A stretch of DNA of 64,000 nt from Kalaharituber pfeilii. Its lineage: Eukaryota > Ascomycota > Pezizomycetes > Pezizales > Pezizaceae. Location of the stretch: NCBI GenBank assembly GCA_015179045.1, contig WHUZ01000025.1:186001-250000 (forward strand). The letters run 5' to 3'. The notes below the pieces were generated by a model. That model did not search any database. It was not told where the DNA came from and was given only the letters and a program-made list of their open reading frames with translations. The position numbers were made by a program, and so were the translations under genes. How positions within the stretch are numbered: the first letter of the stretch is position 1; each line of letters begins with the position of its first letter. This document shows positions 1 through 64,000 of the stretch, piece after piece.

Positions 1-44
1 TGTACAGAAAGTCTATATACATATGGTATCACCTCACGTGCTGG

Positions 45-995
45 GGGGGAGAGAATGTAGTATGGGGTAGGGTGGGGGAGGTCTTGGTTGGGGGAGTATA
101 TGCCAACGGAGGGTGGAGGGAGGAGGAGTTTGAAGGGTGGGTGGAGGAGGTGACGAGGGTGGAGGGGAGATGCATAATCATGGGAGACTGGAATGCGCAC
201 AGCCCAATGTGGAGTTTAAAAGGAACTGGGGAGAACGGAAAGGGTAGGAGACTGAGGGAGAGAATGGAGGAGGCCGGCTTTGCCTTGAAGGGAGAAAGGG
301 TAGGTACGTGGAGGAGAGAAGTGGAAGGCAGGGTGCGAGAATCGAGAATAGACTTGGTGTGGGTAAGAGGGGTAGAGGGGGTGCAGGTAGAGCTGTGGGA
401 AGGGGGCTCAGACCATTCAGGTCTGGTAGTGGAGTGGGAGGAGGAGGAGAAGGGAGGGAGAAAGATGGAAGAGAGGGTGAGAATTGATTGGGGAAGGGTG
501 GAGGAGGAGGTCGAGGGGTGGGGTGGAGAATGGGGAGACGAAGAGAAGAAGTGGCTAGAAAGGGTAGGAGAGGGGAGCGGGTATGAGAGACTAAAACGAT
601 GGAAGGAGTCTCTAGAGAAGAAAGTAAGGGTAGGAGGGAGGAGTAAAAGGTGGTGGACGGAAGTCAATAGGCTGGCGCGAGGGGGGGTGGGAGCGAGGGC
701 GAGGTTAACAGAGAAAGAGAGAGTGAGGGGGTGGAAGGCGGCGGTACAGAAGCTGAAATGGAAGATCCGAGAGGAGAAGAAGAGGTGCTGGAGGGACTTC
801 GTGGAGGAGGAGGGGCACAGTGACCCATGGAGAGTGGTGAGGGTAGCGAAGGACCCTTTCGGAGGTAAGGAGAGAATGGGAGCGCTGGTAGATGAGGAGG
901 GAAGAGATTTGAAAGAGAACGAGGAGAAGGTGAGGGCATTGATGAGAAGGAATTTTGAGTGGAGGGAGAGTGGAGAAGATGAGGGAAAGAGGTAG
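45..995 (+). pseudogene. LINE ORF2 fragment: AP-type endonuclease, C-terminal part
   Basis: Encodes the last two thirds of an exonuclease-endonuclease-phosphatase (APE-like) domain. Visible motifs are GDWNAHSPMW (about residues 38-47 counted from 72), SRIDLVWV and SDHSGLVVEW, the last holding the catalytic Asp-His pair. A basic, coiled linker follows and then a stop at 993. The N-terminal catalytic Asn and Glu are missing because of the 5' truncation. The next piece of ORF2 continues in another frame, so the copy is dead. Confidence 0.9.
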
Positions 996-1042
996 GAGGG
1001 GACGGGAGGGTAGGGGAGATAGATGAGAAGGAGAGAGGAAGG

Positions 1043-1450
1043 GTGGAGAAGGAAGTAAGGGCCGCGTTACAGGGCACCAAGAATAACTCGGCTCCAGGAC
1101 CGGACGGAATCGGGTACCGGCTAATCAAGGCGGCCTTGAGGACACCTATAGGTGATGCGCTGGTGAGGGAGATCACTGAGAATTGGATTCGAAACGAGAT
1201 TCCGAAGGAGTGGAAGGAGATGCGGGTGGTCATGATACCCAAGCCGGGGAAGGATATCAAGACCACGAAAGCATGGAGGCCTATTAACCTGATCAACTGC
1301 ATTGGGAAAATTGGGGAGAAGGTGATGGCTAACAGGCTGCAGAAAGAAGACCGACTTTTCCATAGGCTTCAGTTGGGAGCTCGGAAAGGAAGGAATGCTA
1401 CTCAAGCAATGGCAAGGGCAGTGACAAAGGTACAGAGGTGCCTGCATAGG
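1043..1450 (+). pseudogene. LINE ORF2 fragment: reverse transcriptase fingers
   Basis: Translation shows the RT entry block NNSAPGPDGIGYRLIK, then VVMIPKPGKD and AWRPINLINCIGKI, typical of Tad/Jockey-type LINE reverse transcriptases. The domain stops after the LGARKGRNATQ motif. No palm segment with the catalytic (Y/F)xDD is present, so the deletion removed the active site. Frame 2, whereas the upstream endonuclease is in frame 3. Confidence 0.9.
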
Positions 1451-1464
1451 GGAGGAAGAGCAGC

Positions 1465-2049
1465 ATGGGTGACAAAGCTGCTGTCATGGCGATTCAGAAG
1501 GCAGGCAAGGAGGGAAAGGGAAAGACCGAGGATGTGAGAAGGGTGGTGGACGCAGTAGCGAGGAGGAAGAACAAGGGAGGAGATGCGAAACTGATGTGGG
1601 TCAAGGCTCACATCGGAATCGCAGGAAATGAGAAGGCAGATGAGTGGGCAAAGAAGGGGACGGTGATGCAGGGGAAGGGGGTGGCCACCGGAAGTGGGTT
1701 GCGCCAGAGGGTGAAGGCGTGGAGGAAGGAGAAGAGAGAAGTGGAGGGCTTTGGAAAGGGAAAGGTCATGGAGTGGAATAGGACAGCGGTGTCCAACTTC
1801 ACTGCCATGCGCCTGGAGAGAGGAAGATGCGGGGTGTGGTTGAAGAGGATGGGAGCGGCGGAATGGGAGAAGTGCAGCTGCGGGGAGGTCCAGACGGGGG
1901 AGCACCTAGCCTTCCGGTGCAGTCAGCAGAGGTTTCGCCCAGAAGGCTTCAGAGAATGGGGGGATGTGGAGAAGAACTGGAAAAGGACGGCAGAGAATGG
2001 GGAGGAGTGGGATAAGTTGGAAAGTTTCTTTTCCGGGATCAAGTTTTAG
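1465..2049 (+). pseudogene. LINE ORF2 fragment: end of RNase H and zinc-knuckle tail
   Basis: Starts within an RNase H domain (GDKAAVMAI, equivalent to the SD-x-KAAV strand) and keeps the last catalytic segment WVKAHIGIAGNEKADEWAKKG. A C-terminal region with a Cys-Cys-His-Cys knuckle (CSCG, then H and C) follows, as usual for fungal LINE ORF2 ends. The genuine stop is at 2047-2049. The junction with the RT fragment near 1450-1465 marks an internal deletion. Confidence 0.88.
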
Positions 2050-2211
2050 GAGCGCGCCGTGCGATAAGTTTCGTTCCGGTTTTGCGAAGGTGTGGAGGGT
2101 TTTTAGTGCGCCGCACGATTTGCCGACCCGGGAGAAAGTTTGCGGGTTGCGAGGGTGTGGAGGAAACTGCGAAGGTGTGGAGAAGAGGGGAGGGGGAGAG
2201 GGGGAGATATA

Positions 2212-2887
2212 CAGTCTACCCTTGCTATAACGAAACTCGCTATAGCGAAAACCTTGCTATACCGAAAATTGAACGGAGCCATTATTCCGTTCGCACTCAT
2301 ACAGCTCCTGCTATAACGAAAATCCACCAAATAACGAAACGAAAATTAGACTGAGTGAAAGTTATTTCTGTCTACATACAAATAATTCTTGCTATAACGA
2401 AAAATGGCTAGTGGGATGCATGACTAATCAAGAACCACCCAATTGCACAACTAGAAACTCTCTAAGTAGTTATCATAGTTCTGGCCCAATTCCACAAAAA
2501 ATGGTGTGCTTGGATTGTACCGGATTCATTGTCGAACTGCATCTAGGGTTTCTTTTGTTTTTGCAGCTCCAGTCTTCTTTTTGCATAGTTGCTGCTTTAT
2601 AGGTAATTTTGCTTCAACAACATGATTGATTTTTGCATCTGCATAGTACCTGATCAATACGTCTGTACTCTCAATTTTGTACTCTCATTTTTTCCTACTC
2701 CGGTTATTTCCATAAGGAGGAAATCACAGAGTTAAAATCTGTTGCCATAAATTCCTCAAGTACTTGGGCTTCTAAATTCAGCTGCCAAGGACATGACTAA
2801 TCTTGCCACAATATTCTATAACGAAACCTTGCTATAACGAAAAAAAAGTGCCAGATTTTTCATTTTCGTTATAGCAAGGTTAGACTG
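2212..2887. mobile_element. Non-autonomous Tc1/mariner-pogo type MITE (676 bp)
   Basis: Terminal inverted repeats of about 24 bp beginning CAGTCTAMCCTTGCTATAAC, flanked by the dinucleotide TA at 2210-2211 and 2888-2889. The motif CTTGCTATAACGAAA recurs internally in both orientations (near 2310, 2388 and 2826), forming subterminal repeats. No transposase frame is present. The related LINE copy at 14634-15087 has the uninterrupted site at about 14831-14836, with a single TA, which confirms insertion with TA duplication. Confidence 0.93.
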
Positions 2888-2979
2888 TATAGTGGAGCCT
2901 CCCTGAGGCAGAAACCGGAAGGACCGTCCGGAGGTTTCGTGCTAGAAGTAGATATGATAGAAATTTCTTTGTTTGTTTA

Positions 2980-3782
2980 TGGTGCCGGAAGTTAAAAGCG
3001 GACATGAAAATTGCGATACAACCAACCCAACGTAAAACCTATCAACAACCACAACATGACATGAATTAAGGTAGAAATTAGTCTCTGGTTACGAGACTAG
3101 GTAGAAATATCAAAAATCGATAGTATTTGAGACGCTCTATCACTCTATGATTTTTTCATGGCGAAATCTTTATTCGTTGTAAAACTGATAAGGTTCAAAG
3201 TTTTTTACTTTGTTAGGAAATCTACCAGATGTTACATGCCAAGCCTCATACAAAAATGGATTAGTCATCAAAGGGGCTCCCCCTCTCGCACCTGCCTGTG
3301 GCTCTAATATACATGATTTTCAAAGGCCTCTGTACCATATTGATGGCCATCTTTATATGCCTGCATAATACGGAGGCACTTATTATAATAACGCCAAATA
3401 GAGATATCTGAAATAGAAAAAAGAGTCTTGGGTATAGTTTCTCGTAAACCTGCTAAAGAATACTTATAGTTCTCACGAGTAGATTTTTTTGCTGCACCCC
3501 AAAATAGCTCTATAAAATTCATTTCACAATGAAATCGAGGGTAAAATAAAACAATATGTCCGTGTGCCTCAATCATTTCTTGTAACTTACCCTTTTACTT
3601 TCTGAAATCTCACTCATTTGCTAGTAAACGACATGCACAGTAGATTGCGACCGTGTAAGCGACCGTCAGGGGCTGAAAGTGCGATTGCTCACAATTCTTA
3701 CCAGCAAATTGACACATATGGTGCTGCTTACTAATGCGGGCTGGCAATGTTACAATATGTCCGCTTTTAACTTCCGGCACCA
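2980..3782 (-). mobile_element. Tc1/mariner-superfamily DNA transposon remnant (803 bp)
   Basis: Perfect 26-bp terminal inverted repeats beginning TGGTGCCGGAAGTTAAAAGC, flanked by TA at 2978-2979 and 3783-3784. It sits in the 3' UTR of the LINE, only 90 bp from the MITE at 2212-2887. A fragment of DDE transposase lies on the minus strand. The interior is otherwise degraded, so this is a defective copy. Confidence 0.9.
3304..3576 (-). pseudogene. DDE transposase C-terminal fragment
   Basis: 90 codons on the minus strand ending the transposase of the enclosing element. The segment FYPRFHCEMNFIELFWGAAK matches the conserved region of fungal DDE_3-type transposases that carries the final catalytic Glu (N-x-IE-x-FW). 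The N-terminal helix-turn-helix and the first two catalytic Asp residues are absent from any continuous frame, so the protein is a relic. Confidence 0.8.
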
Positions 3783-3784
3783 TA

Positions 3785-3842
3785 ACAACTGTTTAACGGT
3801 TAACAACTGTTTAACTGTTAACAACTGTTTAACTTAACAAGA
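3785..3842. repeat. Short tandem repeat next to the Tc1 insertion
   Basis: Three imperfect copies of an approximately 18-bp unit, TTAACAACTGTTTAAC plus one or two bases, lie between the right end of the Tc1 element and the LINE 3' tail. The unit contains the palindromic core GTTTAAC. It is absent from the other family I copy at 14634-15087, so it arose locally, possibly during repair. Confidence 0.7.
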
Positions 3843-3952
3843 GCCTGTCTCCGGGCTTCGAGGGCTTGCCCAGGGACCCTGCCATGGCTTGGCGCTGCAA
3901 GCATGGTTATGTGATTTAAAAAAAAAAAAAAAAAAAAAACCTCACGTGCTGG

Positions 3953-4493
3953 CCTTATCTCCACGTGCCTTCCATGCCAAGCTTACCTTTACCCATCCGT
4001 CGTCGTCACCACACCCGGCCTCTCGCAACAAATTCCTGTCACGACTGGTCATGTAGGGAACATATCTGTTTAGTGTGCAAATTCTTTCCGGAGAGTCGAA
4101 CAACGCAATGTAAAACCAAGAGAACCCAACATACAACCATAACCACGGTTGGGCGCTGCGGGGTTACCGCTAATTCGGGACATGCTGAATTGATCTTCAT
4201 AACCAGGATGTGTTCGGATCAGTGGTCAACTGTGTGTGCATATTGCACCACATACTTAGATAAATTATGAACAGGTATTGCGGTTTGTGCGACGTGGCAC
4301 ATTTCTGCTTATCATATTAATCTCAAGCATCCCGCCCCCCCCCCCCCCTCCCTCCTCCTATCATTCAGAATATTTAAATTTAGGTACATCAGAGATTGTG
4401 GCAGCCTGGCTATTTATGACAGTGGCCTCCCGCGCACTTTCACCAAACAGTTTTATGAGACTACTTATAGTTACCTCTTACTATTACAGATAT
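3953..4493. other. Unassigned stretch between LINE and Hsp70-like gene
   Basis: No convincing gene. It holds a run of about 15 C at 4333-4347 and short open frames without recognisable domains. The missing first exon and promoter of the Hsp70-like gene are expected here. Confidence 0.5.
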
Positions 4494-7131
4494 CCGCTTC
4501 CTCAAAGAAATCGAAGCGCAAACAGGCAGCATTCAAGGCAAATAACAAGGCAAGACACACGAATGCCCCAGCGGGGACCACATCTACATCGGTTCCAACA
4601 GGGATGCATCCTCAGAACGCAGTCATCTTGGCGATTGAGTTGGGAACCACATTCTCTGCTGCAGCTTGGGTATTATGCACTCCCATCTTCCTACTTGGCG
4701 GTAAGAGCTAGTATTGATCTATGAGCATTCCAGCACGATACAGCCAGTGGGAAAACGTATTGTATTCGTCATTGGCCGAACCAGGTGCGCTTTCTTCTTC
4801 CTCGCCTCTCCTCCACCTAATTCCTCCAACTCACTTTTATAGAGCCAATCATCAGAAAAAGTCCCGACCGCCCTTAGCTACACTAGTAAGGGTACCTGCC
4901 AATGGGGCCATCTGCGGAGCACCGCCAATCCCCTCAAATTTTTTATGCTCCTCCTAAATGAGGGTGGCTACATGAGCTCTGCAGATCTCCTCCAGCAGCT
5001 GGAAACAGAGAGGCTCACGGGGTACTCTGGAGATAACACTACTGGCCTTGCTATCCTGAGGTCAATGACTCAGATGATCCCAGAGGGAAAGAAGCCGGCT
5101 GATTTGGCAGCGGATTATTTGCGCGAGTTGTATAAATATGTAGTAGAGAGATTATCGGAGGCAAATCCCACATTGAAGGATAACTTAGAGAGTGAGGGAG
5201 GAGTGTCAATAAAGTGCTGCCTAACGGTGCCAGTGGTAAGAGACGATAGATGGCCTGGGAGAGGGACTGGTTGCTGATTATATTCTGACAGATTTTTGAT
5301 GATAAGGGAAAGGAGATGATCAAGCAGGCAGCGATAGATGCGGGCATTGCGGAGAAACACATTTATATGATCTCTGAGCTGGAGGCTGCAGCGATGCACT
5401 GTCTAACTGACTTGAATGAAACGAAGGGGTCTTTGAAGGTTTGTTCGGTCATCAGAGATATCTGTCACTGGAAGGACTGTGATACTCACTCCACAAACAT
5501 TGAAAGGTTGGTGACATCTACATGATTGTAGATTGTGGTGGTAGGACCGTGGTACGTTGCCTATTTAATCCCTCAAGTGTAAAATGTATAGACATTATTG
5601 ACCAATGTGCATCCACAGGATTTGATGTCTTATCAAGTCACCTCTACTGAGCCCCTTCGAGTTAATGAGTGCACTCGGGGCACTGGGGGCCTCTATGGTT
5701 CCACACTCCTCAATCGAGAATTCGAAGCCCTGGTAATCCACCGAATCGGGAAGGAGTAAGTCATCTCAGCAACCCTAGGATTGGAGCTCCTCCTATTGAC
5801 CACCTCAACCCCAATAGTGCCTTCGACCAAATGGATGATGAGGACCGCCAAGTGATGCGCAAAGATTTCGAGACAGAAATCAAGCCAAAATTTGTCCCCG
5901 ATCATGATGATAATGATGATGATGATGATGATGATGTTGTTGTGACATGCGCACTACCAGGCGTGCCTGATAACCCTAAAAGGGGTGTGTGGAAAAAGAA
6001 AATTACATTTACGACTAAGGAGGTGAAGGGAATTTTTGAGCCCACATTTACGAAGATTGCGGAAATGGTGCAGAAGCAGGTCATAGCGGTACAGGAGACG
6101 GGTAGAAAGAATGTGGATGTATGTACTTGGGCTTCTTATGTCATAAGGATGGCTTTAGGAACTGATAATAATTATGCTAAGGGAATTATCTTGGTCGGCG
6201 AATTCGGTTCTTCGACGTATCTGGCAAATTGGCTCAAGGCCAATGTACGTAACAAGGACGGCACCGAGATAAAACTAATCAGGCCTTTGGCCTCGTAAGC
6301 ATGACCTCTCTGATTGATTTATACAACTAATGCAACACGGCAACTTCGAATTCATGACATGAATATGGCTAACCTGTCAACTCACCAGAGCCCTCGCGGT
6401 CGTTCTTGGCGCTGTCAGTCTAGGTGTCCAGATGCATCTTTCCGGCGAGACCTCCTGGAGGGGCATTGCGAGCTGCCGCAGAGCTCGGTACAACTACGGC
6501 ATTAGTATAGCAGAGCCATTCCGTTTCGGTTTCCACCCCGCCAACAAGCTAGTCATGGACCCTTTCTTGGGGACCCTGATGTGTATAGATCATATGAACT
6601 GGTTCATTCGAAGGGTATGTACGTTACTACTACTTATTTGCTGTTCCTAGCTGACAGAGGCTGAAAGGGCGAGGACATACGCCAAGGTGTCGGCATCTCC
6701 GTCGACTTGGGCTGCCGCTGCCCAATCGGCGACTCCGAAGAAGTGCAAAAAGAGCAGCTAGTTTTCGAACGTACAATCTATGTCAGTGCAGAAGACACGG
6801 CCCCCATGGACAGGGAGCATCCAAGTATGTATTAGCAGAGGATGATCTTATGCTACGTGCTCACTCTGCATTAGGTGTGCGCAAACTCCTCACGTACAAG
6901 ATTGACCTCAATGGAGTCCCACGAAGGTACTTCATCAAGAGACGAGGCGTGAGGGATATCGAGTTCTGGGATATCCCTGTCACCATTCTTGTAAAATTAG
7001 AGTCGGCAGGCTTGACCTTCACGTCTCTACTCGGGGGGGAGTCATTTGGTCATGGGAAAATCCTGTATGAGCATGAGGAACCTACTGTGTATACACAAGA
7101 GATGCATATCGGAGGGAGGTGGTGGAGGTAG
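4494..7131 (+). CDS. Hsp70-like actin-fold ATPase family protein (10 exons, 5' end unresolved)
   Basis: Reading through nine GT-AG introns gives one open frame of about 688 codons. Exons: 4494-4669, 4734-4784, 4843-5235, 5292-5438, 5507-5551, 5619-5755, 5818-6294, 6389-6614, 6668-6824 and 6875-7131; all phases agree. Landmarks of the fungal Hsp70-like family are ELGTTFS (phosphate loop 1), VPTALSY, KKPADLAADYLRELYKY, IDAGIAEKHIYMISE, VDCGGRTVDLMSY (loop 2), GTGGLYGSTLLNREFE and RYNYGISIAEPF. The nucleotide-site motifs are altered: usual Asp to Glu in loop 1, GGGT to GGRT, EPEAAA to ELEAAA, and GGFGSS to GEFGSS. A GAT microsatellite in exon 7 encodes a poly-Asp run. The start codon lies upstream of a splice site I could not place. 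An intact but catalytically altered paralogue, or an early pseudogene. Confidence 0.78.
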
Positions 7132-7212
7132 AACTAGAGAGCATACAAACCATCAAGGACATTTATAATGGTCGAAGGAATATCAAGGGGCAGTTGAACT
7201 AAAACACTGCCT

Positions 7213-7440
7213 GTGCTGTGCTGCGTCTCTATCTTAGCTCACCCAATATATGATAGGCCATTCATACTATACACTGATGCCTCAGCAGATCCCTTTGCAG
7301 CCATTGTGAGATTATGTGAGATTGATGAAGAAGAGGGTCTTCAGAACTTAGGATTTGAAGAGATGGACAATGGCAAAGGGACGGGGTCTAATCTAGAAAT
7401 GAAGATAAGAAGACAGATGAATAGAAAAGAGAACTAAGTA
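7213..7440 (+). pseudogene. Ty3/gypsy RT-RNase H junction fragment
   Basis: The segment ILAHPIYDRPFILYTDASAD is the boundary between RT thumb and RNase H of chromoviral-type Ty3/gypsy polyproteins (consensus F-x-L-x-TDAS). Homology fades after about 40 residues. The companion integrase fragment at 8340-8582 lies in the same orientation beyond a LINE insertion, so both probably come from one decayed element. Confidence 0.8.
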
Positions 7441-7469
7441 GTGACAGATAATAACAACAATCAGTTTGA

Positions 7470-8085
7470 ATTTTTTCTTTTTTTAAATATCATTACTCGC
7501 TTGCCTCCCTATGGGCTATGGCGAGATTATGTACATAGGAGATAGTTGGGAAATAGGGTAGGAGAAACAAGGGAAAATTGAAATGAAATGTGGGAAGGGT
7601 AAAAGAGTGGTAAGTATGGAGAAGTCCATCGTCCCGCCCAGTCCAACAGTTCCTTCAGCGTGTCCTTGTCCTTCCCATTTCCCTTCAGGTTTTTTTTTTT
7701 TTTTTTTTTTGTCACATGACCCCGCTTGCACCTGTTCGCCATGGCAGGGCTCCTTCGGGGGTCGCAGCAGGTCGCCCTTGCCTCCGGGGCATTTCGTCTT
7801 CCATACCTTACAGCGTTCGAGTACGTGTGTTGAGGTCTCCTCTTCCTGCCCGCACCATCTGCACTCTGGGCCATCCTACTTGCCCAGCTCGTGCTTCCAT
7901 CGCCTTAGGCCTTTGCCCCCCAAAATTCCTGCTACGGTCGATACCCTGTGTCCCAGTCGCTGTAATGGTCTATAGCTGATTTCCAATCTGTTCCGTTCCG
8001 TGGCTCTCCACGATCTTGCTTGTTGTCGCATGCCGGCTTCGGTGACTATCTCGTCTTAGTACTGTAGGAAGGCGCCAGTTTTGGC
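7470..8085 (-). mobile_element. LINE (family II) 3' fragment inserted in the gypsy remnant
   Basis: Minus-strand LINE end: poly-T at about 7470-7487, then the family II hairpin tail, then the last part of ORF2 in reverse. Translation gives DEIVTEAGMRQQARSWRATE and a CRWCG...H...C zinc knuckle (CRWCGQEEETSTHVLERC), followed by LKELLDWAGR. An imperfect TSD is visible (ATCAGTTTGAA before, ATCAGGTTGGAA after). The knuckle region is split by a family I tail insertion at 7690-7750. Confidence 0.82.
7690..7750 (-). mobile_element. Ultrashort LINE family I tail insertion
   Basis: Poly-T followed by the family I 3' hairpin (reverse of GCCATGGC...CAAGCGGGGTCATGTGAC) placed inside the ORF2 end of a family II LINE. 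Flanks CCCGAAGGA and CCTGAAGGGA on the minus strand look like an imperfect TSD. Only about 40 bp of element sequence plus poly-A were copied. Confidence 0.75.
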
Positions 8086-8339
8086 TGCCAATCAGGTTGG
8101 AAACGGGATGGTTGATATTGAGATTCGGGTTGGAAAGAAGGTATAGAAGAAAGGAACAAAAGGGTGGCCGATATTGACACCTAGGGCAAAGAAGAAAGGA
8201 GCAAAAGAATAGCTAATGGTGACATTCAAAATAGAAAAGAACGGAACAAAAGATTGGCTGATATTGACACTGAGATTGGGGTACATCACATGTGAGGGCA
8301 TGACAAAAAAGCTCTAACCTATGTTGGAAAACAACTCAC
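8086..8339 (+). repeat. Diverged tandem repeats in the gypsy remnant
   Basis: Two to three copies of a roughly 60-bp unit containing AAAGAAGAAAGGARCAAAAG and a GATATTGACAC-like segment. No coding capacity in a single frame. It is part of the gypsy remnant or its filler DNA. Confidence 0.5.
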
Positions 8340-8582
8340 CTTCCATGAGGGAGTGTGTATAGAAAAGGTCCTGATCCTGATAATATATTTGAAAAGCTGG
8401 CACAGTTATCAGAAGGCGAAAAGATTGACGGCTTCAGACTGGAAAAGGACGACTCTCTTTCATTTGATTCAAACAATAGCCGGAAGACCTATTTGCCAGA
8501 AGATATGTTGAAAGAGGTATTGGCACTGGCCTATGATGCGCTAGGCCACTTTGGAAGGAGAAAGGCATTGAGAAAGTGGTGA
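8340..8582 (+). pseudogene. Ty3/gypsy integrase zinc-binding fragment
   Basis: The translated segment RKTYLPEDMLKEVLALAYDA followed by LGHFGRRKAL matches the N-terminal H2C2 zinc-binding region of Ty3/gypsy integrases (consensus L-x-HD-x-GHFG-x-x-KT). The Cys pair and catalytic core are missing because a LINE tail and another LINE fragment follow directly. Confidence 0.78.
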
Positions 8583-8639
8583 TTTTTTTTTTTTTTTTTT
8601 TTTTTTTTAATCACATAACCCCACTTGGCCATGGCAGGG
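8583..8639 (-). mobile_element. Ultrashort LINE family I tail insertion with perfect TSD
   Basis: 57-bp insertion made of poly-T plus about 31 bp of the family I 3' tail (reverse of CCATGGCC...GGGGTTATGTGATT). It is flanked by a perfect 14-bp TSD, TGAGAAAGTGGTGA, at 8569-8582 and 8640-8653. It shows that the 3' hairpin and poly-A alone suffice for a completed insertion. Confidence 0.93.
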
Positions 8640-8653
8640 TGAGAAAGTGGTGA

Positions 8654-8812
8654 AAACATCTTACAGACCCAAGCCGGCTACAAAAATCACGGCGAATGCC
8701 CTCAGGGCTAGGGAGAGAGGAAGGCTGGGCCTGAATCACAGACCGTTACAACGATTAGAGTGGCAGGTGGGCCCCCTGACGGGACTGTTAGGGAGGAAAG
8801 GCCTGAGGGCCT

Positions 8813-8855
<43 letters not shown>

Positions 8856-9453
8856 CATTAATCGCATGCCGCCCTATGGGCTATGGCAATGTTTTAGTTA
8901 CATGTAAGGGAATAATTTGAGATGAGGAAAGATAACTTGAAATAACAGCAAGTCGGTTGGAAAATAGAAAGACGGCTAAGAAATTGGGATGAGTAAAGTA
9001 AAAGTCCTGTCTCTAGTCTCGACCTGCCCATTCTAGTAGCTCCACCAGTTTGTCTCTGTCATTGTCTCCGCTCTTGGGGGGTGTTCTTAGGTCTTTTTCT
9101 CCTCCCGGCCATTTCCGTTTCCAAACTTCGCATTCTGTCAGGACGTGGGCGGTGGTCTCCAGACTTTTCCCGCACCATCGGCACTCCGGGCTATCCGCCT
9201 TTCCGATCTGGTGTCTCCAATGTCGCAGTCCCTTATTGCCTAGGATCCCTGTGACTCTGGTTCCCAGGCGAGGGCCTGGAGGCACAAGATAGGTGAAGTA
9301 GACAGCCCGGCGTGCAGGTAGTGTGGGGGGCAGAGGAGACGAGGAAACATCTACAGCAGATGTCGGGTATAGAGAAGGAGATAGCCAGGTAGCGGGAGGC
9401 GATAAAGGCCCCCCCCCAAGGTGGAGGAGTGGGAAGGAGGCCCGGTGACTAGC
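8654..9453 (+). mobile_element. LINE (family II) ORF2 end, plus strand, split by another LINE
   Basis: 8654-8815 encodes NALRARERGRLGLNHRPLQR and RKGLRAW. The frame resumes at 9281 with RHKIGEVDSPACRYCG, the C-terminal region and zinc knuckle of a LINE ORF2. The minus-strand LINE at 8816-9269 interrupts this reading frame exactly, with an 11-bp TSD. The 3' end is replaced by a family I tail at 9454. Confidence 0.85.
8816..9269 (-). mobile_element. LINE (family II) 3' end inserted in an opposite-strand LINE
   Basis: Poly-T, family II hairpin tail and 3' UTR, then the C-terminal ORF2 codons in reverse (GILGNKGLRHWRHQIGKADS, CRWCGKSLETTAHVLTECEVW, LVELLEWAGRD). TSD GAGGGCCTGGA at 8805-8815 and 9270-9280 is perfect. 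The zinc knuckle C-x2-C-x8-H-x4-C is intact, but the copy holds only about the last 90 codons of ORF2. Confidence 0.93.
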
Positions 9454-9517
9454 TTTTTTTTTTTTTTTTTTTTTGGTTCACATAACCCCGCTTACAAGCT
9501 ACAAGCCTATGGCAGGG
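9454..9517 (-). mobile_element. Ultrashort LINE family I tail insertion
   Basis: Poly-T followed by the reverse of the family I tail, ending at GGCAGGG. No clear TSD could be read, so its boundary is approximate. Confidence 0.7.
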
Positions 9518-9564
9518 AAGAACATCGGCTCGCTTTACACCCACGTATTTTCAAATTGACGACA

Positions 9565-9657
9565 ATGTCCGCATCACTCCTACGCATCCCTGAAATCATT
9601 GCTGCTATGCCAGCTACATATTTGAAAAGCCAGAGAAGGGGGAAAGCTATGGGCTAA
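9565..9657 (+). pseudogene. Truncated copy of the small MULE-associated ORF
   Basis: A 30-codon frame starting MSASLLRIPEIIAAMPATYL matches the start of the 197-residue protein encoded in MULE-3 (37133-37726, MSVSLLRARETIAAMPAAYL), then diverges and stops. It lies only 43 bp left of MULE-1. It therefore marks a second, broken copy of the same MULE-linked gene. Function unknown. Confidence 0.7.
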
Positions 9658-9782
9658 ACCCGAGTGCTGCGAGACCCAGACTACAAGCTTATACATTTTC
9701 CGGGATGTCTCCGGACAGTCCTGACTGTCCCGAAGGTTGCATAACTGACTGTCCCATCTTGCATATGGTGCGGCTGAGCTCA

Positions 9783-9854
9783 CTGTCTTGGTGTGGCAGA
9801 CTGTCTTGGTGCGGCAGACTGTCTTGGTGCGGCAGACTGTCTTGGTGCGGCAGA
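9783..9854. repeat. 18-bp tandem repeat, four copies, inside MULE-1
   Basis: Four head-to-tail copies of CTGTCTTGGTGYGGCAGA; the first has T where the others have C. It lies just inside the left inverted repeat. Subterminal arrays of this kind can be transposase-binding sites, but that is inference. Confidence 0.92.
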
Positions 9855-10091
9855 TATTTTCGATGCGGGGTAATCAGTGCGCTTATCATACTGTAACTCT
9901 CCGAACTGGGAAATTTTTCTTTGATAATTCGCACTGTTTTGAGATTTTCATTTTTGCAAGACTCCAACACAATTACAAAGGCTTCACGCACTTTACATCC
10001 CAGATATTTTCCAGCCGATACATATATTCATATAGTACTCACGAGTCCTTATTTAATTTTTCTGCCCTACACTTGCTTTGCGCCCACTAAA

Positions 10092-10430
10092 ATGTCACTC
10101 TCCACTGCAACCGGTACCTTGAGTGCGAATCAGACCTGGACTCCACACCCAAGCCTTCCAAAGGAGCTTGTTTCGGTAATAATAAAGGTTGTAGAAGAGA
10201 TGCCTGAATTACATTGCGAAGAACCTATGGATGGCGAGCAATATGCATGGCCAAATATGGCTTTAGATAGACTCCAGGACTATGCATTTACCAAAGGCTT
10301 CGCTGTGGTGACTTTAAGTGGGTCTGAAAAGAAAGGTCGTATACGCTATGGATGTGTACATCATGGCAAGCCCCGAGATAGAAAACTAGAGGCAGAGAAT
10401 TCCGAAGGTATGTCAATATATTTTAATTAA
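10092..10430 (+). CDS. FAR1/WRKY-GCM1-like zinc-binding exon of a MULE transposase
   Basis: 112 codons from an ATG at 10092. Residues about 50-95 read ALDRLQDYAFTKGFAVVTLS, then KKGRIRYGCVHHGKPRD. This matches the FAR1-type DNA-binding domain at the N-terminus of many fungal MULE transposases: an aromatic-rich helix, GFAVV strand, basic KK-x-R, and a C-x-HHG segment. The frame ends shortly after GAAG|GTATGT, a good 5' splice site, so the element seems to have lost everything downstream of exon 1. Probably not a functional transposase. It might act as a competitor for the element ends, which is inference. Confidence 0.75.
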   Translation: MSLSTATGTLSANQTWTPHPSLPKELVSVIIKVVEEMPELHCEEPMDGEQYAWPNMALDRLQDYAFTKGFAVVTLSGSEKKGRIRYGCVHHGKPRDRKLEAENSEGMSIYFN

Positions 10431-10519
10431 GACGTCCAAAAGGACTGTCCGGAGACATCCCGTACATTTTCTCAAGGCTTCTTGATTTCGGTAGCAAGTG
10501 GCTCCGTATTTTAAAAAAA

Positions 10520-10775
10520 AAAAAGAGCTTTACAGCCCTCGGCTCCCCTCAGCCCCTGCCTACATAAGAAATAAAGGAAAAAATATAGGTAAGACCTCAT
10601 CGGTAATGACCCACAGCCCCGCTAGTGTGATGGGAAAATGAAAAGAAAAGAACCCAAAAATGTGCTGCCCGTGGCTATCTCTGTGTTGCAGGCAAAGGGA
10701 GAAAGGAGGGAGGAAAAAAGGGTAAGCCTGTCTACTCAGTCCGTCTCCTGTCCCATTCATACTCGCATGTGGCCT
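10520..10775 (-). pseudogene. LINE ORF1 C-terminal remnant
   Basis: On the minus strand the end EYEWDRRR matches the last residues of the LINE ORF1 protein seen at 35981-36971 and 12086-12345 (consensus KADQYEWDRGRK). The sequence after it, with a GTGTGATGGGA motif, resembles the 3' UTR of the ORF1-only LINE at 35688. Degraded. Confidence 0.55.
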
Positions 10776-11860
10776 GTACTGATAGCTGCCTGAGAGTCTG
10801 CAAGTAGCAGCCCCTTCGTCCTGTTGTCAACAGCCTCCAGGGCACCTTCATGTCTACAACTTTACTATCCCACACTGTTGCCTTCATGCTGACCTAAAGG
10901 CTCCCCTCTGCCTCACCTGCTACCACTGTGGTGGTAACCACAGTACCGATGGAAAGAATAAGGTCAAACGCGGCCCGGAGCGGTACTCATCGGTAAGGCC
11001 ATATGATGATACATACATAGGATCAGGAAGCGAGTTACATTGAAGAAGCGAGATGTGGATGTATAGGCTCAGGTGGAAGGTGAAGGTGGTCTATAAATTG
11101 ATGTAGATAGGACTGTATGGGCACACAAGCAAGGAGGGCAAGATATGGATACGTAGATATGGATAGATCAGACAGACCAGACACGCACAGGAAGGACAAT
11201 TGATTACTCTTCCTTTATGACCCTTTCCTTGACATTTGACCATTGAGACCGCCCTTGAGACTTCGTTCCGCCAGCTCTAGATACCGGTAGCCTGTGCAAG
11301 ACATTGGATGCTGTTGAGCCTTCATCACACCACCTGCTGCCATCACCACCCACCACCTACGTACTCCTCCTTTCTCATTTTGGCTACCATCTGTGAAGAT
11401 AGCTACTGAGTCATCTTTGGCATCTCTTATGGCCTTCTCCCACGTGGTTGAGGAGTCCTCCTTGTTTAGCTTCAGGTCTATAACCTCTAGCTCTACTGGG
11501 ATAATTGTCTACCTCCATGATATTATTTCCTCCTTATCTACCTCGAGAGTACTGGCAATCTTTCCAGCTACTGATTCCAATCCATCATTCTTGAACATGG
11601 CATAACCTAGGCTGAAGCCTCACTAGTCCCTCCCCTTCTCACCTTTCCTGCCTGTGTCTGAGGTATCAACTCCCCTGAAGCTTTCAGGCCAAAGGTTCCC
11701 TACTCCTATAAGGTCCCTCACTGACCCTAGTGCATACCTTGGTAGATCTTAATCAAGCATTGTTGCTACACTATCTACCCTAGTAATGGCCTCAATCTTT
11801 GCTCTAACTGTCTTTTAGACTATGCTAGTGCACTTACGAAGTGCCTGATATTGCAACCTC
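10776..11860 (-). pseudogene. LINE (third lineage) RT/RNase H remnant, split by a solo LTR
   Basis: Minus strand: 11334-11860 encodes a region ending AIRDAKDDSVAIFTDGSQNE, the first catalytic Asp strand of RNase H. Beyond the solo LTR, 10776-10922 encodes GLLLADSQAAIST, the third catalytic strand. Stops and frameshifts are scattered through the upstream thumb/linker region. The sequence differs from families I and II. Confidence 0.7.
10927..11329. repeat. Solo LTR (403 bp), copy 1
   Basis: Begins TGTGGTGGTAACCAC and ends TTCATCACA, with the TG...CA ends of a retroviral-type LTR. It is flanked by a 4-bp TSD CCAC at 10923-10926 and 11330-11333. The same sequence recurs, with similar ends and 4-bp TSDs, at 17787-18166 and 42468-42825. 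No internal region is seen in the window. The parent element is unknown; a TSD of 4-5 bp fits a gypsy- or copia-type integrase. Confidence 0.75.
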
Positions 11861-11863
11861 TCT

Positions 11864-12400
11864 TTTTTTTTTTTTTTTTTTTTGATATCATTACTCGCGT
11901 GCCGCCCTATGGGCTATGGCGAGGGTCTTATTAAAAAAAGAGCAAAGACAAACAAAAAGCAAACCAACTAAGCACATGTGGTACCCGCGGTGACCCTATG
12001 TAATGCGGGAGAAGAGATAACTAAGTACATGTGGTACCCGCGGTGCTCGTGAGTGATGCGGGTGGAAAGGGCCAGTCCGTCCGTCCTACTTCCGTCCCCT
12101 GTCCCGTTCGTACTGGTCCGCTTTTAACCAACGTCCTCCAAGTCTCACTTTCCCCACCTCGATCGGCTTCTCCAGGTATACCACCACCGAACTGGTCTTC
12201 TTCCCTTCTTCGACCAGTATTGTCTTCCGTCTGAGCCAGCGAATCCCTACCGTCTTGCCTAACTTGTTGCTTGCTTCCAGCCATTTCCGAACCTTGCCCA
12301 AATCCTGCACCGGACTAGCTTGGAACCTAGTTGACCCAATTCCAAGAACAGAGAATAAGTTGTAACCCAGGATTTGCTCTAATTTCCCCACAATCATCAA
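11864..12400 (-). mobile_element. ORF1-only LINE, partial (copy 1)
   Basis: Minus strand: poly-A at 11864-11883, family II hairpin tail, a 3' UTR made of two roughly 53-bp direct repeats (each with ACATGTGGTACCCGCGGTG), then directly the C-terminus of ORF1 (VRKWLEASNKLGKTVGIRWL, TSSVVVYLEK, VRLGGRWLKADQYERDRGRK). No ORF2 lies between ORF1 and the tail. The same arrangement occurs at 35688-37108. The 5' boundary and TSD were not resolved. Confidence 0.72.
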
Positions 12401-12937
12401 CAAAAAATCTTAGCAGGCACCACATATTTGTAACTGGGCGTGAGTGTGATTACCATTGCATTGGCATCCCCGCCATGCCGAATCTGCACTTTATTCCATA
12501 AGTGGTGCCTCTCAAAAGTGATATTGATTGCTCTCAATTATCCTTCCTCATACATCCTTCAATAAGCGTTCGAGTTGTTTCCATTGTTACTTTTATATTT
12601 TCACTTCAGAACCAGATACCTTTCTTATTTTTGCGACAGGCCACTCCGGAAGAGAAATGAGGGTACCTCAGTGCATTGCAGTCTTGAAGGTGGATCTATA
12701 AACAAGAAGACACCTTGGAAGGCAACGGATGGCAACGGACCTTTCCGGGCAGGCCAGACTGGCCTGCCCGCATGCAGGGGTATCGACAGGGGACTGTAAA
12801 CTAGCCTGCCCGGTTGCAGAGGTATCTACTAGCCGAAAAAATAAAGTATCCGGACAGGGGATAAACGCATATCATGCGCTATGCAGTAGTCGTATGCTTG
12901 GCTGTGGATGTTTACATATGAGACCAGTCCAAATTTC

Positions 12938-12975
12938 GTGGATAGTTGTTCTCGTGCCTAGACTCTGTAGATAGT
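12938..12975. mobile_element. 20-bp MULE-2 remnant with 9-bp TSD in the T1 left arm
   Basis: The other T copies read through GTGGATAGTGTCC without interruption. T1 has an extra 29 bp here: a 20-bp stretch starting TGTTCTCGTGCCTAGACT (12947-12966), matching the MULE-2 terminus with one mismatch, and a repeat of the 9-bp target (GTGGATAGT at 12938-12946, GTAGATAGT at 12967-12975). It is a collapsed MULE-2 insertion or an excision scar. Confidence 0.85.
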
Positions 12976-13089
12976 GTCCAATTTTATTATGTCAGAAGTA
13001 TCCGGACTGCTGACAATGAATTTGGGACTTGCAACACTAACAGTCCTATACCTACGTATGAGGACAAGGAAAATAGATATAAGTTCTCT

Positions 13090-14402
13090 TTTTTTTTTTT
13101 TATTTCATTAATCGCGTGCCGCCCGGAGGGCTATGGCGATGTTTAAGTACATAATTGATATAATATAAGAGAGAAAGATAAATAAAGGAAAATAAGGGAT
13201 ATCAACCCGGCAGTTCTTAATCCTTCCCTGCCCACACCAAGACCTTGGCCCCCCCCCTTCGGCTGTCTCAGTCCGTCCGCCCCTTTTTTTATTTTCTCTT
13301 TCCAAGGCTGACAGTCTGTGGCTATGTGAGTGAAGTTTTCGGGAGCCTTCCCGCACCATCGGCATTCCGGGGATTCCGCCTTGCCTATGCCGTATCTCCA
13401 TTCTTTGAGTCCTTTGTTCCCCAGAATGCCTGCCAGGGTTGACACCAGTCGGCGATTGTCTAGTTCCTGTAGTGGTCTGTATGTGATTTCAGTCGGTTTC
13501 TCTCCTCCGCTCTGAGAGCTCTCCCCTCCTGCCGTATGCCTGCTTCTGTCACTATCTCGTCCTCGCACTGTAATGCTGTGCCAATTTTGGCTGCCCTGTC
13601 TGCCTCCGTGTTGCCCTTCACTCCCTTGTGTCCTTTGACCCAGGTTATCGCCAGGTCCAGGTTGCCTTCTGTCACTCTCTTCTCCCACTGTTCTCGCACT
13701 GCCTGTGACGCTCCGTCCACCGTCGGGTCCCCTCTGGCTATCCTTTGCAACCTGGATATCGCAGTGCGGGAGTCCGTGACGATCAGAATCTCCCCCGCGT
13801 GCTGGAGAGCCTGACTGATGGCTATCATCTCCCCGTCGTTCACCGTACTGTGTCTGCCTAGGTAATAGGCTTGGTCCGTCTGTTGTCTGTATGTCCCCGC
13901 CCCCGTAGAGTTGTCTATCCGACTCCCATCGGTGTACACGCTCTCCCATCCCTCCTCTTCTTCTCTCCGTATCATTGCTTCCCATTCTTCTTGGCTTAGG
14001 TCACTCGGTTGGATGGGGAATATGTCTAATGGTAGGGGGTCCCGATAGGTCAGCGTGCCCCGGAGGTATTTTGTGTTAGGCTGTGGATCTCGAATCTGTT
14101 CCCATGGGAATCTCAGCGTACGGGCTTCGACTCAGTCTCTCTCCCCGTAGACGAAGGTCTCCCCCGATTCGAGATTTGTTAGTCCTTCCACCACGTCCCT
14201 TCGAGTCCCCCAGGGTGCCCCGATGATGTCTCTGGCTGCTGTGTATTGCCAGCTCTCTAACTGTCTCATCTTTTTCTCCACCGGTGCTCCCTTGGCGTAT
14301 TCCGCCCACGCCCAGCTGCCGTATGTGGCGATGTTTCTTGCTATACTGGTATATAACTGTCTTCTTTTGCTTGGTGGAATCTTCGTAAGACGTGACGAGA
14401 TT
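13090..14402 (-). mobile_element. LINE (family II), 5'-truncated, inserted in T1
   Basis: Minus strand with poly-A at about 13090-13102 and family II tail. TSD TAAGTTCTCT lies at 13080-13089 and 14403-14412. It carries the last third of ORF2. It is one of the best preserved LINE 3' halves in the window. Confidence 0.92.
13205..14402 (-). pseudogene. LINE ORF2 C-terminal part with complete RNase H
   Basis: After a region ARNIATYGSWAWAEYAKGAP and one in-frame stop near 14130, the frame gives an RNase H with all four acidic positions: YTDGSR, NDGEMIAIS, LIVTDSRTAI and GHKGVKGNTEADRAAK. It ends with ILGNKGLKEWRYGIGKAESP and the zinc knuckle CRWCGKAPENFTHIATDC. The RT domain is missing through 5' truncation. 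RNase H is typical of Tad/I-type LINEs. Confidence 0.88.
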
Positions 14403-14631
14403 TAAGTTCTCTACTAGGAACATACAAATGGCACTGCAGGCAACCATGATAAGCACAGGTTCAGGCATTATAATGATCAAAACTTACTATTTTGATAGGT
14501 CCTAAGATTTCGAGACTGCTCTTTAGGGCTTTTCTAGAAGCTTTTCCAAGGCTATTCCAAGGGCTGTTCCAGAGGCTGTTCCAGAGGCCATTAAAATGAT
14601 GTTCAAGAGGCTGTTCGAGCTCAAACGGCCT

Positions 14632-14633
<2 letters not shown>

Positions 14634-14669
<36 letters not shown>

Positions 14670-15087
14670 ATAACCCCGCTTGCAGCGCCAAGCCATGGCA
14701 GGGTCCCTGGGCAAGCCCTCGAAGCCCGGAGACAGGCTTAACAAACAAAGAACTTTCTATCTACTTCTACAACCTGATTCCAGAAACCTCCGGACGGTCC
14801 TTCCGGTTTCTGCCTCAGGGAGGCTCCACTATATATCTCCCCCTCTCCCCCCTCCCCTCTTCTCCACACTTTCGCATCCCGGCAAGCAAACTTCCCCGAC
14901 GGCAAATCGCACGGCGCCCTAGAACCTGATCCCGGAGAAGAACCTTTCCAACTCATCCCACTCCTCCCCATTCTCTGCTGTCCTTTTCCAGTTCTTCTCC
15001 ATATCCCCCCATTCTCTAAAGCCTTCTGGGCGAAACCTCTGCTGACTGCACTGGAAGGCTAGGTGCACCCCCGTCTGGGCCTCCCCG
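14634..15087 (-). mobile_element. LINE (family I) 3' end inserted in T1; carries the empty MITE site
   Basis: Minus strand; perfect 13-bp TSD TCAAACGGCCTTC at 14621-14633 and 15088-15100. It spans the end of ORF2 (the CSCG knuckle region), the 3' UTR and the family I tail. At 14831-14836 it shows the uninterrupted ATATAT sequence where the copy at 45-3939 has its MITE, and at 14748-14755 it lacks the Tc1 insertion, so it documents both empty sites. Confidence 0.95.
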
Positions 15088-15210
15088 TCAAACGGCCTTC
15101 GAAACGGCCTCCGAAGTAGCCTCCAGAACCACCTCTGGAACGACCTCCGGAACAGCCTCTGAACAGCCTCTGAACAGCCTCTGGGACACCCTCTTAAACA
15201 GCTGCTCGTA

Positions 15211-15308
15211 TGAGCAACGCGGGTAATACATGTACTTAATTATTGGTGTGTTTGTTTTTAGTTTAAATAAAACCTCGCCATAGCCCATAGGGCGGCATGC
15301 GAGTACTG

Positions 15309-15344
<36 letters not shown>
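15211..15344 (+). mobile_element. LINE family II tail insertion in T1
   Basis: 134 bp ending with the family II hairpin and about 30 A. TSD AACAGCTGCTCGTA lies at 15197-15210 and 15353-15366; eight extra bases separate the poly-A from the second TSD copy. Confidence 0.85.
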
Positions 15345-15346
<2 letters not shown>

Positions 15347-16159
15347 TGCTCGAACAGCTGCTCGTAGCATGTCAACAGCTACTCAAACAGCCTCCGCAAA
15401 AGCTTCCAGAAAAGCCTCTGAAACAGGCTACAGAAGAGCACTGCAATAGCAGTGAAAACAGTATTGGGCTATTTGGTATGCAAATATCTCAATGTAGGCT
15501 CCAATAGCTACTCTTATCTAGGGGGTTATTTGAGAATATTATTATCTTACTAAGTATGATACTTGAGTTTTACCTGACCTTTTTTGCCTGCCGTCCTTAT
15601 ATATACTACAGTACCTTGTTCTTGTGTTCATTCTGCTGCTGTATAATAGGCCCAAATTCATTATGTCAGCTGTCCAGATACTTCTAACATAATAAGATTT
15701 GGATGTTCTCGTGCCCAGACTATTATTTTCGGCCTACCCGGCCGTAGTCTGGAACTAAAGTCACCCGAAATGGGGGGGTTGAGTGCGGCCGACACCTTGG
15801 CATGTCGGCCGCCCAGATTTTAGCGGCCGCAATCTTTATTTTTATTTTTTTAAATAGAGATTTGTAACCATATGCAAACCGTTCTCATACAATCCCCGTT
15901 GTGAATCCTGCACAACCAATAAGCTATTGTACCGTGAAGTGGCTGTAAATTTGATGTATCCAAGAAATAAATGTTAGCAATTCAGTGCTTAGGAGGAGAG
16001 GGTTTCAAGCTTTAGAGCAGAAGTTAGCCCATCTAGCTCCGCCTCAGCTATGGAGAAATGTAAGGAGTATGTGGTTGAAAATAATAGCTTCTTGATACCA
16101 GAGGTGGATTGGCAGTGAATCTGTGAAGCGGAGTGGTTCCTTAGCAGTAGGTGAGTGCG

Positions 16160-16735
16160 GGTTGCACCCAATATAGAGCCAATATAGAGCGGGTTGGACC
16201 TGACATAGAGTGGGTTGCACCCGACATAGAGCGGGTTGTACTTGACATAGAGCGGGTTGGACCCGACATAGAGCGGGTTGTACTTGACATAGAGTGGGTT
16301 GCACCCGACATAGAGCGGGTTGTACTTGACATAGAGCGGGTTGGACCCGACATAGAGCGGGTTGTACTTGACATAGAGCGGGTTGCACCCGACATAGAGC
16401 GGGTTGTACTCGACATAGAGCGGGTTGTACTTGACATAGAGTGGGTTGCACCCGACATAGAGCGGGTTGTACTTGACATAGAGCGGGTTGTACTTGACAT
16501 AGAGCGGGTTGCACCCGACATAGAGCGGGTTGGACCCGACATAGAGCGGGTTGTACTTGACATAGAGCGGGTTGCACCCGACATAGAGCGGGTTGTACTT
16601 GACATAGAGCGGGTTGCACCCGACATAGAGCGGGTTGCACCTGACATAGAGCGGGTTGTACTTAACATAGAGCGAGTTGTACTTAACATAGAGCGGGTTA
16701 TACCCGACTTTATAGCGGGTTACACCCGACATCTC
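16160..16735. repeat. 21-bp minisatellite, about 25 units
   Basis: Unit CATAGAGCGGGTTGNACYYGA. Three main variants (TACTTG, CACCCG, GACCCG) alternate in an ordered way. The period is a multiple of three and free of stops, so several frames on both strands stay open for 180-250 codons; these are not genes. Confidence 0.95.
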
Positions 16736-17289
16736 CAAAACTCCAACCCGACAGTGGAAGCTATTACCACAACAAGTCAGGACCTAGTAACAAGTGAGGA
16801 GGCCTACTCGGGGGCTTAGGGAAATCCAGCAGTGGTGTAGCAACAAGACCTGATGGCTTTTAGGGGTATTCTCCCTCTGGGCCAATGGATAACTCAAATT
16901 TGTAAACTTGCCGGAGATGTCAGATAAAGGATGGGAGTCATATTTCAGAAGCAAATTCTTTGTAAATCCAGGGATAAAGACTCTCGAAGGCGATATAGGC
17001 ATTAGAAGAGACTTTGTGAATTCAACCTACAAAGTCTCTTCTAAAGCTCTTCAGTATTAATTTAGCATCTTTAATCAAATCTAAGATATGTAAGAGTGTA
17101 TTATCCATGGGCGGCCTAGGTGGAATAATTGATTTTCGATTCCCATATTTGTTCTCATGGTACGTAGTATGATATGTAGTATTCTCGTACCCAGGTGGTA
17201 CTGTACGTTGTTCTCGTAGCCAGGTGGTATGTATATATTCAAAACAAGTACAAAAAAACTACTCGCAAGTCCAGCTTTCAACCACCTAT
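16736..17289. other. Unassigned interior of MULE-2
   Basis: No domain recognised. At 17180-17235 the block TTCTCGTASCCAGGTGGTA occurs twice in tandem and resembles the MULE-2 terminus, so a further collapsed insertion is possible. A 13-bp repeat AAAGTCTCTTCTA lies at 17030-17045. Confidence 0.45.
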
Positions 17290-19460
17290 AGAGGGAGAGG
17301 GTAGTGAGGAGGATCGAGGCAGTTGACCCGAATATAGCAGCCTTCATCGAAGGGTTTCTACAGCCGAACGAATTCCAGATCTCGTGGGACGGGAAGACCA
17401 GAGGCAGAGGCAGGATGACAGATGGGACTCCCCAAGGCTCCTCCCTATCTCCAGTGCTTTTTCTTGTGGGGATAGCGCCGGTAGCGGAGAAGGCGGAGAA
17501 GCGAGAGTTCACCCGCTCCTACGTTGACGACACTCACAGCGTTTTGTCTAACAAGTCGCTGAGACAACTAAAGCAGGACATATGGGAACATCACATGAAG
17601 ATGACCAAAGAGGCACTGGAGGAGGGGTTCGAACTGGATCACTAAAAGTTTGAAACCCTCATCATAGGTACAAAGAGGCAGAGCTACAGACTGGTGGGAC
17701 TTTATGTCAACTGGGAGATGAAGTTTAACGACCACTTCGACAGAAGACTACAGCTGGGCAAGGCGGCATAGAGGGTAGTGTCCCGGTATGATGACGGCTA
17801 GACAGCATCTACTGTTTTGCACGAGTACTGGTATCTAGAGCTGGCGGAACGAAGCCTCAAGGGCGTCCTCAATAATCAAATGTCAAGAAAAGAGTCTTCA
17901 ATTGTCTTGTCTGTACATGTCCATGTCTGTTCATGTCTGTATATCTCCGTGTATGTCTCCATATCCCTCCACATAGTCCTATCTACATACAATTTATAGA
18001 CCACCTTCGCCTTCCAACTGAGTCTGTACATACATATCTCGCTTCTTAATCATAATTTTCTTCCTTATCCTATGCATGTGTCACCATGTGGCCCTCCTGC
18101 TGAGTACTGCTCCGGCCCGCATATGGCCTTATTCTTTCTATTGGTACCGTGGAAGTTACCACCACATCGGCTAGGTAAAGTACCACCAGCCAAAAGGAGG
18201 CAACTCTACACTGGCATCACCAGGAATATAGCGACCTGAGGCAGCTGGGCATAGGTGAGCTATGCACAAGGTGCCCCAGCAGGACACAAACTCAGACAGC
18301 TGGAAAAATGGCAATACTTGGTAGTGAGGGAAATCACCGGGGTCCCCTAGGGGACAAGAAGAGATGTGGTTGAAAGGTTGATAAAACTGGAATCGGTCAA
18401 GGCATTCATCAGCGGAGAGGTTGAGAGGGTAGAGGCTAGGGTATTGAGATTCAGAGACGAACTGATCAAAGACCCACAACCAGACGCGAGATACTTGAGG
18501 GGCTCACTCGAGCACTGCAAGCCTCTGCCACTCCACATTCACCCGTACCACTCTAGGGACCTTCTCAGAGAAGACTGAGAAGCTATCATTGCCAAAGAAG
18601 AAGACGAAGGGTAGACGAGAATATACACCAATGGGAGCAGGTTAGAAGACAGAACAGGTGCTAGAGTCCATCATGGCAGCAACAATACCTCCATATACCT
18701 GGGAACACGCTGTATAGTAAATGACATAGAGATGATAGTTGTGGGAGAAGCCCTGGGAAAGGATGGGGAGATACTGATAGTCACTGACTCCAGAGTCACC
18801 ATAACGAGAATGCAGGGGATAGCTAGAAGGGATCCAACTCCGGAGGATCCTGCAAGAGGACAGTCTGGGGTGACAGATATAGCGATATTATGGGTAAAGG
18901 CACACAAAGGTGTCAAACGCAACACCGAGGTGGACATGGCGGCCAAGATTGGCATAGCACTGCAATACCAAGACGAGGTAGTTAGCGAGGCAGGCATGAG
19001 GCAATACGCAAAGGCATGGAGGGCCAATAAGAGAAAAAAAGGCTATAGCTGTCGTACCAGCCTTTGGAATATCTGGGGAATAGGAGGAGGGTAGCCACCC
19101 TTGCAGGCATGCTGGGGAATAAGAGTCTGTGGTAGTGGAAGCACTAGATAAGGAGGGATGAATCACCGAAGTACAGGTGGTACGGCAAAGCTCTCGAGAA
19201 CTTTGCTCACATAATGAATGAATGCGAGGCGTGGAAGAAAAGACTCCCGGGGGAGGAGATGGGGTTGAAGCACCCAACGAAGCCAGGCGGGGAAGGAGAC
19301 ATGCTGGCGGAGGTCTTGGACTGGGCGGCGGAGTAGTTTTCCTTTAACATCGGGTTACATTTCGTTTTGTCTTTTACTATTCTCCCATATTCTCCCTTCT
19401 GCTCATTATGTACTTAATCTCTCGCCATACCCTGTCAGGCGGCATGCGAGTAATGAAATA
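17290..19460 (+). pseudogene. LINE (family II) RT-RNase H remnant in MULE-2
   Basis: Plus strand. RT motifs TPQGSSLSPVLFLVGIAPV and SYVDDTHSVL (the catalytic YxDD box) come first, then after a solo LTR (17787-18166) the connector DELIKDPQPDARYLRG. A decayed RNase H follows (YTNGSR with Asp replaced by Asn, NDIEMIVV, LIVTDSRVTI, WVKAHKGVKRNTEVDMAAK). Several stops. The 3' end has the family II hairpin at 19415-19450 and an A-rich, mutated tail. Confidence 0.85.
17787..18166. repeat. Solo LTR, copy 2 (380 bp)
   Basis: Homologous to the LTRs at 10927-11329 (inverted) and 42468-42825. Ends TATGATGACGG (one base off the TG start) and ...TTACCACCACA. Flanks CCGG at 17783-17786 and TCGG at 18167-18170 fit a 4-bp TSD with one C-to-T change. 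Confidence 0.7.
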
Positions 19461-19764
19461 AAAAATAAATACAAAAAGTCTACCCGCGGGTCGGGGTGGC
19501 AACCCGACGTCGGGTGACTAGTTTTCTGGCATGCGGGCGACTTTAGTTCCAGACCAAGAGACAGGTTGCAAGAAATATTCGGCTTGGCAACCGGTCTCTG
19601 TAGGCTGGGTACGAGAACAAGATTTGGACAATCTATCACGAATTGGACTAGTCTTATAGATATCCATAGCCAAGCATACTAACATATGCTTGTTTAGACC
19701 AAATGCTGCTTATGGCATAATATGCATTTATCCCCTGTCCGGATACTGATTTTTTCGGCTAGTA

Positions 19765-19912
19765 CAGGGGACGGCACAGGTCTTCAGATTGCATACTAGA
19801 TTCAAGGTGTATGTATGCTGTCTATAAAACATATAGGAGTGTCTACATACCTCGCCTCTCACGCATATGCATAAGCCTGGCATGCAATCTGAAGACCTGT
19901 GCCGTCCCCCTG
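19765..19912. mobile_element. 148-bp TA-flanked MITE in the T1 right arm
   Basis: Inverted termini CAGGGGACGGCACAGGTCTT..., flanked by TA at 19763-19764 and 19913-19914. An identical-length copy lies at the equivalent site in T2-A (33395-33542), while the opposite arms of both T elements lack it, so it inserted before T1 and T2 separated. Confidence 0.88.
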
Positions 19913-19994
19913 TAGATACCTTTGCAACCGGGCAGGCTAGTCTACAGTCCCCTGTCGATATCCCTGCATCCGGACAGGCCAGGCTGGCCTGCCC

Positions 19995-20243
19995 TGAGCG
20001 GCACGAGCCGAGCCAGCTCGAGCCAGCTCGCTAAAATGCTTAGCCAGTGCAAGGTTTTATAAACTGTAAATACCTAATATAGTAATAATTAGAGACTTGG
20101 AGCTCATTCTGACCTACCAACAACTTCGAAATGCTCAATTTAGCTGATAGTAGTGAGAAAGATGAAAATTTAGCTTAGTTTAGTTTAGTTTGTCAATATT
20201 ATATATATAATCAATCCAGGCTCGAGCTAGCTCGTGCCGCTCA
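19995..20243. mobile_element. 249-bp inverted-repeat element near the right end of T1
   Basis: Ends TGAGCGGCACGAGC... and ...GCTCGTGCCGCTCA; the arms are rich in the palindromic motif GAGCTCGAGC-like blocks. It separates the T1 arm from its terminal CCGAGAGGTCCCG. TSD unclear, so the superfamily is undetermined. Confidence 0.7.
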
Positions 20244-20275
20244 CTATGCAGCCCCGAGAGGTCCCGGGATGGCAA

Positions 20276-20690
20276 TGGGGCCCTGCTATAGCAAAGGACT
20301 GTGCACTTGAACTCACCCATATCTCTTGCCCCTGTGCCCCGCTGTCATTAGCGTTTCGCGACGACTGGTGGGCTTCGATGAATGCGCTGTCCAGATATAG
20401 ATAGGTCTGCATGGGCTTCTTCAGCTGCCAACTGGGCCCTCTGTTGTCTCCCACTCTCCTGAGCAAGAAAGTGAACTCACATCCTAGAGATACACTGAGA
20501 AGTGAGTTTCGTTTGCATTGCTTGAAGGAGTGGGATCAGAGTGATTTCGAGTGGTTTTGGGAGGAGGAGGACGGAAAAGGAAGGCAACGGAGCAAGAGAG
20601 AGACAAGAAAAGGAGGGACAGGTCGTGCACATAGGCTTTCGTTATGACACCCCACTCATGATACGCATAGTACTTCTCACTCAGGGCCTA
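20276..20690 (-). other. Possible exon of an unrecognised host gene flanking T1
   Basis: A minus-strand frame (about 20466 to 20309) reads VGDNRGPSWQLKKPMQTYLY and DSAFIEAHQSSRNANDSG before a good splice donor, TGG|GTGAGT, near 20307. If it is real, T1 lies inside the following intron. No domain recognised; low confidence. Confidence 0.3.
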
Positions 20691-20704
20691 CTTATACTTG
20701 CTGC

Positions 20705-20768
20705 TTGCCATCGCCATAGCCCACAGGGCGGCATGCGATTAGTGATTAAAAAAAAAAAAAAAAAAAAA
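20705..20768 (+). mobile_element. Ultrashort LINE family II tail insertion with perfect TSD
   Basis: 64 bp: the family II hairpin followed by about 20 A. Perfect 13-bp TSD TTATACTTGCTGC at 20692-20704 and 20769-20781. Confidence 0.95.
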
Positions 20769-20896
20769 TTATACTTGCTGCACCTCAACTCAATCAGACC
20801 TCCATCGATATCGCTATCCCTTCAACTGGCGAGACTCAACTAGCCTTGCATTAGTGGCCCTTGGCGATGATTAAGCACATAGTTCTACGAAGTTGT

Positions 20897-21227
20897 TGTT
20901 GGAATGGTACATCCGTTGCGTTTATGTTGCAGTTTCCTAAAATAGTAATTCACTCCGTTATCACTTGTTTCACTTGATTATTTCATGCATATGAACCATG
21001 TCTGGCGCTTATAGTGTTTCGGTTATTATTAGCGTTGACTCACACACCTCTCGGTTGGATTATGTTTTCCTTTTCTGTCATGGTACTGAAGTCACGTTAT
21101 ATCTCACTTTCTGTGTATATAAGTTGGGCAATTCTGCCACTTCTTAATAGATCAGACTCAACGAGCTTGCCTTTCATTCCCTTCGTGAATACAAGCATTT
21201 ACCAAAAAGACTTCGCTTATTTTGATA
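20897..21227 (+). repeat. Copia 5' LTR
   Basis: Begins TGTTGGAATGG and ends TTTTGATA (TG...TA rather than TG...CA). A TATA-like TATATAAG at 21116-21123 lies in the second half, as expected for the U3 promoter. Confidence 0.95.
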
Positions 21228-21242
21228 GGTTATGAGCCCGGC
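21228..21242 (+). promoter_or_regulatory. Primer binding site, internal initiator-tRNA type
   Basis: GGTTATGAGCCCGGC lacks the TGG of a tRNA 3'-end primer site. It is complementary to the anticodon stem-loop of eukaryotic initiator tRNA-Met (GGGCTCATAACC, anticodon CAU). Copia and Ty5 use such a half-tRNA primer, so the same mechanism is inferred. Confidence 0.8.
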
Positions 21243-21424
21243 TTGACGCCGCACTTGAATTACTGTTCCTACACCCTTCAAAAGCAACTCTTTTTCGGTC
21301 CCTTACATAGTCTCCTCCACTTACCGCAAAAGTGGCAGAATCAATTGCTTCACCCTCCTCTTCCGCTACAGGCTCTAGCTCCTCTATTTCTCCACCGAAA
21401 GATTTGAAGAAATCATCTTCCAAC

Positions 21425-24400
21425 ATGAGCGACGACTGCAACTACTCATACCGTATCTTCTCCTTCACCAAACTAGACCCCTCCAACCCCAACTATCAAT
21501 CGTGGACATCACGAGCGAAAGTACATCTCAAAGGTGCCCAGGTGTGGGAGATAGTATCTGGCGAAGAAAAGAAACCAAGTGATGCAAACGAAGCCAAAAA
21601 ATGGAATAATAAATCAGCCTTCGCGAACTCGTTACTCTCGCAGATGATCGATGATGACCTCGTCTACTTGGTGTCTGAAACAGATGATGCTCACATAGCC
21701 TGGAAAGCTATAGAAGAGCGATTCGACCGCAAAAATGTCACATCTAATCTCTCTTTCCTCCTAGCAGTTCTTAACGCCCACAAAGAAGAATCCACGACCA
21801 TGATCGACCATATACAGCAATACGAAACGCTTTGGCAAAGATTCAATGCTCGGGTCGCTTCAGCGGACGCTTCCTCAAAGAAGTATCTTCAAGGCCTCAA
21901 AACTGCATGGGAAGACTCTGTCTTCAAAAGTGTCTTGCTTATCAACTCTCTTCCTCCATCACAACAGCAACTAAAAGAAACTCTACTCGCAGTCGCCGAA
22001 TCCTCAGAATACGCGGATATTCGACAACGCCTGTTAGATGCCGTCTCCTCTACCTCTACAGCTGGTGCTGCGTTTCCTGCGGCTACGACTACCCCGAAGC
22101 CTGCTACCACCAACACCACAGCCTCAAAGGGCAAGAAGAAGAGGAACAACAAGAAGAAGCAACCATCGACTCCGGCTGGCAAAAATGAATGTTCCTGGTG
22201 TAAAAGCAGGGGACTTACTTTTGTCGGACATATCCATACGACCTGTGACGTACTTAAGCAGTACAACCAGTCTCTTTCTGCACTTAAGGCTGGTACTCCT
22301 CGTCCTGGTTTTGCGGGTCTCGCCTCTTCTTCCTCTACTGCTGTTGTTCCGTTCTCCGCCTCCTCCTCAACAACTGATATCTTTCCCATCTCATTCTCTC
22401 CGGACCAAGGTACTGGTAGAGCAATGATAGCAACAGCTCTTCCTATTGTCGGGACAGCTCTCAAAGCCGAGGGAACAGATACATACGAGGTATGGCTCCT
22501 TGATACCGGCGCATCTCATCACATCACCGCTAACTACCACTACCTAGAGAATCCAGTTCTCAACAGGACACCAATAAGAGTTGGTGGAGGTGCTATACTC
22601 TATAGTACCCATAGTGGAACAGTGAGGATGAATGTGAAGATGGATGGTCGTGTTCTAGAGCTTTCCTTCGATAATGTTCTGTTTATACCTGGTTGGAATG
22701 AAGCGTCTTTGATTTCTTGGAATGTTATTGCTGCCTTGGGAAAATTTCGGTTAATTGCGGAAGATGATTGGATGGAAGTTAGAAGAAAATCTGATAATGC
22801 ACTCTGTTTCTCTGCTCGCCAACAACACGGGACTTTTCAAATAAATCCCCTGTCCAAGTTCGGAACTGCACTCTCTGCCTCCGTACGTTTTTGGCACGAA
22901 GCTCTGGGACATTCCTCTCCTGAAAATTGGTCTAAAGCTAGAGAGAGATACATTGACGGTGACAAACTCCCCAAACGTCCATCGTCATTCTTCTGTGACA
23001 TATGTGAAAAATACAACTCACGTCGAATCACACCCAAGCCCTCCACTTCCACCACGTCCGCTCCGTTTGATTTAGTTCATACGGATGTAGCTGGTCCTTT
23101 CGCGGTTAACTCCCTGTCTGGTTCACTCTATTATCTTTCGTTCATTGATGACTTTTCCAGATATGCTGAAATACGCTTCCTGCGGCACAAATCTGATGCC
23201 ATCACTAGCCTTATTCACTTATGCGAAATAGTCAATCTCAGCACGAAAAGATACCCCCGTCGCATTCGCTCTGATAGGGGAGGAGAATATGTCAATAATG
23301 CATGGAAATCCTATTGCGAAAGTAAAGGGATTGTTCTAGAATTTACTGCTGCATACTCTCCAGAATCCAATGGTGTGGCTGAGAGATACAACCTCACCTT
23401 AACCAACATGGTACGACCCGCACTTGGAGACGCTCCCAAATTTCTCTGGGCAGAAGCCTTCAATTGGGCTACTTATACCAGAAACCGCCTTCCTCATACG
23501 GCACTTCTAGGGAAAACGCCGTACGAAATGCTATACAACAAACGACCACAGATTGGACATCTACGTCCTTTCTTCTCGAAATGCTACGTTCATATACCTC
23601 AGGAAACTCGGGGTGCCGGAAGCAAATTGAACGCTAGAGCATTCGAAGGTCATCTTGTGGGATATTTGCCTAATGTCAATATGTTCCGCATTTACAACCC
23701 TTCAGATAGAACAGTCAAAGAGTATCGACATGTTCGGTTCGTTCCCATCTCAAACGTCACCGACATCGAAGCAGGCATACAAAACCTCAATTCTTCGACT
23801 GATCCAGCTGTCAAGTTCACTACTCATACTCCTCCTCAGCAATCAATCCCTGGTACCTTCCCCTCCTCTCCCAAAAGGATCGAAGAAATCGGAACCGGTA
23901 CAGAGTCCCCACTGTCGTCAATATCTACCCCATCCATTCCACAATTCAGCGCCTCTCCCTCAGCTCAACAGTCTCCAAACAAACAGTCACCACGTATTAC
24001 ACCTACAGAACCAACGCAGGAAACTGCATGGTTCCATAGGTATGACACGCATTGGCCAACCGCTGTTAAAGAACGAACTCTCGAGCATGAAGCAGAAAGT
24101 CAACTCCTCTTTGAACATACTTCCCGTCAAGATACGCCAGAGCCCTCCTCCTCCACAACGCGCAGATACCCTGAAAGAGAATCTAGAAACCCTAACCCGG
24201 ATTACACTGGATTTTCAGGATTCGCCTTTGCTGCCAGAGAGCCTCAAACGTACAAGGAAGCTATGTCAGGATACGACTATGCTCAATGGACACAAGCAAT
24301 TCAAGAAGAACTTCAGTCCATCTTGGATGCAAAAGTATGGGATGAATACGACACCAAGGACTTACCACCAGGAAGAAAACCCATCCACTCCCGATGGGTC

Positions 24401-25768
24401 TTCAAGATTAAACATAGAGCTGATGGATCAATTGAGCGGTATAAGGCGAGACTAGTAGTCAAGGGCTTCAGCCAACAATATGGAATTGATTATGACGAGA
24501 CCTTCGCACCAGTGACACGGTATGATTCCCTACGACTCGTCATAGCCCTAGCAGCTAGTCTTAACCTCCTACTGGAACAACTTGATATAAAGACAGCGTT
24601 TCTGAATGGTAACTTGGACGAAGAGATCTGGATGCTACCACCACCCGGCATCGGTCTTGAAGGAAAAGTACTTCGTCTAAAAAAGGCATTATATGGTCTC
24701 AAGCAAGCTCCACTGAAATGGTATGAAAAATTAACCTCAGTACTTGCTGACCTAGGGTTCAAACCTCTGCACTTCGATCCATGCGTCTTCGTTTTCTTTA
24801 ATGCCAACCGCAGGACAATTCTTGTGGTATACGTTGACGACCTCACCATCAGCGGTGTCCGAGCTGATTTGGATCTCTTAATTGAGCATCTTCAGAAGCA
24901 CTTCACGGTAACAGTGAAGGGACAACTCCAATGGTTATTAGGAATCGAAATTCAACAAAATAGAGAGAGTATTACTCTCAGTCAGTCACAGTACGTCGAA
25001 CAAATACTCAAGCGTTTCGGTATGGAATCCTGTCGGCCAGTCACTACCCCTATGGATCCAAAATTAAAGCTCCAAAAAGCTACCGAAGATGATGAACCTG
25101 TCGATACAACCTTATATCAGCAGATCATTGGCTCGCTAATGTATTTAGTCACCGGAACCAGACCTGACCTTGCGTATACTGTCTCTTTCCTCTCTCAGTT
25201 CTCTTCACGACCTCTAAAGTCTCATCACGAAGCCGTCAAACGCGTACTACGGTACCTGTCTGGAACTCGTCAATGGAAACTCACCTATCCTCGTGGAAGA
25301 TCTCTAGTTCTTACTGGTTATGCTGATGCATCTTACGCCTCTTGTCTGGATACTCGTCGCTCATGGTCGGGATATGCGTTTACACTTGGAGACTGCCTTA
25401 TTTCCTGGAGATCAGTTAAACAAAACTGTGTCTCAGCATCCACTACGGAATCAGAATATATCGCTCTCTCACTTGCTGTACGACAAGCCATCTGGTACAA
25501 ACATGGTTTCGAAGAACTCAAATTCAAGATACCTATACACCTTTGGGCCGATTCTACCTCCGCCATCGACATATCCAACAATCCCATGCATCACCAAAGA
25601 ACAAAGCACATTGATGTTCACTATCATATCACTCGTGAACACCTAGCAGCTGGAGACTTTACGCTCGACTACTTCCCTACAGACACTAATCCCGCTGACC
25701 TCTGTACAAAGGCTTTGGAACTCGTGAAGCACAATCGTTTTTCTCAACAACTTGGCTGCAACGTCTGA
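21425..25768 (+). CDS. Copia gag-pol polyprotein, intact
   Basis: 1447 codons from the first good ATG (the frame is open from 21332). Gag has the UBN2-like start (LDPSNPNYQSWTSRAKVHL) and a Cys-rich knuckle, CSWCKSRG...H...C, near residue 265. Protease LLDTGASHH is near 357. A pre-integrase HHCC finger (H..H...CDIC) follows. The integrase has DD35E residues (HTDVAGPF, SDRGGEY, SPESNGVAERYN) near 551-650. RT has KARLVVKGFSQ near 1006, LDIKTAFLNG and the YVDD box near 1134. RNase H has TGYADASY and STTESEY near 1298-1340. All expected catalytic residues are present and there are no stops or frameshifts. Single-ORF organisation implies Gag:Pol balance by processing or splicing. Confidence 0.96.
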   Translation: MSDDCNYSYRIFSFTKLDPSNPNYQSWTSRAKVHLKGAQVWEIVSGEEKKPSDANEAKKWNNKSAFANSLLSQMIDDDLVYLVSETDDAHIAWKAIEERFDRKNVTSNLSFLLAVLNAHKEESTTMIDHIQQYETLWQRFNARVASADASSKKYLQGLKTAWEDSVFKSVLLINSLPPSQQQLKETLLAVAESSEYADIRQRLLDAVSSTSTAGAAFPAATTTPKPATTNTTASKGKKKRNNKKKQPSTPAGKNECSWCKSRGLTFVGHIHTTCDVLKQYNQSLSALKAGTPRPGFAGLASSSSTAVVPFSASSSTTDIFPISFSPDQGTGRAMIATALPIVGTALKAEGTDTYEVWLLDTGASHHITANYHYLENPVLNRTPIRVGGGAILYSTHSGTVRMNVKMDGRVLELSFDNVLFIPGWNEASLISWNVIAALGKFRLIAEDDWMEVRRKSDNALCFSARQQHGTFQINPLSKFGTALSASVRFWHEALGHSSPENWSKARERYIDGDKLPKRPSSFFCDICEKYNSRRITPKPSTSTTSAPFDLVHTDVAGPFAVNSLSGSLYYLSFIDDFSRYAEIRFLRHKSDAITSLIHLCEIVNLSTKRYPRRIRSDRGGEYVNNAWKSYCESKGIVLEFTAAYSPESNGVAERYNLTLTNMVRPALGDAPKFLWAEAFNWATYTRNRLPHTALLGKTPYEMLYNKRPQIGHLRPFFSKCYVHIPQETRGAGSKLNARAFEGHLVGYLPNVNMFRIYNPSDRTVKEYRHVRFVPISNVTDIEAGIQNLNSSTDPAVKFTTHTPPQQSIPGTFPSSPKRIEEIGTGTESPLSSISTPSIPQFSASPSAQQSPNKQSPRITPTEPTQETAWFHRYDTHWPTAVKERTLEHEAESQLLFEHTSRQDTPEPSSSTTRRYPERESRNPNPDYTGFSGFAFAAREPQTYKEAMSGYDYAQWTQAIQEELQSILDAKVWDEYDTKDLPPGRKPIHSRWVFKIKHRADGSIERYKARLVVKGFSQQYGIDYDETFAPVTRYDSLRLVIALAASLNLLLEQLDIKTAFLNGNLDEEIWMLPPPGIGLEGKVLRLKKALYGLKQAPLKWYEKLTSVLADLGFKPLHFDPCVFVFFNANRRTILVVYVDDLTISGVRADLDLLIEHLQKHFTVTVKGQLQWLLGIEIQQNRESITLSQSQYVEQILKRFGMESCRPVTTPMDPKLKLQKATEDDEPVDTTLYQQIIGSLMYLVTGTRPDLAYTVSFLSQFSSRPLKSHHEAVKRVLRYLSGTRQWKLTYPRGRSLVLTGYADASYASCLDTRRSWSGYAFTLGDCLISWRSVKQNCVSASTTESEYIALSLAVRQAIWYKHGFEELKFKIPIHLWADSTSAIDISNNPMHHQRTKHIDVHYHITREHLAAGDFTLDYFPTDTNPADLCTKALELVKHNRFSQQLGCNV

Positions 25769-25775
25769 GAGAGAG

Positions 25776-26106
25776 TGTTGGAATGGTACATCCGTTGCGT
25801 TTATGTTGCAGTTTCCTAAAATAGTAATTCACTCCGTTATCACTTGTTTCACTTGATTATTTCATGCATATGAACCATGTCTGGCGCTTATAGTGTTTCG
25901 GTTATTATTAGCGTTGACTCACACACCTCTCGGTTGGATTATGTTTTCCTTTTCTGTCATGGTACTGAAGTCACGTTATATCTCACTTTCTGTGTATATA
26001 AGTTGGGCAATTCTGCCACTTCTTAATAGATCAGACTCAACGAGCTTGCCTTTCATTCCCTTCGTGAATACAAGCATTTACCAAAAAGACTTCGCTTATT
26101 TTGATA
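25776..26106 (+). repeat. Copia 3' LTR
   Basis: Identical to the 5' LTR over all 331 bp as read. It follows the polypurine run GAGAGAGAG at 25767-25775, which includes the last base of the stop codon. Confidence 0.95.
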
Positions 26107-26243
26107 GTTGTATCCACTCTTCAGGTAGCAACCACACGTAGAAAACTTCTTGAATAAGCATAAAGCCGCGAAGTTGAATTTGACAACATTGCCAAGGGCC
26201 ACTAATGCAAGGCTAGTTGAGTCTCACCAGTTGAAGGGATAGC

Positions 26244-26822
26244 ATTACTTGCAGTTAGGGGATCAACATCAACGCACTTTCCATTCAGTCCTTTCCACTG
26301 GATCCTCTGCCGCTCCTTCGGCCACTGCCCCTTTAGTCACCGCCAAGCCTTCTCTATTTGTCCCTTCCATAGGCCCGTAGCCTGTAAGCAGACATTGTTG
26401 AGGACTTGTTAGTGCAAGCAATGCAGGTAAGGCATCTTAGCGTACTTACCTTGCACAACGTATAGCGTTGGCACACAATGCAATTCGAATCGCGTAGTAC
26501 CGGATAGGGCCCCCGGTGACCCTTTCAACAGCTCCTCGGATGATAAAAATTACTCCTTGGTAGAATGCGCCTTTGGTGTATTTTATTTCTTTTGATCCCG
26601 TGGTTTGTCAGTTTTCTATCATTGAAGTTTTAAACCAATGGTATCTTTGTTACGATCAAGTAGTAGGTGAACGGGCTTTAAAATCGCGGGTGGATATACA
26701 GGGCTTTAGGCGGGACCAGGTTTATAAACATGGTTGGCGGAGGAATGCCTGGGGTAGCTGTGCGATTAATTCCAAAGCCAGGGATTGTGTCACTCCTAAA
26801 TACTAGTTAATAACATGGGGAC
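26244..26822. other. Unassigned DNA
   Basis: No gene seen. The part 26690-26790 is the first of three diverged direct repeats (others at about 26980-27085 and 27090-27180) sharing AACATGGYTGGCGGAG and ATTCCAAAG. Confidence 0.45.
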
Positions 26823-26835
26823 GAACTTGCTTGTA

Positions 26836-26928
26836 TTAGCCTGTCTCCGGGCTATGAGGGCTTGCCCAGGGACCCTGCCATGGCCAAGTGCTACAAGCGG
26901 GGTTATGTGATTAAAAAAAAAAAAAAAA
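26836..26928 (+). mobile_element. Ultrashort LINE family I tail insertion with perfect TSD
   Basis: 93 bp holding only the family I 3' tail and 16 A. Perfect 13-bp TSD GAACTTGCTTGTA at 26823-26835 and 26929-26941. Confidence 0.96.
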
Positions 26929-26941
26929 GAACTTGCTTGTA

Positions 26942-29055
26942 GCTTGTGCCAAGATTCTGTGGGTGAATGGGAGTGTATGTAGGTATATGGGGATATTGGA
27001 ACATGAGGGTCTCAGAGGGAACAGCCCCTATAACATGGCTGGCGGAGAACGCCTGGCTGCAGCTGGGGCCATTCCAAAGCGAAATAGCCTCTAGGTATAT
27101 GGGGGCTCCAGACAGACTAAGTTTGTAAATATGGTCGGTAGAGGATGCGTAGCGGAGCTAGCCGTCAATTTCCAAAGTGAGAGGTTGCTGCTCCTTTCCA
27201 AAAACAAGCAATAGGTTGGTATCCGAGGGCTTTGACCGGTACGAGAGTTCTTTCATGAAAGCAGATGCACAGGTATTTCTCTTTGAGGCTAAGAAATCAT
27301 TGTGCATATGCGACATCATCCAGTCAGCGTTGGATCTTTCACCACGAGGTGACGTAGTTACGCCACAAGTTGACACACATTTTACGCCAAAACTGACTAG
27401 TTAGGAGAACATACTGTATATCTCAACCACCCGAATAGAATTTTTTATGCGCTCTCCAGGGGAAGTAAACCAACGCTCATTCTTCGCACCCATGATCTCC
27501 AATTAGGCGAATGCTATGAATTCACTGCCTCTCCTGTTTTCAATTTTATAAATATAATCAGGAGTATATACACGCGCGCGCGGAGCTGAAGAAATAGCCT
27601 TGATCACTAGTTCGGAGGCTTAAGCTTGGCAACAGTCGGCTTGGTCGATCGTTCTACCGCGGCCTGCTTCAGAGGTTTGTACCTTCATGAATTGCACTGC
27701 ATGCAGCACTGGAGCGAAGAAATTAACCTAATCATAGACCCTACTAAACTCCAAGCGAATTCGTTAATGGCATGCTGCAGGGTCGACATTTGTGCCCTGA
27801 ATCAAAATTTCATAGATGCGCTTCGAATTCCTGAATTTTATATAGTCGCCATGAATGGAATTGTCTAGACTAGAATAATAGAGGAGGGGCTCAATCGAGA
27901 CTTATTGATAGTTTGCTCAACATAGATGTACGTTACTTTTTCCAGTCAGGATTTACGGAGGTTACCATTCCCCCTGGCACCTCTGAAGACTGACAAATTA
28001 TGGGCACAAAGTTCTTTGGGCGGGGTCAAATTATATAACTCGGGTACGAATGCAAAAGCAAGGATTATAGAAATATAGTGTTCTCCTAAATTCGCTTGAT
28101 CCCACTATCTCCGAGATGCGGCAATGATACCCCGGGTTCCACCCGTCCCAGCGTTCTTCCAGTTTGTAATACCACTCTACCTTGTGCTGCAACGTTCCCG
28201 TGCTACAAAGGCATGGCTTGGCACCTCCATAAGCATAACGCATAACTGATCAAGGCACGATACTTCAAATAAATTTTGTACACAATGAACTCTCGAGCGG
28301 AGGTGGAGCGACGCTTGTGGGTGGGCCTTCAGACCTTGCAGGTAGAGTTCTTTTTGTTTTTCTTTTTTTGCCGAGGAGCTGGAGCACAGGCCAGAAAGGA
28401 ATGGGAAGTACTCGATAATTGACCGATGGAGTGAAGATAGAAAGATGTGCCACCAAGACTGGCCACTGCGATGAGGAAGGCATGCGAGAATTCTTTAGTG
28501 CTTGTTGTGTCTTAGGAGCTGGCCGGTGTGGGGCGGGTGGAGCTGGTGCTCTGGTGCATGCTTGCGTTCAAAGTGACAATCTATAACATCACCAGGTATG
28601 GGAGACACGCGCAGGCCTTTACACGAAATCAGTAATAGCACCTGTACTGTACAACTTCCACTATACTGATTGATCGCTGCTTTCCTGGATTGTTGTACGT
28701 TACAATTTGACCGAAAATCTTCAGCTCTTGCTTCCTTTTCTCTTTTTTTGCTCAGTTTTTCGCTTGGAGTTTGATCTCGGCTCTAACGATTAACTTGAGC
28801 TTTCAGCTGAATTGAGGTACCGGCCCATGGTCGTTATATTACCGGAGCAAGGATCCGTGAGAACCTGTGCATTTCACCTCGCTTGTACTGCATCCTCCCC
28901 TGTTGGCCCAGGATGATGCTCATTTTGGACGCAAGTCACTGATTTTGGAAGATCTCACTCGATTCAACGCTGAACTTTTGATATTGGCAGCAACAAGGAA
29001 AGCTGAAAGCAGCTCTGGCGTTAACCTAATTCTGTTACACAAGGAAAAAACGGTT
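26942..29055. other. Unassigned DNA, gene-poor
   Basis: Contains two of the three diverged ~100-bp direct repeats at its start, an alternating CG run (CGCGCGCG) near 27572, and several short frames (for example 27626-27868 and 28867-29094) without recognisable domains or clear splice structure. I see no gene I can support. Confidence 0.5.
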
Positions 29056-29121
29056 ACCCTGCCATGGCTTGGCGCTGCAAGCGGGGTTATGTGATGTAAA
29101 AAAAAAAAAAAAAAAAAAAAA
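29056..29121 (+). mobile_element. Ultrashort LINE family I tail insertion
   Basis: About 41 bp of family I tail plus poly-A. TSD AAGGAAAAAACGGTT before and AAGGAAAAACGGTTT after, differing by one A in a homopolymer. Confidence 0.9.
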
Positions 29122-29621
29122 AAGGAAAAACGGTTTGTCCAACTTCCAGCTCTTTCTTGTAAAATGGGGACCCTTCTGGATGGAAAAATTGACCCTTGCT
29201 AGCTTTAATGCTAGTCAGGGCTATGAATTGAGAAAACAGCTTAGCAGTTTGGAGAATGAGGAAGTGAGTATGTACATCTTGCAAATCTAGCATCACAAAA
29301 TCAGCTGTATAGTTCCATATGTCCCTTCCACCTACAGGGTGTCGGTCATTGTCCGCTAGATCGTGTTAGGCAGCCTTCAAAGGAAACTATTCGTGCAGGC
29401 TCGGGTTTTGTTGCCATGTTCGGTTCCTGGAGATCTACGGGCAGCGCGGTGATATTGAGAGGGATAGTTGGGATGAAGTATGATTTTAGTCTCAATTGAT
29501 GCACCCGAACCGCTGTATGGTCCAACCCCGTAGCGGAAAGTTCCTATGATTCTCAGCTTTCCCTGCGCTGTCCACTTAGTAGGTGACTGAAAATGCTGGC
29601 ATGAAGGGTGGGCCGGCGGTG

Positions 29622-29629
29622 TATAAAAG
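29622..29629 (+). promoter_or_regulatory. TATA box of the CBM-like gene
   Basis: TATAAAAG lies 156 bp upstream of the ATG at 29785, in a CG-rich context (GGCGGTGTATAAAAG). It is followed by a three-copy 26-bp repeat in the inferred leader. Confidence 0.6.
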
Positions 29630-29651
29630 AGCCATCTCAGCCATGGCCATT

Positions 29652-29729
29652 GCGTATCTTCTCAATTCCATCCCATTGCGCATCTTCTCAATTCCATCCC
29701 ATTGCGCATCTTCTCAATTCCATTCCAAT
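29652..29729 (+). repeat. Three 26-bp tandem repeats in the 5' leader
   Basis: Units GCGYATCTTCTCAATTCCAT + CCCATT, the third slightly diverged, between the TATA box and the start codon. They would be part of the transcribed leader. Confidence 0.9.
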
Positions 29730-29784
29730 TCGACCTTGCCCTTTCACGTCTCGTTCCTGCCAGCACGCATTACATTTCGCAGAC

Positions 29785-30503
29785 ATGCCTTCTATGACCT
29801 GCTTTTCAACATTGGCACTATATGCCGTGATTCTTCTGGGACAGATTGCTCGTGTCTCTGGTGCACCGAGCACGAACGACAATACGTAAGTTACTGTGGG
29901 ACTTGATAGCCTTGCCTGCAAAGTTCATTGCAACTAATCTGCGTTGCCATTTACTAAAGTGATCCCGCCTGCTGTGTCCCGGACATCCCGGTGCCTGTCC
30001 TCTCACCCCATACTGTCACAACAACCGTGACGGAAACCGTTACAATTACTGCGTTTCCCGAATTCTGCTGTCCAAGTACCAACCGGATTGCCAATCCAGG
30101 TTTCGAGACTGACGATGCCTGGAACGTCGGAAACAACTACATCTTCCGTGCTAATCCCACCCCGGGTGTGCACGACGCCCGCGTGATCGTTTCCGAATTC
30201 ACCGGTCCAAACCAAACCCGCACATTCTCCCAGACAATTTCTGGGCTATGCCCAGGTCGCGTCTACCGATTCAAGGCAGAAATTCAAATGTGGCAGGGAA
30301 GCGGAACAGCATACGTCAATTATTCGTTGGGCAGCATTCAGTTCTTGAGAACTCAGTCGCTCGCCAGGGGGCCTTGGGTAACAGTCAGGGGACTCGTGAC
30401 GCCAACTGCAACAACGATGGTATTGACAGTGAACGTTATCTCAAATGGGGCGGCTGGTACAAGGAAGTTTGTGCAGGATGATTTTGAGCTTATCCTAGTT
30501 TAG
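29785..30503 (+). CDS. Secreted protein with CBM4/9-like jelly-roll domain
   Basis: Two exons, 29785-29885 and 29960-30503 (74-nt GT-AG intron), giving 214 residues. Residues 1-26 form a signal peptide with a hydrophobic core (LALYAVILLGQIARVSGA). A Cys-containing segment and a Thr/Val linker (TVTTTVTETVTITAF) follow, then from about residue 82 a single carbohydrate-binding-like domain: RIANPGFETDDAWNVG, AEIQMW, YVNYSLG and FVQDDFELILV, the last two features typical of CBM_4_9/CenC-type folds. The protein is probably extracellular and binds a glycan; the ligand is unknown. Six-Cys pattern not complete, so not a hydrophobin. Start chosen for the signal peptide and TATA context. Confidence 0.85.
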
Positions 30504-30996
30504 AAGTAGTGGGCAGAAATTGAGAAGAGGAGCATTGGGTGCCTGTTCGCATGGTATTACATTTACAGCATATGGGTTATATATGGTATAATCTCGCCTA
30601 TTATATGGCGAAGATATATCCTTTGTGCGCTCCTCACATTTACTTCCTGAGGTTCTACGTTGAGATAGTTTCTCTTTTGTTGTTCGTTGTTATATGTATG
30701 TAATTCCTTGTTATGCTGCTATGTGAGCTATGGTAATATTACTCTAGGCTTTAAAATAGAGCAAATTAAATTTTCATCTATATTGACTCCTAAAGAACCT
30801 TTTGTCCCTACACCTCCATGGCGCTTGTTGCTACCTCCATCACTGGAGACAACAGCATTCCAGTTCGACCAAGGGATAGGTCAGTTCACAAGAATAGACA
30901 AAACCCAAGCCGCTTAAGCCCCCCTCCCCTCCTCTATCACCTCTCAATCATAAAACTCACACCTCCCCCTCCACCACGTCTCAACTGTACCCCCAT
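30504..30996. other. Unassigned DNA downstream of the CBM-like gene
   Basis: AT-rich 3' flank, probably including the terminator of the gene at 29785-30503. No other gene seen. Confidence 0.5.
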
Positions 30997-31099
30997 CCTT
31001 AAGCCTGCCTCCGGGCTTTGAGGGTCTAGACCCAGGGGCCCTGCTATGGCGAACAGCTACAAGCGGGGTCACGTGAAATAAAAAAAAAAAAAAAAAAAA
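30997..31099 (+). mobile_element. Ultrashort LINE family I tail insertion with perfect TSD
   Basis: 103 bp with a slightly diverged family I tail and about 21 A. Perfect 10-bp TSD GTACCCCCAT at 30987-30996 and 31100-31109. Confidence 0.92.
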
Positions 31100-31109
31100 G
31101 TACCCCCAT

Positions 31110-32469
31110 GCAGCAGCTGCAGCAGTAGCTCGACCCCTTCCCTCCCCCTTCAGCCAGCGTCTTCACTCGCTCCGCCATCAGCCCCAGCTGCTCATAAAGC
31201 CCCTTGCTCATAAAGCCCCTGCCATTAGTGGTTCCGACAGCCCTCCAGCAGCTGCTCCAAACAGTCACTCCAACAAGCTGTCCAACATCTTCCTCCAACA
31301 GCCCTTATAGTTCCCTGTTTTTTTTTTTTAAAAAAAAATATATCTTTAATCGCATGGTGCCCTGTGGCCTATGGCATGTTATAGCTCCTTTTTCCAGTCA
31401 ATGCAAATCAATCCCACGCATCTTTTTCAATTTTCCAATTTTATATCGCGTTCGTTTTATCACGGCCGATGGTTCATATTCCTTTTCCCCCGCTTATACC
31501 TTCTACCAATAGCATCTTCATTCTTAATCTCAAGGGGGCTATGGATAGGTACAAACGGGCTCTACTTGGACCAAGGCTATAATACGGTTGCCCGAGGAGA
31601 GCCTGGCTAACATAGCCCTTAGGGCGGCAATTTTTTTTTATTTTATTTTTTTTATTTCATTACTCTTAGCTAACTTGCGCGATGAATCGGAAAGCAGAAA
31701 GTGCTGTCCCTATTTTTTTTTAAAAAAAAAAATGCAACTTGTAGCTATACGGGGGTTTCTGTGTAGAATTCCCGTAGCACAAAAATTGAGTTTTGACTAA
31801 CTACTACTAAGTACGTACGTACACAACCCAATTACTCATCTTATTAAAACTACCACAGATGTCCTTCATACCCCAAAGAATCGACTAATCTTCCATACTA
31901 GTAGTTAGATTATATTAGGTGCCTGGTACTTCCTAATCTCTGTCGTCAAGTCTTACATCCAGAAAAGTTCCCATTTTCCTCCTCCGAACCCCGCTCCTCT
32001 ACCTCTTCCTTTTTTTTTACCTTCCCCAATCCTCCCTTTCCAATACTTACTAGCTACTCACCACTCGCGCGGGTCACATCTACCCCCCTTCTCCTTTTCT
32101 CCCTCTCACTATACATACAACAGAAGACTAGCTCTTCAAAATCAAAAATTTACCACGTTACGCCTGCACTATGGATTGGATAGATACATACCGAAGTACA
32201 CACCAGCTACGAACTGCAGACAAAAAACATTTACATTTTATTCCTTTTTCGTTTTCATCTCCACTTCAGGGTAAGAGTGGTTTGCAATAAGTTACCTTGG
32301 GCCGTGAGTATACGTAGGGCGATGTAGTAGAGTGTAAGAGGGAACACTACATTAACGTTGGTAAAAACCGCGGCGGCCCTTTGCATTTCTTACGTAACCA
32401 CAAAAATCAAAATTAACAAAACCCAAACTGGCCGGAACTTATGCATATTTATATATATACTTTGACGTC
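31110..32469. other. Unassigned DNA with decayed LINE tails
   Basis: Two degraded family II tails in reverse: T-run and ATCGCATGGTGCCCTGTGGC near 31320-31375, and a piece with CATAGCCCTTAGGGCGGC near 31608-31625 joined to T/A-rich DNA. The rest (31800-32470) is plain DNA; no gene seen. Confidence 0.5.
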
Positions 32470-33300
32470 GACCCCTTGTCAAAAAGATTTTGTCCCCATT
32501 AGACAGGCGTCCACGCCTCCGGCACCGCCGGGCCAACACCAACGGCCTCTCCCCATCCCGCCCCTCCACCGGCGCATCCCAATCCTTCACCAACATCGCC
32601 CCCACCGCGCCGCCCCACCCAAAGCTCGCGTCAATCTGGAAGACCCCCGAGCCTTTTCCGTACAGCGAGAAGAGGCTGGGCGTAAAGATCTCCTGCAGGG
32701 CGTACCCGAGCAGCCAGTGTGCTTGGGCTTTTGCGGTCGTGTTTGTAGTGGAGCCGGAGGAAAAGGTCGGGGCGGTGGTGGTGGACGGAAGCTGCGACCA
32801 GCATGCAGCACGCCAGACTTTAGCCCAGCCCGCGTTAGCGTCGAGCCAGTTGCCCGGCCCGGTGTACGACCGTCGTAGTGACTGTGTCAATGATGCTTCT
32901 CGTGCTGGAAGTGAGCGACGAAATGGCATACCTAGGGAACCAACCGTACAAGTGGCTCAAGTGCCTGTGCTTATCCGTCGAGCCGCCCCTATCAATTTTC
33001 CACTCCTGAATCTGCCCGTACCGGCCCACGTGCACGCCCTATCCAACTTCGCCAGCGCGGCCTTCACGCGGGATTCGAATTTGGCATCAGAATCCCCGGA
33101 GGCCTCCCACCCCTTCAACACGTTCTGCAGCACCTTCCAGATCTGCTGCTGGTCAATCGCGCACCCGAACGTGGTGGGGTGCTGCTCAGGGGAATTGCAG
33201 ACCCCGACAACGAGGGACCCGTCCTTGTGGAACTCGTCCTCGGCCAGCATGTTTAGCGGAACAGCACAACGCCTTTCAGCAACGGATACCCAACCTTCCG
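32470..33300 (-). pseudogene. GH95 alpha-L-fucosidase-like, C-terminal part, broken
   Basis: Minus strand continuation of the gene at 42258-43900. Starting at the TSD it reads KVGYPLLKGVVLF, then NMLAEDEFHKDGSLVVGVCN, QQQIWKVLQNVLKG, VGRYGQIQEWKID, STDKHRHLSHLYGWFP and GNWLDANAGWAKVWRAACW, ending near FQIDASFGWGGAVGAMLVKD. The order and motifs (EWKxD, DxHRHLSHL, GWAKVWRAA, FQIDxNFG) are those of family 95 glycoside hydrolases. At least three frameshifts (near 33268, 33020 and 32890) break it. The extreme C-terminus is not recognisable past 32480. Confidence 0.88.
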
Positions 33301-33394
33301 CGGGACCTCTCGGGGCAGGCCAGACTGGCCTGCCCGGATGCAGGGGTATCGACAGGGGACTGTAGACTAGCCTGCCAAGTTGCAGAGGTATCCA

Positions 33395-33542
33395 CAGGGG
33401 ACGGCACAGGTCTTCAGATCGCATGCCAGGCTTATGCATATGCGTGAGAGGAGAGGTATGTAGACATTCCTATTGGTTTTATAGACAACATACATACACC
33501 TTGAGTCTAGTATGCGATCTGAAGACCTGTGCCCGTCCCCTG
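33395..33542. mobile_element. 148-bp TA-flanked MITE in T2-A
   Basis: Same MITE as at 19765-19912 and at the same position of the T arm. Right flank TA at 33543-33544; the left flank is CA, one transition away from TA. Confidence 0.85.
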
Positions 33543-34124
33543 TACTAGCCGAAAAAATAAGTATCCGGACAGGGGATAATTGCATGTTATGCATTTGGTG
33601 TAAACTAACATATGTTCGTAGTGGATAACCATGACACTAGTCCAATTTCGTAGATTGTCGAATTTTATTATGTCAGTAATATCCGGACAGCTGACATAAT
33701 GAATTTGAGCCTATCATACAGCAGCAGAATAAATACTCCGTACATAACACAAGAACAAGGTAGTATATACAAGAACGGTAGGCAAAAAAGGACCAGGTAA
33801 AAACTCAAGTATCATTCTTAGTAACATAATAATATTCTCATAGGTGCTGAAATAACCCCGCAGAAAAGAGCAGCCATTGTGGCCTACATTGAGGTATTCG
33901 TATACCAAATAGCCCAAGCAAGCTTTTATCAATAAAACAATATCTACAATAATAAAGATACTGAAATCAACATGCACTGACATCATTGAGAATGCAGTTT
34001 TGAGAGCTTCACATGCATCAGCTACAAATCTTGAAGTTGTGATCAAGTGCAGATGAGAGTACTGCCACTAGAGGTAGGTCACTACTGCTTGTTTTCACTG
34101 CTATTGCAGTGCTCTTCTGTAGCC

Positions 34125-34330
34125 TGTTCCAGAGGCTTTTCCGGAAGCTTTTGCGGAGGCTGTTCTGAGGCTGTTCCGGAGGTCGTTCCGGAGGTTGTTC
34201 CGGAGGCTACTTCGGAGGCCGTTTCGGAGGCCGTTTCGGAGGCCGTTTTGGAGGTTGTTTCAGACGCTGTTTTGGAGACTGTTTCGAAGGCTGTTTGAGC
34301 TCGAACAGCCTCTCGAACAGTATTTCAATG
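34125..34330. repeat. 12-bp repeat array in T2-A
   Basis: About fifteen units near GGAGGCCGTTTC / GGAGGTTGTTCC, one strand translating as repeated SEAV/PEVV. Homologous to the interrupted array in T1. Confidence 0.85.
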
Positions 34331-34825
34331 GCCTCTGGAACAGCCTCTGGAACAGTCTTGGAATAGCCTTGGAAAAGCTTCTAGAAAAGCCCTGAAGAGC
34401 AGTCTCGAAATCTTAGGATCTACCAGAATAGTAACTTTTGATCATTATAATGCCTGAACCTGTACTTATCATGGTTGCCTGCAGTGCCATTTTTATATTC
34501 CTAATAGAGGACTTATATCTATTTTCCTTGTCCTGATACATAGGTATAGGACTGTTGGTGTTGCAAGTCCCAAACTCATTATGTCAGCTGTCCGGATACT
34601 TCTGGCATAATAAAATTGGACACTTCCACGAAATTTGGACTGGTCTCATAAACATCCACGGCCAAGCATACGAAAATATGCTAGTTTATGCCAACTACTG
34701 CATAGCGCATAATATGCATTTATCCCCTGTCTGGATACTTATTTTTTCGGCTAGTAGATACCTCTGCAACCGAGCAGGCTAGTCTACAGTCCCCTGTCGA
34801 TACCCCTGCATCCGGAGAGGTCCCG

Positions 34826-35393
34826 GGCGATAACATATATATAGACTATCTGTCCTGTAGCACATGCACGCAGTAATGATATAAAAATAAAGAAAAACTG
34901 TAGTACATACAATCAACAACCTTCTTCTCTTCTCTTCTCTTCGCACTCGCACCCGCATTTGGCCGTACGTTCCTTCCGCCAGTTCTCACCGCTCCGGTCC
35001 ATCGAACGGCAGTAGTGGATACTATCTGTCTATCTTACACTGGTTTTCGAGTTTGTGCGTTGATGAGTGGCCTGGCCCAGTAAGCAGTGGCCCAGTTACC
35101 CATTGGTCCAGCTAAAATGACTGGCCCCAAACGTATGTCGCATTGCGGTGACAGACAGTGCTGTAATAGTTTATGGCTTTCTTCGGAAACAAGACACTCC
35201 TTAATCTTATCGCATCTGACACATTGGGCGAAGAAAAGAGCAGTTGGGTAAACTCACCACTGTACAAATAGAATATTTTTTTACTCGTTTTTTTTTCTTC
35301 TTCATGTATTTTTTGAAATTTATAAAACTACATCGTTGGAAAGTTAAAAGTTGGACAATGGACAATCTTGTATATGTCATTACTCGCGTGCCG
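34826..35393. other. Left end of the T2 cargo, unassigned
   Basis: Starts with a decayed family II tail (about 34847-34885, GTAATGATATAAAAATAAAG). Otherwise no gene. An older family II tail starts at about 35370 and is itself interrupted at 35407. Confidence 0.45.
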
Positions 35394-35406
35394 ACCTATG
35401 TGCTAT

Positions 35407-35577
35407 TTTTTTTTTTTTTTTTTATTTCATTAATCGCATGCCGCCCTATGGGCTATGGCGATGTTTAGTTACAGTGGTATGATGGAAAAATGAGTAAAGA
35501 AAAATCGATAATGAAAGAGTAAAGAAAAATTGAACCGTCCTATTCCTCCCCGCCCATTCCAATATTTCCGCCATGTG
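35407..35577 (-). mobile_element. LINE family II 3' end inserted into an older family II tail
   Basis: Poly-T, hairpin tail, 3' UTR and the last codons (AEILEWAGRNR). TSD ACCTATGTGCTAT (35394-35406) and ACGTATGTGCTAT (35578-35590), one mismatch. The host sequence ATTACTCGCGTGCCGACCTA...GGCGAG is itself a family II tail. Confidence 0.85.
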
Positions 35578-35687
35578 ACGTATGTGCTATGGCGAGATGA
35601 AAACAGCGGAATGTCTCCATCCAGTCACTTTTCTGACTGGATGGAAGCAGGGATAAAAGGCGCTAGCCAGATATATATTTAAAGCAT

Positions 35688-37108
35688 TTTTTTTTTTTTT
35701 TTTTTTTTATATCATTAATCGCATGCCGCCCTAAGGGCTATGGCGATATTTAGTTATATATAAAAATAAAAAGAAAGTCAGAAATAAAAGTTGAACTCCC
35801 CGGAGACTCCTGTGTGCAGGGGAAGTGAAAATGACAGTGACATTAACAGATGAAAGTGGAAATCCCCAGAACCTCCTGTGTAAAAGGGAATTGAGAATAA
35901 CAGTCACAATACCAGTGTGGTCCCCGTATCCTCCGATGTGATGGGAATGTACAAATACCAGGGGGAAAACCAGTACCAACTCACTTCCTTCTCCTGTCCC
36001 ACTCGTACTTGCTAGCCTTCAACCATTTCCCTCCCAGTCTCACCTTCTCCAGCTCAACCTGTCTCTCAAGGTATACCACAACTGAGCTGGTGGTTTTGCC
36101 TTCCTCCGTTAGGATTGCCTTTTTTCTCAGCCATCGAATTCCTTCCACCTTTCCCAGATCCCGGTTAGCAGCCTCTAACCACCTCCGGACATTGTTCAAA
36201 TCCTTCCGGAGTGCAATTCCGTGTACGACAAGGCCGGTTTTCGTCTTGGTGGTGGCCTCCGGTGTGCTGGTTGGGGCTGGCTGCTTTGTCGGGGGGGGGC
36301 TGTGGGGGCACTGGGCTGAGGGAGGGGGTGTGAATTTGTGTTGGCGTTGGCCGCCGCGATCTTTTCCGCCTCTTTGTCATCTAGCCGACGTTTGAATGCG
36401 TAGTCAGCTTGTGGTGACGGTGCCTTACCCTTGCGCTTCTTGGATGGCAGGGTAGGTGTCGGAGTGAGGGTGGGGGATGGATCCGCGGGGGCCAGTACGG
36501 TCGTGGCGGTGGGTTCCACCGGAGTTGTGTCTAAAGTAGTAATGGGGCTGAACCCCAGTGTCGGTGGCTGTGGCGGCATCAGTGGATCTTCTGGTAGCGT
36601 CGGTGGGGAGTTGTTCAGCCAACTCGGACGTGGGTCGTCGGGGTCTCCTGTAAACACCTGTACCGTCGCATCCTGGTTAAAACGTAACGCCATGACAGAT
36701 CCGTCGACAGGTTTTCTTTGGTCCGTCCCGAGGCCCCACAGTGCGGTAAGGACGATGTACCAGAGGTGTGGTCCCGGTTCCCGCAGCAACCTTTGCTTTG
36801 CCTCTTCCCACTCTGGGATCGGCAGTCTGTCAACGTCTCTATAGTACTTGTCTAACACGAGATGGAAGTCCGCCTGACTCGGCGGAGCCGGCGTAGGGGG
36901 GGCGGGGACGGGGCTCGGGGGGTCTGCGGCGGGGGAGCGGTCTTCTTTGTCTTCTTTCCTTTCGGTGGCATCTTATTGGCTGACCAGTCGTCTTATTGGT
37001 GTTCTGGGTGGTGTCTTGGCGCGGACAGGGGTGTGGTTGAAACGATGGTGTTGAGCTGAAGAATCCTCCGAATCTCTCCCCTCGGAAATTTGCAGCGTCG
37101 GGTATTTG
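35688..37108 (-). mobile_element. ORF1-only LINE (HAL1-like), full length (copy 2)
   Basis: Minus strand; perfect 13-bp TSD ATATTTAAAGCAT at 35675-35687 and 37109-37121. Order on the minus strand: 137-bp leader, ORF1 (36971-35981), a 3' UTR of about 55-bp repeats (each with a CTCCTGTGT-like core), family II hairpin tail, poly-A. No endonuclease or RT sequence is present. Retention of a leader and ATG suggests a full-length copy of a non-autonomous type mobilised in trans, with family II ORF2 as the likely helper (inference). Confidence 0.85.
35981..36971 (-). pseudogene. LINE ORF1 (gag-like RNA-binding protein), frameshifted
   Basis: ATG at 36971 (MPPKGKKTKK...), then a proline-rich segment, a central part LDKYYRDVDRLPIPEWEEAK, a long Pro/Thr-rich linker, and the conserved C-terminus VVHGIALRKDLNNVRRWLEA, GIRWLRKKAILTEEGKTTSS, VVVYLERQ and VRLGGKWLKASKYEWDRRRK. 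That end matches fungal LINE ORF1 proteins. Two frameshifts lie in homopolymers: C7 (plus-strand G run near 36895) and G9 near 36292. Usual length is about 330 residues. Confidence 0.82.
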
Positions 37109-37132
37109 ATATTTAAAGCATCTGCGAACCTA

Positions 37133-37726
37133 CTAATACATACAAGCCATGTTCTCTACCACGCCACCAGACCACCTAATCCAGTACTTTTCGGTATCTA
37201 CTTCAGTATCCTTCTGAACTATCCTACGTGACTGCACAACAATCACATCCTGAGTGTGATTATCTGCACTATCATCACAATCCTGAATTTCATGATCTTC
37301 CGGCATTTCAGTCACTTTTCGCTGTGAGTGCAGAATTCGCCGTGAGTGCAGAATGATAACATCCTGAGTATGATTTTCAGCCATATTATCACGTTCTTGG
37401 ATAGCTCGCCGTTTAGCTAACTCCACTTCAGCCCCAGTAGGCCCACGAGCAGTGCCTTTTGTCTTTGGGTTACGTGAGGTTGGGGTACCAGATGCTGTTC
37501 GAAACTGGGTCCTGAAGCTTGGTTCTGGAGAAGGTAAAATTGTAGTTGGGAAAGTGGGAGTTTTCCAACGAGTTTGCAATGCTTGAACAGTTTGTTGAAA
37601 CTCTCGAACTTGATGTGCTGCTATATGAGCAGGTTGTGCTGCCAAATGACTCTCGAGATTGTATGTTAAATATGCAGCCGGCATAGCAGCAATGGTTTCG
37701 CGGGCACGGAGAAGAGATACAGACAT
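37133..37726 (-). CDS. MULE-3 encoded 197-residue protein, unknown function
   Basis: Uninterrupted frame from ATG at 37726 to a stop just inside the left arm. N-terminus MSVSLLRARETIAAMPAAYL, then a Gln/His-rich helix (SHLAAQPAHIAAHQVREFQQ), a Pro/Thr segment, a basic GPTGAEVELAKRRAIQERDN helix, and two direct repeats of a NHTQDVI-VVQSRR type. No catalytic motif recognised. A broken relative lies beside MULE-1 at 9565. It could be an element-encoded accessory protein or a captured host gene. Confidence 0.6.
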   Translation of the reverse strand: MSVSLLRARETIAAMPAAYLTYNLESHLAAQPAHIAAHQVREFQQTVQALQTRWKTPTFPTTILPSPEPSFRTQFRTASGTPTSRNPKTKGTARGPTGAEVELAKRRAIQERDNMAENHTQDVIILHSRRILHSQRKVTEMPEDHEIQDCDDSADNHTQDVIVVQSRRIVQKDTEVDTEKYWIRWSGGVVENMACMY

Positions 37727-37739
37727 TGAAGAGAGATAA

Positions 37740-37820
37740 TTGGAGCCGAGATAGTGGAAGGCAAGGCTTTAGGCGACGTTGTATGAGGCGAGGTTCTATG
37801 AGGCGAGGTTGTATGAGACG
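37740..37820. repeat. 14-bp tandem repeat upstream of the MULE-3 gene
   Basis: Imperfect copies of GTTSTATGAGGCGAG (minus: CTCGCCTCATACAAC) within the 5' region of the MULE-3 gene. Confidence 0.7.
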
Positions 37821-38220
37821 AGGTATACGCTGAAGCAATACCGGTAGCAGAAGGGAGGTAGTGAAGGAAGCGAAGGAAGCATTGTTCCAAATTTTTGAAA
37901 CATCCTTGTATTGTGGGGTGGGGGTGAACATTGGTGTGAACTAGTCTCGTAACCAGACTAGGTGTGAACATGGCTATGTACTAGTAGATTAGCGGATGCT
38001 TTAAATATATATCTGGCTAGCACCTTTTATCCCTGCTTCCATCCAGTCAGAAAAGTGACTGGATGGAGACATTCCGTGAAAACAGTGCAAGATGAATTAC
38101 TGCCCATGCAGCCACCCCACTGCAACTTGCAAGAAACGACACTTTATCCAATTCAAGAATTCTAAGATATTTGGGATAAAACTATAGCTACAGTCTCCAA
38201 CAGATTCTCATTTACGATAC

Positions 38221-38284
38221 CTTTTTTTTTTTTTTTTTTTTCAATATCATTACTCGCAGGCCGCCCTATGGGCTATGGCGAGGT
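38221..38284 (-). mobile_element. Ultrashort LINE family II tail insertion with perfect TSD
   Basis: Poly-T plus the 42-bp hairpin tail only. Perfect 13-bp TSD TCATTTACGATAC at 38208-38220 and 38285-38297. Confidence 0.95.
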
Positions 38285-38381
38285 TCATTTACGATACAGA
38301 TTCTTCCCCACCATCCCCGTTTTCCACATATTCCCCTTGTTCTGATGGTAAGCAGTTGGGCGGTCACCACCGCCATAAAAT

Positions 38382-39554
38382 TCAAGAATAATATTCCAAT
38401 TCTGTCGACGAACAAAAGTGACATTGCAGGTTTTTATGCGCAGTCCACTCAGAAATTGATTCTGGAAAACAATAGTCGGCACAAGGTGTGTCATTGGGAT
38501 TCCATCGCTCCTTTGTGCCGCTCGGATTCACTTGTGATCCGGTGTAGACATTTCTGCAACTGGGGCATGTATATTTTGCTACCCCAACCTTTTGGCATTG
38601 CTTCCATCTTCGATTCAGTATATGCTCGAAGTTAAACACGAACCATGGTGCTAGTTTTAGCGGGGGAAGAGCTAAGATTACGGCTGTCGCAAGCTCCACA
38701 TTTGTAGCAAAAAGCTTTTTATATGCTGGAATCTGGCGGATGGTTGCAAGGCCCCATGCCAGGTAATTCGCATAGTACTCTAGGAGAACATCATGCGCAC
38801 AAATATTGCAAAATGCGTACTCAATAATTTGGGCGAGATGAGGGTGCAAATCAGAGTTCGCAGGTGGGCAGCCAATGGTTCTGAGTTCTGAGCTCAAGCA
38901 TGCGAACGAAAACCCCTTGAGGCGGTTGATGTTGAAACGGTCTGCATAAATGTAGATGCGAGTGTGGATTAAGATGGACGCAGGACCAGTGGCTCCCCTG
39001 AGTGCATGCATGCAATCTGCAGTCAGAACTTTATAGGTCGGAGGATTTCAGGCCTTACTCTGCTACTTACGTGCAATACTTTTTGGTGTAGCCCCATTCC
39101 AAAACCCTCTCCATCGTTATAGAATCAACCTCTTTGAAGACAATTATTCCTGTCTTCCCTTCTTTCATTTCATTATGCACGTGCTTGTCTAGCTCTGGTG
39201 ACATGGATGCTAACAAGGACCGGTGAACGTAAAATGGACCACCGGAGTCAGAGGTGCGGCAGGAATTAGCCGCTAAGACTTCGCTTCCCTCAGATTGTGA
39301 AACAGCGTCGTCAGATTTAAGCAAAATCTGGAACAATTCGCTGCGTAGGATGGAGTAGTCAAATGCATTGACATTTGGTATACTGGACGAAGACCATGCG
39401 GGCGGAATTCAGCCGCATAGATAATCGTATTAGCGTTATATATCTTAGCAAGTTGAGAGCTAAGGAAGCTAAAGGTAGCCGAGGAGATGCTTAGGAATGG
39501 TAGAGAACAGTAAGCTATGCGCACTCACCCTGGTGAAGCCCCTGCTTGGCTCAT
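38382..39554 (-). CDS. BTB/POZ-domain protein, intact, carried in T2
   Basis: Three exons on the minus strand: 39554-39529, 39382-39071 and 38997-38382, with introns of 146 and 73 nt, all in phase; 317 residues. Residues about 20-125 form a BTB fold: FDYSILRSELFQILLKSDDA, GGPFYVHRSLLASMSPELDK and a TMERVLEWGYTKKY helix, then IYIYADRFNINRLKGFSFAC, the region that follows BTB in fungal proteins. A Cys-rich C-terminus (YTCPSCRNVY, CHFCSS) may bind zinc. The family acts in protein interaction, often as cullin-3 adaptors; the partner is unknown. Retained introns mean capture or movement as DNA, not through mRNA. Confidence 0.82.
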
Positions 39555-40409
39555 GATTTCTAAGTCTGTTAAATGGTGAACTAATCCTCTGCAACCAGAT
39601 CTGCAGCAGTTATTTAGGCTCTTAGATGTTGACAGGTCGTGTTCAAATATGCGGTTTTACGATATTGATGTAGCGAGGATTTCCACTTATCTGCCTTATC
39701 ACAAGTTATCAGGATGAAGTGGCCACAGAGCTGAGCTGGCAAAAGAAGGTCTACAAGCACAGAGCAACGAACGGACTGGCGCTGGAGTAAAGGTAGCTGC
39801 AAAGGCTCGGAAAGTTCACGCGAGTCCTGGGAGGAATCTTAGGAGCGGGAAGCTTGGAGCGGGAAGCTTGGAGCGGAGAACCTGGATGTAAGTAAGAAAT
39901 CGATGCAGGGGCAAGCAAGCGTCTTGGCATCCCTCCATTCAAAGCCCCATGTTACACACGGTCCAAATGAATTCTTAATTATAGAAACAGTTGCCGCTAT
40001 CGCTCTATCCTTTGGGTGGTCGAGACATGCATAAATTCTATGCCGAAAACTAACTGTTTTTATCCCTGTCCATTCCGATCAGACCTATCAGATTGCAATC
40101 TCAGAGCCCACGCAGTCCATGATTTAGCATCTACGGAAATAGTGTTGTGGGAATTCACTGCATTATTGTTATGAATTATGTTAACTATAAGTTCTAATTG
40201 TGAGCCCAATAGAAATAACCAAAGTGGCAGTTATTCTATTATGTACAGAGTGATATATTATGTGTGATACTAATATAGTGAAGGTGAAGGACAGGAAAGA
40301 TACTAGCTAGTAAAATATGTATTCGGACATAGCGCATAATGTGCATTGGTACCCCTGTCCGAATACATATTTTACTGGCTAGTAATAGATTCCGAGAAAT
40401 CTGCAAACA
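39555..40409. other. Unassigned cargo DNA
   Basis: Includes a 15-bp tandem (GGAGCGGGAAGCTT, three copies near 39840-39875) and the hairpin at 40301-40384. No gene seen. Confidence 0.45.
40301..40384. repeat. Perfectly folded hairpin related to the T arm
   Basis: Arms of 29 bp (40301-40329 and 40356-40384) with one mismatch around a 26-base loop. The loop and right arm (CATAGCGCATAATGTGCATT...TGTCCGAATAC) match the inner T arm (CATAGCGCATAATATGCATT...TGTCCGGATAC), so it looks like a miniature derivative of a T-related sequence. Confidence 0.75.
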
Positions 40410-40418
40410 AGACACCCT

Positions 40419-40473
40419 ATATCGCCATAGCCCACAGGGCGGCATGCGATTAATGATATATAAAAAAAAAAAA
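40419..40473 (+). mobile_element. Ultrashort LINE family II tail insertion with TSD
   Basis: 55 bp: hairpin tail and poly-A. 9-bp TSD AGACACCCT at 40410-40418 and 40474-40482. Confidence 0.92.
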
Positions 40474-40622
40474 AAGACACCCTGTGACAAATTTCTGTAT
40501 ATAGTGATAGGTGGCAATAGCTGCTGAGCTGTTGTAGAGGCATTGGTATGTAAGATGAGGTTAGAGGTTAGCAAGTCTAGTTTCAGACTGGGACAAAGGT
40601 ATGTACCTCAATTATTCCATAC

Positions 40623-41166
40623 TTAATGTTTTTTGAAATTGCATTTGACCTCTCCATAGAGATTGTCTATCATATCTACTGAATTCTCTATGGCAGATGG
40701 ATTACAAACGTTGCATTTTGATATGGCAAAGGCCGTCTCTTGGCGTCTCTTGGCGCAGCGCCACCCGGCACAAAATTCATGCATGTCTGGACCACCCAAG
40801 GGATATTCCAGCAACCTACACTTGAGCAAACCACATACTCCTACAGGTACCGGTATGTATGTTGCATGTATTATGCGTTTCCGCTTACCCGAGTAATACC
40901 AGTATGCATGATGTACGTATGTACGGACCTCGATCGCCTCATGTGGTGGTTCGCAAACTCGTTTCCAATGGCCCATTTTAATTTCTTGCAACCAGCAGTT
41001 TAACGACATTCTGCTCCTCAGTTTCTTCATCCGCACCCCGCACTAGTGCGCACAATAAGAGTGCCTGTTGATGCACCCATGAACCTGCATGGTGGTACTC
41101 CGCCAGAGATTGGAGGCCTGCCAAGAACGCTGAAAAAGTATACAACAGAGAAGAAAGATTATGCAT
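40623..41166 (-). other. Possible gene fragment in T2 cargo, unrecognised
   Basis: Two overlapping minus-strand frames: 41166-40978 (FLAGLQSLAEYHHAGSWVHQ, ALLLCALVRGADEETEEQNV) and 41036-40623 (Cys-rich, FAISKCNVCNPS). The second half of the first frame and its context resemble an exon, but splice sites and family are unclear. It may be the 3' part of the broken BTB gene region or an unrelated captured exon. Confidence 0.3.
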
Positions 41167-41617
41167 TTAAAGCCTGTAATTGCTAAATTGAATGTTTGTT
41201 GCTTTTCTATCTCCGTTGGTAAACGTTACCTTCAGCACCAATATTCGTCACTTGCTTTTGCTCAAGAGAATAATTCTTGCTAAGACCAGGACAGTTGTCT
41301 ATTGAAGGTCGCTCATATTGGACGGCAACTAGATCGCCACGTATAACAGAGCTTGAACTCATGAGGAGTTTTTGTTCCTCTACCAAGTTCATCTCAAAGT
41401 ACTACACTGTCGTGAGTAAATCCCCATTTGTACCCCACCCATCACAAAGGGCAGCGCCAGTTTTGAACAACAAGCAGATGTCGCCATGCCGGCAGTTATA
41501 ATGCGAGTTCGCCTGCTGATGCTAGCGCTTGCTCCCGTAGTGCCACCGCGCAGTGCAGCACTTTCGACTACTCCGTTTTTCATAGTGATGATCTATCACT
41601 ATCATCCTTGCTTCAAA

Positions 41618-41801
41618 CGTTCCCCCATGGCATCAAAACCTGCACCCCAAGCTCACTGTTGGGCTCGTAAGTAGCTCTGGAAACCCATTCCACGTGCACC
41701 GCGCCATGCTGGCGTCGCTTTCCCCCGAGATGCGGAAGCACGTGGACAATTCGATGAAAGAGGGACAGGAAAAAGCAATGACGCTCCATGATGTGGACTA
41801 T
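41618..41801 (+). pseudogene. Second BTB gene fragment, cut by the T arm
   Basis: Plus strand: LHPKLTVGLVSSSGNPFHVH, then AMLASLSPEMRKHVDNSMKE, clearly the BTB core and similar to the intact gene at 38382-39554 (FYVHRSLLASMSPELDKHVH). A FDYSV start like the FDYSI of that gene lies 50 bp upstream in another frame. The domain ends abruptly at about 41801, where the T2-B arm begins. Confidence 0.8.
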
Positions 41802-42247
41802 GTCTGAACCTGTGCTTATCAAGGTTACCTGCAGTGCCATTTTTATATTCCTAGTAGAGGACTTATATCTATTTTCCTTAGTCCTGATATGTAGGTATAG
41901 GACTGTTGGTGTTGCAAGTCCCAAATTCATTATGCCAGCAGTCCGGATACTTTTTTTTTTTTTTTTAATACCATTAATCGCGTGCCGCCCTATGGGCTAT
42001 GGCGATCCAACTGTCCGGATACTTCTGACATAATAAAATTGGACACTATCCACGAAAATTTGGACTGGTCTCATAAACATCCACGGCCAAGCATACGAAA
42101 ATATGCTAGTTTATGCCAACTACTGCATAGCGCATGGTATGCATTTATTCCCTGTCCGGATACTTATTTTTCGGCTAGTAGAACCTCTGCAACCGGGCAG
42201 GCTAAGTAGTCTACATTCCCCTGACTGGCCTGCCCGGAGAGGTCCCG
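41802..42247 (-). mobile_element. T2-B: right arm of a second T element
   Basis: Matches the last ~372 bp of T2-A (from CTGAACCTGT at 34454) after removing a LINE tail. Ends with ...CTGCCCGGAGAGGTCCCG and abuts the 10-bp TSD in GH95. Confidence 0.9.
41953..42012 (-). mobile_element. Ultrashort LINE family II tail insertion with TSD
   Basis: Poly-T plus hairpin tail in the T2-B arm. 12-bp TSD GTCCGGATACTT at 41941-41952 and 42013-42024 (the first overlaps the T-run). Confidence 0.92.
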
Positions 42248-42257
42248 CAACCTTCCG

Positions 42258-43900
42258 TCACCAGGTGGCGTTCCGGCCATAGTCGTACCGGTCCCAGACG
42301 TGCTGCATCATCCATGCCTTGGCCGCTAAGTAAAAGTGCCAGTGGCTCCCGCCCGAGTCGCCGCCCTTCACGCCGGTGGATCCGAACGGGTTGAGCTCGT
42401 TGTGTATGACCCAGCCCTCGGGAGCGCCGTAGAGGAGCTGCGCGGTCTCGGTGCGGCGTGGTCCCGCTGTGATGACGGCTCAACAGTATCCACTGTTTTG
42501 CACGGGTGACGGTATCTAGAGCTGGCAGAACGAAGTCTCAAGGGCAGCCTCAATGGTCAGATGTCAAGGAAAGGGTCTTCAATTGTCTTGTCTGTGCGTG
42601 TCGCTGTCTGTATATATCTGTATGATCTATCCATACAGTCCTATCTACATACATTTTATAGACCACCTTCGCCTTTTAACTGAGCCTGTACATACACATC
42701 TCGCTTCTTAAACGTAATTTTCTTCCTCATCTCACGCATGTGTCATCATGTGGCCCTACCGATGAGTACCGCTCCAGCCCGCGTTTGGCCTTATCCTTTC
42801 CATCGGTACCGTGGTTACTACCACACCGCATGTGCGTCCAGACGGCCTCGGGATGTGCGCCCGCGGGGCCAAAGGTCTCGGCGCCCCAGAGGTTCATTTG
42901 CAGGATGATGTTGGTGTGGTAGTCGGCAGACCAGGGAGCCCCCAAGCCCCAAGACCAGACGCCCTGGAGGTTCGGTGGCATGGTGCCGAGACGCGGGAGG
43001 CGATGAGCAATTACCGTGCGTAGTGGAACAGGAGGGCCTCGAGGTACGGGTCGCCACCCTTGGTGAGACTGTATTCCTTTACGAGCTGGGATGTCAGCTT
43101 GGATTTTGAGCCCAGCGCGCTTGAAGGTGTTGAACAGGCGCGGTGGTCCTTGATATGCGCCGACAGCAAGGACTCAAACGCCCTCTTCGTGTTACGGTGT
43201 CTGCGATTGCAGCGAAATGTAGGTGTAACTTAGGACAGCGCTTGGAACTTGACCTTTGTATAGAGGCCGTGGAGGCCTCTATATATAGGTGTCCAGCGTG
43301 TCGGTTATTTGCATTATTCTATTTAACATTGAGTGCTAACTAACAAGCTTCTCTCTCTTTACCATCATAACTATGGATGGCGTGATTATCATGCGTCATC
43401 TCTCATCGCTTATCATTGATACTTTGTTCGGTCACCCTGACACTTCGCTGCCTCAGCAAGCTCCCTCTGCACTCCCTCAGCACGGCCGACGCCACGGAAA
43501 CTGTACCCGGCCCCCGCGTTGCCCTTTGTGTGGTCGTAGTTAGTTGTTGGCGGTAAATACGAGGAAGACTCCGTGGCTTTGGCGGTTGCGGGGACGTGGA
43601 TCCTGCCCTGGCTGGTCGCAAAGTCGCTCTTCGTTTCGTTGGACGACAAGCGCGAGGCGGGGAATCGTAGAGCATGCTGTGCGGGATGCCGCGCATGCGG
43701 ATGGTGTTGGGGAAGAGGCAGGAAATGGTCGGTTGGAGGTCGCGGCCGAGGGCTCCGAGAGTGATGGTGGTGTTGGGAAGGGGGCTTTGTGGAGCTGATG
43801 TGGTAGATGCACGATTTGGAAGGGTTGGAGCAGAAGTATTGTCTATTTAAGATAGTAGGGGGAAGGTTAGTGAAGAGTTCTGGGTCAAAGTGTAGCAGCA
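42258..43900 (-). pseudogene. GH95 alpha-L-fucosidase-like, N-terminal and central part, broken
   Basis: Minus strand. Recognisable blocks: FTANNYDHTKGNAGAGYSFR region (43430-43800), FESLLSAHIKDHRA (about 43190-43150), [90 protein letters not shown]. These are the core of GH95 (NLQG-x-W, SADYHxNIxxQMN, [10 protein letters not shown]), enzymes that cleave terminal alpha-1,2-fucose. It has frameshifts near 43000, a TGG-to-TGA stop next to the T2 insertion (42263), and a solo LTR at 42468-42825. Already damaged besides the T2 insertion. The start codon was not identified. Confidence 0.88.
42468..42825. repeat. Solo LTR, copy 3 (358 bp), in GH95
   Basis: TGTGATGACGG ... TTACTACCACA with a 4-bp TSD CCGC at 42464-42467 and 42826-42829. 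It splits the GH95 frame between the WTHM and TETAQLLYG blocks. Confidence 0.78.
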
Positions 43901-46615
43901 GAGTGGGCTCGGGCCGGCCAGGTTTGTCGCCTTGTCCTGTATCTGGCGGATAGCTTGGAGTTCCCTGGGACATCTACATCTGGCCCATGCGAAGCCAACA
44001 GGCTACAGATTGCCTTCCGCATGCGACCGCAGATGTCCACGAGAAAAGTCGCCGGCCAACTCTTCTTAGTCCTATCCCTCACACCGCCGGAGTAGCTTTG
44101 GTGTGTTTATGTTAACGTTAGCGTTAGATTCTTAGTTGTGGGAGAGGTAGCAATGGTGGTGGTGGAGGTGGGGGGGGGGGGAGTTACCGCGTTCTGGGAC
44201 GGGCCGCCTAACCATAAACTATCGATATTAAGCCCCTGGGCACAACGTACCGCCCCAGTCTCCCATTCCCGCCCACACGCTCGCCGGCCGCTCATAACCA
44301 CAACTTATGCGCCTCCACTGCCGCCACCGCGTCCACGCCCGCCGCCAAGCCGAGGAGCAAACTCACCACTGTGCATAACTGCTCATTCTGCACAAGTTGA
44401 ATTGAGCACCACTACGCGTACAGCGGAGATCCCAAAACCTTATCCAACGACAGGACCAACATCCTCAAACATTTTACTATCCCCCACCATCAACAGTACT
44501 ACCTTCGAACCAGCTTCCAACTTCACCCGATCCAGTGCCCCGGGAAAATGGCGACGGCAGTATTCAACTAGGTAAATTTCGGCACAAATTGATCCGATGG
44601 CCCTGGTCGGGTTTTTGCATACTTAGCTTAATTCGCGCCATTTAAATTCGCAGCATCCATCTTCTTGCACCTACTCCAATGCAAAATACAAGTAACAGAA
44701 TACATAATAAGTAGTGATCCCTTTGGAGAACCGTAAATATAAAAAAAAAAAAAAAAATTGCTGGTGAACGGCTGCGCGGACAACTACAGATCCCCAATTG
44801 GCACATTTTGGTGTGATTGTGACGATTTTCCCCCCACCAAAACAAAAAAAAAAAAAAAGTCCAAATGGAAAGTTACCACGCTAGGTTCCCGGGTTTTACA
44901 GTTTTCCGCTCCCCCGCTGCATCTGTAAAAAAACAACTTCTATGATAGCTTTCCTCCCCTCGGTGCATCGTCACCGCGACTTCCCCGGAAATCGGGTCAA
45001 TGCAGTCTCGAAATGATCTGCATACATTTCGTCAACGACCGGAAAAGCTCCCAAGCTCTGTACGTATATCTATCATAAAGCATACTGTCTGCGCTACTGC
45101 AACAACGGTTAAACCGTATATACCCGATACCCGTGCCGGCTTCAATGAAGATCTTTTTCCGCGAATATGTACCGGCACGGGGTCTTGGGTATTTAGATCC
45201 GATCCGGCCGATGTACCCCAAGCCCAGTGCGGATACCTCCGCGAATATAACTAGCCCGATGACTTTTCGATTATCATACAATTGCGATTTTCTCTGCGCC
45301 GCAATTGAATTTGCACAACAATCGCACCGTTAACGTTTTCTCAAACTAAGTCCAGTAAGCATAATTGGACATTGGAAGGTCCATGGAATTCGAACTACGA
45401 ATGCTTCGATTGCGATTTCTCCGGTATGATCGTTCACAACAATCGCGCCTTTCAACGTTTTATCATAGACAAGATGCTAGCCAATTAGCACCACCAATCT
45501 CGAGATCAGCGTATATAATTGGCTCTTCTCGCGCCAGGACACACCGACGAATTAGAAAGAGACTCGATCCACCAACCAACCAGACTACCGGACTCCCAAC
45601 TTGTCGCATTGTTTTCGGAACAATGACAGCTGTCTTTCGTACCTTACAGTAAAGAGCAGGATCTTACTCCACCTTCACCACATCACACACATCACATCGA
45701 CTGGGATACACTGTATCGAAGAAGTTAGGTTAGGCAACGCCCCCCCGTCATTCCATCTGGTCCCCCATCTGTTGTCTTGTAGATGCGTTGCGTTTGCCTG
45801 CCTGCGTGCGTGCGTGCGTGCGTAACAATTGTTCGCTGGTGCGGCTCTGTCCAATGGGTCATCTCGATCATGTATCCCGTTCCCCCACTTTTAGCTCATT
45901 TGTCTCGGTTCTAAGCTAGGTACTTGCCATTCGTCATGATGGTAACACATATGTAACACCTCCCTTCCCCTCCGTGGCACAAAGCGAGCTCGTTACGTTG
46001 CCTCCCGTACATGGACGACCCCGAAACTACTGCTCCTCACGCCACATAGTCATTGACGCACTTCAGCTGCTGCTGTATGAACGCTTTTTATCGCAATAGT
46101 CAATTGACGGAATGCGCGAAAAAATAAGCTATCGTCACGTTATTTTTTGATTCTTTTTGTTACGCAATTGAGAATGTTCCGTTTTATCTACTACCCAGGA
46201 ACGCAACGAACAAACACAACTCCATCTATCCTCTCTGCTACATGCCAACAAATGGTGTAATCGCAGAAGAATGAAGTAATATATACATAGTAACCCCCCC
46301 AATGCGCCATGGGAATTGGACGAAAAGAGTCGATGAGCTGGCATGCAAGGATCGCGGGGGCCGGGGAAACAGGGTTTCGTATTTTCGAGACTGCGAGGGG
46401 TGGGGAGGATACCGCAACGGAAAGTAAAACGTATGATATGTCGAAGAATTTTTTTCTCTTTGCTTTGGTATTCAACATGGTAACCTGTATGGGTAGTTGG
46501 GAAAAAGAACGCTGCTGCATCACGATGAAAACGGAAGTAAGTATTTGTATTATAGCGTGTTCGGGATTCGACTGGCGGGGAGCTTCAGGTTTTTAGATGG
46601 ATAAGATAAAAAGCT

Positions 46616-46638
46616 CACACACACACACACACACACAC
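46616..46638. repeat. (CA)n microsatellite
   Basis: About eleven CA dinucleotides. Confidence 0.95.
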
Positions 46639-47654
46639 GGAACAAATGAACAGCTCATCTCTTGATGTTAGCGTTTTCTCAGGGTCCTCCGCGGGTAAAC
46701 CGGTTCCCAGGCGGCAACTAACTAGACCCTGCAAATCAGAGGTCGTTCTTAGTTACGATAAAAAGGGCACTTGTACCGTTCGAGCCTGGGCGGATCCTGT
46801 AATGCGGGTTTTGCTAGAGCTACCTTATCGGGGGGCCAACGGCAGTCCAATACGGGTGGGGCTCGTCGCGTGCAGACCCAATTGGAGAAAGGGTTCTTTG
46901 CTGTGCATTTGAGCTTGCATGAAAAGAAAGTACATGCATGAGCAGGTTGATTTGGCAACAAAACAGGGTATGAGGTCAGAAGAACGGTCGGGAGCTCTTC
47001 TTTCAACCCCGCCTCCTGCCAACCTGGGGAGAAAGGAGGTCATCGAGATGGGGTTTTTATGTGGGAAGAAGGCTCTCTGAATTTAAAAACAAGCGGGGAA
47101 AGGTCTATTTTACCCGGCCTTTGCGGAGGCGGGGGTGACAATGGAATTGCGAAAGGGAAATGGGGAGGCGGAGGGGCTTGAGCTCGTTCTTTTTGATGGT
47201 ATGATGTGATGTGGTGTGTGTGTGTGTGTGCGCCTTGCATACGGTATTGTTTTGCAGGTGCTGTACTGCCGATAAGTATTGTTCTGTGGAACTCTTGCGC
47301 ATCTGTCACCCGAGCCGAAAGCACAGCTTACATAAAAAAAAAAAACGCAAAATCAAGATAAATTGTTCCCTTGCGTTCTTTCTTTTCCCCCCCCTTCTCC
47401 CTCCCTGCAAACAGAAAACAGCACACACACACATCCCGAGTAGAGTACAGCTACCCAAGTATCCTCAAACGCTTCAGCTCGATTTTTGCACGGGATACAT
47501 ATCTCAGTGTCGAGTAAAGCTGGCAGTTAGCTTCCGTGCTGTGCTTTCTGCAGGTACGGTAGCTATTCTACAATTTCTCTTTCGTCATTATCCCACCCCC
47601 GCAAAGGCTGATTGGGCGATCAAGGGCATTGCTAGGGTGGGTGTGATCATGGGG

Positions 47655-47655
<1 letters not shown>

Positions 47656-47729
<74 letters not shown>
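47656..47729. repeat. (GT)n microsatellite, about 74 bp
   Basis: Long GT run with one interrupting AT near 47691. Generates open frames in several phases that are not genes. A shorter GT run lies at 47214-47230. Confidence 0.96.
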
Positions 47730-48921
47730 CCACGGCTTCGGGTGTGAAGGTTGCAAATCTCCAAAAAGCCTTATTACGAGACTAGGGGGTGGGGGGGGGG
47801 CCTGCGTTTTGCGATAATGAAATGAACATACATAATATGAACAAAATTGACGCCTGATTATTTTTTTTTTTTCAACGGGATCATGTAGCGAAGCGGCACG
47901 GGGGCAGCGAGAGCTTTTTGACCGTCGGGTGATAGTGGTGGTGGGTGGGCGGATGGAAGCAGAAGCCAAATCGTGTATCCCCGTGCAACAGGCAAATCGG
48001 CTTGCTTTTGTGTGTTCCCCCGTGAGGGAATATCACTGCGTAGCGGTAACGGTGGAGAGGGGCTTTTGGCGCGCATGACGCTGGTGGTGCTGCGCTGTGC
48101 TGGTGCTGCTGCTGCTGCTGTGGATGATGCCGCTTTCGGGCGCGGCGCACACGCTCGCAGGTTCCCACGTTTGTCCCAATGGGCGGCCGCCCACATTGCG
48201 AATCTATGTGCTCTCTAGCGGCGTTTGAAGCCTTACTTCTCCCGCTCCGCTCCCTCTTCCCCTCTCTCTTCCTCTCCCTCTCTGTCTCTCCATTCTCTCT
48301 CTCCTCTCTCTCTCTTCATCATCATCTATCCCTTCAACAGCCATCTACCCATCCTCACGGCACAAACGCCAGAGGAAACGAGCCCAGTCTCTCGATCCCC
48401 CCCCCTACCGATACCCCAGCCGCTGAAGCCAGACCCAGCGATCGCTGCAGCGAACGCAATCAGGTGACTAATTACCCCAACCCATCCAAGGCTCATTACC
48501 GCTCTGTTCTGTTTTCCTCTGCTAATCATCCACAGATCCCAAACAGCTTACAGCACTAAAAGTAAAATTGCTCCGTCCCTCGCTAGCGTTTCCTAAACCA
48601 ACCCTGCTAATTTTAATTCCCTATCTAATTAAGCATAGCCCCCCTCCATCCACCTTCCAATTATTACCCCTCGGGAAGATCATAATCACAGGATCTGTTC
48701 CATATAAACCATCATTATTCCACATCTATTCCCCCCGCCCCGAGTAGGTATTTGCTCTTTCGTTTGTTTCGATTTCTGCAAGAAAACGAATAAAGAAATA
48801 CTTTGGCTCACACTCAAACCCCCAGAAACAAGCGCAACCGCAGACAGTACGGAGGACAGACAGAAAAAAAATACTGGCCTTCTTTTTTCTAATTTAATTT
48901 TGTGTCTTCACACTTCACACA

Positions 48922-50251
48922 ATGCTCCTTACACTCGGAAGGACGATAAAACAGGTCGGCCTTCTTGCGCTGCAAGCTAGCACCGGCCTCGGGAATATCG
49001 CAGTCTCCGCTTACTGTGGTATGTTGCATGTGCGGGCGGGTTGACATGATAGCGAGTGTTGTTGCTGTTTTTTTTCTGACACACAAATTATGAGATTATT
49101 TTGCAGACCCAAAGTCGCTTTTCAAGCCCCCTCAAGTTCAGCTTGATGGAGATGTGGACACAGAGAAGAAGCCATTCAGGGATACTACTTCGTCGGTTCA
49201 AACTATATACGTTCCAGCAGCGGCTGCAGGACACGTGATCATGCCGGGTACTTTTCCAGGGCACGCACAGGCAGCGAAGCGTGCGATGGCCAATCGAAAG
49301 CTGAAGGTACCGCAGTCAAAGGTGACCAAGCACAATGTAGAGGAATTCACCGGCCCCCGCTTGTTTTCGAATGGGATGAGAGGATACGGGATTACCAATG
49401 ACGAGCTTGCACTGTATCCGAAAGAACCTCGTTACACCCTCCGCCCTGTCGTCCGGAAGCCTGGGAGTACAGAAGTTAGAAGGCGTCCGGCGGAGCCGAA
49501 GCAAGTTCAGGAGCGAAAGCGGAGGAGGAATAATCTCATGACCGCGGCAGAGATTCTTGAAGCGAGCCGAGGTGCATTACGAACCCGCGCAGCCAGCGAA
49601 AGCTCCGTCTCGTCGCTCAGCACTCTTTCCGAAAACAACCTGAAGCGCCGCATCAACGACATCACGGACGGCGTCGACACCCCCTCTGCCAAGCGCCTCC
49701 GCCGCACCCCATCCTGCGAACAACAAAAGTACGGGATTCTCCAGGAGGAGTTCAAGTCTGACGCATTCCGCCTCCTTCTCGTCACGATCTTCTTCTCCAC
49801 GATCCGCGCCCCAAACCCCGTCGAAGCCATCCAAGATTTCTTCGAAAACTTCACCACCCCGCTTGCGCTTGCCCAGGCCAACCATCGCATCGTCAGCGCC
49901 CACTTGCGCCGCATCCCCGGCGTCACCTGGGTCGACGGGAAGAACATGATCAAGTTTGCAAAGTCGTGGGTCAAGTGTCCGCCAAAGCCGATGGCCAAGA
50001 CCGTGCACAACTTCTACACAAAGGGAGATGATAATCTCGGATGGGAAATTGGGCACTTGTGGGGCGTTGGGGCTGTGGCGATTGACGCATGGAGGATCTT
50101 CTGCAGGGACAGGTTGTACGGGCATGTGGAGGAGAACGAGTGGAGGTCGGTTGTCACTGACGATCCGAAGCTGAATGCGTACTTGAGATGGAGGAAGGGA
50201 AAGGAGGATGCGAGGTTGTATCTGCAAGAGGGTGTGTCGTCGTCTGAGTAG
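48922..50251 (+). CDS. MBD4-like HhH-GPD DNA glycosylase
   Basis: Two exons, 48922-49018 and 49107-50251 (88-nt intron), 413 residues. The first exon gives MLLTLGRTIKQVGLLALQAS, possibly an organelle-targeting presequence. A basic, disordered middle (about 115-195, with RKRRRNN and KRLRR nuclear-type clusters) precedes the glycosylase domain at about 205-400: FRLLLVTIFFSTI, the helix-hairpin-helix IGHLWGVGAVAIDAWRIFC, and WRSVVTDDPKLNAYLRW, where the Asp aligns with the catalytic Asp of MBD4 (PxDKELxxYLxW). Family members remove T or U from G mispairs, as after deamination of 5-methylcytosine. No methyl-CpG-binding domain is visible, as usual in fungi. Start chosen because exon 1 splices in phase and has no upstream in-frame ATG nearby. 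Confidence 0.82.
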
Positions 50252-53200
50252 ACAAACCGATTGTCGCTATCTTCCTGTTTCATGTTGTTGAGCATTGCTT
50301 GAGGAGCCTGGTTTCTCGCATGCCCGGCGTTGCGTTTTTGGCGTTCATGGGTTTTTCTTGCGGCCACCATTGCACTCCTGAGCGAGTTTTTCGTTTCTTT
50401 TGCATATCGTGTCGCAGCTGTGACAGTGATGCAAAGCAATCACTGTTTTTTTGCCGCGCTGGTTATTATTTAACCTGACTTTTCTTCTAACTTTGCCCCT
50501 GGACATGCAGGCTTCAAGTTTCTCAACATACGCTATTCTCTCTTCTCCTTACCTTGTGTTCTTTATTATTCAACGAACACCCCACTCCCCATCTATAACG
50601 AATTTCCTTTGTCGGCATGGGCATAGTTGCTTTTTTGCGTTTGCCGCTTTTTGCATATTTCTTGTTTTGCCCGTGCATTTTTCTTTCTGGCTCTGGCACT
50701 CTGGCAGTTTTTTCTAAGCTAACGACCCGTTAACGAATCTCCTTTGTTGCTTTTGTATTATCTGTTTCATTCTGGGCTGATATTTGTTTCTTTGCGGCGC
50801 TCGTTGCGGACGGGTACTGTGTTGATGGGGCAGGGCGGGGCGAGATGCGGCGAGGGCACTAAAGGAACAAAGGAAGGATGGGAGTCTGGATTTGGCTCGG
50901 TTGGGGGCTTTGCATACACATTCATATTTGGGGATTTCCTTTTTTTGTTTTTTGATTCGGAGAATGGAAGATGAGGGAAGGGACACCCTGCTGATGGATT
51001 TTTATTTGTCTTGGGAGGTTTAGGTTATCACACTTTGTATTTCGGATTTGGGGGTTTGCTGGTTTTGCGGGTCTTGCGGGTTTTTGCAGGATTTAAGCTT
51101 TTAGCTGTTTAAATTGGATCTGAAGCTTTTGACATTGGGATTTTTGTGATTTATGGCTACGTAAGGTTTCTAATACTGGCGATTTTTTTTCAAAGGTTTG
51201 ATGCAGAAATGGGCGGAAGAAACATATCGTTTGTTGCTGTCTGGGTAGCTGATTGAGTGGAGTATGATAGAGTTATTGGAAGGAGGGCTTTTTTTCCGAG
51301 GAGGGGTGGTTCATTTCCCAATTAGGAGAAATGCCAAGATCCTGACCTCAGCATACACATCCCAACCTGTACTACTACTTTGCATGTATTCCGCACCATT
51401 TCGTGATCAAAATCCAATTATATTCAAATACCTCTATCATATATCTTTCTAATTTATAACATAATCTTACCATCTTTCCATCTTACCATCTCTTCACATA
51501 GCCTACCCAGATATGTTCTTTGTTCTAACCTACTACATACTCATTAGACCATCGAGTTATGCTTCCACGACCTAGTATGACGCAGGTATCTAATTCCCCA
51601 AAATGGAACTTGCGGAACTGCCCGGAGAGTTGAAAGCGAGGTTCTGATGGAGGATTTTGAGATAGCTGGGACGGGGATTCGGCGGTACTACATCTAGAAA
51701 AAAGTGGACCGCGATGCGGGGTGAAAACGCAAAAAGGGAGTATGGGTAGTTAGATGGCAAGTTGAGAAAAAAAAAAAACAAACGCGGCGAGAAAGAGTAT
51801 TTTTTTTTTTTGCGTTGAAGAGATTGTGATTTTGTCTGGATGTGGGTCTGGATGTGGCGGGGTGAAGATGTATCAGTGAAGTACAGTATATGATATGGAG
51901 CGTAGCTATATGTTGAGAATTTTTAAGGAAAAAAAATATTAATAGTAGATGGTCGGACCTGCTGAGGATACTTGTCTGTATGAGATTAGAGATAACAAAA
52001 AAAAAAAGCGCAGAAATGGCAAAGGGAGTGCTCTGGTTCTGATTTGGGATTGGAGTTAGTATGGAGATTGGAGCGTATAGGGATAAGATATATGGTATTC
52101 TGGTCTCCAGTGTCAGAGATTGAACCTGGGGAAGCAGGAGGGGGGGGGGGAGGGAATTCGATTCTAAATACCGCTCGCTATTGTTGCTTGTAGTCTGGTT
52201 GCAGGTTGCTTGCGGTATTCACCATGTGGAGGTCAGTTTGATTTTTCTTGGCATAGCTCCGAAGCACTTGAACCCATGCAGAGACATACTATATGCTAGT
52301 TACTGTATGACGAGAGAATGCCCGCTCGCTACACTCGCAATGGGGGCAGAGCGTGCGGCGGGAGCTGAGGCAGAGCTTGCGGCAATCGCGACCGGGATTA
52401 GGGGCTTTGGTGCTGTCACGGAGTAGTAAATATACTTTTTCACCCGCTTGCACACATACTTACTGAGAGACCCCACTCGCTTCGCTCGGGGGTCTATACA
52501 ACTGCTGGGGAGGGTGACGCACCTAGGGAAGTGACGCGCCTAGGGGATGACGCGCCTAGAGGGGTGATGCGCCCTGGGGGGTGACATCAAGAGAAAACTG
52601 ATAGAGGTGTACATTTAACACCGAAGGATAGCACTGTATTATCAAGACCCACACCTTTAAAATTTGTCTCTACCCTTAGATGTCACATTCCTATCTGGAA
52701 ACACACATCCCTCTGCTGCAGTCATATTTACAACAACTATATCTGTCAAGTTTATCTAATCAACTTCTCTAACTAAAATCTCACCACTACGCTCACTATC
52801 TCTTCTAAACTTCCACTTTCCAGTTGCCCACCCATTAACTACAACTTGCTGAATCACTTGCTGAATTTCCCGCTGAATGGCCTGCTGAATCGCCCGCTGA
52901 ATAGCCTGCTGAATCGCTTGTTAAATTGGCTGCTGAATCTCCTGAATCCCCTGCTGAATCCTCCGCTAAAGTGCCTGCTGAATCCCCTACCGAATCACTT
53001 GCCGAATCGCTTGTAGAACTACATGCTGAACTTGTTTGTTGAACTTTCTAACTCATCTGCTAAGCTGCTAGTTAGCTCACATAATGAATTGCTTGCTGAA
53101 CCCTTCACTGAGTCGTATAGTGCATTCTCACTTACCTATTAGGCTATCCACCATAGCATTCAAGTTCCTCAAGTAGCAAGTTTAGTAGAGTACAACCCGA

Positions 53201-53874
53201 TAACCTATAATCTATTTTTTCAGCATTAATATAGTAGTGCCAATGGAATAAAAGCGACTCTTACCTTTGCATTGTCAAATTGCGGAGTTGTAAAGGGGTG
53301 AAGGTGAGGAGGGAGTTTTAAGATAGATTTATTCAATATCATAGAAGTCAAGCTATCTTTATTTTGATTAGTTTGATGGGACGACTTACTCAAGTTGACA
53401 GAGATTTGCACAGTTTTATTAAAAGTGCTGATCAGAAGCCACTTGTAGAGGTCATAGCTACAAAGTATAGGAATCTATTGGCCCGATAAGAGAGGAGGCC
53501 CAAGTTATTCTCGAAAACTTTTATCTCAGTACTATATAGATAGATAGATTGGCGACGTCAGCATGGGGAACCATCACGGGCTTTCTAAGGCGGTTACCCA
53601 ACGCCAGCTACGCCCTTTTACTAAACAAAAATAAATAGGGTCCTGGTTTCTTCCGGAACAAACCATTTTTTTTTTTTTTTTTTTTCATAAATAGTAACAT
53701 AACTACATACAGTAACTCAGATAGCTTTTTTTCTCGCCAAGAAACAAAAGAAAAAAAAAAAAAAGAAAGAAAGAAGGTAGCAAATCGCATACCGTACATA
53801 TCCCGTTGTTTCTCAGACCCCTAGTTGGCCTGATGGTATCTACTTAAGCTAGTCTAACCTTTGCATATGTTAAT
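50252..53874. other. Gene-poor region
   Basis: 3' flank of the MBD4-like gene (T-rich, 50260-51120) then plain AT-rich DNA. A hairpin of the form GACCCC...CTTCGC...GGGGTC lies at 52469-52496, followed by four diverged 18-bp units of GTGACGCGCCTAGGGGA (52515-52590). No gene seen. Confidence 0.5.
52845..53035. repeat. 15-bp degenerate tandem array
   Basis: About a dozen units around GCTGAATCGCCTGCT, diverged from each other. Confidence 0.8.
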
Positions 53875-54125
53875 TTGTGAAAACCACGTGATGTTTGTAA
53901 TAGCTAAGTTTGTCGTTGTGAAATACCACGTGATGTTGGTAATAGCTAAGTTTGTCATTGTGAAAACCACGTGATGTTGGTATAATAGCTAAGTTTGTCA
54001 TTGTGAAAGACCACGTGACGTTGGTAATAGCTAAGTTGTCGTTGTGAAAACCACGTGATAGTGGTAATAGCCATGTTGTCGTTGTGAAAAACCACGTGAT
54101 GTTGGTAATAACTTAAGTCGTTAAG
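53875..54125. repeat. Six-unit array with a CACGTG core in every unit
   Basis: Units of 40-45 bp (CCACGTGATGTTGGTAATAG CTAAGTTTGTCATTGTGAAA type) with CACGTG at 53884, 53926, 53967, 54012, 54052 and 54093. On the minus strand each reads RTCACGTGG, which fits RTCACRTG, the binding consensus of bHLH factors of the Cbf1 type. Confidence 0.9.
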
Positions 54126-55750
54126 ATGGTGTGAGGAAAAGGGTAGCGTTGATCGTTTTTTTTTTTTTTTTTTTTTTTTTTTTGTTTCTAATATCATACG
54201 GGGGAGGAGATCAATGGATGCGGAGGTTAAAATAAAATAGATACGGTGAACCCATCTCATCCTCCCCCGTTACCACCCCTCTCCATCATGCTTCCCAAGT
54301 CACCCGACCAGTCTCCGTCACACGTCTCCCACGTCTCAGCACCTAAATAACAAACGTAATCAATCTTAGACAACATAACGCAGAAAAAAAAAACACACAA
54401 AATAATCGTGCATTACATACGTATCTCGCTATCATAGCCAGATGAGCACGTGCCTCCCACTTTACGTTGCTTAGTCTAGAAATCCATGATTCCGAACTCG
54501 GAGCTCATTTCCGGGGATTTTGTGGCAGCGTCCCCTCTCACACACCACAACAGAATACTTTCTCCAATCGAGTATCATAATAACGCAGTCAAGCAAGCCT
54601 CGGACCAAGGTTATTACAAAGAATCCAGTATTTATACTTATGCATATCTTCAGACCATGTCCGATAAAAGTTTAATTCCACAAGTCTAAGCTAAATTAAA
54701 GTTAGGTTATACTACCACAAACCGATGTGAGCGACTATCAAATTCCCGAATGTGGTAGTAGCTAATCATACAAGGATACTTTGTACGTCATCTCTCCTGA
54801 ACTTCCAACGGCGGGATTCTAATTTATCGGCAATAGATTTTTTTGGTACCGATCAGATAATTAAAAATAATAGAATCGCAAAAATACTAGGTGAAGTTGT
54901 TGTTGCACAACTTGGATCGCGGCAAACGTAGCAAGAAAATATCCAGAGAGAATAAAATGCTCAAATATATGTCGGAAAATTAAAAACGAGTTGTTTGGTT
55001 CCGATTCCCAATTGAGTTTCGCTTACAACTGAACCGGAGTATTGGTTACAGTCCATTTTTTATTGAATAATAGGATGCCGAGAACCCTCTTCCGCAGTTC
55101 GAATTCGAATTGTGACCCTGTCTCTATACCTCTCGCACTACCTCTGGCACTTGTTAGCTCCATCACTAGAGACAACAGCATTATTTCATCGTTCAGCCTA
55201 TTCCACCGCTGAGAGAAAACTAGAATTTTTTTAGCAATTCCTAGAAAACCTTTGATAATACCGCTATCTGTCTAGAAGCTCTTCCGGATCATTACATGTG
55301 TGCACGGATTGATAGTACATAGCATCAGATCTCCAGCGCTGATCAGTACCCAACTTCGCATTATGCATATCTGCTACCTAAAGATTCGGCTACAAAACCG
55401 GTACCGCCAATTGCTTCATTGAGAAACCACACTCGGTCCAAAGAAGACGCTGCTGAGCTGTAAAAGAGGAATAACTCTGACTTTGAGTGACAACGATTCA
55501 TATACACATACACAGACAGACACATAAAGCCAAAAAAAAAAAAAAAAAAAGAAAAAAAAAAGAAAAAGAAAAGTATTCAAGTTTAGAAAATCAAGTCCTC
55601 CTATCTCGAAGCACATACATAAGCCCAACAAAAAAAAAGCTACCATCACCTGTCCATCAATAGAGATAAAACACAGTATAGAATAGAATGCTTGACATTT
55701 TTTCATATAGCAAAGCAATAAAACAGCAAAGGGATGGAGACTAGAATCGG
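54126..55750. other. Gene-poor region
   Basis: Poly-T tracts (54157-54183), AT-rich DNA and a poly-A/AAAAAG stretch at 55530-55570. No gene seen; the last 100-200 bp is probably the 3' UTR and terminator of the NLR gene. Confidence 0.5.
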
Positions 55751-58700
55751 CTATGCCTTGTCATCATTTTCAAGCTTTGAGCGTAACATCGCGACAATTT
55801 CGTGGTATCCAAAATCAGAGGCATAGTCCAAGGCAGTCTTGGAAGCAGAATTGGCTATGGTAATGTCGATTTTGTCATGTGCAAGAAGTAGCCCTATTAC
55901 ATTGGCGTGGCTGTTGCGAGTTGCCGTATGCAGTGGTGTCCAGCCCTCTTTCTGGGCCATATTGACATCGACCTTGTCATTTGCCAGCAGCAGCTCCACC
56001 ATCTTGACATGCCCTTTGTCAGCTGCACGATTCAGCGGTGTCCAGCCATAGTTGGTAGCCATATTGACATCGACCTTGTCATTCGCCAGCAGCAGCTCCA
56101 CCACCTTGACATGCCCCTCGTCAGCTGCACAATTCAGCGGTGTCCAGCCATTTTCGTTAGCCATATTGACATCGACCTTGTCATTTGCCAGCAGCAGCTC
56201 CACCACCTTGTCATGCCCTTTGTCAGCTGCACGATTCAGCGGTGTCGAGCCCTTTTTGGTAGCCATATTAACATCGACCTTGTCATTTGCCAGCAGCAGC
56301 TCCACCACCTTACTATGCCCTTCGTGAGCTGCACGATTCAGCGGTGTCCAGCCCTTTTTGGTAGCCATATTGACATCGACCTTATCATTTGCCAGCAGCA
56401 GCTCCACCACCTTGATATGCCCTCCGTTAGCTGCACAATTCAGCGGTGTCCAGCCATCTTCGGTAGTCATATTGACATCGACCTTGTCATTCACCAGCAG
56501 CAGCTCCACCACCTTGTCATGCCCTTTGTTAGCTGCAGAATTCAGCGGTGTCCAGCCATAGTTGGTAGCCATATTGACATCGACCTTGTCATTCGCCAGC
56601 AGCAGCTCCACCACCTTGACATGCCCTTTGTCAGCTGCACTCTTCAGCGGTGTCCAGCCATTTTTGTTAGCCATATTGACATCGACCTTGTCATTTGCCA
56701 GCAGCAGCTCCACCACTTCACAATGCCCATTCTGTATAGCGACATAAAGTGCTGTTGCACCAGCCTTATTCACCGCATTAATATCGATCCTGTCATCCGC
56801 CAGCAGCAGCTCCACCACCTTACCATGTCCATTGTATGCCGCTGCCCAGCAAGGAGTGATAGCTCTCATACATGATCCAATAACTTCATCCCTCGAATTT
56901 ATATTGATATCAGCAGCCCTATCCCAAACTTGTCTGACGAAGTTCATATTTCCATTCCATGCTGCTGCCGTTAAACATATGCTTAGGAAGGGTCCTGGCA
57001 GAGATAAAACAAAGTTTGGATCTCGTAGCATGTACTCCTCAACTAACATCCTCAAATCGTATACCAGAGCTGCTATAAAAACTGACCCACACCCAGATTC
57101 TGCATGAATACGGTAATCTAAAGTCCAATCTCGTACTGATGGATAGTTCTCAAACTCCCAGAATGTATCAAATACCCTGTAGTGATATGGGCCATTTGCA
57201 TACCCTGTACCCTGCTCGTGATCAAAGTACTGGTATAGCTTACTTTGGATAAGATGCTTCGAAGCTTTAGACGCATGGTTTCCCCAATAGCAAAAGGAGT
57301 ACCACAAGAAAGGGAAATCAGTACTCAAGATTTTTCCGTCCCATTTAGCATCTTGGTATGCTTCACCTCGGTCTGTTGTCAAGTATGCTAGACACACAAG
57401 CGTAATGGTAGAGTGTGCTAGAGCAATTAGGTCGGTAGGTGAATGGGTAGTTGGAAACAGTAGACGTGCATTTTGCTCAAAAAACTGTCGGGCACTGTGG
57501 TGGACTAAGCGGAGGATGAACTTATGCCTAATGACACGGCTTTAGTTAATATAAGCTCTTATTTTTATCACCAAACATTATAAATCACCACTCACCTCGT
57601 ATTCTGTGTAGCATCTTTGTGCTCTTCCTCGATCAGCAAACCTCCACAGTTCGAAAGTAAATACGCTTTATCCACTCTATCATTCCTATCGAAGCCAGAA
57701 TCCTGATCTGTGGCAAGTGCATCCAAAAGTGCATCAGGTTCCAACGAGTCGAAGCTAAATGCAACCAGCATGAAAGCTTTTTGGATTATCTCCCAGGACT
57801 CAGCATGTTGCACTTGAATGCGCTGAATAGCATCAAGATAGGTTTTGTTTAAATCTTTTGGAAGATTGATCAAAGCTTGCCTAAGCTTGTTCGAGTTGGG
57901 CATGTTGGCAATGGAAGTGATATGAAGCTGGGCAATCAAGAACCTCCACCAGCGCAGTGTAAATGTTAGTAGAGAGCGAGAGGAATGGAACATAGAACAA
58001 AGCTTACATCCCACTCGCCTGCTGCAAAATCCTCTCTATAACTTCGCCCCGAAGCTTAGCATCATTGTGGACAAGTTTGTATAGGTTTTGGCCGGTTTTT
58101 GCGAAATCTTCAATTTTTGCCTCGAGATACAGCCTGACATCACTGTCTCTAGCTGTTATCTCCAGAGTTGAGTAACCCTTTTCTGTAAAGAAACCCTCAG
58201 TGTCGCTGTCAGGTCGAGATGTTGTAAAAAGCTGTATGTTGTTCTGAGACTGGATAAGATCAACCAGGTGGATGCGCACTAATTCACGCTGATTGGTAAA
58301 TTCAAGTTCATCTAATGCATCAACTACAAGGAAGACCTTCTCAAGAGCTGAAGCACATTTCTTGATCCGTTCCACCACCTCTTCAAGAGACAGATTTCGT
58401 TTCTCTTTCTCCCAATATTCAGCATACAGCTCAGTGAGGTCAGGTGTAATGTAGCAACACTTTTCCAGTTGACGTAGAATGCTTCCAAGGAGGTTATGCT
58501 TAGTTTGCATCTGTTGGTCGCTATAGTTGCAAAATAAGAAGGCAAGCCCAATCGACTTGCCAGAGATTTCCTGCTTGGTGCCACATATATTCTTTAAATG
58601 CCGAATGACAAGAGACCTACAAAGTTTTGCTTAGTGATTGATTTTCGAATGAACGCCTTTAGAAGGGGAACATACGTCAGTGTAGACTTTCCTGCACCAG

Positions 58701-60141
58701 CTATAGTTGTGAGAATGAATAGTCAGCTGTTTGTCACTTTCTCACCTCGAATGATGGGAGACTGACGCATTCCATAACAAAACAATGCCCTGGACCCCCC
58801 TTGTAACCATTTGGTAAACTTCTCATTTTCCAGGAGCCAGGATCCGGTACCAGGCTTGAGTTTTACATAAATGTTATCTTGCGTACTCCAAAATGTCAAT
58901 GGTGATAGCCACTCGTATGCTTTTGCTCTGGTATCATCTGCTCCGTTGAAAGGGATTTAGTTACTGGAGCAAGTAAACTGGCGTACCTAGAGTCCTATCA
59001 TACATACCTTCAAGCCTGCTCTGCATCGCAACCGCAACAGCTCTCGTTACCACTGCAACATTCCTGATGTGTGAAATACTGATATCAGCACGCTGTTGAC
59101 TAACTATGGTGCTCCACTCAAGAGATGTATCACGTTTGCCGTAGAGGCAAGTTGCATTGAGGGAAATAAAACATACTTCACTTCTTCCATATCGTTGCTA
59201 ACATTAACAATTCTAAGTTAGTTAGAGGCCCGAAAAATGGCTAGATGGGTTGTATACCTTACTAGTTGCACACTATTGTCTATTTTTGTCACTCTGGAGT
59301 GTATATGGGACGAAATCCCCCTAGAAAGAGCATCGAGATCATCAGCATAATGATTCACGTATAGACCATCAACTTATTTCATCGCGGATTATTACATGTG
59401 CTCAAGCTGCAGCATTTTGTGCAGGATATCCGTGATTGTTCCAAATGCTTGCAGTAGTTCCTTCAATTCATCTTCTTGAAAAGGCCACACCAATGGATCA
59501 ACCAGTGTTCTGATAGTAGAGGATTTTTCAACGGTAGAGGTGGACGCGGAAAAAACATGAGAATTATCCAGCCCACTTCCCAGTTTCCGTGGATTGAAGC
59601 GTGAGCCAGGACTCAAATAACCTGTAGAATCCTTCTTACTACCAGTCCTGTGGCTTGAAAATGAAATCAATTTTTTAATAGAGTCTCTCTTTCGCCGTTT
59701 CTTGATACTAGCAGTATCAGAAGACCCTGCCCCAGATATTGTATCTGCAATAAGGCTACCAGTGTCTGAACTCTCAATAGATACAATGGAGCTTGCATCG
59801 GATCCGGAGATGGTGATACTAGTTTGATTCTCAACAATTGTCGAAGTTTGAGTCTCAATAGTAATCGCAGGCTGATTCAGGAGGCTCTGAAGCTTTGGGT
59901 CTTGAAGAATTTTGTTTAGCTTCTCGAGGACAGAGTGCTGCTGCTGAAGGGTCTGCTCCACTTTCACTGAAATTTGGTTGTCCCTCTTTCTGTCAGCTAC
60001 CTGCTGTGCATATTTAATATATAGGTCGAACTGCTCAATCAGTGCTTCACGGGATGCTGGGGCATCTTTGACATTCCGGAGATATTGAACCAGTTGAATT
60101 ACCAACGGCACAATACCGAACGCAAGTCCTGCGGCATCCAT
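55751..60141 (-). CDS. NLR-type receptor: fungal STAND N-domain, NACHT, ankyrin repeats
   Basis: Eight exons on the minus strand: 60141-59396, 59320-59263, 59197-59008, 58937-58746, 58700-58676, 58616-58008, 57943-57596 and 57527-55751. All phases agree and give 1314 residues without a stop. N-terminus MDAAGLAFGIVPLVIQLVQY is of the Helo-like/STAND type, followed by a Ser/Thr-rich segment. The NACHT domain has a Walker A IIRAGAGKSTLT (AGAGKST; about residue 400), FLFCNYSDQQ, Walker B VFLVVDALDEL and sensor FTTSRPD. A winged-helix-like region (FILRLVHHSARQFFE) follows. Eleven ankyrin units of 33-34 residues occupy about residues 930-1314; seven of them (third to ninth) are nearly identical at the DNA level. 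Such proteins act in allorecognition and programmed cell death; the ligand is unknown. Confidence 0.92.
55800..56790. repeat. 102-bp tandem repeats encoding ankyrin units
   Basis: At least seven head-to-tail 102-bp units within the last NLR exon, with a conserved core GACATCGACCTTGTCATT on the plus strand. High identity between units predicts unit gain and loss by recombination. Confidence 0.9.
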
Positions 60142-61179
60142 GCTGACTAGCTGGGGATATTAGGTTTGTGGGTTAAAGGTCAAGTGAAGAGAGTCCGGAG
60201 TTGGAATATTCAGGTAGGTTTAGAGCGTATTGATGATAGACTGGATTCAAATTCCTCTGAATGAGTGTTGAAATTCCCGGATTTCACTTCAGGTGAATAA
60301 TTAATCCGACCCCGCAGCGAGAGGAGGCTGAACAGCGGAAAAAGCAACCAATTCAGCAAATACGAAGTAGAGCAAGGGTTAACCTTGACGACCAATCAAG
60401 AATGCATGTCATTTTTGTACCACACAGAATCTATTAATATTGGACCGAACAAGCAGAGAGATAGAGTGCGAATTTCACTTTGGAGTTGGTAGTCTCATGC
60501 CAAGGCCCGTACCGGTAACTGCCAGTCGATAGGGGTCTCGTTTCTCTATCATAGTTGCAAAAATGCATAATATTTCGACTCAACTGACAAAATCCCTGTA
60601 GACCACCTACTACCTACTTAGGTACTCTCCTCCTCCTCACAACAACATTTCAATCTCCGCCGCGCCTGCTCAACTGACTGAACCCCCCACCTCGCATAGC
60701 TGCCTTTTTTTTTTTTTTTTCTAAACTATTCCTTCGTAGGATATTAAGTATTCATGTTCTCGTGCCCAGACTATTATTTTCGGCCTTCAGCCGTAGCATT
60801 TATACTAGCTTACCAAGCGTACGTTTCGTTTCTGGATATCATGGGGAATTGTGGGGATTCGGAGAGTGAGTTGCTGAGCTGCTTTTTTTTTTGGGAGGGA
60901 TTTGTAGTGTGAGTTTGGGATTTCGTACGCTACAGCATAGTTTATCTAAGTTCGTTTTCGTAGGCCCGGATTTCCTCTGTCTTTATTGATTGTTAAATTT
61001 CATCTATCCGTCCTATGTCCCAGCCCTTTTAACCTCCAAGCATTACACAACATGAACCAGAGCCCATATCATGCACTTTTTCTACACCTCCCCTACAGTT
61101 TGTTTCTTGGGGTTGTCAGTAGTTAGTTGGTGGCTCAGTACTTACCTAGTTAACGGATATCTTCTGTTCACCAGTGCTA
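60142..61179. other. NLR promoter side and unassigned DNA
   Basis: Upstream flank of the NLR gene. Contains the isolated MULE-2 end at 60755, T-runs at 60706-60720 and 60885-60892, and no gene. Confidence 0.5.
60755..60785. mobile_element. Isolated MULE-2 terminus (31 bp)
   Basis: Identical for 31 bp to the left end of MULE-2 at 15704 (TGTTCTCGTGCCCAGACTAT then TATTTTCGGCC). The opposite end was not found nearby, so this is a truncated or collapsed insertion. Confidence 0.88.
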
Positions 61180-62015
61180 CAGTCACTGGTCAAAAGTCTT
61201 GGTGAAAAGGTCCAACAACAACGCGGTTGTTACAGTATTTTTGTACTGTAGCAACCACCATGCCACCCAAAACGAGATGACCGACAAAGAAAAGGATATA
61301 ATAATTGCCCTTCTCTATTTAGATTTTCAAAATTAGTTTAACATTCTTAGTCACCTATCAAAAAATTTCATTGTTGCGACGCGAAATTCGGCAAACCGAT
61401 GAAAACCTCTCTCGAAGCAGCAGACCCCCTAAGAGAGCGGTGGCATATTTAGCGACATGTTAGAAACACATAAAGCAGCTCCACGCAAGGAAGTTCAAGA
61501 AGTATGCTGCCCTCATGTGTCCTTACGGACCATTAGTCGCTACCTAGATGAATTCAGCTTGCACAAGTGGTTGGCCAAGAAACCACCAAAATCAACGAGC
61601 TGTCCAATGGGCACTAGAACGCAAGGATTAATACAGTAGAAGACCTCCAATCAACAATTTAGAGTAATAAATATACAGTGTGGAGAAATCAGAAGAATCT
61701 CAGCAAATGTGGGTCCTTCCGATTTCCTCATGAAAAGTGGAATTCCGACCAAGAAAAAAAAGGGCAAGGGAGTTTCTTTGATCGTATGGGGTTATTTTTA
61801 TAGCAATACTCAGGGTACATTTGTACCCTTAGTTAGTTGTACGATCTGTTAATGCAGTCATATACCGGCGCCTTCTCAAGTTCCTAGTCTTAACCTGTTG
61901 TAGAACACTGTAACAAGACTATGATACTGGAGATGCTAGATTTCAGCAAGACAATGCACCTATCCATAAAGCAAAGATCATTCAAAGCTTTCTTTAAGCA
62001 GCACACACTACTGTC
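61180..62015 (+). pseudogene. Tc1-type transposon with dead transposase
   Basis: Left terminus CAGTCACTGGTCAAAAGTCT preceded by TA (61178-61179). Plus-strand pieces of a Tc1 transposase in shifting frames: VSLRTISRYLDEFSLHKWLA (helix-turn-helix), RAVQWALER, QMWVFRFPHEKWN, KKGKGVSL-IVWGYF, and FQQDNAPIHKAKIIQSF (second catalytic Asp). Multiple stops and frameshifts. The third catalytic residue and the right terminus are missing where the next element begins. Confidence 0.85.
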
Positions 62016-62019
62016 GCTT

Positions 62020-64000
62020 ACCTAATGGTGACCGACCACCCATAAGTGACCGATTAAAATATCCCTGTCAATCACCTCCCCCCGCTTCATTTTTGCATAT
62101 TATCTCACCACCCATGCATTGTTTATAGTACCTGAATATACCATTTTAATCTGCATCCACTACACTATCAAGCCACTATACCCTAGTGCCTATCCTAGCT
62201 CATTATGCCTGCATATACTGAGGAGGAAATGCAACGTGCGGTTGATTTCGCTAAACGGCACCCCTCCATTCCAAAGGCACGCATAGCAGCCGAATATGGA
62301 GTGAATGAAGTTACACTACGGCGCAGAGTGAAGGGCGAACGCAAGGCACACAAATTTGCTTATCGGCATCAGCAGCTTTTTACTCCAGGAGAAGAATCAG
62401 CACTCAAAGAACACTGCCTTGAAATGGCCGATCGCGGTTTCCCACTATCCCACGCTTTGTTTGAGCAAATGGCACAAGATATTCTAATTTCTCGTGCTCA
62501 GAAGCATAGTACTACTGAGAAACAATGTACTGGTAGTATATGGGAGATCAGGAAGGCTCATAAGGATGCAGTAGCTAAGGGATTAGCACCTGCTATTGGG
62601 AAGCACTGGGTATCACGGTTTCTTAAACGCCATCCGGAACTTGACAAAAAGTTCGTCCAATACCACGAGCGTACACGGCGAAAAGCAGGTGCATCTAAAG
62701 AACTCCAAGCGCACTTCTAGCAAATCTTATTCGGCGGTACAATGTCACTGAACCGAACATATGGAATTGCGACGAAAAAGGCATTATTATTGGAGATGAT
62801 AAGATCAAGAAAAAATACATTGTTCGCGCAGGGACCAAAGCTGCAGAAGCACTAACTGAGGGGTCTAGAGAGTTTGTTACTGTTTTGGAGACAGCAGGGG
62901 CGCATATACCACCATATGTCGTATACAAGGGCAAAGTTCATGTCGAAGCATCATATGGAGAAGGGGGGGTACATAGCGCTGATGCGACATTTGGTATGTC
63001 ACCAAATGGATATATGGATGATGATTTAGGCTTCGAGTACATCTCTACACACTTTGAGCGCCATACCAGGCCAGCATATGATAAATCTCTGAAGAAGCGC
63101 CCTACCCGAATTCTTATTGTTGATGGGCATAGCTCTCATGTCTATTGGCGGACGGTTGAATTTGCTCTCAATCATGATATCCAGATGATATGCCTCCCAC
63201 CCCATAGCACTCACTTTATGCAACCTCTTGACGTGGGATGCTTTGGCTTGCTTCAGAGAGCCTATCGGCGCAATCTACAGTACTGGCTACGTCATCATAC
63301 CTTCGAAGTACTGAAACGACCGGCGTTTTGGGAAATTTTGTACGAGGCTCGCAAGGAAGTATATACCATAGATATCATCAAGAAAGCATGGAATAAATCT
63401 GGATGCTGGCCAGTCAATATTGACAATGCGCGAGGAGTACCAGCTACAGTGGGTAATGGGCCTGAGACATCAAGGACGAAAAAGGTTAAATTTGCGCCTA
63501 CAACCAATCAGCTTCAAGATACCATGATCCCTGCATTTCCTCCCGCCTCGAAGCTTCCCCCTACCAATACTATACTATCACCACCGACGAAGCTGCGTAA
63601 TCTTGCTCGCCAAATCGACCAATTCGCATTAACTCCTCAACGTAGTGAAACAATACGAGAATTCATTGATCTTACTATGCAGCAAGTTACATACTTCCAT
63701 GAGATTCGCCCACGAGGGGAAAAATTTATGCAGCTCAGAAGTGGAAAAGAAATCAACAAGGCACCAAGCAAACGTCGAGTAGGTCAAGGGCGCGTTTTAA
63801 CACGCAAGGAGGTTGAGGAGGGCCAGAAGAAGTTGATTAAAAAAAAGGAGGATGAAGCTGCTGCTGCTGTATTAAAGGCTGCTAAGGCAGCAGAGAAAAA
63901 GGTCCGGGATGCAGAAAAGGCAGCTCGAGAAGCTGAATGGAAGCAGGCGCGAGATGCAGCACTCGCGGCAGGACTCCCTATCCCAAAAAAGCCCCGTGCA
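62020..64000 (+). mobile_element. Pogo/Fot-type DNA transposon, right end outside the window
   Basis: Begins near TGGTGACCGACCACCCATAA with a second GTGACCGA just inside, preceded by a TA-containing flank. Carries the transposase at 62205-64000. The right terminus is beyond the window, so the length and TSD cannot be read. Confidence 0.75.
62205..64000 (+). pseudogene. DDE_1 (pogo/Fot-like) transposase, one frameshift, incomplete
   Basis: First frame, 62205-62720: an HTH_psq-type helix-turn-helix (RAVDFAKRHPSIPKARIAAE, GVNEVTLRRRVKG) and a CENP-B-like second HTH (LAPAIGKHWVSRFLKRHPEL). The frame stops at 62718, and homology continues one frame over at 62716 (LLANLIRRYNVTEPNIWNCD). A one-base loss near 62718 explains this. 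The second part has catalytic motifs NCDEKG, ILIVDGHSSH and STHFMQPLDVGCF, and runs open to the window end with a basic, Ala/Lys/Glu-rich coiled C-terminus. Could be intact if the shift is a sequencing error. Confidence 0.82.

Follow-up and report, generated by a model that had tools for sequence, protein, structure and literature searches.

Background

Huang and Dooner, in 2008, and Wang et al., in 2022, are said to have described macrotransposons and composite insertions of the maize Ac/Ds elements, which are hAT members. Pack-MULEs are captured, copied gene fragments between MULE ends, whose near-identical parent genes remain elsewhere in the genome, and Starship-type giant elements possess a tyrosine-recombinase captain gene.

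In the excerpt of PMC9910405 that is drawn on here, two nearby Ac/Ds elements act through their outer ends as one transposon, so that the DNA between them moves and target duplications come to lie at the outer ends. As interpreted below, the locus resembles these structures in both respects. It differs from them in that Ac/Ds makes 8-bp duplications in a plant and its excision was seen directly (PMC9910405, same excerpt), whereas we are dealing with a MULE, with duplications of 9-10 bp and with a fossil that has neither a donor nor an excision product. For VANDAL21 of Arabidopsis, alternative transposition has likewise been proposed, in which MULE-type ends of two neighbouring copies cooperate; in the available part of PMC12312487, however, the copies lie head to head, the rearrangements are somatic and the duplications are not fully resolved, while here the copies are in direct orientation, the insertion is inherited and the outer duplication is resolved. 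Plant MULEs with additional solo or tandem TIRs also contain an extra TIR within the element. Its origin is left open in the portion of PMC3310237 at hand, whereas in our case flanking sequence from an earlier site is preserved at the inner end, and what is additional is an entire element. Pack-MULEs are mentioned in PMC3310237 and PMC12312487, to the extent that these are covered here.

Structure of the composite

The window, that is the whole stretch of 64,000 nucleotides that was analysed, contains at 33301-42247 a composite of 8.9 kb that opens with the left end of a small DNA transposon, T, closes with the right end of a second one and encloses what appears to be an intact gene. Its features and those of its flanks are:

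32390-33290, - strand: GH95 pseudogene, C-terminal side (profile positions 207-282 and 324-408 of the Pfam GH95 catalytic domain)
33291-33300, + strand: outer target-site duplication, left copy, CAACCTTCCG; identical to 42248-42257, and the same 10 bp precede the T left arm at C168:148.5 kb
33301-34825, + strand: T-A, complete T, 1525 bp, main ('young') subfamily (94-99% to L002, L003 and L004 in every one of 8 bins); its left end is the composite's left end
34815-34825, + strand: inner right end of T-A, GAGAGGTCCCG, not adjoined by the outer repeat (sequence read directly)
34826-35040, + strand: LTR-like repeat, 3' part, starting with GGCGATAAC (alignment with 10 other copies)
35607-38076, + strand: TIR element with 81-bp inverted repeats (35607-35687 and 37996-38076) and a multi-copy repeat inside at about 35687-37108 (repeat comparison)
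38382-39554, - strand: BTB1, three-exon BTB gene, 317 aa, open frame throughout (Pfam BTB 24.0 bits, cut-off 20.5)
40006-40805, + strand: multi-copy TIR repeat, its ends matching each other inverted
41658-41801, + strand: BTB2, second BTB gene, cut within the BTB domain at the T junction (21.6 bits, cut-off 20.5; 51% amino acid identity to BTB1 over 47 residues)
41802-42247, + strand: RA, the right arm of another T, of subfamily 2, left part truncated; its right end is the composite's right end; clusters with C320 and L016 (support 0.998)
41950-42006, - strand: short repeat with poly-A tail, inserted in RA; at the same place in C320, absent from the other copies in the alignment
42248-42257, + strand: outer target-site duplication, right copy, CAACCTTCCG; identical to the left copy; C320 has CAGCCTTCCG here
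42258-43189, - strand: GH95 pseudogene, N-terminal side (profile positions 86-113 and 135-187 of the Pfam GH95 catalytic domain), interrupted by other repeats

An earlier note on this DNA had claimed a perfect 10-bp repeat and T termini around the whole interval, a complete T at its left, the right arm of a second T at its right, and an inner right end at 34825 that lacks the outer repeat. All of this holds: the CAACCTTCCG repeats and T-family ends stand at both borders, T-A belongs to the young subfamily along its whole length, RA matches the right part of 33301-34825 in pieces at 90-97%, and at the inner end GGCGATAAC comes next instead of the outer repeat. As the second T is truncated at 41802 and lacks its inner left end, the test covers one inner end.

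The T family

By its ends and target duplications T is a MULE, and presumably a non-autonomous one. Its terminal inverted repeats have perfect ends of 11 bp, the 67-bp arms at 33329-33395 and 34754-34820 are 91% complementary, and among frames of at least 100 codons it contains a single one, of 110 codons. The target-site duplication of MULEs measures 9-11 bp (PMC4334395, as excerpted), and exact duplications of 9 or 10 bp flank 12 of 13 two-ended T copies. These 13 come from 30 T loci, the others being the window itself (L001), three loci with no credible end pair (L021, L022 and L030) and loci where fewer than two ends lie in range. When ends were paired from small stretches, a duplication was present in 7 of 11 cases, and one of the four failures is void because the stretch, C90b, stops before the element's end. 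The T ends and subterminal DNA are shared by C15:95859-98765 (89% over 168 bp and 92% over 124 bp), which has an exact 9-bp duplication and encloses a PF10551 match (49.7 bits, cut-off 27.6) interrupted by one TAG and one TAA. A copy on C38 was considered as a second composite, having an outer duplication and an inner end without one; T-interior sequence flanks that inner end, and the copy was taken to be one T inserted within another, which sets no precedent.

Outer ends and the GH95 target

Within the window CAACCTTCCG occurs twice, both times on the + strand and immediately outside the termini beginning with CGGGACCTCTC (33301) and ending with GAGAGGTCCCG (42247); the chance of a 10-bp match at two fixed places is about 1e-6. 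As the earlier note had claimed for the order of GH95 across the insertion, the catalytic-domain matches are colinear between the two flanks, with 25.5 bits (below the cut-off of 27) for profile 86-113 and 40.9 bits for 135-187 on the right, and 32.8 bits for 207-282 and 24.3 bits (again below 27) for 324-408 on the left. The pieces do not all share one reading frame and there is a TGA next to the junction, by which GH95 is already a pseudogene.

Could the structure be an assembly artefact? A mis-join within repeated T sequence has to be considered in a family whose 20-base terminal pattern has 353 matches at up to two mismatches. We nevertheless regard it as very improbable, since both outer junctions are found again at other contig positions, the left one on C168 and the right one on C320, since the junctions at 34825 and 41801 lie outside sequence common to both sides beyond a few bases, and since the outer duplications match exactly. 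At C168:148475-149409, GH95-left is followed by CAACCTTCCG and a T left arm (195/196 bp of T), and on C320 a T right arm is joined to GH95-right.

Two T subfamilies at the outer ends

The two arms belong to different subfamilies. T-A is 93-99% identical to L002, L003, L004, L012 and L013 in all eight bins, without a step; these are five of the ten copies compared, and the others range across bins from 95.9 to 98.7% (L005), 90.7 to 97.9% (L018), 93.7 to 98.0% (L024), 92.8 to 98.7% (L011, whose last bin is unreliable as its row stops away from the T terminus) and, for the more distant L023, 79 to 95%. The left arm of T-A clusters with L002, with moderate tree support (0.76-0.78), apart from C320 and C68. 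RA, by comparison, groups with C320 and with L016, the C68 copy of T; the last base common only to these three lies 31 bp from the end, and between RA and C320 there is no substitution in 41804-41950. The outer ends of the composite would on these grounds derive from two different T copies in direct orientation, one young and one of subfamily 2. On the left arm the subfamilies are told apart at position 24, imperfectly as L017 is an exception, and by the states found from about position 95 onward, so that an exchange within the outermost bases is possible.

This difference between the arms bears on the view that the composite grew in place. A simple T with its 10-bp duplication would then have been resident in GH95, and a later break or crossover would have been repaired from, or recombined with, a T-A linked to the BTB region, either by integration of a circle or by strand invasion and end joining at 41801/41802. 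Such a history, which we consider unlikely, would account for a junction that falls at no particular position of T and within a BTB gene, an outcome expected from end joining, and for C320, where a whole, cargo-free T of RA's subfamily is joined to GH95-right and continues to the left past the 41802 breakpoint. It would, however, require that the resident T was already chimeric or that the outermost bases were exchanged, because the left T is of the young type almost from its first base onward and RA of the subfamily-2 type nearly to its last, and the C320 T has no GH95 on its left.

The left flank of the C320 T (..TATAGGTAA) forms no duplication either, which indicates that this locus is itself rearranged; with foreign DNA on the other side of its T, it is compatible both with enlargement and with movement of the composite as a unit. 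The earlier note had looked to a simple T in GH95 as favouring later recombination. C320 offers a cargo-free T beside the right half of GH95, but with its non-GH95 left flank it fits that case only in part, and a reading as a simple T at the same site was dropped. With the shared inserted repeat and the absence of substitutions relative to RA, it could still mean that GH95 held a simple T prior to the arrival of the cargo. C320 was also considered as the keeper of the missing right part of the cargo, which is unsupported: the nearest BTB match listed among the 125 of 170 candidates scored lies about 51 kb from the T, and the DNA to its left resembles LINE coding sequence, with no match in the final ~200 bases before T.

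The inner end and the search for a donor

At 34826 an LTR-like repeat is broken exactly at the end of T-A, and its upstream half is absent from this locus. An alignment with 10 of the 40 scored copies of the repeat contains six that run uninterrupted through the insertion point (..CACGTGAGGCGATATC|ATATATATAG.. or close variants), two with an insertion at that point and two that differ upstream. The inner end thus retains flank from an earlier site, and since it runs into the interior of a repeat that lacks its other half, GGCGATAAC looks like the older target-site duplication of T-A, the left end of which would have been reused and the right end left unused.

The donor search proposed in the earlier note was run on the assembly, and neither of the two patterns used revealed a donor. 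For GGCGATAACCGGGACCTC nothing matched with 0 or 1 mismatch, and T preceded by GGCGATAAC gave 24 matches at 2-3 mismatches, and none better, against 29 for a reversed-pattern control. Nor was an LTR-like half broken at the insertion point found among 69 pattern matches at 1 mismatch, of which 50 stretches were read directly and the other 19 were listed with their 3' half. Among those 50, the LTR-like continuation motifs are present in 41 and one other common continuation in six, while L126 and L136 start alike and diverge later. L127, on C224, breaks at the right place and has no LTR-like sequence upstream; it was set aside as a chance match. The donor may be lost, changed or unassembled.

Origin of the composite

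How, then, would a complete T come to lie within a larger unit? We think it probable, with moderate confidence, that the whole block moved into GH95 as a macrotransposon, with T-A providing its left end and the second T its right. T-A would first have inserted into the LTR-like repeat, with the BTB gene region and, in the same orientation, the second T of the other subfamily downstream of it. A MULE transposase supplied in trans would have brought together T-A's left terminus and the second T's right terminus, and everything from the one to the other would have entered GH95 in a single event that created the CAACCTTCCG duplication, leaving the right end of T-A unused and its old flank in place. 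The macrotransposon reading of the earlier note is in this respect favoured over enlargement of a resident T, by the subfamily difference of the arms and by the split LTR-like repeat at 34825; the missing donor and the truncation of the right T inside BTB2 count against it. The junction at 41801/41802 may be older than the transposition or may stem from a deletion by which the right T was trimmed afterwards, as the whole cargo-free T on C320 suggests. Because of this truncation, the present 8.9 kb may differ from the unit that jumped.

In another form of alternative transposition, the same two ends, on different molecules or sister chromatids, would have jointly attacked GH95, with a rearranged or re-replicated product such as a translocation or a composite insertion, and the window, C168:148 kb and C320 would be pieces of that history. 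T-A, which kept its old right flank and lost the left one, and the C320 T, with non-GH95 DNA on its left and GH95 on its right, do look like mirror images, and C168:148 kb, C168:219-228 kb and C320 hold dispersed copies of the GH95 region whose breaks fall in or next to a T. Yet the window has both halves of GH95 along with perfect duplications, for which a single macrotransposition is the simpler explanation, and TATAGGTAA as the old target repeat of the C320 T is conjecture; we judge this history to be improbable.

Macrotransposons are known from maize Ac/Ds, and a gene-carrying MULE form in a fungus would be new. If the macrotransposon reading is correct, macrotransposition extends to a fungal MULE, and small non-autonomous elements can relocate a whole multi-exon gene without capture by copying. 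It would also show clearly how a MULE can come to have an additional end inside it, a question left open for plants in the excerpt of PMC3310237, in that the inner end bears the flank of an earlier insertion. More tentatively, and as something short of probable, a fungal MULE family may move stretches of host DNA the size of a gene as macrotransposons, and the dispersed GH95 pieces of C168 and C320 may go back to the same kind of end mixing; MULE alternative transposition would then both relocate genes and rearrange chromosomes in this genome.

The cargo

The intact, intron-containing BTB gene reported in the earlier note is apparently intact in our predicted model of BTB1 too, with exons at 39554-39529, 39382-39071 and 38997-38382 and GT..AG introns of 146 and 73 bp, the splice sites being chosen manually. 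Like Pack-MULEs, the composite has gene DNA between MULE ends; unlike them, it appears to carry a whole gene and encloses a complete element. The near-identical parent gene typical of Pack-MULEs does not appear elsewhere: the closest relative of BTB1 among the 125 of 170 candidates scored, C314:300877-301890, has 55-58% amino acid identity, and no DNA match above 80% to 38290-40005 is listed elsewhere in the assembly among the best 40 of 3304 candidates scored. Beyond what the earlier note had described, the cargo contains nested repeats and the second BTB fragment, which ends at 41801 where the junction with RA falls in mid-BTB2.

Structure of the composite and its host gene

The outer ends of the composite at 33301 and 42247, the two CAACCTTCCG copies and the inner end at 34825, all set out in the earlier note, stand as described there. 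The window occupies C168:186001-250000 in the assembly searched (78 Mb, 360 contigs). The features of the interval are as follows.

33301-34825, T-A, a complete copy of the short element T
34826-35040, 3' part of an LTR-like repeat, so named for its TG..CA ends
35607-38076, TIR element, split by another repeat
38382-39554, minus strand, BTB1, three exons coding for 317 aa, introns GT..AG, lying between the two TIR repeats
40006-40805, further TIR repeat
41658-41801, BTB2, another BTB gene, of which the first part remains, broken off inside the BTB domain where RA starts
41802-42247, RA, the right arm of a second T, truncated on its left

The domain score of BTB1 exceeds the Pfam BTB cut-off, and the nearest relative that turned up in the assembly lies on C314 (55-58% protein identity). 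Outside its repeats the cargo between T-A and RA has no close second copy in the assembly among the best 40 candidates scored per search.

Pieces of the GH95 catalytic domain flank the composite on both sides in colinear order along the Pfam profile, the first (86-113) and the last (324-408) scoring slightly under the Pfam cut-off.

Right flank, minus strand and hence N-terminal: profile 86-113 and 135-187
Left flank: profile 207-282 and 324-408

When the flanks are joined, the reading frame runs across the junction. GH95 is a pseudogene, since a TGA adjoins this junction and further GH95 pieces lie in a different frame; the composite insertion need not be the cause of its breakage.

The T family

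We read T as a non-autonomous MULE because of its 9-10-bp duplications and because an element at C15:95859-98765 (ends in L154 and L155) combines T ends with a PF10551 (MULE transposase) match. Exact target duplications of 9 or 10 bp are found in 12 of the 13 T copies having both ends within the fetched locus (30 loci), and likewise in seven of 11 end pairings read in small stretches; those without are on C21, at an inner end in C38 and in two C90 pairings, one of which is void owing to the coordinates of the stretch read. The C15 element has an exact 9-bp duplication, is 89% and 92% identical to T-A over the terminal 168 and 124 bp, and its PF10551 match (49.7 bits) contains one TAG and one TAA; it is MULE-like and a relative of the probable transposase source. 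The 20-base T terminus has 353 matches in the assembly at up to two mismatches, as against one for a reversed-pattern control.

The 13th two-ended copy, L020 (C306:196901-200207), without a counted duplication, is a palindrome, a 2331-bp T-ended stretch with the same 436 bp on either side, inverted and 100% identical; it is either recent or an assembly artefact. At C38:53490-56702 the outer duplication is exact and the inner end is flanked by T-interior sequence, probably reflecting a T nested within another T.

Origin of the composite

The two outer arms of the composite belong to different T subfamilies. Compared in bins with 10 copies, T-A is 93-99% identical to L002, L003, L004, L012 and L013 in every one of the eight bins that span it, 91-99% to L005, L011, L018 and L024, and 79-95% to L023. 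From 41822 to 42216, a position 31 bp short of its end, RA shows states common only to the T copies on C320 and C68 (L016), with which it clusters at a support of 0.998 (right-arm tree, 27 rows, 355 columns). In left-arm trees, T-A groups with its duplicate near 148 kb on C168 (0.965); short alignments give moderate supports for this pair joining L002 (0.76-0.78) and for C320 and C68 pairing up elsewhere (0.785). At the inner end of T-A, GGCGATAAC and the DNA downstream continue the LTR-like repeat. Of 10 other copies aligned, out of 40 scored, six run unbroken through the insertion point (CACGTGAGGCGATATC directly followed by ATATATATAG, or a close variant), two carry an insertion there and two differ upstream. 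Since other copies are uninterrupted at this point, T-A appears to have been inserted earlier into a repeat of this kind. The repeat's upstream half is missing from the window, replaced by GH95 with its own 10-bp duplication, which is the outcome expected of transposition by the left end of T-A with its right end unused.

We therefore favour, with some reserve, macrotransposition of T-A, cargo and right T, because a single event accounts for the duplication at the outer ends, the different subfamilies of the two arms and the flank at the inner end. T-A, the cargo and a then-longer right T would have moved together, and a later deletion at 41801/41802 would have shortened the right T. Pattern searches of the assembly did not find a donor site, which is neutral if the donor has excised, changed or is unassembled.

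Both macrotransposons and composite insertions have been described for maize Ac/Ds (PMC9910405), and alternative transposition has been proposed for the MULE-type VANDAL21, in a report according to which VANDAL elements had no earlier link to it (PMC12312487). The authors of a citrus MULE deletion with dissimilar 9-bp duplications do not attribute it to standard alternative transposition (PMC4334395); extra TIRs are known in plant MULEs, their origin being left open there (PMC3310237). Among the open-access papers searched that contain 'macrotransposon' or 'macrotransposition', none by title concerns a MULE or a fungal transposon, though one on tomato resistance names a fungus; in PMC10175614, one of two that combine 'macrotransposon' with 'fungal', the terms occur in the reference list.

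Related copies and a possible resident T

Could a T already resident in GH95 have been enlarged later? The T at C320:167762-173799, of RA's subfamily, has both ends and is lengthened by insertions; its right side is GH95-right (the 42258..43189 side) with CAGCCTTCCG, its left side other DNA ending TATAGGTAA. It has an inserted repeat in common with RA, from which it differs within 41804-41950 by one indel and no substitutions. This copy is the best evidence for a formerly simple T beside GH95, but it is rearranged, as the other GH95 half is absent there. Enlargement of a resident T would explain C320 and also the arbitrary cargo-RA junction, but since the subfamilies of T-A and RA differ, it requires that a lone resident T was itself chimeric, unless the exchange fell in the outermost bases, and we consider such an enlargement rather unlikely.

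In the duplicate at C168:148475-149409, GH95-left (the 32390..33290 side) is followed by CAACCTTCCG and by a T left arm that matches for 196 bp before the sequences diverge; identity is 195/196 in the arm and 98.5% across the full 935 bp. The downstream flank (48150-52310) has copies on C320 (93%) and near 266 kb on C168, about 32 kb downstream (94%), and the region is therefore segmentally duplicated. A mosaic of duplicated segments meets near GH95. The left neighbourhood (28000-31786) matches C293:386963-390720 at 91-97%, and the right neighbourhood matches C320.

Elsewhere in the window, whose gene content looks fungal, an open frame of 1478 codons (21332-25768) resembles by eye a Ty1/copia polyprotein, and a minus-strand frame of 548 codons (55751-57397) has, again by eye, ankyrin-like repeats.
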